A program made the translations under genes and the position numbers. Positions 1 through 64,000 of a DNA stretch of 64,000 nucleotides are shown here, one piece after another. Positions within the stretch are counted from its first letter, which is position 1. Every line of letters starts with the position of its first letter. The DNA is from Notolepis coatsorum (taxonomy: Eukaryota; Chordata; Actinopteri; Aulopiformes; Paralepididae): positions 29,225,131-29,289,130 of the forward strand of contig OZ020585.1 in NCBI GenBank assembly GCA_963971535.1. Reading direction: 5' to 3'. Under the pieces are notes generated by a model. It was not told the origin of the DNA, searched no databases, and saw only the letters and a list, made by a program, of their open reading frames with translations.

Positions 1-407
1 AGTGGTGAATGGAAGAAAAGAAAAAGAAACAAATCCAATCATGATGTTAATTAATTAATTAGTTACAGTCCACAACCCAGCTCCTCCAGTCCACGGCACA
101 ACCCTGCCTGGTTGTGGAGCCTGATTGCCACCGGCACAAAGGACTGCCCGAAGCGCTTTGTGGTATGTCGGGGGGGATAAGTCTGGCTAAACGTGGACCG
201 CATTGCGGTCAGCTCATCATGGAGGGGGTGGCAGGGGTTCTCACGGATAGCGTACAGCTTCCTCCTCGTCCTCCCCTCTGCCACCACCTCCAGACTGTCC
301 AGGTCCGCTCCCACCACAGAGCTTGCTTTCTTGACCAGTTTATTTATTTAGTCTGTGTTGGTGTTGCCCCCCCAGCATACCACAGCGAAAAAGAGGGCAC
401 TAGCCAT

Positions 408-947
408 TAGGGGTGGGAATCGCCAGAGACCTCACGATACGATACTATCGCGATACTTGCGTCACGATACGATACTATCACGATACATGCGTCACGATAC
501 TAAATATATCGCGATACGCTGAGTATTGTGATTTTTTTTATCAAATTAAATGTATTACCTTTTTTCAACTGCAAAGTAAAACTTTGTCAACATGTCTTAT
601 CTAATCAAATAAAGTTCAGTCTGTTCATCTCACTTCAATAATTTTTATTGCAGAACATGGTATTTTCTCAAGCAGACAGATGTAAACACTGTAATCTGTG
701 TTGCATGTACCTGACAAACTGAACTGTTTGTATTACAGTCATATTCCAACTTAACTGAATGCACATGTGTGTGTGTGTGTGTGTGGACTACTGTACTATT
801 ACAGGTATTGAAATGAACAATGCAACTTCCTTATACAAAATTATATATAAATAATTAAATATCGATACTTGGCGTCCCTGTATCGATACAGTATCGCCAC
901 GCAAAGTATCGCGATATTACTACGTATCGATTCCCCCCCCACCCCTA
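408..947. mobile_element. hAT-type nonautonomous element, TSD CTAGCCAT
   Basis: The element begins TAGGGGTGGGAATCG and ends CCCCCCACCCCTA, imperfect terminal inverted repeats. It is flanked by a perfect 8 bp duplication, CTAGCCAT (400-407 and 948-955). Eight-base duplications are the hallmark of hAT transposition. Both ends are rich in CGATAC/GTATCG repeats. It carries a short (GT)n run near 768-785 and no transposase. It sits inside the L2-like LINE. Confidence 0.88.
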
Positions 948-1292
948 CTAGCCATCACAGAGACTGGTAGAACATCTGCAGCAGTTTGCTGCAGACATTG
1001 AAAGACCTGAGCCCTCTCAGGAAGAACAGTCTGCTCTGTCCCTTCCTGTAGAGGGCCTCGGTGTTGTCCGTCCAGTCCAGTTTGTTGTTCATGAGAACAC
1101 CCAGGAATTTGTAGTTCTCCACCATTTCCACCACCATCTCCTTCATCTTGCTGATGTTGAGCTGTAGGTGGTTTTCATTGCTCCACTCTGTGAAGCTCTC
1201 CACCACAGCTCTGTACTCCTCCTCGTTGTCGTTGGTGATGTATCCAACGATGGAGTCATCAGAAAACGTTTGGAGATGGCAGTTCCCGGAGC

Positions 1293-1717
1293 TTAAAGGG
1301 GAACTATTTCACTATTTCTTTCACTATTTGGGCACTTTTACACAATTCCTGTGAGTTTATGGAACACTTCTGTAATTTTTTATTTTTTTTAATTCATTGT
1401 TTTGTATTTCTAATCAAGTCCTCAAAAACAGCATTTTTCTACCTCAAGATCTTAAGCCGTTTTGAGCCTGGGCTCCAACCACAATGGTAAACCACTGCGC
1501 CGCCTGAACATTATCATGCAGCGGTGTCTCTCTGACATCTCAAATCAGCACATTTTCAGATGACTCAGTTCAGTGAGGGTGAATATTGTGAGAGGAGAAT
1601 TGGAAGAATGCGCCAATATGAGAATTAGAGACATAGATCATATTAATATAAGTCCACATAGCTAGGAAACAATGCTAAACACTGAAAAAGGCCATTTATA
1701 AGATAGTTCCCCTTTAA
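1293..1717. mobile_element. TTAA-flanked MITE (piggyBac-like)
   Basis: The ends are TTAAAGGGGAACTAT and its inverse ATAGTTCCCCTTTAA, about 15 bp counting the TTAA at each side. TTAA targets are typical of piggyBac-type transposition. The 425 bp interior is AT-rich with no coding potential. The insertion splits the L2-like LINE reading on both sides. Confidence 0.75.
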
Positions 1718-2127
1718 GCGGAAGTCTGAGGTGTACAGGGTGAACATAAAGGTTGCCAATACAGTTCCCTGGGGGGCACCAGTGTTGCAGATCAGCACAT
1801 CTGAATGGCACCCCTACAGTTTGACACACTGTGGTCTGCCAGTGAGGTAGTTGAAGATCCAGGCCACCAAGTCGTCCTCCACCCCCCATTGCTGACAGCT
1901 TCTCGGCTAGTAGTGGAGGCTGAATAGTGTTAAATGCACTGGAAAAGTCAACCTCACTGAGCTGCCCGGCTTCTCCAGATGTAAATAGGCCTTGTGGACC
2001 ATATAGATCAGGGGTGCCCAACCTTTTTTGAACCAAGATCTACTTTTTAATTTACCACCTAGCCGAGAGCTACCAGCCCAAATTTGACCTACTCTCGGCT
2101 AGTATTAGTAGTAATAGTAGATTAATA

Positions 2128-2206
2128 ATACCCATTCAATATGCACATGACAGAAAATATTATATGGCATATAATATTTTCTGTCATGTGCATATTGAAT
2201 GGGTAT
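2128..2206. repeat. perfect 79 bp palindrome
   Basis: The 39-base arms 2128-2166 and 2168-2206 are exact reverse complements around one central G. I checked the pairing base by base. It is AT-rich and could extrude as a cruciform. It lies in the left arm of the large hAT element. Confidence 0.95.
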
Positions 2207-2551
2207 ATAATATAATGTTATTACATGGCGTTTTCACATTCGCCGAAATGCTTGCTTGTGATTGGTCAATAGCGCTCGTCAGAGGTCCGATATTACTCGA
2301 TAACTCTGCCGAACAATAATGACCGCTGTGCGCAGCTGGACCAATCAAGCCCACTACACACACTGTATCAGTGCTGCTCAGCATATGCACAGCTGCACTC
2401 AGTCATGCAATCAGACCACAGACCTGCCGGCTGCCGATAATAATAATCACTTTATTTGGGCTGACAGAGCCACAGAACAACTGCGTCTGCATTTGATCTC
2501 GTCTTGTCGATGAATTAGGTATATTGTTAGTAAGTTAGCCATGTAATAAGC

Positions 2552-2698
2552 GGGATAATGTATAGCCTATACTCGGTCATTGTCGCAAAATAATTGACCT
2601 TCACTGACGTTTAAATCACCTCGGCTGCGCCTCTGTGTTCTAAACTCTGTGTCGGTCAATAATTTTGCGACAATGACCTCGTAGCTATACATTATCCC
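2552..2698. repeat. long inverted repeat with 25 bp perfect core
   Basis: The arms 2575-2599 and 2654-2678 are exact reverse complements. Outside them, pairing continues imperfectly to GGGATAAT (2552) and ATTATCCC (2698), giving a stem of nearly 50 bp with a loop of about 54 nt. It lies in the same hAT arm as the 79 bp palindrome. Confidence 0.85.
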
Positions 2699-2884
2699 TT
2701 ACATATTTTATATATCATTGTAACGGTGTAGTGTAGGAATGACAAGAATGTTATTAATGAATGAATGAATATTATCAAACGGAATTGTTTCTGTATACAC
2801 ATTTATAAAACGATCAAGGCATATTTAGCCATTTTTATGCGTTCACATGCGCTTTTCAAGAATAAACAAAAACGAGACTTAATG

Positions 2885-3618
2885 GAAAGGGTGTGCTTGT
2901 ACATTTGAACATAGTTCCATGATACGTGGCTGCGTTGTGCTGAGAAAGAGGCGCAGATCCGCTTCTACTCTGAGGCGAGATCTGTATTTATTTTGTATTA
3001 ATGTCAGAGCCGAGAATCCCGCTTCACAGAGGTATGTTGACGCAAACGGGACAAGCTTTTTCAGCGCAGCATTACACAGCACTGGGTAGTCGTTCCGGAC
3101 TGATATATCCAGAACTTTGTGAGGGCCTGTCCAGTGAACTTGACTTTCAGTAGCTTGTCACACGAAAGATCGATCAACGCCTCCTGCTCAGACAGAGGGA
3201 GGCCTGTTGCGAGCGTCATGCGCAATGAACGGATCTTGGATCCAGTTGTTCAAATTGTCCATGCTCTTTCTTTTGGGGAAATAATTCCGAAATTGATCAA
3301 TGAGCCCTTCTATGTGGCTACAGATGATGGGCTTCAAATCATTAAATACAGGCTCTGCTTACGTTTTTCCACGACTTGGCTCTTAACAGCGTCCGACATG
3401 CAGTCAATTCTTCTTGAAATAGTGTCAGGTGACAGCGGTATTGTATGGAGCTGCTCTGCAACACTTTGTCCACAAAGGACAGAAACCACATATTTGGTAC
3501 AGGGCAACCAAAAGCTCTCTGCAAGTGTGTGGGGTTTCCCAGTCTTTGCGATCCAATTGGCAACAATGAACAAAGCATGTAGTCCTTTTTCGTTGACGGT
3601 TGTTGCCGTTTTCAGCAC
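2885..3618 (-). pseudogene. hAT (Charlie/ZBED-like) transposase remnant
   Basis: Read on the minus strand, 3618-3334 gives VANWIAKTGKPHTLAESF, then IPLSPDTISRRIDCMSDAVK, text typical of the hAT transposase core seen in ZBED5-like proteins. Next, 3330-3119 gives LLKVKFTGQALTKFWIYQSG-like sequence. Then 3082-2879 gives the C-terminal dimerisation motif PFASTYLCEAGFSALTLIQN and KYRSRLRVEADLRL. The catalytic middle of the protein is missing between the first two parts, so this is an internal-deletion relic. The N-terminal BED finger was not found; it may have been lost where LINE-A inserted. Confidence 0.82.
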
Positions 3619-4089
3619 AGTTTTCTCTGCTCTAAAACCGTAGTTGCGAGTGTGAATGAATGAATGAATGAATGAATGAATGAATGAAAACTTTATTTAA
3701 CAGATTGCAGAATGGGTACAATACAGTACGGCTCAATACATACAATTGTTAAGGGGATGCAGACCTGAGAAAGACGTTTGTCTTGTTTCCATCAGGGTCC
3801 CCCATTTTCAATTCATATAGACATTTATGACATACATAACATACATGACATTTATGGCATAGGGACATATAGGTATTTAGTACTGATACATTTGTGACAT
3901 AGGCGGTATTCAAATATACAGTACTGTTACCCCTAGATCCTGACAGAGTATATACATATGATGGGGAGGGGACTGTACATTAGGAGGGGGTGGGTGGGTG
4001 GGAGGGGAATATACATACGGCGGGGAGGGAAAATATACATGCGGTGGGGAGGAGACTGTCTATTAGGAGGTGGTGGGGGTTTTGGGCAT

Positions 4090-7000
4090 TTACGGTGGCC
4101 AGTTTCGAATTGCAGCCTCCCGTAGGTGCTCTTTAAGGGCGGTTTTGAATGTGGGCAGGGATTCACATTCCTTTACAGCTTTGGGTAGGGCGTTCCACAT
4201 TGTTGTGGCATAATTGCGAAACGTGTTTAGTCCCTTGTTTGAGCCGAATCTGGGTTTAACATGATTTGTTGAGCTTCCTCTGGTGTAGTGGTTGTGGTAT
4301 TCACTGACCTTTGGGAAGTATTTTGACATGTACATGGGCACCCCGGTCGTATAGTGTATCTTGTAGACCAGGCCCATTGCAAGTTGCTGTACTCTGTCGT
4401 CTACTCTAAGCCATCCTAGGTTGGCAAAGTGGGCAGGGGTGAGGTGGGTTCTGGGGTTCAGGTCAAGTAGTAGTCTGACCAGTTTGTTTTGTGATGTTTG
4501 TAATTTTGTTTTAAGCGCCTTTGAGGTGCTTTGGTACCATGAGGTGCACGCATAGTCATAGTACCCTTGAATGAGTGCTCCTGCCAGAGTCCTCAGGGTA
4601 TTCTTGTTTACCAGAGAGGAGATCCGGTACAAGAATCTAGTTCGTTGGTTGACTTTTTTTATTACATTGGATGCCATTTTGTCACAGGAAAGATTTGCCT
4701 CTAGGATGGAACCCAGGTAGGTAATTTCGTCTTTCCTTGTGACAATATTGTCACCCACTGTAACTGAGAAGCCGTCGGTCTTGCTGAGTTTGTTATTTGA
4801 ACCGAAGAGAATGGACTCTGTTTTGCCCATGTGTAATGATAGTTTGTTATCAGCGAGCCATATGCAGATTTTGCCTAGTTCCGTGCTGAGGGTTTTTTCA
4901 ACCTGCAATTTGTTCTTGTCAGAGACCAGCAGGGCTGAGTCGTCCGCAAACAGGAACAAGTTGCAGTCACAGGCTGACGACATGTCATTTGCATAAATTA
5001 GGAAGAGTAGCGGTCCTAGTATGCTTCCTTGTGGAACACCACAGCTCACTGTGAGAGGGGGGGGATAGAGTACCGTTTACCTCTACCATCTGTTCTCTCC
5101 CCTCCAGGTAGGATTGCATCCAGCTCACTGATAGGCTATCAAAACCAATTGCTTTTAGCTTGTCCATTAGAATGGAGTGATTGACAGTGTCGAAGGCCTT
5201 TTGTAGGTCCAGCATGACCATGCCGCAGTATTTGCCAGCGTCCACCTCTTGTTTGATGTGGTCGTTCAAATAGAGGAGGCATGTGTCAGTGGAGTGGGAC
5301 GTTCTGAAGCCAGATTGGAATTCGTAGATTAGGTTTTTTTCCGCCAGGTACTTTTCGACCTGTTCGTAGACTATTTTCTCCATGACTTTCGAGATGGAGG
5401 TAAGAATAGAAACAGGGCGGTAGTTGCCTGGGTCTAATTTGCTGCCCTTTTTGTGTAGAGGGGTCACTCTCGCAATTTTGAAGTCCTTGGGGACGTGCCC
5501 CTGTTTTATAGAGAGGTTTATTATGTGTGTGATGACTGGGGTGATGGCGGCTGCTGCGTCTCTGAGGAATTTGGAGGGGATGTTGTCATGGCCAGTGGCC
5601 TTGTTAGGTTGGAGGGCGCTCAATTTTTTGAGTACCTCATCTGTTGTTACCATTTCAAGTTTGAAGTCGTCTTTGTGGACCCCTAGGTTTTTGTAGTATG
5701 CTACTATGTGTTCTACCCCATAATGCCCTGAGTGGGAGGGTAGTTTGTTTACCAGTGTTGTGGCTATGTTTGTGAAGAAGATGTTTAAGTAATTGGCTAC
5801 ATCCAGCTTGTCTGTGATGAGCGTGTTGTCCGTCTTTATGTTTATGTTTGAGAATCTGGTTTTAAGTTTTTTACTGCAGCCTAGTTGATTATTGAGTAAT
5901 TTCCAAAGTTCGCGGGGTTTGTTTTTGTTTTCCTCAGTTTTGTCGTTGATGAAATTTCTTTTTGCGGTTCTGATCATGGTGTTTACGTCATTTCTTAGTC
6001 TGTTTCTTTGGATTTTTAGTTCAACCACGTGGGCTTGGAGTTCACTGTTTGAGCTTTTGGAAAGCTTTGTCTGACTTTTATGAAGTTCAGAGCATTTTTT
6101 GTCTCTGGTTTTCATAGCGGCCAGTATTTCAGTGTGCATCCATGCCTCAGCGCGATTTTTAACCCTGGTGGTTCTTATCGGTGCCATGTTGTTGAGTATT
6201 GCTGTGAATTTGGTTTTGAATCCAAGCCATGTTTCTTCAACCTGTGTACCACTGAGCTCATCTGACCAGTCCAAGCTCCCCAGTTCTAGGTTAAAGGCCT
6301 CTCTAGAGTAAGTTTTGAGGTCTCTAGATGTGACTGTTTTGTGACAGCCGGCCTTCTGTTTTAGCTTTTTGCGGGTACAGAAAATCATATAATGATCACT
6401 TAACCCGCATGCTATCACCCCTTTACTGGAGATCATGGACTTGTCAGAGGTCAAAATGAGGTCAATGGTGGTTTGTGTCGAATCGCATACCCTTGTGGGT
6501 TGTGTGATTAGCTGGCTGAAACCGTGCAGGTCAGAAAATCTACTGAAGGCCTTGAAGACGGGTGCTGATTTACGCAGCATATCCGTGTTCCAGTCCCCAA
6601 TAAGAATTTTTTCTACCCCCTCCACCCCAGCTAAACACCCATCAAGTGTGTCATAAAACCCACTCTGTTCTGGTGGTCTATAGATTGTGCCTACTAGTAC
6701 CGGTTTCGCCCTGTCTAATAAGATTTCAATCCAAACAGTTTCAATTTCATCATGGTTAAGGTCAGTACGGTTGATGTATTTGGTATCCTTGTGTATATAC
6801 ACACAGACGCCACCTCCATACTGGTTCCTATCCCTCCTGACTATTGAGTAGTTTTCAATTTCAATCTCTGGATCCTGTACAGATGAGTCTAATTTTGTTT
6901 CTGTGAAACACAATATGTTAGCCTTACCGTTTAAAAACAACTGTTTGATTTCAGCCAGTTTCGGTCTCAGGCTATTTGTATTCAGATGAAATATGTGGAG

Positions 7001-8092
7001 TCCATTTTTGCTTGTAATAAGTTTGATGTCGTCACAGTTGAGGTAACTCTGTTCAATTGTGTCCTGTCCTGTGGTGGGGGGAGGGGGGGCGTTGTTGCTG
7101 TTTGTGCCGTGGGTGGGGAGGGGGGGGAGGGGTGATGCTTTGTCCTTTGCTGGTGTCTGTATTCCTTTGTGTGAAAGCCCGCGATGTGGGGGGGGGGGCT
7201 GGTTGATTACAGATATGTCTGATTGTACTCCATTGTGGGGGAGGGGGGGTGCCTTTTGTCCTGGCCTCGGCCCGGGTAGACTTGCTGGCATGGCGGCCTT
7301 GGCGGGGCCAGCCAAGCTAACCGTCGGGTCCTTGGTGGTCTCGATGTCCCGCGCCGCTCTCCCTTTAGCCACTCGCCGAGTCCGCTGGGGCTTCTGTGAG
7401 GGTATGTCGCCGCTTGCTGGTCGGCTGGTGCAACTGCTGGCTGAAGCGTCAATTGCGTGGATGCTGTTGATCTCCGGCGCCGGTGTGAGGAGCGATGCCT
7501 CGCTGTTTTGTCCCCGCGACGTGCTGGGCGCCTCGGTTGTGAACCCCGGTTCCTTCCCTCTCGCTGTGGCCTCTCGTGGGTTCTTTTGCAGGGGTGGCAG
7601 AGGAGGAATGTTGCCGTTGATCATGTCGTTAGCCGCAGTATGTGTGGGTAGCCGTTGATCTGTTGTGCTGGCTGCTGCTTCTTGGATCAGCAGATTTGAC
7701 TGTAGTCTCTGGTTCCGTGTCATTACGGGACCAGGGTTCTGATGAATGTCACCCGACATGAGCAGGTATAATAAAAACATTGATCTCTTATTACACTTGC
7801 CTGCCGGGGGTAATTTCTTTCGTTCCGGATTTGCAGTAAGTACTGTGTGGATGGTCGTGGCTCCGAATGCAGGATGTTTCCTCTCCGAGCCCGTTAACAA
7901 ATAGAAGTCGCAATGGGACTGCTGTTTTACGTTTTCGCTATCCTCCACTTCTGTCTGGAGTTGCTGCTTGAGTTGTGAATTCAGGTACAAATCCATAATC
8001 CACAGGAGGGAAAGTAGAAAATGCGCAAAGTACTTTGTTGTTGTTGCTCTGTTGCGTTGGTTACGGGAGCTACGTAAAATGCGACCGTCCAT
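4090..8092 (-). pseudogene. LINE-A endonuclease-reverse transcriptase polyprotein (one frameshift)
   Basis: Residues 1-110 are basic and include hydrophobic stretches. Residues 114-122 are GDIHQNPGP, a 2A-like motif. About 130-350 is proline-rich low-complexity sequence. The endonuclease follows (LHIFHLNTNSLRPKL, FTETKLD, YGGGVCVYIH, IGDWNTDM, GLSDHYMIF). The reverse transcriptase then starts (PNKATGHDNIPSKFL, NYRPVSILTSISKVMEK, LDLQKAFDTVNHS). The frame shifts in a run of about eight G at 5052-5062. The second frame carries CGVPQGSILGPLL, the catalytic FADD (about 4940-4950) and the C-terminal region to the stop at 4090. Apart from this homopolymer slip the copy looks whole, so the break could be recent or a sequencing error. 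Confidence 0.88.
7727..7753 (-). other. 2A-like motif in LINE-A (GDIHQNPGP)
   Basis: Residues 114-122 of the LINE-A protein follow a hydrophobic run (FLLYLLM), as in ribosome-skipping 2A peptides. The canonical tail is D-V/I-E-x-N-P-G-P. Here the E is replaced by H while NPGP is intact. 2A sequences near the N terminus of APE-type LINEs are known in several animals. Whether the H variant skips efficiently is not shown by sequence. Confidence 0.6.
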
Positions 8093-8686
8093 GTTGAAGC
8101 CGGATCCACAGTCCGGCTTCCAGTGTCCAGGTTAAATGAATCAAATCAGCTTTATATGCTTGGCCTGGAAAGCCCCCCCCCCCCTGGAAGTGTCGATCAC
8201 AAATATCTGAGTACACATTGACTCACAAAAGACCAGACGGTCGATATACCTGCGCAGGGCTGTCACGCACGCTCGCGCATGCACGTCGCGGCACTTTGCG
8301 CTCCTCTGACTCACAAAAGACCAGACGTGGCCTGCGCTGATGTATGAGATGTGTATTGGAATACTGTGCCTCCGTTGATGCAGAGGCGAGACATGGCAAA
8401 TACACACAGCGGCCAGGTGGAAAACTATCTGAGTTGGGCTCGCGGATTTTCGCTTGATATTTTTGAATTTTTTACCTAAATAATCTCACGGTCTACTTGA
8501 AACCAGCGCGCGATCTACCGGTCGATCGAGGTCGACTGGTTGGGCACCACTGATATAGATTATGGCATCCTCCACACCGATGTTCTGCTGATACGCAAAC
8601 TGCAGGGGGTCCGTAAAGCCTCTCACCTGTGGTTTAAGGTGCTCCAGAACTTTAAAGGCCAAAACCATCACTGAATTATATTGAAG

Positions 8687-9643
8687 TTAACTCTTTGGAC
8701 GCCAGACCCGATGATAGTCGGGTTATCTCGCCATGCGTTGAGCACCAGGACCCCCGAAAACCAGAGTATAGTCGGGTTTTCATCGTTATTTCTTTTATTA
8801 GATATTTCCATTCATTACAGGCACACAGACTCGGGGTTAACATGGGGAATCATCCTGAGAATGCCAAAGTGCAATACCGGCCGCATCCACCCAGGTGGCA
8901 GTATCGAGCACCCTTTTAAACATTATATCTTGGCCTGTGCGTCGATCAAATGTCTCTGGGCCCACTTTTCTTTGTCGGGCGAGGCGTGTGGGTATCCCGA
9001 TCCCATTGAGAAGCGTCAAATGCCTCCGATGCATCTGTTGTGGTGGATTATGTTGGCGACACGATGGACACCGGTACTTGGACTCGCGATCAGACAATTG
9101 GAATATTCTTTTTGGGGTACCTCCTAGTGAAGGTAAGGATTAAATTATATCAATCCTGCTGTGATCCAACCATGACATCACCCCGATCACAACATGTGTG
9201 TGTAACGTTACTCCACAACGTATGCCGTTGGTGACGATCAAAGCATCAAAAAACTACCCCCCACCCCCCATGATGAAACATAATACCTATAATATATATA
9301 TTTGATTTGGAAATAGTACTGCGTCCAGGCGAGAAACGGCAACGCTTTTAGTGAAATGCACGTATTGCTGCATAGCGTCGTTTTCTGGGATTAGACAGGA
9401 TCACTCTAAAACTATACTCATATTCACCACGGTATAAAACGGGAATGTATGGATGAAAAAGTCATTTCTTTTTCACATATTGAAAGATAGATAGTCGATG
9501 TCAAATGGGCCATAGTATTGTATCCATAGCTATAATATAGAATACAGTTATAGCCCTGCAAACACTGCCACTTATTCCTATCTCTTAGAGCTTGGTGTGG
9601 TAGGAACAAACGATGCTCAAGTCCGTGGCGTCCGTTGAGTTAA
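8687..9643 (+). mobile_element. family P TTAA element, copy P1
   Basis: TTAA lies at 8687 and at 9640. The ends TTAACTCTTTGGACGCC and, inverted, TTAACTCAACGGACGCC form an imperfect 17 bp terminal inverted repeat. The left end bears two related palindromes (8706-8723 and 8760-8777), both close to ACCCGACTATAGTCGGGT. A central block near 8870-8910 (ATACCGGCCGCATCC, then GGTGGCAGTATCG), a C-rich tract near 9258-9272 and a right-hand block with AAATGGGCCATAGTA are shared with the other P copies. No intact transposase is seen. piggyBac-type by target only. Confidence 0.82.
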
Positions 9644-9711
9644 TCATGCATGTCAGTTTATGATTGATAGATAACCATCTTACTAAGACATCCTATCTTT
9701 TCCTCTCTCAG

Positions 9712-9792
9712 ATCCCCTGCTTCATGATGGTGAAGTGCACGTTGGAAACAGCTGTGTGCCCCGGCTTCTCCCTCTACGGAGTCTTTCTCCAG
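9712..9792 (+). CDS. fbxo47: fbxo47 exon a (first exon in window)
   Basis: 81 nt, phase 0 to phase 0, after the acceptor TTTTCCTCTCTCAG. It encodes 27 residues starting IPCFMMVKC and ending GFSLYGVFLQ. It joins the next exon as ...GVFLQ-TLTAGW, as in vertebrate FBXO47. The donor GTCGCT is weak. No further exon of the gene was found to its left; 8687-9643 is a transposon. Confidence 0.8.
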
Positions 9793-12700
9793 GTCGCTAT
9801 GAATGCATCTCTGTGAGCTGATGAATGATTCACTTCCATGTATTTCAAAACACAAAAACGACAGCGGTGAAAAACAAGTAGTCATTACTTTAGTCATTTA
9901 GATTCTCGTATTCATATTGGCAAATTCTGAAGCTGGTATATATATTCAGTATATATATAATAATTTTTGGTCCTTCTACCTTTTCTCCCATCCCTCAATT
10001 TAGTTGTTATGCCAATTCCCTCCTGGTTGTTGCAATGCCCTACTGTCAGTCTGGGGAGGTGTAGACTACCACATGTCTCCTCTGATACATGTGGAGTTGC
10101 CTGCCGCTTCTTTTCACCTGACAGTGATGAGTTTCACTGGGAGAGCGTAACGTGTGCAGAGGTTCAAACTATCTCCCTATACCTCCCCTCCCTGCTGAAC
10201 AAGCGCCCCAACCGACCAGTAGGGGTCACTGTTGCTATGATCAGGACTAATACCCCACCGGCTTCCCACCTGTGAACACTGCCAATTGTGTTCGTAGGGA
10301 CGTCTGATGGCACCGAAGCTGGTATATTTTGTTTAGTAGTTACTCTCTAGTCTAGGTGGAATAAACACTACAAGGTTACGTTCATACTCCTTTAAGCAAA
10401 ATGTTGCTCTCCTAGTCACATATTTTAGATTAGAGTGTTGTGAGAAACCCTTTGAGCACTGCTATGAGCTAGGACCTCTGCCTCTTCTGTGTGGGACAGC
10501 TTCATTGACCTATCTCAAGGTTTGTCAGAGGAAAGCTGTTTGAGATAGGTCTAACATACAGTAGTGGGTTGGGACCCAAGGTAGCAAACCTGCACTTTAA
10601 AAATAACTTTTCTCATAATCTAAAGATGATGTTCGTGGGCTGTTGTTTTGACTAATCTAACCAAATTAGTTGATACATATTAGCTTATGTTACAGCCTCC
10701 CTTACACTGTAGGGACTTGCAAATAGACAGTAAATTATTCCATGTGGTTCAATTTATATCTTCTCACACACAACCTTTGGGTACCAAGCCATTGCGAGGA
10801 CACAAAGTGTCATAGATAGAAACCATTCATTGTGACATTGTGAGGTGCCACTAGGGGGCAGAATGGCTAACCGTGAGTGAAAGTATGTGAGTTAGTGAGT
10901 GATTGACTGTATGAGTTAATAGAATTGCCAGTCTATGAGGTGCTTCGAATAAATAAATAAAAAACACCACTGTGAGGAATAGTAATCTATTGATTAATGT
11001 AAAAAAGTATTGTTTGTTATCTTACAGACATTGACTGCGGGCTGGAATGAACAGGAATGCCGAAGAGCATTCAACTTCCTGTGCGACTTCACAAATCTTC
11101 CACGGAAAATTCAGAGAGTAGTCACAGGAAAACTAGGTATGTGTGTGTGTGTGTGTGTATGTGTGTGTGTGTGTGTGTGTGTGTATATACGTATGTGTGT
11201 ATGTGTGTATGTGTGTGTGTGTGTGTTTGTGTGTAAGTGAGTATGCAAGCGAAACAGATATACTCATAGTATTCAAAATATCTTTCCACAAACAGGTGAT
11301 TATAATCAAATAGCATGGTTAAATGACAACCATGGCCAGTCAGGGTTGGGTACAGTGTTAATTGAGTCAACGAAAACGATTACTAAATATGGTCGTCAAT
11401 GACGCTTTTCCCCCGACGAAAACGAGACGAGATGTCACGTTAATGGAGATCATGTGATACTAATGTGACCAAATTATTCATGTTGTTGACTAAAAACGAC
11501 GACACAAAATGTAGTTTGCTAAATAAAATCTTGCTAAGGGTTTATTCAACATCAACTTCAATTTTACTTGCTACTTGCTAGCTAACAGGAACTTGTTTGC
11601 CGACAGGAAAGTAACTAACATAATTGTCAGTGCGGAACCCTTAACCCCAACACATCGTTCCGTGGGTGTGTGTTGCTCTAGTTGTATGGTCTTGGGGGCA
11701 CCACTGTTATGCTGGGGGTGTTGTTTCCCCCCGGGAGATATGGGAGGACGGACCGCATGTTACATTGTTGTTGTGAAGCTAGCGTATTAGCAGGTAGGCA
11801 GCTGTGTTGTGTATGAGAAGGGAATTATTAACCTGTAAAACCCCATATTGAGCTGGAAATAAAGCACTATACAGAAAAGGAAACTCCTCTTTCTTCCCTA
11901 CATTACTGCATGACGGATCGCTACATTATGTTGATCCACCACAATAGAACACATTAAGTAGCTTACATAAGTCTAACCAGCTAGCACTAACATTAGCTTT
12001 TAAAAAAAAAAAAAAAAAATTTATGAGGCTGTAACAGTGGCGAGACTAAATAAAAGACTAAACGAAGACTGAAATGCTCAGACCTGTAGTTGACTAAAAC
12101 TGACTAAACGAAAAAAATTAATGAAGGTGACTAAATATGATGAAAACGAAAAAGAGCATTTGACACATGACTAAGACTAAAACAAAAATAAAAAATGGCT
12201 GACGAAATTAACACTGGTTGGGTAAGTGGCGGGCATTCATGAAGCTGTATTCTTCCACGGTCAGAGGCAGCCTGTTGTAATGTGGATGCCTTCTAGCCAT
12301 TACCCTCCTGTCTTTGGCAACACTAACATCAGTACTGCACCGGCAACCAACTAACGGTAGCGCAGCTTAGCTAGTTAGCAACATCCCGACAATGTGACCG
12401 TCTTTACATCAGCATTTTCTTCCTCTGTGGCTTTTAGCCATTCTATACGAGATTTGTATGTTTCCCTCAGTTTCTTGTTTGAATATGAGTGGTCAATGCT
12501 CTACCAATGCAGTACGCTGGGTCAATGGTATGGTTTTGGCAAAGATAGGTGGCTACTGGCTAGAGTACGGTGTCTGCATTACAGCAGGCTGCCTGTAACC
12601 AAAGAATAAGAGATCTATGTGCGCGTTTCATTGTTGACTTGAAAAACCTAAATGACATCTTGGCCTCTTCATGGATGTCTGCCATTTACAAGAACTGTGG

Positions 12701-15700
12701 ATTCAACAAGAAACGTGATTTTAAAATCTCCTTAACCACATATGCATTGGGCAAAAATGGGGCTAGTTTTGCACAACACGCCTGACGATTGCATATCCAA
12801 AGTAATTTGCGATTTATACTTATAGCACATGCATGAGGCTGGTCTCTTTTGAAAGCAAACATTCTGATCTTTCCTCCACTACAAAGAAGAATCACTTTGA
12901 GTGTTAATGAAATAGAGTTAAAGAGGTTTGAACACGCGGAAGTAAAAGTTTTGTGTACTCACATTTCTGTTTACTTGCCAGATGCCTGTTTTTCCAGCTG
13001 AGAGGTGGAAAAAATAACGGTTCCATAGCCTGAAGTCTTATCTAGTACAGGTTGAAAGTTTTTAACAATCCCACGGAAAATTAAGTGTTTTACAAAGGTC
13101 TTTGTAATGTGTGTAGTGTACCGGTTAATTCGGCATGATTATCCAAAATGGCCGTTCACTTCCATTGATTCCGAGGTTCTAGTCAAAACAAAGGACTTCC
13201 CTGGCTTCTTCTACCCCTTTCTCGTTGCGATCAGCCCCCGCATGGGATAGCGTTGGCTCCAGAATTTCATTGGCTACAAAGGTGGTCAATCATTTTCGCC
13301 ATCAGCAGTGACTGTTCCGTTCAGGATCCGACCAAACCGGACGTGGTCACTTGTCCGAATGGCTTGTCAAATGGCACTCGTCGGATGTTTCGTCTTGTAA
13401 CTCGAGACTGGAAGCCTGCATTAGGTTGAGTGGGGTGACGATCGAAAGGCGGCAAATTCAACTTTCCAACAATGTATTGGTTGATCTGCGAAAACGCAAC
13501 CCGGAGCCGGCATACGAGGGCAAAGTGCTGCGACGTGCGCCCGCATGCGTGACGGCAATGAAAACATTGCCGAAACAATTGGTAGCCTAATTTCATGATA
13601 AGACCACATTTACTCGTACTCCTTTTCTCTCAAGTTCATGTTTTGTTTTATTTGTCACATACAATGTACATTACAGTGAAATGCTTGGTTCTGTATGAGA
13701 CCCCTGAGATTGTGCTTCATACAGTAAAAAAAGAATAAAGACCAAACACTATACAAAATATACAAACTAAAGTTCAAACTAAAGTACAAAATGTAGTACA
13801 AAATGCAAACAATGAAGTACAAAATGCAAACTTTTTAAATTGCAAAAAACTCTAAAATGAGGTAGGGATGTAAATCTTTTCGTAATAAATAATCTCTCTC
13901 TCTCTCTCTCAGGTGCGAGTTGGTACCTGGAGATGCAGATCCGCCTGTTCTGCCGGGAGGTTCTGTTGGACCAGTGGCCGAACCTCAGACACACTCGGTT
14001 CTGGCTGACGTGCATCCTGAAGCAATTTCCCATGGTCAGCCAGGCCCGCCTGCTCTTCATCCTCTACGGACCCCTGCAGGCTGACAGTAAGAGACAGTCC
14101 ACATGGGACTCGAGTGTTTCAACTTTCAACTTTTGTTTTATTTGTCACATTACAGTGAAATGCTTGGTTCTGTATGAGCCCCCTGAGATTGTGCTTCATA
14201 CAGTAAAAAAAGACAATAAAGACCAAACACTATACAAAATAAAATATACAAACTGAAGTACAAAATACAAACAATGAGTACAAATGCAAACTTTTTTAAA
14301 TGCAAAAATGAGGTAGTGCAAATCTTTTAGTAATAAATAGATATGGGACTCACAATGGAATAGCACTGCCATTTTCCAGTGAGGAAAGTTGTGACAGTTC
14401 TTGTTACTCCCAGTTGACTGGATTGTGACATCTATTGTTTTACATCGATTGTGCCCACAAGCGCTGCCGAAGTGCCCTTGAGCAAGGCACTGAACCCAAA
14501 CTATTTAAGGGATGTCGCTCTGGGATTGACCCTGTAGTTTGAATAGGTATAATCCTGGAGGTGGATGTAAACACAAATTCCAGTTACTTTTATAGTACCG
14601 TAATCTTCTTTAAACCAAGAGCACTTTAAACAAATGGCTGCTGTTCGCTCCTCCCTCCAGGCTCACTGGCCTGGCAGGAGGTGTTGGGAGATCCGCTGCC
14701 TCGCTTTGCCCTGTTGGATCTGTCCGAGGCCATCAACCTGCTGCACAGTGACCTCAAAGAATGGTCCACCGACACCATGCTAGGCATCCTGGAGGAACTC
14801 ACAGGTACCACACTGGGCCACAATGGGATGCAAGGCATTATATTCAAGATTCAAGCGTTTTATTTGTCACATACATACCAGGGCATACAGTGAAATGCGG
14901 GTGGCCATGCCCGCTTTGATTGTGCAATAATAAAATAGACATAATAAACAGGTAATAAAATAGACATAAAATGGGCATGATAAAATAGACATGCTAAAAG
15001 TCCTGAGATAGTGCAATACAGTGTTAGCTACGGATTTATGGCAATGGGTCCTATGTACACAATCTATGTATACAATATACAGTTTTTACTCTATATCCTT
15101 ATGCTATACTTGCTATATCTAAACTATACTATACAAGAACCACATCGGTTCTTTCCTTAAAGTGACCTTTATTTTCCTCATTCCTTTAAAGTGTCCTTTC
15201 CATTTTGTTTAAAGTGACCGTTTGTGTGTGTGATTGCAGCATGTGTGTCGTGTGTGTGTGTATGTGTGTGCTCATGTGTACTTGTGTGTGGAGAGTTCAG
15301 TTCATAGATTTATTCATAAGTTTATTCATAGTCGTTGGGAAGTAGGTACATGTGTGAATAATCGATTGTTTGATGGAGCTTCATAATCCACTCTCTGGGC
15401 TGGTAAGTATGAAACATTTTAGAGAATATTTGTGTTTGACAGTTAACCTACGAAGTGTTTAAACTGTCAAAACAATGACAACAACCACTGTGCTCACACA
15501 CCCAATAAGACCCACAAATACATATCAAATTGATAAAAGAGAATAATCTATGAAAATACCTTGTTGTGCACTTGATGCACACGTGCTTGTTAGAGTGACC
15601 GATGCTACGTTTAGATTCACTTTATGTTCTTTTACTCTTTTACTAGTTTTAGCCCTTCACATTTCATGTTATTTTTACTCTTTTACTAGTTTTAGCCCTT

Positions 15701-18232
15701 CTTATTTTATGTTCTTTTACTAGTTTTAGCCCTACTTATTTTAAGTTCTTTCTCCTCTCTTACTAGTTTTTATGTTCTTCCACACTGTAGCGCCTTGAGA
15801 TTTGTTCCACAAATATAAAGCGCCCCTACAAATTGAATATATTATTATTATTATTATTATTATTGACCGTTCCCACCCATCCGCAGTCCTTCCGTTGGCC
15901 TGGCACCCGGAGAACGTGGCTAGTCTGCTGCTGATATGTGGTGGCAGCATGTGCCACACTGTGTTGGTGAGCAAGGCCTTCACCCGACGAATCCCTGAGA
16001 TCTCAGAACTCCTTGTCTACATCGTGCTGGTGAGAGGACCTCTATTGTTATTAAAAAAAAATTAAAAAGCTATTTCCTAAACTGAACTTAGTAGAGGAAG
16101 ACACATTTGAACAAGGGTTTTAGGATTTAGGGCAGTTTGTAAATTAGTATGAATACTTTAAAGGAGATTCAGTTATGGTTTTTCTTTCCCTTGCCTTTTG
16201 TACTGGTGTCATTGGCCATTCTTTTTTAAATACAATACATTTCTCTCCAGGAGAGAGAGCTAACATTCTTTCTATGTGCTAAAACTGCTGGAAATACTTG
16301 CTTTTATTTCTGCTATGTTACACATAGCTGTTGGTATTGACAGGATATCTGATAGCAGTATATGTATTGGTGCATCCCTATCCTATTATTGTCCTGCTTC
16401 CGCTTAGTGATTTTATGATTTTCTTGCCAGGTCTTTTAACACTTTTAACAACGCCAAAAACGTTGTACGACGGGTTTCAAGTTCATGCTAATTCTGCCAA
16501 ATCACGGCGTACAGCGTTATTTTGATCATATTTCATATTTTCGCCATGGTATTCATATTTCCCTCACGGAGCCTTGTCTGATGCTGTGGGACTCGGCACA
16601 ACTCTGCAACGCTTCAATACTGCCACCTGGTGGATGATCGGCAAGTTGCCAAACCGGAAGTGGCCGGTTGGATATCGGTGCGTCTCCTAAATCCGTTTGG
16701 CCACTCGCATATCGTCGCGGGACTCAAGACACACACCGTGATATGGATCGCTGCCATAACTCAATAATCGACATGATTTGGGCGTGTATTAGTATTATAC
16801 AAACCGCAAATGGATCTACTCGATCCCCATCAAATAACTGGGATCTTTTTGCTCCAGTGTCATCGCCCAACGGTAAGAGGAGGCTGACGTTATTTTCAGC
16901 GTGAGTGTTTATTATTATCCATACAAACTGCTCTGATCTATATATCACCCATACTACATGAAGCATTTAACGACGATCACGGAATTATAAACGACCCCCC
17001 CCCCCCCCCCCCCCGTTCACCCGTGCATGATCAGTCATAACGTTTAGGACCATGTACAGTTGAAATCTTTAATATAGCGTGGATCGGAACCAAACGGCAT
17101 TTGATAATCTATATATGCATTTATGCCTATATCTCACGTTCTAGGAATTACTGCAGAAAATGATAAAAACATATTTATACTCTAGACAGTATTTTCATAT
17201 GCATGTGTGAATGAAAAAGTAAAACGTTCCTACATCCTGAACGATAGATAATCGATGTTGAATGGGCCATAGTAATGTCAATTTAGCAATACAATTTAAA
17301 AAGTTATAGCCCTGCAAAGAAGGTGAACATCTCCATAGACTTACAGTGCTGGCAGAGAATGGTATAAGCTGATAAAACTCCATGGCAGTTAATGTGTTAA
17401 GGCTGTCTTAAGACATTCTCAGTCGACTAATAGTCAAAGACTTGGTTGACTAATACATTAGTAGATTTAACCCTCTGAGACCCTGTCTTTCAGAGGCTTT
17501 AGCGGGCTGAGTATTACATCTAGAGTGAATATACTGCATGGGAATCCATAGGTACCAAGCATAGAACCCGCTCAGTGTGGTGACATACCGCCGGTCCCAT
17601 TTTTCTGAGAAAATATTTTAAAGGTCCCATGCATTATAAATGTCATTTTTCAGTCTCTAGCATTGTATTATAGTAATAGGAGTTCGTATCAATGTGTTTT
17701 AGGGTCTAAATACCATATTGGCGAATTGCTCCGTTTCAGCCCAACCCCTCTGTGCCTCTAGTAAATCGGGTCATTTTGATTTGAAGTCCCTGAGCACGTC
17801 ACTGGGCGCTGTGGATAGACACAGTGATGCGATTGGCTCTGTGGTTGGAGCTAATGCCCGCCCCCATTCTACCTAGACTAGACAGCGAGTGGGGCTGCGG
17901 GGCCGAGAGGAAGAGAGAGCCGAGAGGGAGCCGAGAGAAAGGAAGAGAGAGGGAGGGAGGGAGAGAGAGGGGGCACTTGGGGGGGGGGGGGGGGGGGGGT
18001 ACCTGCCGGCCGCGCGCCACACGGGAGATTGAAAGAAAGAAAAGAAAAAAGTTGCCTCGTCTCAGCAGCGAGAGCCGAGTGGGAGAGAAAGGACAGAAAG
18101 GAAGAGAGAAGGAGGGAGGGAGAGAGAGGGGGCACTTGGGGGGGGGGGGGACCTGCCGCACGGAGGTCCGCGCGACACACACCTCCGAACGGGAGAGTGA
18201 TAGAAAGAAAAAAAGGAAGAGAGAGGGAGGGG

Positions 18233-18274
<42 letters not shown>

Positions 18275-21200
18275 GGTATAAATGATTATTTGTGTAAATA
18301 AGGTTATACGCCGACCATTAAGAAAATACATGTTAGTTTAGGAATAAGGGGCAGGTAACTATATAACTATAAGATTTATTCTTCTTCCTGCTCCTTTTGT
18401 CCATGGAATGACTATTTATGATTTTTTAATGAAGAAACTATGATTGTATTATTCCATGTGGCAAATAAAAACTCTGAACTGAACTGAACTCTCTCTCTCT
18501 TCCCCCCCCTCCCTCCCTCCCTCTACCAGTGCAGACTGTGGTCTGACTGTCACTCAAAGTGCTTATGGGCGGAGCCAGGCCATAACAGCCTGATTTCTCG
18601 AGGCTGAAAAATTATGGTTTCGAGTACTTGATTAGAAATATAAAACAATGAATTTTTTTGAAAAAAAAATTACAAATGTCTTCAATAGACTAACAGGAAT
18701 TGTGTAAAGTTGCCCAAATAGTGCTAAGAATAGCAGTGCATAGCCCCTTTAATAATTATCAAAATATCCAATTTGGGGTTTGTCACATTAACTCATTCCC
18801 CGCCAACAACGAGTTTACTCGTTATTGGGAGCCGACGCTTGAACGGCAACAACGAGTATACTATATTTTTGATTGTTTTTCCTTTTTTTCGATATTTGTA
18901 TTCATTATTCATCCAGGGACCTTGGTGTTACCATAGGGAATGAATCTGAGATCGCCAAAGTGCAATACCAGCCGCATCCAGCTAGATGGCGGTATCGAGC
19001 ACCCTTTGAAACCTTGTATCTTGGCCTGTGTAACGTCAAATGTCACCGGGCTCACTTTTCTTTGTCGTGCCAGTCTAGCGGTTCTCCCGGTTGCATTGAA
19101 GCGCGTCAAATATGACCGATCCATATGTTGTGGTGGGTTATGTCGTGGATCAAATGGACATCAGATGTACCAGATGGCGATCAAACAATTGGAATATTCT
19201 TTTTGGAATACTCCCGATCACAGGTAAGGACTATCTGACGTCAATTTTAGCTTGATCGTGCAATGCTTTTATACCGATCGGGCTGATAAGCGTTTTTAGT
19301 AGGGATGCTCGATATTGGCTTTTTTACCTATACCGATATTGTCCAACTCTTAGTTTCCGATACAGATATCAACCGATACCGATATATGCAGGGTCCCCCC
19401 CCCCATTACATATCTCTTGTTGTGGAATTAACACAACATTATGCATACTTTTGACAATAAATAAAATCAGAATTTGTTCTTACTTGCTTGCCTAAATAAA
19501 GGTTATAGAAATGTAAAAAAAATATATATATATATTTGATTTTTTTTTTAAACCGATACCGATATTTTCCGATATCACATTTTTATGCCGATAATATCGG
19601 TAGGCCGATAATATCGGACATCCCTAGTTTTTAGTGTTCAATACGAATGCCGTTACTGCCAATCAAATAATCAGAAACGCCCCCCCCCCCCCCCCCCCTT
19701 CATGCATTCATGATGAAACATAATACCTATGATATAGATTTGATTTGGGAATAATAGCGTGTACAGGCAAGAAACGGCAATGTTTATAGTAGAATTGACG
19801 TATAAGGCTATTACTCAGCCCTTCGGGAATTACCCCAGACCACGCTATAACCATACTTATATTCACCACTGTTGTGAAGGGCCAGATTAAACCGAATATA
19901 TATATTTATTTATATATATATATTTAATTGTATTTGTATATTCTCTAATATTCCCTGATATCCCTTGTATATTCCTTGTACAATATGCATTGAATATCCA
20001 TTCTAGCCTACTGAACATCCCATAATAGTCTCCATTCTACTATTGGTCGAGACCTTGGTGCCAGGCTGCCATACCCCTCAGACCCAGTTCAAACGTACCG
20101 CTCGACATGTACGAACAAGTCCTAGTTCCGCGTAGGAATTTGGCTACCGCACCACTAATGGGACTATTTGTTCATAGTGCGTATATATACTGCGCTACTA
20201 AAGTAGGACTTTCTTTTCAGTCCAGTTTCTTACCCTCCAATAGAGTCACAGACGTAAAGCCTCCCCGCGATGCCACGTGTGGGAGTAAGGCCAAGTTCGG
20301 CCTACCATCGGTATTGAGACATCGTGTATATTAATATTTGAATAGTCATATTTGGCACTATATCGTCGAGTTGGACGTAGTCTATTAAGCTAATAATAGT
20401 CTGTTAATATATAGTGCTTCGTGCGGTGAGAATACTACCGTAGTCAGTACCCCATCGTTTCGGGCAGAGAACTGGCTGCTTACCCAGGGTGGCTGACCCT
20501 ATGTGAAGCTGCACTCGAGGAGCCCCAGAGCCGACGAGCGAGTGGACCTGTATACCGGATTATTCTACCGACGACAGCCCGCCTTCCCAGGCACGGATTA
20601 TGCTTTGGATACTTTGATTATTCTATGGATAAAGACCCCTGACACTACCGTGTGTTGGAACCCCCCCCCCCCTGGAGAGGACGCAAGGTGAGGAGACGCT
20701 CTGCAAGACGAGGTCTCTCCACATCTCTCCCCCGTGGACCGGAGAGAGCCGGCCCACAAAGAGTCCACCTGCTTTCATCTGTGGTCCAAGGATCGCCGGC
20801 GCATTGAACGGCACTACAGTGGGTTCACCTGGGATACCCTTGGCCGGACGAGGCAGCTGGATTCTACCCCCCCCCCCCTCCTACTCCTGTCGGCTTACAA
20901 GCGACCGGATTAACCCCCTCTAGTGTATCCAGCCTATAATCATTAAAGTATCATTGCTGTTATTCCTTAACTATTCCAGGTCGTATATTTACCACCTGCG
21001 CCTTCAGAGATTGGACATTATCTATTGATATACCGACGAATACTCCTTGCCATAAAAGTGCATACTATTTCAATTCATAAATGTAATTAAGTGATTAAGT
21101 GTTTATTCTACACACCATCGCTGTGTAGGAAATAAAGACCTGTTTCTAATTCGTACATTTGTGTTGGATCCGTTTCATCTACGTGAGAGTGTTCATGATA

Positions 21201-24200
21201 ATATATTTATGCCGTGTACTGGGTGGCCGAATATTAAGTACAAAGGTAGTGGTAGTAAGTATCATATCTAGTAATACAGTCAGGGAATTGTACCCCTCAG
21301 TTACAATTGGTCCTTCGAGCCGGAGGGTAATTAGTGTAATATTAATATAGTGTTATTAATATTGAAATGGCCTATGATGAACACTCCACGAAACGATCCT
21401 CCTAACCAACGCCCGCAGCGCGAACGACGGCTCCCTCAGTACTTAGAGGCTTACGCTGTCAGTCAACAACCTAGTCTTCTACTAACAGTAAACGCGGTAA
21501 AACTAGAAAGTAAAAGTATGTCTAACCCCAACGCCCAGACTACCCCGACCATAGAGGCCCCTACGGGTTCTAATGTAACTGACCAAGTTCACGGTGGGGA
21601 CCAGTGGGAACCAGACATGACTTCACACCCCGCCAGTACTGAAGAAGTAGTCCCCGATGAGTCCCGGGAGGAATACAACGCTACCGAGAGAGAACTCGGC
21701 ACGGAAGAAGACGGGGAGAGCACCGTGGAGATAGAGCTCCAAGGCTCCGCAAGGAGTACCCCGAGGGAAGGCTCCCCTATACCAGGGGTTCCCAAACTTT
21801 TCAGGCCAGGGCCCAGAAAATAAGGCGTCAGAGAGCCGCGGCCCAATGCACATCGTCAGGCTTTTTTTTTTTTTTTTTTTGCCAGGCGACCGATTTTTTA
21901 AGCCAAATATCACTTCAATCCTATTAAGTTAGTTCAAGTTAGTTATTCATTTATATGTGCTATTTATGAGAGGGCTAACTTGTTGCAAAATAATAATGAT
22001 AATAATAATAGCCTTATTAAAATACTATTGTTGCTTCGGTTGTTTTCAGCATTTTATGTGCATAATCTGTTATTTAGTTTGAAATGTTCGTTGAAATAAG
22101 TAGATTTTTCGTTTTTGTTTATTTATTAAGTTAATATAAAACCATATAGTCACATTTTAGAATACAATAGAATAGAATTTTAGAATACAACTAGAAACAC
22201 TGTCCTGGCCTGCTTCTAAGTTCAGTGGCCTGACAAAAAAAAATAAAATAAAAAAAACAAAAAATAAAAAAAATAAAAATAAAAAATAATTATTATTATT
22301 TTTTAATCATCTCGCGGCCCACCCGTGGCTGTTCGCGGCCCACCTTTGGGTCGCGACCCCGACTTTGGGAACCACTGCCCTATACAACCGCCTTCTCCCA
22401 GCGAGGCAGAGAGGACCCTACAGCAGGCATTCCTCGTCAGCCTGAAAGCCTCTACTGAACGCGATAGACTCCAGGGTGAACGTGATCGATTGCAGCTACA
22501 GCAACGGAGCGAAGAAGAGCACATACGCCTGGAAATAAGACGCATTCAGATGGAAGAGAATGTGGCCCGAGACCGAGCAGACAGCCAGCGAGCAGCTGCT
22601 GGTGCTCTACGGGACGCAGAGCGCGACAGACAGCAAGCGCAACTAATAGAACAGCTGATCAGACGGACAACACCCTCTCCCTCCGCCAGAGGCTCCAGGA
22701 ACTCGTCTAGACACACCTCCAGGGCGGCATCCCCTAGCCGAGTAAACAACCCTGAACTTGACCAACAGACGAGGTCTATACCCCCCACAGACCACCTCCC
22801 CCCACCGGTCCAAGCGAGACCTAGCAACCGGGAAGGAGCAGCATATCCTGTGGAGAGGCTAAACCAGAGACTACAAGCACTGGATGACCTAACTGAAGAC
22901 GAAGAGGAAGAGGAGGAGAACCGCGCCCGAAGACAGCACAGTACTCTACCGGACCAGGAGGTCCGGTACAGCCCAGGCTATACTCCCGCGGAGCTGCGCT
23001 ACAGACCCCCGACTCTATACACGGGTGAGCACGACGCACGACCCGCACCGAGGAACAGCACCTGGACAAGCGGGCCATGGTACACTGCCGGTACCAGCCC
23101 ATACCAAGGAGCGGGAGGAGACTCGCCTAGGAGGCCTCTCCCCCAACGCTCGCCGATGTATCCACAGTCAGCGTCATACATTGGCACGCCTATGGTACCC
23201 GACTTCACCCAAGAGAACCGGGCCCAGTATACAGAACTCCGCATGTGTCTGGAGACCATGTTGGTGGATGTATTGGATGAACGCCACAAATACGCCATCC
23301 TACTGCAGCACTTAAAGGTGCCCCGCGCACATAATATAGCGCTCGCCTACGCGACTTCCACCACCCCATACACAGCAGCGCTGGTAGCATTGGACCAGAG
23401 GTATGGGCGCATATGGGATTACGTGATCCAGGAGATCCGACACATCGACCGCTTACCCCCAGCAATAGACAATCGAGCACTGGACGACCTGTCCATCAGA
23501 GTGCAGTCCCTGGTAGGGATGTTGGGAGCGCAAAGAGAGAAGGGGAAGTATGAACTTTACGCCAACTCAAATGTGGAAAGGATCCTGGAGAAGCTGCCGC
23601 CCGCTCGTCAGGAGCGCTTTAGGCGGCAGAGGGACCACAGAGACCCGAATGGCCCCGAACCGAACCTCCTCGATCTAGCAGACTTCCTGGCGAGAGAAGT
23701 CAGCAGCCTACGGCTAGATACATTCGGACGGAGCACCCCTGGCTCCAGAGAAGGAACCAGACGACTAAATGATGGAAGAAGATCGGTGACTGTGATGCAC
23801 CAATCGGAATCAGTACCGAGCAGCAGGAGCCACAGTACCCCCTCCAGAACGGAGAAGTGGAAGATAGTGTGCCCCTACTGTGAGAAAGAACACTGGCTAG
23901 CGCAATGTGACTCCTTCCCCAAGCTGAACGCGGAGGAAGCAGGTCAATGGATAAAGTCCAACAAGCGCTGTTTTCGCTGTGCGCGCTCACACATGGCAGC
24001 CGAATGCCGCTTAAAGAAAAGGTGCACCAAGTGCGATGGAGCCCATCTGGACATACTTCACGACAGTAACAGACGGCGCCCTTCACCTGCACCATCCAGC
24101 CGCAAAGCGAGCGTCATGTACATCGATCCCGCCAGCAGCAGTGGAGCCCGAGTACTCCTAAAAGTAGTGCGTGTGACACTAAGCTACCAGAATAAAGTCC

Positions 24201-27200
24201 TGGACACTTACGCCGTCCTCGATGACGGGTCAGAGAAGACCCTGCTGCTCGCCTCCGCTGCGGCCCAGCTAGGGCTGCGGGGAAGCGAAACCCAAATGAC
24301 AATTCGGACAATAAGACGAGATTTGAAGACGATAAAGGGCGAGAATGTCTCATTCTCTATCGCAGCAAGCGGCCAGCCTGAGCGACGGTACCAGATTGCA
24401 GACGCTTTCACCAGCCAAGAAATAGGACTGTCGCGGTACACATACCCCGTCGCCAAGCTGATGGAGAAATATGCACATCTGCGCAAGTTACCGATCCCGC
24501 TCATAGACAATGCTATGCCGACCCTGTTGATAGGCTCCGACCATGCAGACCTCATTGTCCCGATAGACCGGGTTCATACCGGACCCCGAGGCTGTCCTGC
24601 AGCAGTCGAGACCCGTTTGGGATGGACTCTCCAAGGCCCGCTCGCCAAATCTCTCAACCGAAGTACAGCCACTAGATGTCTCCACTCCCGAGTCACAGAG
24701 GGAGAAACCGCACTCCTGCAACACGTAGAGCGGCTATGGAGCTTGGAACAAATGCCCTTTAAGAATGGAAAGAAAGACATTCGCTCTAAAGATGACATTT
24801 ACGCCATTCACCTCCTCGAGACAGGGACCAAGAGAGTCCCGGTCAACGGCGTGTTGAGATACGCCACGCCACTCCTGCGGCGAGAAGGAATGCCTACTTT
24901 CCACGCCAAGACAGACGCCATAGAACGGTACCTGCTGAACACGGAGCGGCGCTTAGCCAAGAACCCCGCCCAAGAGAGTGTATACCGCGCTGAGATTGAG
25001 AAGCTCATCACAGCGGGACACGTCACAAAGATGGACATTAAAGAGGCTGACCAGACCACTGAATCGTGGTACGTGCCCCACCACAAGGTCCATCACAACG
25101 GTAAAGACCGCATAGTATTTAACTGCAGCTACCAGATCGGATCCCAAAATCTGAATAAAGAGTTACTGCCCGGTCCCACACTCGGCCCCTCCCTACTCGG
25201 CGTTCTACTCCGCTTCCGCCAGGAAAAGGTGGCCATCAGCGGGGACATTAAAGGAATGTTCCTGCAGGTGAGATTAGTAGAGGCGGACAAGCCCCTGTTA
25301 CGGTTCCTATGGAGAGAGAAGCCAGGAGATGAGCACCCAGCCATCTACCAATGGGAAGTCCTCCCCTTCGGAACGACGTGCAGCCCCTGCTGTGCGACAT
25401 TTGCACTACAGAAACATGTAGCAGAGGACCCAGCAGCGGACGGAGAGATCTACACAGCATTTGTCCTCGCCCGCTCGAGAATAGCCCCACGCAAGCAACA
25501 ATCTATCCCACGTCTAGAGCTCTGCGCAGCCCTAGCCGGAGCGCACCTAGCCACGCTCATCCAACGTGAGCTCACCATACCGGTGTCTAGAACAATCCTG
25601 TGGTCAGATTCCACGACGGTACTCGCCTGGATCAAATCGGACTCATGCAAGTACAAAGTCTTCGTGGGAGTCAGAGTCACCGAGATTCAAGACTTAACCG
25701 AAGAGTTAACCGGAGAAACAGAGTGGCGCTACGTTGATACAAAACAGAACCCAGCTGACGTCATCACCTGGGGGATGCCCCTGGATGACCTCACCCGTCG
25801 CAATGTCTACAGTGATGGCCCCGCATTCCTAAGACTCCCGGAAGGACAGTGGCCCATGCCTATCCCGAGGGAAGCAAGTCCAGAGGAGGTGGAAATTAAG
25901 AAGTCTGTGTTCTGTGGATTGAGCACCGTAGCCTCCACCGACCGTAACATAAACGATTGCACGTCCATAGAGAGTGCACAACAAAGAACATTCCTGCGGT
26001 ACCACCCGGAGTGCAAGTCCCCCGCTGATATGTCAGCGGCTAACTACGAGGAAGCAGAATTGCTTCTACTGCAGCGAGCCCAGAGAGACTCGTTCCCCGA
26101 TGAATTGGCCTGTCTACAGGGAGGAAAGCCCGTCCCATCCGACAGCAGATTAATTCACCTGGCCCCCGAGAGCGACGCTCACACCCTCATCAGAGTGGGT
26201 GGTCGCCTACGCAGAGCCCCCAATCTACCGGATGACATTAAATACCCGATCGTATTGAACAGCCGACACAAGGTCACAGAGCTGATTATAAAGAAATACG
26301 ATGAGGATGTACATCACGCAGGAGCAGAAAGAGTCTTCGTGGAAATCAGACGTCGTTACTGGATCCTACAAGGAAGAGAGGCGGTACGACGCTTCCAACG
26401 AACATGTCTAGACTGCCGCAAGTGGCGCGCGCAGCCCAGCATACCAAGGATGGCTGACCTTCCTCCATGTCGCCTCCGAATCGGTGACAAGCCATTCCAC
26501 TCAACGGGTATGGACTGCTTTGGCCCGCTGCACATAAAGAAAGGAAGAGGAACCGAGAAGCGGTGGGGTATTGTATTCAAATGCATGACCACCAGAGCGA
26601 TACACATCGAGCTTCTCCCGACCATGAGCACAGACTCATTCCTTATGGCCTTCCGTAGATTCATATCACGGAAAGGAAGACCGTCTACCCTATTGTCCGA
26701 TCATGGGACAAACTTTAAAGGCGGCGAAAGAGAGCTGAGAGAGAGCTTCCAAGCTATGGGCCCAGAACTTAAGACCCACCTCGCTCCAGCACAGGTTGAT
26801 TTCCAATTCAACCCCCCAAACGCACCCCACTTCGGTGGCACTTGGGAACGAGAAGTGCGCTCCATAAAGACAGCCCTGTACGCAGTACTTGGGGCCCAGA
26901 CTGTGGCGGAAGAAGTCCTAATGACAGTCCTCACGGAGATTGAGGGAGTACTTAACTCGAAGCCCCTCGGATATGTCTCCAGTGATGTGGCGGATATCGA
27001 CCCAGTTACCCCCAACACACTCCTGATGGGGCGGCTAGATCCCACATTACCCCAGACAATGTACCGGCCTGAAGAAGCGAACGGCCGACGAATGTGGAGG
27101 TACAGCCAAGTATTAGCCGACAAGTTTTGGAACAGTTTCCTACTGCACTACCTACCGTCTCTACAGACCCGCCAGAAGTGGGTAAAGGAGAGAGACAATT

Positions 27201-30200
27201 TGACAGAAGGAACAGTCGTCATGATTATTGATCAATCACTGCCCAGAGCTATGTGGCCGGCCGGCCGCGTAAGCAAAGTGATCACCGGTGCCGACGGCAA
27301 GGTCCGAGCAGCTGAAGTGCTCGTCCAGGGTCGCACTTACACCCGTCCCGTGGCAAGGCTCATAGAACTGCCTCGACTCCCAGACACAATCGATGATGAC
27401 CATGACCCTACAACCCTATGACTTTGTGAAGTTGACTGACCCCTACAGCAAACCCTTATGTGTAAATAGACAACGCGATTAATCTGTCTCCGTTTAACTG
27501 ATTAGGTCTGGGACCTATTCAGGGGGTGGCTGTTGTGAAGGGCCAGATTAAACCGAATATATATATTTATTTATATATATATATTTAATTGTATTTGTAT
27601 ATTCTCTAATATTCCCTGATATCCCTTGTATATTCCTTGTACAATATGCATTGAATATCCATTCTAGCCTACTGAACATCCCATAATAGTCTCCATTCTA
27701 CTATTGGTCGAGACCTTGGTGCCAGGCTGCCATACCCCTCAGACCCAGTTCAAACGTACCGCTCGACATGTACGAACAAGTCCTAGTTCCGCGTAGGAAT
27801 TTGGCTACCGCACCACTAATGGGACTATTTGTTCATAGTGCGTATATATACTGCGCTACTAAAGTAGGACTTTCTTTTCAGTCCAGTTTCTTACCCTCCA
27901 ATAGAGTCACAGACGTAAAGCCTCCCCGCGATGCCACGTGTGGGAGTAAGGCCAAGTTCGGCCTACCATCGGTATTGAGACATCGTGTATATTAATATTT
28001 GAATAGTCATATTTGGCACTATATCGTCGAGTTGGACGTAGTCTATTAAGCTAATAATAGTCTGTTAATATATAGTGCTTCGTGCGGTGAGAATACTACC
28101 GTAGTCAGTACCCCATCGTTTCGGGCAGAGAACTGGCTGCTTACCCAGGGTGGCTGACCCTATGTGAAGCTGCACCCGAGGAGCCCCAGAGCCGACGAGC
28201 GAGTGGACCTGTATACCGGATTATTCTACCGACGACAGCCCGCCTTCCCAGGCACGGATTATGCTTTGGATACTTTGATTATTCTATGGATAAAGACCCC
28301 CGACACTACCGTGTGTTGGAACCCCCCCCCCTGGAGAGGACGCAAGGTGAGGAGACGCTCTGCAAGACGAGGTCTCTCCACATCTCTCCCCCGTGGACCG
28401 GAGAGAGCCGGCCCACAAAGAGTCCACCTGCTTTCATCTGTGGTCCAAGGATCGCCGGCGCATTGAACGGCACTACAGTGGGTTCACCTGGGATACCCTT
28501 GGCCGGACGAGGCAGCTGGATTCTACCCCCCCCCCCCTCCTACTCCTGTCGGCTTACAAGCGACCGGATTAACCCCCTCTAGTGTATCCAGCCTATAATC
28601 ATTAAAGTATCATTGCTGTTATTCCTTAACTATTCCAGGTCGTATATTTACCACCTGCGCCTTCAGAGATTGGACATTATCTATTGATATACCGACGAAT
28701 ACTCCTTGCCATAAAAGTGCATACTATTTCAATTCATAAATGTAATTAAGTGATTAAGTGTTTATTCTACACACCATCGCTGTGTAGGAAATAAAGACCT
28801 GTTTCTAATTCGTACATTTGTGTTGGATCCGTTTCATCTACGTGAGAGTGTTCATGATAATATATTTATGCCGTGTACTGGGTGGCCGAATATTAAGTAC
28901 AAAGGTAGTGGTAGTAAGTATCATATCTAGTAATACAGTCAGGGAATTGTACCCCTCAGTTACAACCACGGTATAACACGGGAACGTATGGATGAAGAAA
29001 TTCATTCTTTTTCACATATTGAACGATAGATAGGTGATGTCAAATGGGCCATAGTATTGTATCCATAGCTATAATATAGAATATAGTTATAGCTCTACAA
29101 ACAAGGTGACTCACTCCTATCTTTTAAAGTGTGGCAGTGCTAGAACAGGGCCCGACTAATTCCTGGCGGTCAATGAGTTAAAATCATTTATAAAATTGGA
29201 CTTTTGAAATGATGTCCAACAAATAACAAAAAAACAAGGTAAATTAACTCATCCTTGTAGCTACTCACAAGGAACTGTGCTGTCTGACAAGAGTGGTAAA
29301 AATGGTTACATTTTGCACAAAATCTGTATAACAAGATTTCGGTATGTCAACCCAAAGATTTCTGCAACAACATATACTTCTATCATAATATACACTCTAA
29401 ACCTTCACAAATTTGAATGGGTGCCTAACCAAAACAAAATGTTTATTACAAATCCATGACTATACGTGCTATGTTGCTATGAGCTGCATCTCGAATTAAT
29501 CTTCAAGTTCCCATCTTTCAGATGATGTCACCACTTCTATACTGTTGACCTTTTACCTCTCCCTAAAGATCCCCTTCCCCCCCTAAAAAAATACAGAAAT
29601 GGGTCTATGTGGGTCTCTATGGGTTAATCAACTATTTGTCAAATTTGAGTTTGCAAAAGCGCCTCTTTAAATCTTGCCTACCAGAGATGTGTTTATAATT
29701 CTTCAGGAAATATCTCATTCAGTATGGAAGAACCCCCCATAAAGATCAACAAATCCACTAACTGATTGATATGAATCAACTACCTTATGAGGGGGCAGCC
29801 CTGAAGTCTTTCATGTGTGCTTGGCTCCACCCTCAGGTGTGTGAGAAGGATGGGTACTGTATGAGATGGGCGGTGAAGCTGGCCCAGCAAGTGTGCCAGG
29901 TGTGTTGCAACACCCCTGCAGAAATGGTGTCCTTTATCCAGAACCTGGAGGACATGTTCTCCGATATCACCATGGAGACGTACGAGAGTGCCTTGGCAGG
30001 TGAGTTGGGTTGACTGTCCCTGGGTGTGTTTTTATTCCACAAGGGTGTTGGCCTTCCGTCATCTCTGACATCTGGACTTGCAGGATACAATATTGGCGAA
30101 ATGGATGTTTAACGTCTCATTAAATACTTAAGCTACAAAGTTATGACTCTTCTGACAGCACAGTGGGTGTCACAGTGGGTGACAATATTGTCACAAGGAA

Positions 30201-31803
30201 AGAAGATATTACCTACCTGGGTTCCATCCTAGAGGCAAATCTTTCCTGTGACAAAATGGCATCCAATGTAATAAAAAAAAGTCAACCAACGAACTCGATT
30301 CTTGTACCGGATCTCCTCACTGGTAAACAGGAATACCCTGAAGACTCTGGCAGGAGCACTCATTCAAGGGTACTACGACTATGCTTGCACCTCATGGTAC
30401 CAAAGCACCTCAAAGGCGCTAAAAACAAAATTACAAACATCTCAAAACAAACTGGTCAGACTACTGCTTGACCTTACTCCTAGAACCCACCTCACCCCTG
30501 CCCACTTTGACAACCTAGGATGGCTTAGAGTAGACAACAGAGTACAGCAACTTGCAATGGGCCTGGTCTACAAGATACACTACACGACCAAGGTACCCAT
30601 GTACATGTCAAAATACTTCCCAAAGGTCAGTGAATACCACGATCACAACACCAGAGGGAGCTCCACAAATCATGTTAAACCCAGATTCGGCTCAAACAAG
30701 GGACTAAACACGTTTCGCAATTATGCCACATCAATGTGGAACGCCCTACCCAAAGCTGTAAAGGAATGTGAATCACTACCCACTTTCAAAAACACTCTCA
30801 AAAAACACCTAAGGGAGACTGCAACTCGAAACTGGCCCCTGTAAATGTCCAAACACAACCCCCTCCAATGTACAGTAAATTACCAAGTATGGTCTTGTCA
30901 ATATTCCAATGTACAGTTTTGTTTGTACAGTTGTACAGTGTCCCCCACCCACCCACCCCTCCTACCCAACCTCCCCCCCCCCACTCCTACCCAACCCCAC
31001 CCAACCACATCCAATGTACAGTTTCTACGTCAAATGTATATACTCTTTTTTTCTGGACTCTTTTTGTATCACAAACAGTACTGTATTTGCAAATCTGGTA
31101 TGTCATAAATGTATAGATGTAGCAGTACTGTCTATCTGTATGTCATATATGTTACAATGAATTGAAAATGGGGGACCCTGATGTAAACAAGACGAAAGTC
31201 TTTCTCTGGTCTGCATCCCCTTAACAATTGTATGTATTGAGCTGTACTGTACTGTACCCATTCTGCAATCTGTTAATAAAGTTTTCAATCAATCAATCAA
31301 ACAATATTGATATTGTAACTCAAAGATTTGCTGGGGGGAAAAGTTTTAAATGCATAGCTTTTTAATTAACAAAAAAGCTGGTTTGTGCTGCAGATCTTTT
31401 AAAATGTTGTTAAAATTAAACGCTGTGAGTACTTGACCATTCAGAATGTTCAGCATTGCAAGCACCACCACAAAGGTTTCTGAACTTCAGAAAAGTCCTA
31501 CTCCCAGAGCAGGGACGTGTTGGGGTGGGGGGGGGGGGGTAAAATGGGGTAAGATAATGGCCTGGAACTTCTGCTTAGACACTGGTCCCCGCGGTGGAAA
31601 CGCACAAGTTCCTCAAAAGGTCCCTATTTCAGGCGGAAAGTGGTGGAAAAGCCTATGAAAAGTTATTCAAGCTGTATTCACATTGTCTGTTGCCAGAGAA
31701 CCGTCTTCAAGAAATGGAGTTTTTCCAGAGCCTGACCAACCTCCTCAACGCCAGCACTCACTTCCACACAGAGTTCCTCTACATGTACCTCAAGAAGGAA
31801 TGA
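9712..31803 (+). CDS. fbxo47: F-box only protein 47, seven C-terminal exons (5' end outside window)
   Basis: Exons: 9712-9792, 11028-11136, 13913-14086, 14661-14804, 15887-16029, 29837-29999 and 31633-31803. Joined, the first six read in frame without stops (271 codons). They match remembered vertebrate FBXO47: SLYGVFLQ/TLTAGWNEQECRRAFNFL, the LFCREVLLDQW and FWLTCILKQFPMVSQARLL block, AWQEVLGDP, and CEKDGYCMRWAVKLAQQVCQ. FBXO47 is an F-box protein, presumed substrate adaptor of an SCF ubiquitin ligase. It is linked to meiosis in mouse and to germ-cell sex in medaka (established knowledge). The F-box itself lies upstream of this window. About 327 of roughly 450 residues are present. All acceptors are AG and donors GT. 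The last junction does not keep phase. Introns are packed with transposons. Confidence 0.9.
9942..10314 (-). mobile_element. SINE-like retroposon with 13 bp TSD
   Basis: The stretch is bounded by a perfect 13 bp direct repeat, GAAGCTGGTATAT (9929-9941 and 10315-10327), the mark of a LINE-mobilised insert. An AT-rich tail-like run lies at the left side (9946-9970), so the element probably reads on the minus strand. The body has no ORF. I do not recognise a clear tRNA A/B box, so the class is open. Confidence 0.55.
10328..11027. other. fbxo47 intron sequence, no recognised element
   Basis: No coding or repeat family was recognised here. The only structure seen is a 12 bp perfect inverted repeat, GACCTATCTCAA at 10507-10518 and its complement at 10540-10551, with a 21 nt loop. 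Confidence 0.6.
11028..11136 (+). CDS. fbxo47: fbxo47 exon b
   Basis: 109 nt, phase 0 to phase 1, after the acceptor TTATCTTACAG. It encodes TLTAGWNEQECRRAFNFLCD and FTNLPRKIQRVVTGKL. The donor GTATGT opens directly into a long (TG)n microsatellite. Confidence 0.92.
11137..11240 (+). repeat. (TG)n microsatellite starting at a splice donor
   Basis: TG/TATG repeats run for about 100 bases from the first base of the intron after fbxo47 exon b. The donor hexamer is itself part of the repeat. Confidence 0.95.
11353..12216. mobile_element. hAT-type nonautonomous element, TSD GTTGGGTA
   Basis: The terminal inverted repeats are CAGTGTTAATT and AATTAACACTG. The 8 bp duplication GTTGGGTA is at 11345-11352 and 12217-12224. 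The subterminal regions repeat GACTAAA/ACGAAAA motifs. It has a poly-A run at 12003-12019 and no transposase. It lies in the fbxo47 intron. Confidence 0.9.
12225..13630. other. fbxo47 intron sequence, nothing recognised
   Basis: I see no host exon, RNA gene or named repeat here. Some stretches (about 13330-13590) are GC-richer and open in both strands by chance, without recognisable protein text. Confidence 0.5.
13636..13890 (-). mobile_element. LINE 3' end, copy 1 of a direct pair around an exon
   Basis: Begins TTTTATTTGTCACATACAAT and contains AGTGAAATGCTTGGTTCTGT, the reverse of a common fish LINE 3' UTR. About 85-90 percent like 14125-14338 by eye, in the same orientation. Confidence 0.7.
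13913..14086 (+). CDS. fbxo47: fbxo47 exon c
   Basis: 174 nt, phase 1 to phase 1, so its loss would keep the frame. The acceptor is a pure (CT)n tract ending CAG. It encodes GASWYLEMQIRLFCREVLLD, then FWLTCILKQFPMVSQARLLF and ILYGPLQAD. Near-identical LINE 3' ends flank it in direct orientation (13636-13890 and 14125-14338). Confidence 0.93.
14125..14338 (-). mobile_element. LINE 3' end, copy 2 of the direct pair
   Basis: Shares TTTGTTTTATTTGTCACAT, AGTGAAATGCTTGGTTCTGT and the CAATAAAGACCAAACACTAT block with 13636-13890. Exon c (13913-14086) sits between the two. Confidence 0.7.
14452..14550 (+). mobile_element. SINE fragment (conserved core)
   Basis: GAAGTGCCCTTGAGCAAGGC resembles the GTGTCCTTGAGCAAGACAC core of the fuller SINEs at 61841-62066 and 32568-32812. 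The tRNA-like head is not recognisable. Confidence 0.5.
14661..14804 (+). CDS. fbxo47: fbxo47 exon d
   Basis: 144 nt, phase 1 to phase 1, after the acceptor CTCCCTCCAG. It encodes SSLAWQEVLGDPLPRFALLD and the helix LSEAINLLHSDLKEWSTDTM. The donor is GTACCA. Confidence 0.92.
14848..15125 (-). mobile_element. LINE 3' end fragment
   Basis: Begins ATTCAAGATTCAAGCGTTTT and continues TATTTGTCACATACATACC and AGTGAAATGCGGGTGGCC. This is the reverse complement of a fish L2-like 3' UTR with an (ATTCAAG)n tail. Confidence 0.65.
15600..15863 (+). repeat. short tandem repeat and (ATT)n, probable LINE/SINE tail
   Basis: The phrase TTTTACTAGTTTTAGCCCTT recurs three times between about 15640 and 15735, with a degenerate fourth. 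Next come GCGCCTTGAGATTTGTTCC, AAAGCGCC and (ATT)n (15841-15863), a tail layout common to fish retroposons. The rest of the intron from 15126 holds only (GT)-rich stretches. Confidence 0.6.
15887..16029 (+). CDS. fbxo47: fbxo47 exon e
   Basis: 143 nt, phase 1 to phase 0, after the acceptor CCCATCCGCAG. It encodes VLPLAWHPENVASLLLICGG, then VLVSKAFTRRIPEISELLVY. The donor is GGTGAG, with GT at 16030. A 13.8 kb intron follows, holding family P copies and the BEL element. Confidence 0.92.
16030..16435. other. fbxo47 intron sequence, nothing recognised
   Basis: AT-rich intron between exon e and family P copy P2. No repeat or gene was recognised. Confidence 0.5.
16436..17400 (+). mobile_element. 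family P TTAA element, copy P2
   Basis: TTAA at 16436 and 17397. The ends are TTAACACTTTTAACAACGCC and, inverted, TTAACACATTAACTGCCATG. Twin palindromes around GTAC lie at 16459-16474 and 16503-16518. It shares the CAATACTGCCACC block, a long C run (16987-17014) and the right-hand AATGGGCCATAGTA and GTTATAGCCCTGCAAA blocks with P1. Length 965 bp. Confidence 0.75.
17618..18752. mobile_element. TTAA-bounded repeat with G-run and GA-rich tandem duplication
   Basis: The ends TTAAAGGTCCCATGCATT and, inverted, TTAAAGGGGCTATGCACTG suggest a TTAA-targeting MITE, though the ends match only partly. Inside, two 150-180 bp GA-rich copies (about 17885-18045 and 18060-18215) each contain a long G run (17980-17999, 18138-18150) after GGGGGCACTTG. 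A (TC)n run lies at 18233-18271, and a LINE 3' tail (AATAAAAACTCTGAACTGAA) at 18465-18490. Confidence 0.5.
19300..19626. mobile_element. hAT-type MITE, TSD GTTTTTAG
   Basis: The ends are TAGGGATGCTCGATATTGGC and ATATCGGACATCCCTA. The perfect 8 bp duplication GTTTTTAG is at 19292-19299 and 19627-19634. It is filled with CCGATA/TATCGG repeats. A sister copy is at 63040-63409. It is nested in P3. Confidence 0.93.
19870..21305 (+). repeat. BEL element 5' LTR
   Basis: 1436 bp, TG...CA bounded, with near identity to 27531-28964. Differences noticed are mostly C-run lengths and two base changes. Confidence 0.93.
21783..22377. mobile_element. hAT-type MITE inside the BEL element, TSD CCCTATAC
   Basis: The ends are CAGGGGTTCCCAAACTTTTC and GGGAACCACTG. 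The perfect 8 bp duplication CCCTATAC is at 21775-21782 and 22378-22385. The 595 bp body is AT-rich, with poly-T and poly-A runs and no transposase. Because its host BEL element is young, this hAT family moved very recently. Confidence 0.94.
27531..28964 (+). repeat. BEL element 3' LTR
   Basis: 1434 bp, preceded by the purine tract at 27521-27530 and followed by the target duplication ACCAC. Confidence 0.93.
29182..29836. other. fbxo47 intron sequence, nothing recognised
   Basis: AT-rich intron between P3 and exon f, with no repeat family recognised. Confidence 0.5.
29837..29999 (+). CDS. fbxo47: fbxo47 exon f
   Basis: 163 nt, phase 0 to phase 1, after the acceptor CACCCTCAG. It encodes VCEKDGYCMRWAVKLAQQVC, then FIQNLEDMFSDITMETYESA and LAG. 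The donor CAG/GTGAGT is near-perfect. Confidence 0.92.
30163..31303 (+). mobile_element. LINE-A, 5'-truncated copy in the last fbxo47 intron
   Basis: Starts in the reverse-transcriptase C-terminal part (VTVGDNIVTRKEDITYLGSI) and runs through WNALPKAVKECESLPTFKN and the 3' UTR to the tail (TCAA)n at 31288-31303. There is one frameshift in an A run near 30275-30283. Same sense as fbxo47, and it carries an AATAAA near 31276. Confidence 0.92.
31633..31803 (+). CDS. fbxo47: fbxo47 terminal exon (phase does not match)
   Basis: After the acceptor TATTTCAG the open frame reads AESGGKAYEKLFKLYSHCLL, then SLTNLLNASTHFHTEFLYMY, to the stop TGA at 31801. It resembles the FBXO47 C terminus (LFHLVHAQANFHKEVLYL in memory of mammals). 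Exon f leaves one extra base, while this frame starts at phase 0. The direct junction would therefore shift and stop early. Either a small exon is unseen, or another acceptor is used, or there is a 1-base error or lesion. Confidence 0.75.
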   Translation, partial: AESGGKAYEKLFKLYSHCLLPENRLQEMEFFQSLTNLLNASTHFHTEFLYMYLKKE

Positions 31804-32280
31804 GGAGGAGAGTAGAGGCCCAATAGGAGATGGGTTTGGATGAGAGGGAGGGGAGGGGATGGAGAGCTCAGAACGAGGACGAGGAGGTGCAGGAGAGAGA
31901 GAAGAAGCCAGGGTCAGAAAGGAATAGAGAACTCAATAGGAAGAGGGTGAAGGAGGTGAACTGAAAGAGAGAACCGAGTAATGAGAGATATCTTGGATAT
32001 GGAACAGAAATAATGTTATATTATATTTCTGATTCCTCATTCACTGTTTGGGTTAAAGAAACGTGTTTTGTAATGTAGGTCAATTACTAGGAGATAAATG
32101 CATTGTTTTGCATGACTTAAGTGATTTTATAGTTCTGTACAGTATTTATAGTCTTTATTTTGTTCAAATGTTGGTATTCTTTTTATTATATTTATTTCCA
32201 GTATTTATGTTAATATATTTATTAATTATTTTGTTATATGATCTATTTATATTATATCAGAATTAAACGGGCAGTCACTG
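31804..32280 (+). other. fbxo47: probable fbxo47 3' UTR with ATTAAA signal
   Basis: Follows the stop codon. The first 150 bases are GA-rich, then it becomes AT-rich with ATTTA-like motifs. ATTAAA at 32262-32267 is the best poly(A) signal seen; the end point is inferred. Confidence 0.5.
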
Positions 32281-32476
32281 AATTTAAATTTGTCGTCACT
32301 TGTGCCATTTCCAAACAGATCAATTTGTGATTGTATGAAAGGTGAGGTTTTGAAGGTGCCAGTAAATACCAAGCCTTTATTATCATTTAGGCAGAACGAA
32401 ACACAGTTTGAAATGTGGCTGACATCTCAGGTATATAATTGGATTAGATATATGTTCCCAGTGCGCACATCTTCCC

Positions 32477-32940
32477 AAGTACTACTACTACTACTAATCA
32501 CTACTACCCCTACTACTACTACTACTACCATCACCACTACTACTACTACTACCACCACCACCACTAAATGGTAAATGGCTGCATTTATATAGCGCTTTTA
32601 TCCAAAGCGCTTTACAATTTGTTCCTCACATTTTACCCATTCACACACCAATGGCAGCACCATGCAAGGTGCCAACCTGCACATCAGGAGCAATTATGGA
32701 TTAAGTGTCTTGCTCAAGGACACTTCGACACACTGCCCGGGATGAGCAGGAGTCGAACCGGGAACCTCCGGATTACCAGACGACTTCTCTACCTCCTGAG
32801 CCACTGTCCACTACTACTACTACTACTACTCTATTACTGCCCCTACTACTATCACCACTACTACTACTACAAGTACTACTACTACTACTACTACCACTAC
32901 CACTACGACTACTACTATTATTACTACTACTACTTCCACT
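32477..32940 (-). mobile_element. tRNA-derived SINE inserted in a (CTA)n microsatellite
   Basis: The SINE is 32568-32812, minus strand. Its tRNA-like head lies at the right (reverse of GGTTCGACTCC, B box, near 32752). The core is the reverse of GTGTCCTTGAGCAAGACAC near 32705-32725, and the tail AAATGCAGCCATTTACCATT is at the left. (CTA)n runs lie on both sides (32477-32566 and 32813-32940), so the SINE appears to have landed in the array. Confidence 0.82.
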
Positions 32941-34729
32941 TAACACTAAGTATGATACCCCAAATACGAGCTCTATTCGCCTTATTTACTTCACTCCATC
33001 TTTAGATCTACCGTACATCTTTAGACTCTTAGATTGCTATGAACACGTTTAAATGAGCAGAAGACTAACTGAATTCCATATATTTCAAACTACAGCAGAG
33101 AAGAACAATCTGATTCCGGTTACCATGAGTTAAATTCTGAATTTGTATTCTGCCTGTTTTGACTCATTCATTTCTCGAAGTGGTGTTTTTATAGCAACGT
33201 TTTAACATTGAAGTAAAGTGTACATCTGTTCACACTGAAAACACACATTTCAGTAAACAACATTTTCTCTCCTGCTAAGTGCAAAGGAACACCTTCAGAC
33301 ATGCACATACAAACCACAAACACAAAGCTAACCTAACCACAACCCTCGCCTAGATTAGCCAAACCATAAAGCAGTACCATGTGGTTTTAAGAAAAGATAA
33401 CCTACAATAATTAGTTACACGTTTTTTTTTATGTTTTCACAATTTGCAAAAAGAAATTACCTTTTAAAACTAAGCAAAGCCTTGGCTGTGGGAGGTCCTC
33501 CGATATGGAAATGGGGTCCTGTCCCTAGATAAAAACCAAATCAAACAAAAAATAAGTACTTTTAATTGGAAAAAGACTATTGCCAAATGCTTTTGCACTG
33601 CACAGAAGTCACAAGCCTTACTAGTCTACAAAATACACCATTTGCATGCGTTCAAACACTGGTTTCGCAGGAATAGTCAGACTTGTAGTCAGACCCTAAT
33701 ATGGGGTCACCTGCTAAAAACAACTGTAACCTAACCATTATTCTAACTTTGACCCGTAACCTCCAATGAAAAAAAAACGTTCAAAGGGGACATACTATTT
33801 TCATGCCATTTTGCCACAGGGGGGTGTGTGGTTTAGCCCCAGGGGTGTGTGGTTTTGCAGGACGTAATTATCACAATAAAAACACGTTTTCATCTGCAAA
33901 TGAGGTTAGGGTAATGTGTGAGGTCATCAGTAAGGTTAAGGTAAGGGAGAACGGGAGTCCCCTTTTCAAAGTGAAAACCAGCCCAAAAGTCCTCACATCC
34001 TCAAAAAGTCCTTGTTTTCTTACTGTATATTCAGGGCTCAAGTATATAATGCAAAAACAAAGACAAATACAGGTGAAACAGGCTGCACGCATACACACAC
34101 ACACACTAAAATCCTACCTTGTCCATCCTTCCTGGATGCCTGCATCACTGGCACTGAAAAGAGATATGTGGTTAAGCTCCTTTGTGTCACACAGGTATCC
34201 TCTCGACTTCTCCTGGATGTATCCACCGTCTAGCTCATAATCCCTCGGTCGCTCGTGTGGCTAATGGCCGAACAGGGTGCACAGGAGCCCTATGTGAAGC
34301 CCTCTGGTGCTGAAATCAATGCAGGCCTCTAAGCCTCCTGAAAGGGTTCAGTAAGCAAATGATGACCCACTCACTGCAACATGAGCTCCATAATCCGCCT
34401 CCTGCACTTCTTGGATCAGTCTTACAGTATGTTTGTCATCAGTTTCAATACAGACTCAAAATATATTACACACTTTCATATATGTGTAGTGTCCAATTAC
34501 TAAATGACTAATCTTTTTGATATATTATTATTTTTGTAATACAATTGTCATGGTGTCTTTTTCATAATTTTTTAAAATATTTTAATCCAATTTCTATCCA
34601 ACATTTATAATAATGCTGCAAGGATGTTTTTTGTTGATAAAAAAAAGACCGTAATGTATATTAATTTGACAATATTCTATATTCAGTGTCCTTGATGGTA
34701 CAGTAAGAATCCATACATTTGCATGGATC
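32941..34729. other. intergenic sequence, nothing recognised
   Basis: Mostly AT-rich. A short run of CA repeats (34092-34106) and open frames without recognisable protein text are all I see. Confidence 0.5.
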
Positions 34730-35225
34730 TATCTATCTAGGTCGTCCTCGAACGGGCCCTCCATCGGTCCTTCCAGTCATCCCGATCCTCCATGCATCTG
34801 GCTAGCTCGCCGGTGCATTCTGTTCCCGCATCTCTCCTGAGTACGTCCACGTAGGTTAATGTGGGACGTCCTCGTGATCGATGCCCGTGTGTTGGTTCCC
34901 ACAGCACAAGTTTGCTGGTTGGCATCTCATGATGTCTCTGGCAGTGACCTGCCAGCCTCATTCTCCTGACTGCCACTTTCTCGCTCACCCTTAGCACCCC
35001 CCCATACAAGTTTGCATTAGTGACATGCTCATCCCTGTTGATGTTGAGCACCACACGCATCATTCTGGTGTAGCACCCATCCAAGGACTTCTGCAGGGTG
35101 GGCTTCAAGGTCCAGCATTCACTGCCATACAAAAGGACAGACTCAACTGTTGCATGCAAGAAGTTGAGCTTGATTTGACGGGGGAGGTTGGATTTCCACA
35201 CACTGGTCATGCCGTTCAGAGCCCT
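34730..35225 (-). mobile_element. RTE-like LINE, C-terminal fragment
   Basis: The minus-strand frame 35210-34737 reads LLYGSECWTLKPTLQKSLDG, then RMMRVVLNI, RRMRLAGHCQRHHEMPTSKL and GRPTLTYVDVLRRDAGTECT. This is the well-known C-terminal text of RTE-class elements in fish. The 3' end has a short (ATCT)n tail (34726-34737). It is a 157-codon open piece, 5'-truncated. Confidence 0.85.
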
Positions 35226-35239
35226 CCATGATCCATGAT

Positions 35240-36507
35240 GATATACTTTAATAGATTAGATAAACATTTATTGTCATTATACAGAGTGCAAATGTAACAG
35301 TAAAGTGCAATATACAATGTACAGGTGATTAAACTCCACTAGATTAAAGTACTACTGAGTAATAATGCTAATCAGATGTATTGTGTGTTGTAGTATTGTT
35401 ATGTACAGTGATACAGGTATGGCACTATGGTAGTAAGTCATACTGGCCAGCCAGTGCCACACACACCTTGTAATCTATATTCTTCCTGTTTTTTGGGACA
35501 CTACTCCTCCTAGAGCTTTCGCACCACACACAATTGAATACTTTATTTGGTTCCACAAATTATATTACATAAACAGGGAATCAAATATATCGGGGCCAAG
35601 CAGCACTGAACACACTGAACGTATTCCCCAGTGTCTGAAATATTGTGTCTGTTACTATAGGCTTGAGTAAGTTGTAATGAACCAAAGGAGAATATACCTT
35701 TTTATTTTTCATATTTGATAGTGAATAACACCATGCTAACATTGACCAGAGCTGAGCTCATTCAGCACCTTCTTGAGCAGTGGCGGACTCAGGCTGTTTG
35801 AAGGGCGAAAAGAAAAAAGGGCACCTACTGCACATTACAACATGGGACCCCATCAGCGAGCAAAAAGCTATGATGTGTCACGTATGGTGAAATAGTCCTC
35901 ATCCTTGATTAAGATTAACATGTAGTCTAGGCAATCCAGATTAAAAGTATAACCACACCTCTATGATAAAAACACACAGGGAACAATACACCTTTAAAAT
36001 GTTTATTTCACAAACACCTCCAAAGAAAATATGTTGGTTATTTTCATGCTATATGTTAAGCTATAAAATACACTTGATTCAAGAAAATTATGAACAAATA
36101 TGATTTTAAGACCCAACATTAAATTACTGTAACTGAAAAGTGTTCTCATTTGAAAATAACTGCATGTACATTAAAGGCACATATTGTTTTTTTAAGCCGA
36201 TGTGTTTAGTTCAGCGCAGCTTTAGGACCTGGGGACTATACTACTTTAATGAAAGAGAACTAGCTAGTTACTTATTAAGGGAGCTAATGTGTGAATTCAG
36301 TAGTAGTTAACTTGCCATACAAAGTGAGTGTTAGTGTTAGCCAGCGGTTTGTTTTTATTATAACCCAGTGGTAACTTTCTGTTGAGAATAATTGTCCAGG
36401 TGGTCAATAAAGTGCCTGAAGATAAGTCGAACTGCCTCATTCTTCACCGATTGCCACAGTATGTTTTCAACAATGGGATTTTAAACTTTATTGTTTCATC
36501 ATTGATT
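35240..36507. other. intergenic sequence with a LINE 3' UTR scrap
   Basis: 35262-35345 (GATAAACATTTATTGTCATT, then AGTGCAATATACAATGTAC) is a reversed LINE 3' end. The remainder is AT-rich and unrecognised. Confidence 0.5.
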
Positions 36508-36780
36508 GATTGATTGAAAACTTTATTAACAGATTGCAGAATGGGTACAGTACAGTACAGCTCAATACATACAATTGTTAAGGGGATGCAGACCAGAGAA
36601 AGACTTTCGTCTTGTTTACATCAGGGTCCCCCATTTTCAATTCATCATAACATATATGACATACACGACATACAGATAGACAGTACTGCTACATCTATAC
36701 ATTTATGACATACCAGATTTGCAAATACAGTACCGTTTGTGATACAAAAAGAGTCTAAAAAAGAGAGTATATACATTTGA
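36508..36780 (-). mobile_element. LINE-A 3' UTR fragment
   Basis: Left tail (ATTG)n then AAAACTTTATTAACAGATTG and the GGGGATGCAGACCAGAGAAA block, ending abruptly at TATACATTTGACGT. Confidence 0.9.
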
Positions 36781-36781
36781 C

Positions 36782-38850
36782 GTGGTGCGATAAAAACCAC
36801 CTGCAGCTAAATGTGGCGAAGACCAAGGAACTGGTTGTGGAGCTGGGGAGGAGGAGGAGTGCACCTGTGACCCTCGTTTCCATCAGGGGAGTTGATGTGG
36901 ACATGGTTTAGGTGTACAAATATCTCAGTGTGCACATCGACAACAAACTGAATGGGTCAAAACACGCAGAGGCACTGTACAAGAAGGGCCAGAGCCGACT
37001 CTACTTCCTCCGAAGGCTGAGATCCTTCAATGTCTGTACAAGGATGTTGAGGATGTTCTATGAGTCGGTGGTGGCGGGCGCCTTCTTGTACGCTGTGACC
37101 TGCTGGGGCAGCGGACTGAGAGCAGGGGACACAACCAGGCTGGATAAGCTGGTCAGGAAGGCCAGTAGCGTGGTTGGGGTGGAGCTGGACTCCCTAGCGA
37201 GGGTGGCGGAGAGGAGGAGCCTTGCTAAGCTCCAGGCCATCAGGGAAAACCCCTCCCACCCACTATACACAGACTTGGCTGACAGGAGGAGCATGTTCAG
37301 TGCTCACACTACCCAAATGCAGCACTGAATGGCACAGGAAGTCCTTCATTCCAACAGCCATCAGACAAAATGGCATCCAATGTAATAAAAAAAGTCAATC
37401 AACGAACTCGATTCTTGTACCGGATCTCCTCTCTGGTAAACAAGAATACCCTGAAGACTCTGGCAGGAGCACTCATTCAAGGGTACTACGACTATGCTTG
37501 CACCTCATGGTACCAAAGCACCTCAAAGGCACTAAAAACCAAATTACAAACATCTCAAAACAAACTAGTCAGACTACTGCTTGACCTGACTCCTAGAACC
37601 CACCTCACCCCTGCACACTTTGCCAACCTAGGATGGCTTAGAGTAGACGACAGAGTACAGCAACTTGCAATGGGCCTGGTCTACAAGATACACTACACGA
37701 CCAAGGTACCCATGTACATGTCAAAATACTTCCCAAAGGTCAGTGATTACCACGATCACAACACCAGAGGGAGCTCCACAAATCATGTAAAACCCAGATT
37801 CGGCTCAAACAAGGGACTAAACACGTTTCGCAATTATGTCACAACAATGTGGAACGCCCTACCCAAAGCTGTAAAGGAATGTGAAATCACTACCCACTTT
37901 CAAAAACACTCTCAAAGAACACCTACGGGAGACTGCAATTCAAAACTGGCCCCTACAAATGTCCTAACCCAGTTGTACAATAAAGACCAAGCATGGCTTT
38001 GTCAGTATTCCAACGTACCCAACCCCCCCCCCCCCCCCCCCCACCTCCAATGTACAGCCCCACCCAACCCCACCCCACCTACCCAACCTCCTCCAATGTA
38101 CAGTTTCTATGTCAAATGTATGTCAGTATTCCAATGTACAGTGTCGTCGTCCCCTACCCAACCCCCCCCCCCCCCCCCCCCCCCCCCACCTCCAATGTAC
38201 AGCCCCACCCCACCTACCCAACCTCCTCCAATGCACAGTGTCTATGTCAAATGTATATACACTCTTTTTCTGGATTTTTTTAGTATCACAAACAGTACTG
38301 TATTTTAAAATCTGGTATGTCATAAATGTATAGATGTAGCAGTACTGTCTATCTGTATGTCGTGTGTGTCATATGATGAATTGAAAATGGGGGACCCTGA
38401 TGGAAACAAGACGAAAGACTTTCTCAGGTCTGCATCCTCTTAACAATTGTATGTATTGAGCTGTACTGTACTGTACCCATTCTGCAATCTGTTAATAAAC
38501 TTTTCAATCAATCAATCAATCTATACAATGCATCACTGTGCATCACTGCATCACTGAGCACAGAGTGGCAGTTACCATCTTCCTGGACTTAGTTCGAAAC
38601 AGCACTGTGCAATACTACACCTACTGTAGACCTCAGTATATTTTTACTGTATTTATTTACTGTATATTTTATTCCATTTTTATTCTATTTTACTCTACTC
38701 TTATCCTAGGCAACTTGATTTGATTTGTTTTATTATTCTAATTCGTGACCTGTTCTGTCTAAATGTTTAAATGTTGAGCGATTTGCAGTGTCAGATTTCC
38801 CACGGGATAATAAAAGTATTTCTATTCTATTCTATTCTAACTACATTGAA
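36782..38850 (+). mobile_element. L2-like LINE, 3' half, interrupted by LINE-A
   Basis: 36782-37365 encodes YKYLSVHIDNKLNGSKHAEA, KGQSRLYFLRRLRSFNVCT and LDKLVRKASSVVGVELDSLA. 38525-38850 is the matching 3' UTR, ending GGGATAATAAAAGTATTTCT and the tail (ATTCT)n. The coding part stops at GCCATCAGAC and resumes as TCTATACAATGCATC after the LINE-A insert at 37366-38521, so these are one element. A stop precedes YKYLSV, so it is dead. Confidence 0.85.
37366..38521 (+). mobile_element. LINE-A, 5'-truncated copy nested in L2-like LINE
   Basis: Begins at GACAAAATGGCATCC, open through MASNVIKKVNQRTRFLYRIS to WNALPKAVKECE, where a small indel shifts the frame. The 3' UTR has long C runs (38024-38041, 38161-38187) and an internal duplication of about 120 bp. 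It ends in (TCAA)n. Confidence 0.9.
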
Positions 38851-39374
38851 GGAGGTTGGGTTGGGGGGGGGGGGAACCTGTACAACTGTACAAGCAAAAC
38901 TACATTGGAATATCGACGAAACCATACTTGGTTCTAAGAAGAGGGTCTTGTGTATTCTTGGGTTAGGTCATTTACTGTACATTGGAGGGGGTTGGGTTTG
39001 GACATTTACAGGGGCCAGTTTCGAATTGCAGTCTCCCGTAGGTGTTCTTTGAGAGTGGTTTTGAAAGTGGGTAGTGATTCACATTCCTTTACAGCTTTGG
39101 GTAGGGCGTTCCACATTGATGTGGCATAATTGCGAAACGTGTTTAGTCCCTTGTTTGAGCCGAATCTGTGTTTAACATGATTTGTGGAGCTCCCTCTGGT
39201 GTTGTGGTCGTGGTATTCACTGACCTTTGGGAAGTATTTTGACATGTACATGGGTATCTTAGTCGTGTAGTGTATCTTGTAGACCACGCCCATTGCTGTG
39301 CTCTGTCTTCTACTCTAAGCCATCCTAGGTAGTCAAAGTGGGCAGGGGTGAGGTGGGTTCTAGGAGTAAGGACA
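38851..39374 (-). mobile_element. LINE-A fragment lacking its 3' tail
   Basis: The minus-strand frame 39293-39006 reads KIHYTTKIPMYMSKYFPKVS, through WNALPKAVKECESLP, to RETAIRNWPL. It abuts the L2-like tail at the left and an LTR-like repeat at the right, where it is cut at CTAGGAGTAAGG. Confidence 0.88.
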
Positions 39375-40091
39375 AGGCGGATAGCGATTCAAAGGAGCTT
39401 TAATTCTACACATAGAATGAAGCAAGACAAACAAAAAAACACTATAAACAAACAACCTTCTCAAACCACGAAACAAAAACCTCTCAGTAAATATTGGAAA
39501 GAGGGCAAACTAAAGGGGGTTAAACTAAAGGTAACACGAGGAAAACACTCAAATAGAAACACTTACTTAAACAGATATGAACACGAACGGGGGAACGCGG
39601 GAATGGAACCACAGGGAAAGATACTACACGACAACCAAGGACACGAGGGCAACGACGACAGCAACACGAACAATGAACGCACACAGAGAACAGGATCAAA
39701 GACAGAATTAATATACACAGGCTAATTGACAAACGGGACACACAAGGGCTTATTACAACGAGAGACACCTGGGATGGGAAACAGACTGACAGACTATAGT
39801 ACTGTACACAGATAAACACAATACAAGAGACTAGAGAAAACAGATAACACCATAAGACAAGACTAGACAGTAACTCAAATACAAGAAGACTATAACACAC
39901 TAGGAAGGAACATAACAAGTACAAGAAGAATAAACCTAAACAAGACAGGGGAACACGAAGGGCAAGAGGCTCACTGGGAGACAGCAAGAGGGGGAGAACA
40001 CAGAGGAACATAGATATTCTAAATAAACACAAGTGCACGAGGAGGGAACAGGAGGGGGGAAATGGGCAGGACCAGGTGGAACATAACAATA
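39375..40091 (-). mobile_element. possible solo LTR-like repeat (fossil)
   Basis: Read on the minus strand it begins TGTTATGTTCC and has pyrimidine-rich text with many TTGT/CCTGT phrases. Near its end it has a poly(A)-signal-like AATTAAAGCTCC, the general layout of an LTR. No clear target duplication and no internal coding region was found, so this could be another repeat type. Confidence 0.35.
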
Positions 40092-40899
40092 CCAGCAAGG
40101 AAAAGCAACTATAGCTCGGCCGAGAAAGTGCCGATCGACTTGGGATTGGTTGCGCCGTGTTCAGGAGACTAAGGCGTATAAAAGTATATTGGATCATGTC
40201 TCCAGCACCCCCACAGCCGTACTGTATATGTAAATGTACTATAGTCATTCCGACTCTGAGGTGTGGGGACAGGTTTAGTAGTTGGAATCTTTGGGAATCT
40301 CGGATTCTATTCTTGGGGTCATGATTCGATTTCAACTCTATTCTCAATTCAAGCAGATTCTGAATTGCTTTTAACCTTCATGTTACAAAGTTTGGATATT
40401 GTGTCTTTATGCTTGGTTTATTTTGGCAATATAGGATTTAGCATGCTAATAATTTACAGATCTAAGGTCATGAGAAAGTTGAAACAATATCACAAGACTT
40501 AAAACTGAAAAACATTTCAGTTACATTTTTATAACTTTGATATTTAATCTCATAAAATCGATTCTTGATTAGAAAATGTTTTCCCCCCACACCCCTAAAA
40601 TTTAGTTTGAGGAATTTAGCTGACACTGGAAATAGATTCATTTGCAGGGACTACGGAGGAAGTAAGCAGATAAATTGTCACTGTAATGAAATATCAAATA
40701 TGACATCAAATTGAACAAAATTAAACATTTGGTATCAAACAAAAAAGAAAATTGATTGTTTGGTTAAAAAAAATTCAAGAAGTAACATTGAAAGTAAACA
40801 GTTTTTACTGGAAATACTTGCAGCAAACAATATAGTTGAATGCACCTCAGGTCTCCTCAAGGTCACAACTATTCTGGGAATCCAGGGTATAGAGGTCAA
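40092..40899. other. intergenic sequence, nothing recognised
   Basis: AT-rich. A GGAATCT.GGAATC-type repeated phrase near 40290-40310 is the only local structure. Confidence 0.45.
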
Positions 40900-41380
40900 C
40901 AGGCCCGGACTGGCCATCGGGAGCAGCGGGAGTTTTCCCGGTATAATAATTAATAATATATTTTTTTAAATGTACCTGCAGTCAGGCCACTGAACTTAGA
41001 AGCAGGCCAGGCCAGTGTTTCTACTTGTGACGGCGCGATAGTTAGATAGCCTAGGTGGGGAACAGGTGGATCTTTCAGGAGATCACTGCGACAGAGGGTA
41101 ACGCAGTCTAAACTCACACAAGTTGGAGAACTATCTCTCTCTCTCTCTTGCTCACACACACAAAGGGAGCCGCATGTGATTGGTGGAGGCGGGACCATTA
41201 CAAAAAAACTAAAAATCCATTGAAATCAGTGTTGTTGCTAATCATTGACATATGCTGTAATAATCCCCCCCAGAAAATTCCACTTTGCATTTGATATATT
41301 GAAAGAATTAAATAAAATGAACAATAATTTGTGATGCCATCACAAACACTGGCATTTAAAGGGTACAAATTATAAAATTC

Positions 41381-41468
41381 CGGGCGGCTACGTGGTGCAG
41401 TGGGCAAGGCGCTCACCACGAATACTGGAGACGCTGGGTTCGCCTGTTCGAGCCCAGCGCTCCACATT
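41381..41468 (+). mobile_element. tRNA-like SINE head
   Basis: GGCTACGTGGTGCAGTGGGC then GCGCTCACCACGAATACTG and GTTCGCCTGTTCGAGCCC look like tRNA A- and B-box regions. It is followed by the L2-like 3' end. Confidence 0.5.
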
Positions 41469-41474
41469 GCTTTC

Positions 41475-41950
41475 AGTTCGAGTCCCTACATTCCACCAGG
41501 GCCTTGAGGAGGGCGAGGAAGATCATGGCAGACCCCGCCCACCCGGGTCACAACCTCTTCAACATGCTCCCCCACGGCAGGCGGCTACGGCTGCCCAAGA
41601 CACTAAAGTCCCGCCACGAGACTGAGTTTCTTCCCCTCAGCAGCTCGCCTGGTAAACGAGTCAGGTGTCCCCCTGCCCCCCCCCCCCCTCTATGGCGAGC
41701 TGCTAGGGCTGGACTTCTGGACTTGAACTTTGTGTTGCACTGTATCCATGTCCCCAACCACCGCACTTTCACAGTCTTATTGTTGTCTCACTGTTATGTC
41801 CTGTCTTGCACTTTACTTAAAATTATTTATTTACTGTTGTATTGTTCTTAATTGTGAAAAAAAAGTATGCACTGTAATGCCAAAACACGTTCCTTTTTGT
41901 ACATGTATGAAATGGCGAATAAAGTAATCTGAATCTGAATCTGAATCTGA
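41475..41950 (+). mobile_element. L2-like LINE 3' end
   Basis: Encodes MADPAHPGHNLFNMLPHGRR, then LPKTLKSRHETEFLPLS, a C-terminal text of fish L2-type elements. The 3' UTR has AATAAAGTAATC and the tail (TCTGAA)n at 41930-41950. Confidence 0.75.
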
Positions 41951-41951
41951 A

Positions 41952-42031
41952 TGGTCGTCCGGGGAGACATTCGGCAAAGGACGGGTCGGCCGCTTCGCGA
42001 CGCAGCGCATTACATGGTTCGCCACTTGGGT
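41952..42031 (-). mobile_element. SINE head fragment
   Basis: GACATTCGGCAAAGGACGG and GGTTCGCCACTTGGGTGCCC match the head of the minus-strand SINE at 62133-62331. Confidence 0.6.
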
Positions 42032-42350
42032 GCCCAATACACACAATTGTTAAGGGGATGCAGACCAGAGAAAGACTTTCATCTTGTTTACATCAGGGTC
42101 CCCCATTTTCAATTCATAATGACATTTATGACATACACAACATACAGATATAAAAATCTAATCTAATCATCTAATCTAATCATGGCATTTATGACATACA
42201 TGACATACGGTTATAGAGTACTGTTACATTAATGACATACAAGATATGCAAATATTATGCAAATATACAGTACTGTTAAACAGAGATAACAGTAAATATA
42301 TACATATGAGGGGGAGGAAAATGTACATTAGGAGGGGGTGGGTGGGTGGG
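42032..42350 (-). mobile_element. LINE-A 3' UTR fragment
   Basis: ACACACAATTGTTAAGGGG, GACCAGAGAAAGACTTTC and CAGGGTCCCCCATTTTCAAT, as in the full copy, down to AGGAGGGGGTGGGTGGG. It lacks the tail. Confidence 0.88.
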
Positions 42351-42359
42351 AGGCTGTTC

Positions 42360-43411
42360 TACTCTACTGTACTGCTGTAGCTGAGGTCTGCTTCCATCTG
42401 CCCTGCCCTAGTTTCAAGTTTCTTTAATAGTTGTCATACAGAAGTACAGAATACTTTTATACAAAATGCTTCTTACTGTTACGCTCCAGAGACTGTGCTA
42501 GACAAGATAAGTATGAAATAAAATAGTATAGCATGTAAAATAGAAGTAAAAATAGAGGTCACAGTGTTCAGTATAGACATATGTACAATGTTCGATGCAG
42601 AATAGAAGTAACTGAGTTACCATACAATATACAATATACTATGCAATGTACTAATATACAATACTATATAGTGCAAAGCAGAAATGGGATGAGGTACAAT
42701 TTAGGTACAATTTACAGTAAGGTGTACGAGTTGTAGTGCAAATCCTTTACCAATAAATATAACGTGTGTTTAGGTGATCTAAAGTGTGGAGAGTGGGTGC
42801 TGCAGTGTGTTGTTTGTTTAAAGTGAGTGTGTGCGTGTGGATGTGTGTGCTGTGTGCATTTGATGGTTGTTGCATAGTGTTTATTGTTCGTTGAGCAGCC
42901 TGATGGCCTGGGGATAGAAGCTTACTACTCTGCTGTTGTAGCTTGAGGCCTGCTTCCACCTGCCCTGCCCTACTCTGCTGCTCTGCTGTAGCTGAGGCCT
43001 GCTTCCACCTGCCCTGCCCCACTCTGCTGCTGTAGCTTAGGCCTGCTTCCACCTGCCCTGCCCTACTCTGCTGCTGTAGCTTGAGGCCTGCTTCCACCTG
43101 CCCTGCCCTACTCTGCTGTTGTAGCTTGAGGTCTGCTTCCATCTGCCCTGCCCTACTCTGCTGTTGTAGCTTGAGGTCTGCTTCCATCTGCCCTGCCCCA
43201 CTCTGCTGCTCTGCTGTAGCTTGAGGCCTGCTTCCACCTGCCCTGCCCTACTCTGCTGCTGTAGCTTGAGGCCTGCTTCCACCTGCCCTGCCCTACTCTG
43301 CTGTTGTAGCTTGAGGCCTGCTTCCATCTGCCCTGCCCCACTCTGCTGCTCTGCTGTAGCTTGAGGCCTGCTTCCATCTGCCCTGCCCTACTCTGCTGCT
43401 CTGCTGTAGAT
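42360..43411. repeat. 45 bp minisatellite, about 10 copies plus one outlier
   Basis: The unit reads GCCTGCTTCCACCTGCCCTG, then CCCTACTCTGCTGCTGTAGCTTGAG. Ten copies lie at 42928-43411; three or four have an extra 5 bases (TGCTC). One further copy at 42360-42410 is separated by a LINE 3' end (42411-42925), so the LINE landed in the array. Since 45 is a multiple of 3, the minus strand stays open in places as a 15-residue repeat (RWKQASSYSSRVGQG). Confidence 0.92.
42411..42925 (-). mobile_element. L2-like LINE 3' end, inverted partner of 43985-44875
   Basis: Begins GTTTCAAGTTTCTTTAATAG and ends CTGGGGATAGAAGCTTACT. The same text in reverse occurs at 43985-44875. Confidence 0.85.
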
Positions 43412-43684
43412 TGACTCTTACTAGTCATGCTGCTTGCGAGTATGACTTACTAGTGTCTTTGTTCATCGTCACATCACATCTGACTGAGAGAACGTTGTGT
43501 GTGTTTGGCTGCCGCTTCTCATCGGAGTTTGTTTGTTTTTGTTTGTGTCTACACGTTAAAGTCCATGTAGGCTACTGTGTCTGTCCATGTACTGTGTTTG
43601 TCCATGTACTATAATTCAATGTCTGTAAAGTGCTTTGAGATACCTTATGTAAGGCGCTATATAAAATAAGTGTATTATTATTAA

Positions 43685-43722
43685 GTACCTCAACATGTAC
43701 ATGGGTACCTTAGTGGTGTAAC
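43685..43722 (-). mobile_element. LINE-A coding scrap
   Basis: About 38 bases (CATGTACATGGGTACCTTAG) match the YTTKVPMYM region of LINE-A. Confidence 0.6.
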
Positions 43723-43984
43723 AAAAATGTTCCTGGTGGGGGACCCCCTGCTTAAAAAGTGGCCTAACTGGGGCTATATTTTGCACTATATTTCCTGGCC
43801 TGAATGATTTCCCCAGTCCGGCCCTGCAGGTCAAGCTCTTATAACCACTGTGCATGGGTTGTGCTGTGATGTAATAGCTGCGTTAGAGCTTAAAGGGAAA
43901 ATCCACCCTAAAATAGAATTTACTTTGTGCTGTTCTGATGATCTTGGGCATCTATAAACACAAGATAACATTCTCCCTAAAGGT

Positions 43985-44875
43985 GGAAATCAGAAAATCA
44001 AGACCTGCATCAAGCTTCTATCCCCAGGCCATCAGGATGCTCAACGAACAATAACACTATGTAACAACCATCAAATGCACTCACAGCACACACGTCATCC
44101 ACACGCACACACTCACTTTAAACAAACAACTCACTGCAGCACCCACTTTACACACTTTAGAACACCTAAACACACTTTATATTTATTGGTAAAGAATTTG
44201 CACTACAACCCATACCTCATTACACCTTACTGTAAATTGTACCTAAATTGTACCTCATGAATGAATGAATGAATGAATGAATGAATGAATGAATGAATGA
44301 ATGAATGAATGAATGAATGAATGAAAACTTTATTTAACAGATTGCAGAATGGGTACAATACAGTACGGCTCAATACACACAATTGTTAAGGGGATGCAGA
44401 CCTGAGAAAGACGTTTGTCTTGTTTACATCAGGGTCCCCCATTTTCAATTCATATAGACATTTATGACATACACAACATACATGACATTTATGGCATAGG
44501 GACACCGTTTATGTCACAAATGTATCAGTACTAACATTTGTGACATAAACGGTATTCAAATATACAGTACTGTTACCCCTCCTGACAGAGTATATACATA
44601 TGATGGGGAGGGGACTGTACATTAGGATATTGTATAGTATATTGTATGGTAACTCAGTTACTTCTACTCTGCATTGAACATTGTACATATGTACATACTG
44701 AACACTTGTGTCTACGTAAGTGACTTCTATTTTATACTGCTATACTTATTTTATTTTATACTTATCTATTTTTGTCTAGCACAGTCTCTGGAGCGTAACA
44801 GAAAGAAGCATTTTGTATAAAAGTATTCTGTACTTCTGTATGACAACTAATAAAGAAACTTGAAACTTGAAGATT
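43985..44875 (+). mobile_element. L2-like LINE 3' end interrupted by LINE-A 3' UTR
   Basis: 43985-44252 (AGCTTCTATCCCCAGGCCAT onward) and 44626-44875 (ending AATAAAGAAACTTGAAACTT) together match the inverse of 42411-42925. LINE-A (44253-44625) sits between them. Just before, at 43888-43985, is the left half of a TTAA MITE (AAAATCCACCCTAAAATAGA) also seen at 54273-54413. Confidence 0.85.
44253..44625 (-). mobile_element. LINE-A 3' UTR fragment with long (GAAT)n tail
   Basis: The tail (GAAT)n runs 44258-44323, about 16 units, then AACTTTATTTAACAGATTG. 44504-44523 and 44534-44553 form a 20 bp perfect inverted repeat absent from the full LINE-A copy. Confidence 0.9.
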
Positions 44876-45109
44876 TGTGAGGTCATGAATTCGTGACCAA
44901 ATTAGTGAAGACTCAAATAATCTTTGTTTGAGCTATTACATCCAATTCGGTTGTATTTAACTACAGATCTGAATCAGAAAAGTACCCATCTTCCAGTAAA
45001 ACATGACTGTGTGGCTACTGTCGTTGGAGAGAGATAGTGGCCATGTTCCCTGTTGGAACTGGGACTTTATAGGGTCATGTGTGTGTGATTTGTCCTGCAT
45101 TCTTCAGAC

Positions 45110-45465
45110 AGACCCCTCTTGTTGGTTCTCGCGTCCGGTGACCCATACTCTGTAGTGATTGACTGGGCTCTAGTCTAGAGTAGACTGGGTGATGTCCCTC
45201 TCTCTGGTCCAGTTGGGAGCAGAGTCCGTTCCCTCCCAGAAACAATGGACAGACTTGTCCTCACTCCACCTTGCCATTAATCTCGTGTATTCAGTCCTCT
45301 ACCCTGAAGCCTGACGACTGACGAGACCCAGCATAAACTACAGTACTACCAGTGTCCTCAAGGGGCGCACTACTGACGGACGCCTCGTCTCGCTCTCGAC
45401 TTTGGATTTGGATTCTCGAGCCGCACGTCTCCACCAGCGCCTTTCAATATCATTTTCCTACAATA
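45110..45465 (+). promoter_or_regulatory. srrm1: probable srrm1 promoter and 5' UTR
   Basis: A transposon-poor stretch directly before the start codon, rich in CG dinucleotides from 45365 (GGGGCGCACTACTGACGGAC, CTCGTCTCGCTCTCGAC). No TATA box is evident, and no transcription start can be fixed by sequence. Confidence 0.4.
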
Positions 45466-45486
45466 ATGGACGCGGGATTCTTCCGC
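45466..45486 (+). CDS. srrm1: srrm1 coding exon 1
   Basis: 21 coding nt, MDAGFFR, phase 0 at the GTAAGA donor. The initiator context is CAATAATGG. Confidence 0.93.
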
Positions 45487-48400
45487 GTAAGATCTTTAAA
45501 ATATTACAACTGTCATTGCATTGTGTTTTTGCTATACGTCGTCGTACAATGATCGTTTTCCGTGGGCATATGTTGAATTGGTAACGCTACTGCTAGCATA
45601 GTAGCTAGCTTGGCTAATCGATGGCGTTGGTGCCACCGCTCAGGCGCAGGCTATGAACTGAAAAGACACTGTTCCGTTTAATACAGATAATAGACTACAT
45701 GCATTATGTCCAAATTAAGAAAAAAATCTCATTTGTACGTGTCGACATGTTCCCAACACCAACACAGTTTTTTCCCAAATGTGAGAAAAGCCGTTGTATT
45801 GGCAGCAACTAGACGGGGCCTGGCCGGCTAACTTTGAGCTAGTTGGCTCAGAGATGGCGACCGTGGAGCCGGGGCGGCGCAGCGCCGTGTCCGTGCTGCC
45901 GACGGCCAGTGTTAGATATAACCAAGTTAGTTACTTTCACCCCACTTCCACTCGCTATGTGGCTAGTGCTTAGTTTGTGTCATCGTTATGCCGTCAAAAC
46001 GGTAGATTTTTTTAGCTATTTTGGCGGCTTCCAAGGCCTCGAGTTGAGTTTGCTAACTTCAACGTATCGTTAGCTAACTAAACATCATGTCTGCCTTCTT
46101 CTGGTAGCAGCACGTTAGCACGCAGGTCACGTGATGAGCCCTCTGGTCTGTTTAGTCCAGGCTTCTGATATCAGCCAACATTCACTGACTATCAGATCTG
46201 GTGGATCTGGCTTCTTCAGCCAGCCATGTCCCATCATGTGACCAAACATGCTACCAAAATCAGTATCACAAACGCAGAATTGGTTTGATTGAAAACGTTA
46301 TTAACAGATTGCAGAATGGGTACAGTACGGCTCAATACATACAATTGTTAAGGGGATGCAGACCAGAGAGAGACGTTCGTCTTGTTTACATCATCATTAC
46401 TTTATTGGCCATCAGTACACCCAGTTCTGCAGACCCACTGGCACTTTATGGTCAGATTCAATGGTGAATGTAATTGTGCCAATTAAATAATCAAGTAAAG
46501 ATTTGTTCATTTGTCTCATCCTCCAGGGCACAAGTGCGGAACAAGACAACCGCTTCAGCAACAAACAGAAGAAGCTGCTGAAGCAACTCAAATTTGCAGA
46601 ATGTCTGGAAAAGAAGGTACAATTCACAAACGGTGCCCTACCCCTCAGTTTGATATTGCCCTTTTAGAGGGTATAGCCTTTATATAATTGTATTTTCTTA
46701 TTGTGAACATAGCCTACAAAACATACAATGCATTTATCCTACTTACACGTTTGGTCCATCTAGTCAACACCAAGTGTAGCTCGTTTCCAGAAGTCATAGA
46801 ACTCCACTGAAGATATATCGATAAGTTATGCATTATTGTTGACTATTTTTTCATATTGCTAGGTTTTTAGCAAGTTTTTCCTTACCTTTGCTGGGGTATG
46901 TCTGGGAGTGTTGCATTTATTTATTTTACATTTTATTTAGGATTTCATGGTGTGTTTTGTTTTGTTCTTGATTCATTGTGATGTTTCTTCTTGACTTGTT
47001 TAACTCATTGAACGCCACGGATTAACCTCATCCTGTAGTAGCTACCGCCAACGCTGTAAACGATGGAACTCTCTCACCTTGTTTGCAGGGCTATAACTAT
47101 TTAAATATTATAGCTACGGATGCAATACTATGGCCCATTTGACATCGAGTATCGTTCAAGATGTGAAAAGGAATATTTTTTCCATCCATACATACCCGTT
47201 TTATACTGTGGTTTTAAGAGCGGTTTAGGGTTTAGGCTATGAAAACAATGCACAACCAAGCTGAAATTGACGTTAAATTGCTCTTACCTGTGGCTGATGA
47301 GATTCCAAAAAGAATATTCAAATTATTTGATTGCCATCTGCTAGATCGTATGTCCATTTGGCCATAACCCCCCACAGCATAATGAATCAGGCGTCCCGAA
47401 AGCGACTCAGGCCATGTCCAGACTAAGACGATCTTGGTAGTTTTAGGCAAAGTATTTGATCGTTTGCATCGTTCTGCCAGACGGAACTGCGTTCTGGCAG
47501 CCTGAAGACTGTACTTTTTGATACCACCTTTCAGAGTGCGCAACTCTAAAGACGGCTGGAGACGCCCCCCCGTTGCGCCACCATATTTACAAGCGATACG
47601 TTCTCTCCTGAACCGATGACGCGTATATAGCCCACCTCCCCCTTACCCCGCATGCGCAAACTCTCCAACCACCGTCAACAACAGATTGCCATCTCCCTTA
47701 ACACTTTGAGTGCCAGCGACATGTATTGTCGTCTTATCATGCCCCCCGTTGAGTGCCGACGACGCGAATTGTCGCTTTATTTTTTTATTGGCGATCTGAA
47801 TTCATATTTCATCAACCGAGTCTCCCGTTGGTACAGCAGACCCTCTAGGACAGAGGTGTCAAACTCATTTTCACAGAGGGCCACATCAGCATTATGGTTG
47901 CCCTCAAAGGGCCAAAGACCATATAAATGTTAATGTAATGTAAAATAAATGTAGCTACTCATTTACATATTGTTAAACATGTTGTTTCTGTATTTATTAC
48001 TTATTAAAGTTATACATATTGCATATGCATTTGCATAGATGTAAAAATATATGTTAGCTTATGTTATTTTAACAAATAATTTGTTTATCAGAACCCCATA
48101 TTACTCCATTAATCAATGATCAAACCATTCAAGTAAATAACAAAGAAGATCATCAAATACAAGCTATGACATTAAGTTTGTTCAAAACCTTTTTGTCACA
48201 GTCAAGAGGGGCAGAACTAACAACTGAGCTGCAAAGAACACGTGGGACAGATGTAGCAGATGTTACAAAAACAAATGGCTGCACACAACCTTGCAGAGGC
48301 CATACATCCAACTAATGGAAGATAGTTTAATTAACTTTAATTAACAGATTGCAGAATTGGTACAGTACAGTACAGCTCAATACACACAATTGTTAAGGGG

Positions 48401-51400
48401 ATGCAGACCAGAGAAAGACTTTCGACTTGTTTACATCAGGGTCCACCATTTTCAATTCGTAATGAAATTGATATTATGTGTCTGCATGAACACACAGCTG
48501 TAACTGTACTAAAAAATAACAAAATAAGGGTTGTCTCAGTTCACAACTATATTGGTTAAGTTTTGGGTGGGACTTGTTTGCGTCCCTACAGCTTCTTATT
48601 CAATTGAGCGAGATGCTCGGTTATGTCAGACAGCCAGTTTGCATCTGACAGTTCAGACAATATTTCTTCAACCCTTTGTTACCTATTCCGCCTGGATCTT
48701 TTTTGTATTTTGGGCTGTAAAATTGAATGAATGTCTGAGGAGTAAGTGCTTTTGGCTTTTTTCCTTTGTTACTTCATCAATACCTCAGATGTTCAACATA
48801 CATGTATGTGTAAGAATGTGTAATAACTAAGGCTGTCAAAGTTAAAGCTTTATTAACGCATTAACCCACAATTATTTTAACGCCGCTATTTTTTAACCCA
48901 AGATTAATGTTTAAAAAAAAAAAAAAAAAAAATCTTATTATAAAGTTACTACTTATGATTAACAAAGGCATTCGATGTGTGTTCTATTATGATATGTGTG
49001 TAGTGTTCTGATAACTACTATTGGTGAAGCGATGTCGAGATTCATTTGGTTTGGCAGCGGGAGCTAGATTTGCGAGAAGCATGCTGCAACTGCAGAGCTG
49101 ACAGTTGTGCGCGCACAGTGCAATACTCCAATTCAGCCATTGGCAATTCAGCTGTTGGGTGGGTGGCGCTGCTGAGCGGTCCCCAGACCGGACCTGAGAG
49201 CGCCGCTGGCTCTGCAGCTCTGCAGTTGCATACTATTGGTATGTTCTTCATTGGGAGGCAGAGATATAATAGTCATCACGCAACGTTTATATTTCACGAT
49301 AATGTTGCCGTCTCTCTCTGCCAAATTTCTCAGTTCTTCGCTTGATATAATTAATACAAATGTCCAATATAACGGAATTCGTTAGCTCATAAAAATGTGA
49401 TTATAACCTTGCCTATTGAAATACTGTACACCTCCAGTACAGTAGTTTGCGTGTCAGGTAGACCATTGATTGACAGTCGATTCTGCCAATTACAACGTCA
49501 CACCGTTGCACTCTGGCCGTCCGGCGCTGCAGCTGGACCCTATTGCCACACCGCTTGCACTCTGGCCGTCCGGCGCTACAGCTGGACCCATTGCCCACCT
49601 CTGCGGTTGATAACGCTAGCCAAGTTAGCTGTACACACATACAGTGGGCCAGTTGTAGGGGTGTAACAATGCATCGCAATGCATCGATCCTACTTTGCAA
49701 TATTTACAAAACATGACATTGTTTTCGAACTCTAGCCATGGGGAAATGTTTAGCCAATTCATGTTAAATTTGTATGTCTTCCCTCCGGCTCCAGTGGGTG
49801 TAGCTTCGCTAGCTACAGTGGCTACATTGGGTGCTACAGTGGGTGTAGCCTTGCTAGCTTGGCCAACTTCGCTAGCATGCTGGCTAGCGTCAGTATCTTG
49901 GTTAACGTTAACCATCACCTCTGTAACATGAGCTGCCTCGCCTGACTTCTCATTCTCCGGTATCTTTCGCGCAAAATAAAAATGAATGTGCTTCGACATG
50001 GCTGTATTATTGTTTGACTCAGACAGTGACGCAGCCGCTGATCATTACTTTCGGTTTCCAGTCGCGTGACCACAGGAAACTACTGTGATTGGAACGTTTA
50101 TGCGGCTGTGAACTGTGGGACTTGTAGTTTTTTTAACGATTCTCGCAGCGGAGAAAAAAAAGGACGAATGAGAGGCTGTACTCTGCACTCGCTGGCCCCA
50201 CTCGCACGCCGTGCGAGTACTTGATTTTGCATGTTCGCACGCACATATTTTTAGGGGCATATGCGAGCAATATGGTCGCACTGTAGAGCCCTGTGTCTGT
50301 GTGTGATGTTGTGGAAATGAGAGAATCGATTTCTCAGCTTGCTTCTATAGCGTGCATAAGTACACATATACTATCGATAATCTAGCGTTTATTTGAAAAC
50401 TATTCATAAATAGGCCGACAAATGAGCGTGTCTAGTGTATTCGAGAATATTCCAATAAATGCCGTTTATGAGGGAATCTTTCTATTTTCCGGACATTTTC
50501 GAGAGAACGATAGCTTTTCGAAATGCTATAAAAAGGATATGAACCGATTGAAAAAAACAATCCGTTTCGACAATGTTGACTGCAAACAAGTCATTGATAA
50601 GCGACGGGCAGATTAGACACAGCCATAATTTAAAACATAGAAAAACGCATAATCTAACATTGAAGTGGGTGGCGGCATTCAAGGGGGTAAAAAGGAAAAC
50701 ATGGCCGGCATCGAAAGTGTTAACAGTGTTACAGAGCTTGATCGGGCTTTTACAGCTAAATGTACTTTTTCTGAAAACCCAAGTAGTAGCCAAGCATACT
50801 GTTCCATAGCATACCCCTTCAGTTGATCATGACAAATCCTCTCTTACCTTGACGATTAAAAAGCCTCCATAATTTAGTAAATAGTAGAGTTGTACCGATA
50901 CCAGTATCGGAAATGCCGCCGATACTGCCTAAAATGCTGGTATCGGTATCGGCAAGTACACGTGAATTGTAGCCTCCGATCCCATGATGTAATTTATCTC
51001 CTGCCGAGTCCTGCGGAGAGTGAGGATTATAAAATGAACATGTTTTAAAGTGTGATGCTGTGTCATTTTAACAGCAGATACACTTTCTTAAATTCCATTG
51101 TCCCCGACAGTGCTGGTGTGACGGGGAGCTCGGACGGGATGTGTTTTGCTGGTGTTATGATAGCATTAGCTGGAAAGATAGCTAGTTGGAACAACATCCA
51201 CTTTAACGTTACATCAAATCAGATGATCGCCTGTCCTTTCTCCAGGACCTAACACTGTCCGTGACCGGCTATCAACAATAATGCACCCACGGTGAATTGT
51301 ATAAGTAGCTACTGACTAGCGTTAGCTGACTATTACTAACGTTATCAAATGTCAATGCGGGAAGACGAGCTAGGTCAGTTAGCTTAGCTTGATAACGTTA

Positions 51401-54400
51401 CCGTGTCTAAAGTTGGTGCTATTCACATAATCCAGCAATAATGGCTGCAGACCTGCAAGCAAAGTACAGCAAGTGCCAAAGGATAAGAGTCTGAGGCGGA
51501 GTTTCAAAAGAGAATGTTGAATATTTATTTTGCATCAAAAATCACAACATGAACGTTCTATCTCCCACTAGCTTACAGACTGAATAGGGTATATCTGCAG
51601 AGCCACTGAGTAGCGAGTGCAACACCGTTTAATGTCCGTGTGGATCATTGGAGTAGGGTATATCTGCAGTGCTGCAGCCCATACTCATTGATTAATAATA
51701 CTAATACAAATCTATACAATCACCTGTTGAATAAATACCATTACTTTCTAGTTATGACTAAAAAAACAGTACAACAGTATCTGTTAAAAAAAAAAAAAAA
51801 TATAATTTATATTTTTTTTATTTTTATTTTTTTTATGTATGCACTGGTATCGGATAAATATCGGTATCGGCCGATACCCAAAGCTTAGGTATCGGATCGG
51901 AAAGGGAAAAATGGTATCGGAACATCTCTAGTAAATAGTATTCCCATGGCTGGTGCTGGGCTGTAGCCAGCTAGCGTTGATGCTATTCAATGCTATCAAC
52001 ATTAGCAAAATAGCTTACCAACTGAGGTAAACGTTAAATACGGACAACGTTTGCTACAATTACAGTGGTATCCTGAGGTAACGTTGGATACAGACAACGT
52101 TTGCTAGTCGAAAGGACTGGACACACACACACGGACAAGTTAAACATCAATTAATTTATTACAACACAGGTAGTTTGAGCTGCCTCCGACCGCACCACGC
52201 GGCTATTATATTATATACGGCTTTGTACTCTCCTGCCGATTAAAATCCACAGCTCTTCCTCCTCCTCATCACCGGCTGCCTGTGAAGCTGCACTTGTGCT
52301 GCGGTGTGTGTGTCTCTCCTATCCCCGTTGAAAACTAGCGTCGGCTCAAAACAAAAGCGCAGAACCGGACACACAAGTTGTTGAAAACAACGATCGACAA
52401 CACTTCCGGTCAGTTTTCAAAATAAAAGAGCGAAAAACAGGAAAGACATTTATTTTGTAAATTTTGGCACACACTTATTATCTTGACGTTTTCGATTTTA
52501 CAGAAACCTTTTTTTTTAAATGAAACTAAAACGAAAAAGATCAAAATAGTTTTAGTCTGGACAAGGCCTCAATGTGATCGGGTATCCCCCTCGGTCCAGG
52601 CTACTCAAACTCCACCCGGAGTAATTTCAATGATACACAGAGTCATACACAGTCTCAAAGGGAGTGCAACATCGGCCGCATTCCACCAGGCGGTGGTATT
52701 GGACCTTTGCGATCTCAGACACATTGGCTATGGTACCACAGCCTTCCTGGATGATTTATGAATGGAAATAGCGAATAAAAGGAATAATGATCCAATAACG
52801 TATATATATATACGTGGTTGGCGTTATTCGATTGTCGGACAAACACGTATATGTATGAACGGCGCTGAATGCGTAAGGAAGACGTTTCCGGCCCATGGGG
52901 ACATTAACATGTGCTGTCGGACCTTACAAATGAATTTGATTATGATAACAAACAAACAAAAAATTAAATTGAGTAAACTTGAGTTTCTGTCTCGTGTCTT
53001 GACCCCTAGGTGGACATGACGAAGGTGAACCTGGAGGTCATCAAACCTTGGATTACCCAGCGAGTGACAGAGATTCTGGGATTCGAGGATGACGTCGTCA
53101 TAGAGTTCATATTTAACCAGCTGGAGGAGAAGGTAACGTCATCCCCCTTTTTTTTTACAGAAGCAAAGTGTTAAAAATAAGGGTATTGCTTAATGTGTAC
53201 AGAATCAATGAAAGGTTGTAAGAAAACAAAATCGCTTTCAATAAAAAATCTGAATTTAAATCAAATTGGGGTAAGACTAACAAGTGGTATCCAGTAGTAT
53301 TAGCATAAAAACAGATATGATATAACCTTGTTGTTACTGTGATGTGACAAAATGACTTTGCTCAGCAGTCTTCTAATGATGATGTGATTTATGATTTAAA
53401 AGGCCTGAACCAATATGGATGTTATACCTTGCATCAGAAGTATAGCACCAACACCTAATTAGCTCTCCTGAGCCCAAAGTCACTGAGCCCAACTCTCCCT
53501 TCACGATGCAGTGTGTGGTTTGAGGTGAGTTATGAGCAGGGATCGACAATGTCATGCTAGCGATAGACACACTTGAACAATGCCATATAATTGTCTCCTT
53601 AGATAATCTATCTACAATGCATTGTTAATGATATTCAGTGGACCCTAATTGGAATTGCACCAGTAGAAAGAAGGGCATTTTAAAATGACATACCCCATTG
53701 CTAATGGGTTTATGGCCTGATATTTTTGGAAGTCACATTTTGGCTGTGGCAATGAGAATCTGCATAATATTTCCTCAAGACTGCAGTGTGCATGTGCCCT
53801 GTTCTTATAGCCCTATAGGTTATTTGTTTCCCCATGTAAATCAGTACACTCTGACTAGTCTTGTTGTCAGTAAAGGTTTTCCCTCTGTCATATGTGCTTT
53901 GGAAGATGATAATTTGAGGAAACCATAGTAATTTATATTAAAAAAAATAAAAAAAGGCATTCCTACATAACATTGACAGTATCCTTTCCCATAGCATAGT
54001 TGATTGCAAGTCTTAATATATGATGCATAGAGAGATGTTAATTATTTTTAATGAATAACCCTCCTAGGATTCTCATTCAATTTAAGGTGCGGAAACCCAG
54101 TAAGGTATCGGTTAACTTTTTAGAATGCCTAATTTAAACACACCCCATTCATGGCTGGACCGAGGATGTATGTTGAGAAGAAATATTTTTGCATAAGAGA
54201 AAACAAATGTTTTGTTCTTTTTAGATCGCACTTATCACGTTGTTTCTCATGAAAAATATTACTTTGGTCTTATTAAATAGAAAGTCCACCCTAAAACAAT
54301 TGTCGCTTAAGTATAGACTTGTTCATATTATTCACAAAATTTAAACTGAGCTCGCTGTAATATTATAGAAATAACATCTGAATTCTATTTTAGGGAGGAT

Positions 54401-57400
54401 TTTCCTTTTTTAAGGATTCTGAACATGTAAAAAGTATCAGTTGGATAAAAAAACAAACATAAAATGACATTTAGACGATTATTTAAATAATTGATTGATC
54501 CAATGATAATTTATCAATCTAAATTATTCATTTTCATCCCCAAAACCCATTTTTATTTTTTTTACTTTTTTACATTTTAGGCTTATTTGCGTGAAATTTC
54601 TCCCATGAATGCACTTTGAAATCCTTGGTCCAGCTGGGTTGTGGTTAACTTTAGCATACTACTGCTTACTCAGATCGTGTAAGGGAAAGCAGTTGCATAA
54701 ACTATCGCTTTGATTTTTATTTTGTTTGCCATATTGTTTTGGGGATAAGTTGGGAAAGCTAAACGTAAAGGGTACCGTAGCCCATAGGAAAAGGCCTGTG
54801 ACCTGTGTAGCAAGAGAATTACGGGTATTTAAAAAATCATGCTTGTATCAGTTGTTGAAATAAAACCCCTTCATGCACTGTGTACTCATTATTGCTTGTT
54901 CGTCTCTTGCAATTTAGATAAATGATATTACATTAAAGCTCATGGTGGTTGAGTCTCAAGCAGTAGGGAGGCGGAAGCAAGCCAAGGGAGCTCCGTACCC
55001 CCTGATCCCGTGGGACTCACTGAAGACACCGGGACTGTACTTGCAGTGTTGGGTTTTGATGCACTCTGTATTGTGGATATCTGTTTAATCTCCTGGAGAA
55101 TTAGACTGTGGGGGAGACAAGAGAACATGATGGGAGACAGGGATGCAGTGGGAGGTGGGTGTGATTCTGGTAGTCGAGACAATTTGGTGTGTTAAAAATA
55201 ATTGTGGGTTGTAGCAAATACATTCTTAGAACTGTAATGATAGCATAGCAGTTGTATTGCATGCAGTGGGATGATTTAGAATTTTTATTTATTTTTTAAT
55301 CATGTTAGATATGGTCTCCCCTCAGCTAGCTCACATTATCTGTTCCAAGAGGATGTGAGTAGGATTTAAATGACAACCTCAGTTTGATAGGTTGCAATGA
55401 ATCAGTCCACTATTGGACCATGGTTCTTGAATATTTTTAGTCTTTTCCCCCCCAATTTTCTTTTGTGTATGATTCATTTTACATAGCTGTAGCTTAGTGA
55501 GGACCATGGGGTAGGCAGTCACCTGAATAGGACCCTCTTACCCCCCTAAGCCTTCTTGCCATGTTTAAATGTCCCCTTGGTCTTTTCTCTCTCCCCTTCG
55601 TGTGTGTGTTGCAGCACCCCGACAGCAAGATGATGCAGATCAACCTGACAGGCTTCCTGAACGGGAAGAACGCCAGGGAGTTCATGAAGGACCTGTGGCC
55701 CCTGCTGCTCAGCGCCCAGGAGAACATTGCCGGCATCCCCTCTGCCTTCCTGGAGCAGAAGAAGGAGGAGATCAAACAGAGACAGGTGAGAACCATCACC
55801 TGTTCTACTCAACTCAAAATAGACATCCTGGATGTCTCTTTTTTTTAACCCTTTCACTACCACACTACTAAATGGTTAACCCTTTCACTGCGACAATACA
55901 GAAGGTTAACCCTTTCACTGCCACACGACAAAGGGTTAAGAAGTCTTGCAACTATTTTTTTTATTTTTTATATATAACTTTATTTTTGAGCTTTTACTTA
56001 ACACTATGTGGACCGTCCACGAGTTAACTCGTGATTCGATTCCACCCGTTGAGGACCAGAGCCACGAGTTAACTCGTGGCGAGTTGTTATTGTTTTATTC
56101 CATATTTATAACGCTATTAACGTCCGCGATCGACATGCAGGACCTACCCACATATTTGATTTTCGAAACATGCAATACCGGCCAGATCCGCTTAGGGGCG
56201 CCATCGCTCCACTGCAGTATCATTGAGGGCGATTGAAAAAATAATCCTTTTCACTGTCTGTGGGCGGATCATATGAGCCTCGGTTCCAAACGAAGACCCT
56301 CCATCTTTGATCCCGTTACCGAGCGCATATTTCAGCCTGGAATAATGGGGTTTATGATTAGCCAATGGACATATCGATCTACCAGATTCCGATGACTAAT
56401 GACGAAATGCTGCCGGCGATCACATGGCCTGACGGTAGGATACTATTCCCCCAAATTACAGCTGGATTGGACATTGTTTTAAAACCTAATGTGATCGATC
56501 AGTGACATTGGCTACCTGAACGCACACTGTATTGCTATCAATAATACTAATCGGCGTTCCCCGCCGCCCCCATTTCATCCATAGATGCTCTGTAATAGTC
56601 CGGATGCTACGCAGTTTGTTTTATTTCATTCGTATATATACAGCAGAAATGGCGTTTGATATAACGGCGTCAACGTTTTTATCCTATTATCTAGCTCCCC
56701 AGAAAAAAGAGGAGACGAAAAGTGCGATAAACCTTATATTCACGACGCTATAAAATGACAACCAACCGATGGATTTTTATTTTCTTTAAGCCATTATGAA
56801 GGCACGGTTTATGCACTCAAGTGACAATGAGAATGGACAGATAGCAATACTATAAATTATATATATAGCTCTTAGAAAGTACATTGGTTTGTAAACAAAC
56901 CTCTGTCCTCTGGCCTATAAATCGGCGCAAGACTGGTCGCCAAAGTGTTAAGCATCATACAGTTCACATTAATAATATGACAACCACCACCACAAGACAG
57001 ACAGGCCAAACATGACTCACAGGACAGGACAGTGTTGTATGGTTGGGGGGGAGAGAGCTGTATTTGCTCTTGGTATGTCGGGTCTGTTTTGGTTGTGTCA
57101 TGGCAGTCTTTAACCGTCCGACGGCTCATATGTTGTCCATTTCGACCAGTGTCTGTCTTATGTCTCGGCATTCATTCTCAGCAGGAATGTAATTTTTTCC
57201 ATTGAGCTTATCTCTTCCACTATTCCCCTCCATGTCTCTTTGTCTGGAGCGGCCTCTTTGAGCCAGCTCCTTGTGATGGCCTTTTTACCAGCTATTGTCA
57301 TGATTTTGAACAGGTACAAGTCTTTATGGTCTCCTCTGTGGTCAAACCCAGGTATATCAACTGGGGTTCCATGGGGAATTCGTAGCTAAGGATTCTGTAC

Positions 57401-60400
57401 ATTTCCTGTGTAATACTCTCCCAAAATGGTTGCACTTTATCACATAACCAGAATATGTGAGAGTGGTTGGCATTCATCTGTCCACATTGTCTCCAGCAGG
57501 GTTGTTGCCCTTTTAATTGTTTACTCTTAATTTGCGGTGTGATAAAGAATCATCACATTTTTCCAACCGAATTCTCTCCATCCTCTAGAGCAGTGGTCAC
57601 CATGGTCGATCTTTGAGACTTTCCCAGTAGATCTTTCCCTGAAAAGTTTTTTTTAGATCTTTCCCTGAGTCCACATTACAGTCTGTTCTACTTTTGTTTT
57701 GATGTGAAAAGTGATGCTGCATAAGATGACTGCACTTAGCACTGACTGAGAAAGTACATATTACAGTTCTACTTTGACAAACATATTTACAATTAGCATT
57801 TTATAATGTTAATAATATGAGAGTCCACATTACACTTCTACTTTTGTTTTGATGTGAAAAGTGATGCTGCATAAGATGACTGCACTCAGGACTGACTGAG
57901 AAAGTACACATTACAGTTCTACTTTATAAAATGCTAATTGTAAATATGTTTGTCAATAATATGAGAGTCCACATTACAGTTCTACTTTTGTTTTGATGTG
58001 AAAAGTGATGCTGCATAAGATGACTGCAATTAGCACTGACTGAGAAAGTACATATTACAGTTCTACTTTTTTACGTTTTTAATGTTGGACCAAAGCATTG
58101 CATGTAATTAGAATACAGTAAAATAAAAGTAATTTAGTTTAAAGTACAATCTTGGCTGTCTTTTTCTCTCAACGCTTCAATAGGTAGATCTTGCCTTCAC
58201 CAAAAAAATAAAAGAAGTGATCTTGGGCTTAAAAAGGTTGGTGACCACTGCTCTAGAGCTAGTGGATGTGTTGTGTCTCACATATAGAATGCCAATCATC
58301 CTCTGTCAAGATTATACTCGGTTCGCTTTCCCATTTCTTCTTCACATTGTATGAATTACAGTTGTTGCGAGCTTGTAAACTTTTGTACATTTCCGATACT
58401 ATTTTCACTGGAGTTCGCGTATACGCCATCTCCATCATTCCCACCACCCCGTTACCACCTACTGATATCCTATTCTTGATTTCTGTATCATAGAAGTGTC
58501 GCAGCTGTAGATATCTAAACAAATTGTCATTTCCCAAGTCAAATTTTCTCTTAAATTACTCAAAAGACATGAAGTTATGGTTATCTAAAAGTGTACATAT
58601 GGCTGTTATACCTCTTATCTTTCCACCCGTCAAAAGTGGCGTCCAGTGATCCCGGGACAAAACCGGGGGTCTGGGAAGGCCAAATCAGAAGTCGCGGATG
58701 TTGTTCTTCCTCGCCCTTGATTCCAGGTCAACTAACCTGTATTGTGCAACTCTGTGTTGCTCTAGACTCTCTGAGTGCGTCCGACACCTCCGTTATCCAG
58801 TCCTCCAGACCTCCTCTACTCGTTGTTTTAGGCTCTGTATCTCAGATGCGATAGTATCGAGCTTATCCTTTATGTCTTCGCTAACTCTCCTGAGCTCTTC
58901 TTTTAAGTCTGTTTTCAGTTCTTTTATCACTTCAACTATGCCCACCTGGTCCATGCTTGGCTCGTGTCCTGACTGCACGCTGGCGGCCTGCTTCTGGTTG
59001 TTTAAGCTAGCGGGAGCGTTAGCTTCGGTGTCTGTCCTTTTGTCGTCTCGTTTTTTGAATTATTGAATGTTTTTTTCCCTTCCGGTCCTTCCCTTTCTTT
59101 CTCACACTCATCTACCTTTCTGTCTTGGTTGAATGTTTTCTTTGGATTATTAAGTGTTTGAAATTCACTTCGCCCGGGAGCTCGGCTTCTTATGCGTCTG
59201 TGCCCTCTGCTGGCATACCGGAAGTCCGTCTTGCTACTCTTTAACTAAAGCGAAAGAGATCTCTTGTCTTTGTCTGTCCTTCGATTGTCTCAAGAACCGT
59301 TCATCCAGTCGACTTCACACTTGGTGGGTGTGTTGCTGAGGACCCAACAAAGTGTCTGTCGAATGTGAAGTTTATTTGATGAGCGGTTCTGGAGAAGGGC
59401 GCAAGCAGCAATACTGGCAGCCAAGCAATCAGCCCGTTCTGAACAGGCACTGCACTAGTGTCTTAAATTCACATTCACGAATAAAAAGCCATAAAACGTA
59501 TTCATCTTAAATACAGTTTGGAAAGGTCTTCAATATTAATATATTGAATACTGTAAGCAGGGTCCAAGATTAACACCAAGTGCAAAATGCTTGTCAAATT
59601 AATCTTCAGCTAAATCAACAAGTTGAATGCCCTATCTTTGTATTTTATTACATTAGCATTGGGTTTTTGCTATTCATGTTCATGCTCTCAAACTTGTCCC
59701 TGATGACCACTGTATACTCTCATCCAGGGTTAGAAATTAACGGGGGCTTGGGGCAAAATGCACTCGAAAATGGACCAAATGCCCCCGAAAACCAGCTAAG
59801 GGGGGCAAAAAAAGCCCCAGACAGTTTACTAATTATATATATAATTATTACAGTGCGAGCATTTCGCTCGCATTCTCACATAAACATGCGAACCGGAAAA
59901 ATCATTTACTTGCAGTGTGCGAGTGAAGATTACAAACTCAGTCATGCTTTTTTCGCTCCGCTGCTAATCGTTCAAAAACTACAAGGCCCACATTCCACAA
60001 GCCGCATAAACGCGACTGGTTTCATGCGAGAGAAATGAAACAATAACACAGTACACGCTGGAAAACAAAGTCACGGTACCGGCATAGGCAAGTTATACAT
60101 TCAGAATCAGACGACGCTAAAAATTCAGCCAGCCATGAAGCCCTTCATTTTTATTTTGAGTAGAGGAATCCGGCGAGGCAGCTAATGTTATTGAGGCGGA
60201 TAACGCTAGCAAAGTTAGCACACGCACACTGTGGGCCAGCCAGTGACTTTGGTTGTGTGTGCTATTGCACAGATGTGTGTCCCGTTCCCGTTTGCACACG
60301 CACATACACACAAGCACATAAACGCACACAGTAAGCCATCACTTGGAACAGAGGCATAGTGAGGGAAGGGGGGGCTGAGAATATCTGTCTATCTGTGTGT

Positions 60401-61797
60401 CTCTCTACATCTCTCTCTCCTGAACCTATTTCATTCAAAAGGAAGATATTGATGCACAGTAGCTATAGTATAAATTATAGCTCAGTAGCTGTAACAGAAT
60501 AATTGCATTAACTATTAATTAATTCACTATTATTCAATAGCGTTTCAATTATAATGAATTAAATAATTGTATAAATAATTTTCCATGTTCTGTCATCTAA
60601 TAATTAGTGCTGTCAATAGATTAAAAGAAATTAACTAATTATTCTCACAATTTTCTGTAATTAATCTAGATTAACAATAGCATTTTTCTACATAAAACCG
60701 AAGCTTGTAACAGATATTTACTTGAGTAAAATCATGGAATTAATGTAAAATCAACACAAAGAAAGTATATTTAGATTCAAAAGACTATTTTAATAGCTTT
60801 CTTTGAATACAGTTTCTCTCCCGTGAAATACAAATGTTCAACAAAACCATCAACATTGACTCAGCTAGACCTCTTTCTTATATCCGCGGCGCTAAGATTG
60901 AAGATTTTTCACTCCATATATTAATCTAGTTTAATTTATTTTAATGCTTTAATAAATTTAAATTAATCTCCAGAGTTAAAGCATTAATTTTGACAGCCCT
61001 ACTAATAATATATTCCATTACCTTTCCTATCTGTATCAAAGTCAAAATGTTGTATTCGTGACAACACTACAACATACAAAAGCAGCTTGACAACCAATAT
61101 CCTTTGCGTCTAGTAGGCATGGCCCAATGTGTGATTTTGGTGGTATGTGCTATTTGCACAGATGTTTGGCCCTTAGTATGCACATGCACAGTATAATCGT
61201 CACCTGTACATTGTATATTATTATTGCACTTTACGGTTACATTTGCACTCTGGTTGGATGCCAAACCTCTTCGTTGTACTGTACTTGTGCTGACGGTGTA
61301 TAATGACAATACACTTTAATCTAAAATCTAAAAATTGAAATACTGGTGACATAATTTCTCCCTGTGTTGTTGCGTCAGATGGAACAGGAGAAGCTAGCTT
61401 CTCTGAAGAAGATGGATGATGAGAGGAAGGAGAGGGAGAACAAAGAAAACAGAGAGAGGGCTCAGTCTAAAAGCCCAAGGAGGTAAAAAACAACCTGTAT
61501 TGTATTTCAGTATCCTTCCCTATTAATCATAGAACGTGGAACCTTATCTTTGTGGTTGCTTCATCTGCCTAGGCGGAAGTCGAGGTCACCGTCGCCACGG
61601 CGACGCTCGCCAGTGAAGCGAGACAGGAAACGAAGTCCGTCGCACTCCCCGCGGCGCAAACCCAGCCCAACCGTCGCCGCTTCCCCCCCACCAGCCCTGA
61701 TGCAGCTGCCCCTGAAACCGGTAGAGCCCCAGCCTGAGCCTGACACGTCAGAAAGTGCCCTACCTGAGCCAATCATCCAGGAGGCCTCCTCCACCAG
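45466..61797 (+). CDS. srrm1: serine/arginine repetitive matrix protein 1 (SRm160), first six coding exons
   Basis: Exons: 45466-45486, 46527-46616, 53010-53132, 55615-55785, 61379-61482 and 61573-61797, about 244 residues; the gene continues beyond the window. The start MDAGFFR-GTSAEQDNRFSNKQ is identical in style to vertebrate SRRM1, which fixes the ATG at 45466. Residues about 27-126 form the PWI domain (KPWITQRVTEILGFEDDVVI, GFLNGKNAREFMKDLWPLL), a nucleic-acid-binding fold. A charged coil (EQEKLASLKKMDDERKERE) and RS/SP repeats (RRKSRSPSPRRR) follow. SRRM1 is a nuclear-speckle splicing coactivator that bridges SR proteins and associates with exon junction complexes (established). All splice sites are GT-AG and the frame is intact throughout. 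Confidence 0.97.
45487..46284. other. srrm1 intron 1, GC-rich start
   Basis: Contains a 39-codon open frame from ATG at 45854 (MATVEPGRRSAVSVLPTASV), GC-rich at its start, with no known match. No transposon was recognised before 46285. Confidence 0.4.
46285..46394 (-). mobile_element. LINE-A 3' UTR fragment
   Basis: TTGAAAACGTTATTAACAG, GGGTACAGTACGGCTCAATA and GGGGATGCAGACCAGAG, cut at CTTGTTTACATC. Confidence 0.88.
46527..46616 (+). CDS. srrm1: srrm1 exon 2
   Basis: 90 nt, phase 0 to 0, after CATCCTCCAG. Encodes GTSAEQDNRFSNKQKKLLKQ and LKFAECLEKK, the start of the PWI region. Confidence 0.97.
47698..47850 (+). mobile_element. family P left-end fragment, P6
   Basis: TTAACACTTTGAGTGCCAGC followed by twin palindromic motifs GCGACATGTATTGTCGT (47716-47732) and GACGCGAATTGTCGC (47761-47775). 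It is cut at 47851 by a hAT-like left end. Confidence 0.6.
47851..48324. mobile_element. hAT-like fragment
   Basis: Begins CAGAGGTGTCAAACTCATTT followed by GGGCCACATCAGC, a common fish hAT end. AT-rich body, and the right end was not found. Confidence 0.5.
48325..48470 (-). mobile_element. LINE-A 3' UTR fragment
   Basis: TTTAATTAACAGATTGCAG, GGTACAGTACAGTACAGCTC, GGGGATGCAGACCAGAG and CCACCATTTTCAATTC. Confidence 0.88.
48830..49655. other. srrm1 intron 2 stretch with DNA-element ends and a tandem repeat
   Basis: 48839 onward (AGGCTGTCAAAGTTAAAGC, then a poly-A run 48914-48931) looks like one end of a hAT element related to 60605-61001. 49507-49605 holds two copies of a block of about 55 bp, GCACTCTGGCCGTCCGGCGCT. 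Confidence 0.45.
49656..50293 (-). mobile_element. hAT-like element with zinc-finger ORF start
   Basis: The minus-strand ORF 49999-49625 encodes MSKHIHFYFARKIPENEKS, then a TTF-type finger-like stretch (YKFNMNWLNISPWLEFENNV, MFCKYCK), as at the N terminus of some hAT transposases. The right boundary, CAGGGCTCTACAGTGCGAC when read from 50293 leftward, is a hAT-like terminus. The left boundary is unclear. The transposase core is missing. Confidence 0.55.
50320..50690 (+). repeat. dispersed repeat shared (inverted) with 63585-63960
   Basis: Shared phrases include AACGCTAGATTATCGATAGT, ATTCATAAATAGGC, CAATGTTGACTG and TTAAAACATA. Family not recognised; one copy lies inside the hAT-like element at the right edge of the window. 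Confidence 0.7.
50885..51930. mobile_element. hAT-type element, TSD GTAAATAG
   Basis: The ends are TAGAGTTGTACCGATACC and GTATCGGAACATCTCTA. The perfect 8 bp duplication GTAAATAG is at 50877-50884 and 51931-51938. Its ends are rich in GTATCGG motifs, and it has an A/T-rich block at 51786-51836. No transposase was seen. Confidence 0.93.
52110..52565. other. srrm1 intron 2 stretch, no gene recognised
   Basis: Right part of the 5.2 kb element. 52180-52400 is GC-rich and contains a (TG)n bit. No protein text was recognised. Confidence 0.4.
53010..53132 (+). CDS. srrm1: srrm1 exon 3
   Basis: 123 nt, phase 0 to 0, after TTGACCCCTAG. Encodes VDMTKVNLEVIKPWITQRVT and the rest of the first PWI helices. 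It follows a 6.4 kb transposon-filled intron. Confidence 0.97.
53133..55614. other. srrm1 intron 3, mostly unrecognised
   Basis: AT-rich intron. Only the 141 bp MITE at 54273-54413 was recognised. Confidence 0.55.
54273..54413. mobile_element. short TTAA-flanked MITE
   Basis: TTAA at both ends, with inverted AAGTCCACCCTAAAA and TTTTAGGGAGGATTTTCC. A half copy is at 43888-43985. Confidence 0.65.
55615..55785 (+). CDS. srrm1: srrm1 exon 4
   Basis: 171 nt, phase 0 to 0, after GTTGCAG. Encodes HPDSKMMQINLTGFLNGKNA and FLEQKKEEIKQRQ, the end of the PWI domain. Confidence 0.97.
55845..55939. repeat. triple TTAACCCTTTCACTRC array
   Basis: TTAACCCTTTCACT occurs at 55845, 55877 and 55907, about 30-32 bp apart. 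The array closes with the inverse AAAGGGTTAA (55930-55939). It lies 60 bp before family P copy P5. Confidence 0.8.
55998..56951 (+). mobile_element. family P TTAA element, copy P5
   Basis: TTAA at 55998 and 56948. The ends are TTAACACTATGTGGACC and, inverted, TTAACACTTTGGCGACC. Two palindromes are perfect: CACGAGTTAACTCGTG (56018-56033) and GCCACGAGTTAACTCGTGGC (56061-56080). The central block is CAATACCGGCCAGATCCGC. The C-rich tract is degenerate (56548-56563). Length 954 bp. Confidence 0.85.
56985..59090 (-). mobile_element. L1/Tx1-like LINE relic
   Basis: On the minus strand, 59060-58793 gives an ORF1-like coiled coil (VIKELKTDLKEELRRVSEDI, KDKLDTIASEIQSLKQRVEE). 58537-58259 gives ORF2 text (NLFRYLQLRHFYDTEI, VKKKWESEPSIILTEDDWHS). 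57560-57165 gives the C-terminal CCHC-like stretch (QQPCWRQCGQMNANHSHIFW, LCDKVQPFWESI). The endonuclease and RT core are deleted, and a hAT element (57591-58250) splits ORF2. Confidence 0.78.
57591..58250. mobile_element. hAT-type MITE with internal triplication, TSD CTCTAGAG
   Basis: The ends are CAGTGGTCACCATGG and GGTTGGTGACCACTG. The perfect 8 bp duplication CTCTAGAG is at 57583-57590 and 58251-58258. The body has three tandem copies of a unit of about 100 bp (CTACTTTTGTTTTGATGTG, then TGCATAAGATGACTGCA), starting near 57669, 57827 and 57966. The linkers between them (57776-57808 and 57924-57955) are inverted relative to each other. Confidence 0.93.
59091..59724. other. srrm1 intron 4 stretch, nothing recognised
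   Basis: 59280-59410 (TCAAGAACCGTTCATCCAG, GAGCGGTTCTGGAGAAG) resembles a dispersed repeat, but I cannot place it in a family. Confidence 0.4.
59729..60290. mobile_element. hAT-like fragment
   Basis: Starts CAGGGTTAGAAATTAACGGG, a known style of hAT end. It contains CAGTGCGAGCATTTCGCTCG and a region (60190-60240, GGATAACGCTAGCAAAGTTA) shared with 49610-49650. The far end was not identified. Confidence 0.5.
60605..61001. mobile_element. hAT-type MITE, TSD CTAATAAT
   Basis: The ends are TAGTGCTGTCAATAG and AATTTTGACAGCCCTA. The 8 bp duplication CTAATAAT is at 60597-60604 and 61002-61009. Rich in TTAAT/ATTAA repeats, 397 bp. Confidence 0.92.
61010..61378. other. end of srrm1 intron 4, LINE-like scrap
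   Basis: 61200-61330 (TTGCACTTTACGGTTACATT, ACAATACACTTTAATCTAAA) resembles a LINE 3' UTR with a short (ATCTAAA)n tail. Otherwise unrecognised. Confidence 0.45.
61379..61482 (+). CDS. srrm1: srrm1 exon 5
   Basis: 104 nt, phase 0 to 2. Encodes MEQEKLASLKKMDDERKERE and RAQSKSPR, a highly charged stretch that leads into the RS region. Separated from exon 6 by a 90 bp intron. Confidence 0.95.
61573..61797 (+). CDS. srrm1: srrm1 exon 6
   Basis: 225 nt, phase 2 to phase 2. Encodes RKSRSPSPRRRSPVKRDRKR, then an acidic, proline-rich tail ending IQEASSTR. The donor is GTAAGA. The next exon lies beyond the window. Confidence 0.95.
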
Positions 61798-61840
61798 GTA
61801 AGACGACGTGTTTTTCTTTTTCTTCTATCAGCTGGTATCA

Positions 61841-62066
61841 TAACGGGGGCGACGGTGGAAGGTTCTCTGGTTCGAGTCCTGCTTATCCCGGCAATGTGTC
61901 GAAGTGTCCTTGAGCAAGACACTTAACCCCTAACTGCTCCCGATGAGCAGGTTGGCACCTTGCATGGTTGCCTCTGGTGTGTGAGTGAATGGGTGAATGT
62001 GAGACATAACATTGTGAAGCGCTTTGGATAAAGCGCTATAAAATGCAGTCAATTTACCATTATAAC
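61841..62066 (+). mobile_element. tRNA-derived SINE
   Basis: Head with B-box-like GGTTCGAGTCC (61870-61880), core GTGTCCTTGAGCAAGACAC (61905-61923), and tail GCGCTTTGGATAAAGCGC then AAATGCAGTCAATTTACCAT. Same family as the minus-strand copy at 32568-32812. In the intron after srrm1 exon 6. Confidence 0.82.
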
Positions 62067-62132
62067 GATATCTTCAGTTGACGGCAATTCTACTGACTGC
62101 AATACCACCCCACTAGTTAACCCAGTATGTCC

Positions 62133-62331
62133 TTTTTTTTTTTTTTTTTAGATTTTTTTCTTTGTGTTTTATCGCTTTATTTCTACTGGGCAGTCCAGTA
62201 GAGAGAGACAGAGGAGGAATGGGAGACAGAGTGGGGGGAAGACATTCGGCAAATAACGACGGGTTCGGGAATCGAACCCGGGTCGGCTGTGTCGCGGCTG
62301 AGCGCGCTATGTGGTTCGCCACTGGGGCGCC
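62133..62331 (-). mobile_element. tRNA-derived SINE with 12 bp TSD
   Basis: The target duplication CCCAGTATGTCC is at 62121-62132 and 62332-62343. A poly-T (poly-A tail of the minus strand) begins the left side. The B box reads GGTTCGATTCC on the minus strand (about 62262-62272). A head fragment of the same family is at 41952-42031. Confidence 0.88.
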
Positions 62332-62589
62332 CCCAGTATGTCCTTTTTAAAGGATTGGTTGGTGGAAAAAAGTATTTTCCATTATTGTCAACTCAACACA
62401 GTCTACGAAAAGACCAAAACCAACAATGCATTTCTTCTAATTACATGTATCGTAAATTCGTAATGGGGCACATTAATAATGAACTATGAACACGGGCATT
62501 GTACTTCTTCCTGGAACTACCTTATGACATGATGGCTATTGCTCCAAGTCTGCCTGAACTGGAACTACTTCCAAAGCAATCACTGTCAC

Positions 62590-62805
62590 GATTAAAAAGG
62601 GTGAGACTGACACATATAGATATTGTTGTAATTTCTACAACAATAGTAGTTTACTTGATTTGGATGTAAATACCCTAAAATTAAAGCTGAAGGTCTGCAC
62701 TTAAAGCACATCTTGATTGTTTCATTTCAAATCCATTGTGGTGGTGTACAGAGCCAAGATTATGAAAATTGTGTCGATGTCCAAATATTTATGGACCTGA
62801 CTGTA
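62590..62805. mobile_element. Tc1/mariner right-end fragment
   Basis: Ends GATGTCCAAATATTTATGG then ACCTGACTGTA, the familiar terminal repeat of fish Tc1-type elements next to TA. It is preceded by the typical AAAGCACATCTTGATTGTTT stretch. No transposase, and the left end is missing. Confidence 0.7.
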
Positions 62806-63039
62806 GCTCGTCCACTTAACATCACCAGTAGCCTAATGGTAATTTCCCAGACCAAATGACTGACACAGCTGCACTCACCACCTCGCCTGGACAAACTAAA
62901 AGGTCCCACTCGGTTTTGGATTTAAATGCAGTGGGCATGATCTACTAATGTTCTTAGTGTTGTATGACCGTAAATGGAAATAGTCATAGGCCAGTTACAA
63001 ATCTACGCTAAGGGTTCAGTACCAAAGTAAACCCAGGAG

Positions 63040-63409
63040 TAGGGGATGTTCGATATTGGCTTTTTTACCGATATCCGATATACCGATATTGTCCAACTCT
63101 TAATTTCCGATACCGATATCAACCGATACCGATATATGCAGGGTCCCCCCCCCCCCCCAAAACGGAATAATTTCAGGTAATTAACATTACATATCTCTTG
63201 TCGTGGAATTAACACATTATGCATACTTTTGACAATAAATAAAATCAGAATTTGTTCTTACTTGCTTGCCTGGGTAAATAAAGGTTAAATAAATGTTTTT
63301 GTTTTTTTGTTTTTTTTTTTTTAAACCGATACCGATAATTTCCGATATCACATTTTAATGCCAATATCGGCCGATAATATCGGTAGGCCGATAATATCGG
63401 ACATCCCTA
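63040..63409. mobile_element. hAT-type MITE, TSD CCCAGGAG
   Basis: The ends are TAGGGGATGTTCGATATTGG and ATATCGGACATCCCTA. The 8 bp duplication CCCAGGAG is at 63032-63039 and 63410-63417. It is a sister of 19300-19626, about 40 bp longer, including a longer poly-T run. Confidence 0.93.
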
Positions 63410-63490
63410 CCCAGGAGTGATGCATTAGGCTACATCAAAGGGTTCCACACAGTACCAAAGTAAACCCAGGAGTGATGCATTAGACTACAG

Positions 63491-64000
63491 CAGGGGTTCT
63501 CAAACTTTTTATACCACGACCCCATTTTATTTAGGAATTTTTTTGGCGACTCCACAATTTCAGTGCCAGCAGGGGGCGCACGATTTAGTGCTTGAATGCC
63601 CACCATCCACTTCAATGTTAGTGTTAATAACGCCTAATCTACCGGTATGTTTTAAATTATGGATTATGTGTCTAATCTGCCTGTCGCTTATCAATGACTC
63701 GTTTTCCAGTCAACATTGTCGAAGCGGATTGTTTTTTTATCGGTTCATTTCCGTTTTATAGCATTTTGAAAAGCCCTCGTTTTCAAGGAAAATAAAAAGA
63801 TTCCATGATAAACGCCCTGTACTGGAATATTCTAGAACGTTGTCATTTTTCTGCCTATTTATGAATCGTTTTCAAATAAACGCTAGATTATCGATAGTAT
63901 ATGTGTACGTATGCACGCTATATAGGCGATCTGAAAAATCGATTCTCTGATTTCCTCAAAGCCATCGCCCACACACACACACACACATAGGGCGAACGCT
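63491..64000. mobile_element. hAT-like element running off the window
   Basis: Begins CAGGGGTTCTCAAACTTTTT, close to the end of the hAT MITE at 21783. 63585-63960 is the inverse of 50320-50690. The right end lies outside. Confidence 0.6.

Follow-up and report, generated by a model that had tools for sequence, protein, structure and literature searches.

Paired left-end palindromes that match within, and differ between, families of piggyBat-type elements in a Notolepis coatsorum sequence

Introduction

Repeated elements bounded by TTAA are scattered through the stretch of Notolepis coatsorum DNA considered here (64,000 nucleotides of contig OZ020585.1, hereafter the window), and they raise a curious question: why should the two palindromes near the left end of such an element resemble each other within a copy, when the palindrome sequence itself is different from one family to the next? 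The initial annotation of the window proposed either paired binding sites that had switched specificity or gene conversion between the two sites. In what follows, we argue that the palindromes are quite probably best read as predicted paired docking sites for the CRDs of a transposase, and that the two sites of an element change together.

A useful point of reference is piggyBat of Myotis lucifugus, whose left end carries a G motif, read by the transposase core, at bp 11-16, 55-60 and 99-104 (PMC11707139). In the sections of that report on the transposon ends, an imperfect palindrome lies 3 bp past each G motif (the first, P1LE, at bp 19-30) and is bound by two CRDs of one dimer, the right end is described without a palindrome, and R543 and E545 of the CRD contact C19, G-19 and C-20 (PMC11707139). 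The left-end oligonucleotide given for piggyBat elsewhere reads CGAGTTAAGTCG over bp 19-30, followed at a distance of 44 bp by CGTCTTAACTCG (PMC13405395).

Six families of TTAA elements in the window

The host assembly measures 3.42 Gb, and within it the window holds six left ends that represent six families, here named E1 to E6. E6 is a full non-autonomous element that extends from TTAA to TTAA on the forward strand (55998-56951), about 210 bp past an exon matching SRRM1 (E 1.3e-29). Also on the forward strand, sequence comparison delimits E1 (8687-9643), E2 (16436-17400; its tip is 3 bp longer than that of its own family) and E3 (18788-29181), the last of which is interrupted by a BEL/Pao-type LTR retrotransposon. 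E4 is reversed and carries inserts (47000-52876, reverse strand), and within its span lies E5, a left-end piece on the forward strand (47698-47846) that is cut by another repeat after CTCTAGGA. The comparison agrees with the initial annotation as regards TTAA ends, a length without inserts of about 950 bp and central blocks common to the copies; it departs from it at the left end of E4, which had been placed at a TTAA at 52885 and is in fact a tip decayed to TTA at 52874-52876. With the exception of this tip and of E5, of which only the left-end piece is present, the TTAA target duplication is found at both ends. Tips of the TTAACNCWNTNNNNRCC type, a few bases of which are degenerate, form short terminal inverted repeats with at most one mismatch in E1, E2, E3 and E6. 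In shared blocks, E1 is 70-82% identical to E3, 63-77% identical to E4 and, over a block of 157 bp, 71% identical to E2; E6 reaches 57-65% against the other window copies in blocks of at least 130 bp.

All six families are numerous in the assembly, with 11157 candidate copies for E1, 7654 for E2, 7061 for E3, 3788 for E4, 1753 for E5 and 3462 for E6, of which 40 in each case were scored. For E6, itself included, all 40 cover at least 93% of the query at 93-100% identity. The genomic copies on which we draw below are those that scored best near each window copy, a small and skewed sample of all candidates. They diverge from their family majority by 1.2% in E6 (8 copies), 2.5% in E2 (30 copies) and 5.4% in E1 (30 copies), and true family ages may be higher because the copies fetched are those closest to the window copy. 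There was no transposase match in the five E4 reading frames scanned among the 29 listed, and E1, E2 and E6 have no listed reading frame of 150 aa. The elements have the character of MITEs or other non-autonomous elements, being some 950 bp long, devoid of a transposase and present in many copies (1753-11157 candidates per family), and we place families E1 to E6, as non-autonomous members, in the piggyBat branch of the piggyBac superfamily.

Anatomy of the left ends

Positions within a tip are counted from the first base after the TTAA. In E6, a G-type motif, ACC, at 56012-56014 (tip bp 11-13) is followed by palindrome 1, CACGAGTTAACTCGTG, at 56018-56033 (tip bp 17-32) and, 45 bp further, by an identical palindrome 2 at 56063-56078, all on the forward strand; the E6 family has CACGAGTTAACTCGTG at both sites. 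The other forward-strand elements repeat the design with other sequences. E1 has CCCGATGATAGTCGGG at 8707-8722 (family form CCCGAGGATAGTCGGG) and, 54 bp further, CCAGAGTATAGTCGGG at 8761-8776 (family CCCGAGTATAGTCGGG); E2 has AACGTTGTACGACGGG at 16459-16474 (family CACGTTGTACGACGTG) and CACGGCGTACAGCGTT at 16503-16518 (family CACGGCGTACAACGTT). In E3, palindrome 1 at 18808-18823 is AACGAGTTTACTCGTT, as in its family, and palindrome 2, 43 bp further at 18851-18866, has decayed to AACGAGTATACTATAT (family AACGAGTATACTCGTT). E5 has GACATGTATTGTCGTC at 47718-47733 (family GACGTGTATTGTCGTC) and GACGCGAATTGTCGCT at 47761-47776 (family GACGCGAATTGTCGTT). On the reverse strand, palindrome 1 of E4 is decayed (52842-52857; family CACGCATATATACGTG), and palindrome 2, ACGTATATATATATACGT at 52798-52815, has a TA run that exceeds its family's (family CACGTATATATACGTT). 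Several window copies, then, are decayed and have a cleaner family form, and E5 has lost one CG.

E1, E3 and E6 have their first palindrome centred on tip bp 24.5; in E2, with its longer tip, the centre is at 27.5. Out of eight possible base pairs, sites 1 and 2 form 8 and 8 in E6, 7 and 5 in E3, 6 and 6 in E1, 5 and 5 in E2, and 6 (at 27.5) and 8 in E4; site 1 of E5 is outside the best six palindromes of that end. Across the window, seven or more pairs occur at a frequency of 0.001, six or more at 0.007 and five or more at 0.036. The palindromes of E6, E3, E1 and E4 are therefore clear as single copies; in E2 and E5 the single copies are weak, and the case is made by their families. The E5 sites are of odd length (arms CGAC/GTCG), with a centre about 1.5 bp off that of the other families. 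Spacing between the two palindromes, initially annotated as about 44 bp, is 43-45 bp in 70 of 88 genomic copies; the 54 bp of E1 proved to be a sub-variant, found in 15 of 31 copies of that family, with 55-56 bp in 2 and 43 bp in 14. The 54-56 bp spacing of these 17 copies exceeds the usual one by about one helical turn. One E4-family copy has a spacing of 49 bp.

This arrangement is confined to the left end. At bp 11-13, all five right ends have GCC or ACC. At bp 24.5, where 2-3 of 8 pairs form, none of the five is palindromic, and none offers a good match to the left-end site (best 7-11 of 16). A different palindrome (7 of 8), unrelated to the left-end site, lies at bp 54.5 of the E6 right end. 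A search of the left ends for a third docking site found none, the best match averaging 7.0-8.5 of 16.

Between the families, what is constant can be separated from what varies. Among 13 left ends, drawn from the window families, further families and autonomous relatives introduced below, and piggyBat, CG stands at bp 19-20 in 12 (in the exception, C1, it lies one base later) and at bp 29-30 in 11, and each base of GCC at bp 11-13 is found in 12 or 13; in the 88 genomic ends, summed over families, CG is kept at 19-20 in 80 and at 29-30 in 78. The R543 and E545 contacts in piggyBat fall on this same, nearly fixed CG pair. The eight bases between the CG pairs vary among families. The initial statement that palindromes do not match between copies is accordingly right in that the family majorities all differ, and it needs qualification in that the CG anchors are shared. 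One fixed master palindrome that has merely decayed, an alternative named at the outset, does not fit, as each family majority is different.

The piggyBat-type placement, with one palindrome at bp 19-30 and the next some 44 bp further in, is found throughout, apart from shifts of about 1.5 bp in the E5 family and 1 bp in C1 and the wider spacing in half of the E1 family. The E6 sequence over bp 19-30, CGAGTTAACTCG, differs by a single base from the CGAGTTAAGTCG that piggyBat has there (PMC13405395). Further shared traits are the TTAA, the tip CACTT, a palindrome pair on one end only and, in autonomous relatives, the transposase core and a CRD with the RSE motif. The elements differ from piggyBat, as described in the sections cited above, in having two sites rather than three (PMC11707139), a palindrome that differs per family where piggyBat has one type, and GCC in place of its G motif GCGGGA.

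Matching of the two sites

For each combination of families, we scored site 1 against all 16-mers that the site-2 region contains, and then permuted the pairings. For the six window copies, where register fixed the position of site 1 in E4 and E5, the true pairing was best (1 of 720 permutations), as against 278 of 720 for the flank holding the G motif and 709 of 720 for the downstream flank. A set of eight ends that was not chosen for matching (the family majorities of E1 to E6 and the autonomous lineages C1 and C4) gave a score of 0.875 within elements and 0.564 between them, a score that only the true pairing reached (1 of 40,320). In the same set, the inner octamer gave 0.844 within and 0.621 between (2 of 40,320), the upstream flank 0.570 and 0.493 (220 of 40,320), and the downstream flank 0.427 and 0.469 (39,566 of 40,320). 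These results bear out the original observation that the palindromes match within a copy. In the genomic copies, likewise, 86 of 88 site-2 regions are best and uniquely matched, among the six families, by site 1 of their own family.

For a larger set of 13 ends, piggyBat and four more families were added. The latter, N1 (L055), N3 (L043), N4 (L027) and N5 (L064), come from the flanks of fetched loci, one copy each, and were picked by eye after 253 TTAAC starts had been grouped; since they were partly picked for a visible second site, their choice favours matching. Left out were N6, which has half of a second site, N7, in which a second site is not clear, and the insert-broken L055 at 1435. The palindromes of the 13 ends scored 0.817 within and 0.558 between (0 of 200,000 permutations) and the upstream flanks 0.582 and 0.493 (22 of 200,000), and for the downstream flanks of 12 ends 169,213 of 200,000 permutations did as well; all such counts overstate independence because some families are related (E1 with N3; E2 with C1 and C4). 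The own partner was best or tied in 11 of 13 ends on one strand and in 13 of 13 on both, and, with N6 and N7 restored (14 ends), in 11 and 12 of 14, respectively.

Simple identities tell the same story. Palindrome identity is 0.80 within elements and 0.53-0.54 between families. The 14 bp downstream are only 0.34 identical within elements, against 0.48 and 0.53 across families at the same site, while the upstream flank is 0.53 identical within elements and, between families, 0.62 at site 1 and 0.45 at site 2. Palindromes, in short, follow the element, and downstream flanks follow position across families.

Closely related copies offer a finer view of the variable bases. Eight of 41 rows in the C4 group were read as left ends, of which two, C4 and C29, are tied to a transposase domain. 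Leaving out L122, whose site 1 is deleted, seven ends remain, six of them from places 88-95% like C4 over 703 bp. Identity is 62.5% in their inner octamers, 96.4% in the CG anchors and 91.5% in the rest, and 12 of 16 inner columns are variable as opposed to 12 of 64 others (Fisher 4e-5). The within-copy match in this group is modest (156 of 5,040 permutations).

Autonomous relatives and their CRDs

A transposase of the DDE_Tnp_1_7 type enters the picture through relatives only (E 1.1e-80). The corresponding profile, PF13843, yielded at least 116 scored domains out of 2364 candidates, with an internal stop listed in 11 of the 116. In the C1 lineage, the copy C1:18221379 has an open frame of 560 aa, and the left end, TTAACACTTTGGGTGCC, contains site 1, AACGCTTTACAGCGTC, and site 2, GACGCTGTACAGCGTC; the C4 lineage has AACGCCTTACCACGTC and GACGCCGTACCACGTC. 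The first 552 bp of C1 are 100% identical in 40 of 40 scored matches, and a lineage with at least 40 such copies has therefore, it appears, moved very recently. Nine of these 40 left ends have a listed transposase domain 3.2-5.2 kb downstream on the same strand. Among PDB entries, the C1 transposase core matches piggyBat best (5.5e-84), followed by the piggyBac entry 6x67 (2.9e-31). Its C-terminus also matches piggyBat (1.2e-13), with CRVCSRRGIRSETRY aligned to CRVCSVHKLRSETRY and RSE in register; this RSE falls at R543-E545 if 6 extra residues are assumed in the 578-residue chain. The hoped-for autonomous relative with a DNA-binding domain thus exists in C1, with its piggyBat-type CRD, and no autonomous partner could be tied to any of E1 to E6, which counts against the reading that we prefer.

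The R and E of the R-x-E motif are invariant in seven aligned CRDs, that is, in seven of 11 fully read C-termini. The alignment omits the remaining four (L093, L101, L118 and L119), whose CRDs are of a different kind and lack R-x-E. In C4 and C29 the CRD loop is the same, CLRRGLRGETRY, but the sites are unlike (CGCCGTACCACG and CGCTGNNCAGCG, respectively); the loop alone, consequently, does not set the site sequence, and a simple code in the CRD loop is unsupported by this comparison. No left end was found with confidence for the lineages of L090, L094, L100 and L110. The L110/L093 lineage adjoins an unsecured TTAA end, whose palindrome is centred at bp 24.5 and which has no CG at 19-20, and such an end, together with a CRD without R-x-E, would fit a pairing of R-x-E with CG.

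In a wider scan, the two-site pattern had one match in viral contigs and two in prokaryote genome contigs. The viral match was accompanied by no trace of an element in the part examined, and the conserved right-end block had no match in viral contigs.

Discussion

The interpretation of the palindromes as paired binding sites is strongly supported by sequence comparison, and that the two sites change together is supported as well. The putative sites have the register, spacing and one-sidedness of piggyBat CRD sites, and the design recurs on autonomous elements with piggyBat-like transposases. We picture the left end as two docking units for transposase dimers, mostly 43-45 bp apart, the first of which would consist of GCC at bp 11-13, in the place of the piggyBat G motif, and the palindrome at bp 19-30. 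One transposase would dock on both units, and we propose that the two palindromes of an element stay alike because it must do so. The conserved R-x-E pair of the CRD would hold the outer CG of each half-site fixed, whereas the eight inner bases, and those next outward from the CG, could drift, or be driven to new values, lineage by lineage, so that the palindrome would come to serve as a family address. We infer that CRD dimers bind these sites and that the inner bases are read by the CRD, although they might be only weakly read because C4 and C29 share a loop and differ in their sites.

The specificity switch originally suggested has two sides. The DNA side is supported: the two sites change jointly, the downstream flanks do not follow, and in the C4 group the inner bases change faster than the rest. 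On the protein side, a switch would be the likely next step; a change in the CRD presumably went with each change of palindrome, and the families presumably no longer cross-mobilise.

Might the two sites be alike for other reasons? Gene conversion, or repeated duplication of a 44-bp unit, would keep them alike without any shared reader. The upstream part, too, is more alike within elements in both permutation sets, and most of all in N1 (0.81) and E5 (0.75); the match is weak, and part of the unit may have been copied in these families. A copied unit, however, would carry its own flanks, and within elements the 14 bp downstream show no greater likeness than do the flanks of site 1 and site 2 of different families (0.34 in each case); the permutation tests of this flank agree, which argues against gene conversion as the general cause and makes it an unlikely explanation of the whole. 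Somewhat more credible, if still doubtful, is the idea that only the CG anchors matter, the inner bases being free and alike through a recent common ancestor of both sites. It would account for CG being nearly fixed while the inner bases vary, for the modest inner match within copies of the C4 group, and for the unlike sites that accompany the identical loop of C4 and C29. Free sites should nonetheless have grown apart inside each copy, like the downstream flanks, and the inner octamers are instead more alike within than between elements, only 2 of 40,320 pairings doing as well.

The palindromes could also be sites for a host protein, such as a repressor, rather than for the transposase, but they keep the exact piggyBat register, have no right-end counterpart and recur in the same layout on autonomous elements whose CRDs resemble that of piggyBat, so that we regard this as very improbable. 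Just as improbable, in our view, is a hairpin or cruciform for which symmetry alone would count. Symmetry does persist through sequence change; against such a structure, the sites of the E2, E5 and C4 families are imperfect and still share their sequence, and the CG keeps a fixed distance from the tip. We thus return to paired CRD docking sites, changing together, as the reading that fits best.

Other systems recall parts of this pattern. In Trichoplusia ni, piggyBac likewise has TTAA and an internal repeat of 19 bp (bp 17-33), a palindrome to which a CRD dimer binds, and it differs in having palindromes at both ends (PMC7351741); its CRD is reported not to be structurally homologous to that of piggyBat (PMC11707139). 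The coral CMITEs are TTAA MITE families related to piggyBac-like elements, and their 60-bp inner consensus holds GACGAGTAAAATCGTC, by eye an inverted repeat; unlike the present elements, they measure about 100 bp, and from family to family their TIRs are less conserved than the internal region (PMC2872659). Human MER75, MER85 and Looper are piggyBac-like with subterminal inverted repeats, which base differences between MER75B and MER75 break, and matched palindromes that change between families are not described in the passages on these elements (PMC12324416).

In our search, which covered listings and passages of open-access literature, we found no report of matched, family-specific palindromes that change. 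Bacterial REP palindromes, which pair with a cognate RAYT transposase, resemble the present elements; enzyme class and domain of life differ. The left-end anatomy is of the known piggyBat type, and what the window and its relatives add is an unusually clean natural series of matched, changing palindromes. In this series, the DNA address of a transposase, and perhaps also its reader, is seen to change in step, fixed and free positions are visible at base resolution, and one lineage has apparently been active very lately. It is conceivable, though we hold it only tentatively, that palindrome turnover is adaptive, new waves escaping the non-autonomous parasites that they carry along, or a host repressor, as both docking sites and the CRD shift to a new mutual address; if so, the genome would hold a dozen or more families with separate addresses, one of them moving now. 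The series itself opens the evolution of transposase specificity, and escape from non-autonomous parasites, to direct tests, and it may yield orthogonal piggyBat-like end pairs.

Structures In and Around the Window Elements

Within E3, a non-autonomous piggyBac-superfamily TTAA element (window 18788-29181), a BEL/Pao-type open frame is flanked by direct repeats at window 19869-20962 and 27530-28621. A comparison of two 300-bp pieces of these repeats gives 100% identity, which points to a recent entry of the BEL/Pao-type element into E3. Interruption is also seen in the left-end piece E5, at window 47698, which is broken at window 47846. Both this piece and L078, a family copy fetched from elsewhere in the genome, are cut after an identical CTCTAGGA. 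The two interrupting repeats look different when judged by eye, and it is as if they had an insertion preference in common.

E6 (window 55998-56951) lies beyond two exons of an SRRM1-like gene, one at about 53010-53132, read by eye only, and the other at about 55614-55785, with an SRRM1 match in PDB. Directly upstream of the element, at window 55845-55939, stand three head-to-tail units of approximately 30 bp, each starting with TTAACCCTTTCACT, and comparable arrays are present in seven fetched loci (L014, L020, L027, L030, L047, L049, and L066). Tandem arrays are likewise reported in the abstract on the coral TTAA MITE families termed CMITEs (PMC2872659), and the tip CCCTTTCACTGCCA is identical to the left repeat printed there for family VI. 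The right end of E6 carries a distinct near-palindrome, GGTTTGTAAACAAACC (window 56886-56901; right-end bp 54.5), which is preserved among further E6-family copies.

Further Elements Elsewhere in the Genome

An additional element on the minus strand of fetched locus L113 (position 1109) has CACGGACACGTCCGTG as its site 1, the palindrome near the tip, with the second site only half present; a transposase domain lies 1.8 kb downstream of the element. The C1:18221379 lineage encodes a piggyBac-type transposase, and its 5′ ends are identical across 552 bp in 40 of 40 scored matches. Given such uniformity, this autonomous lineage is probably active at present, or was until very recently, in an animal genome of 3.4 Gb.
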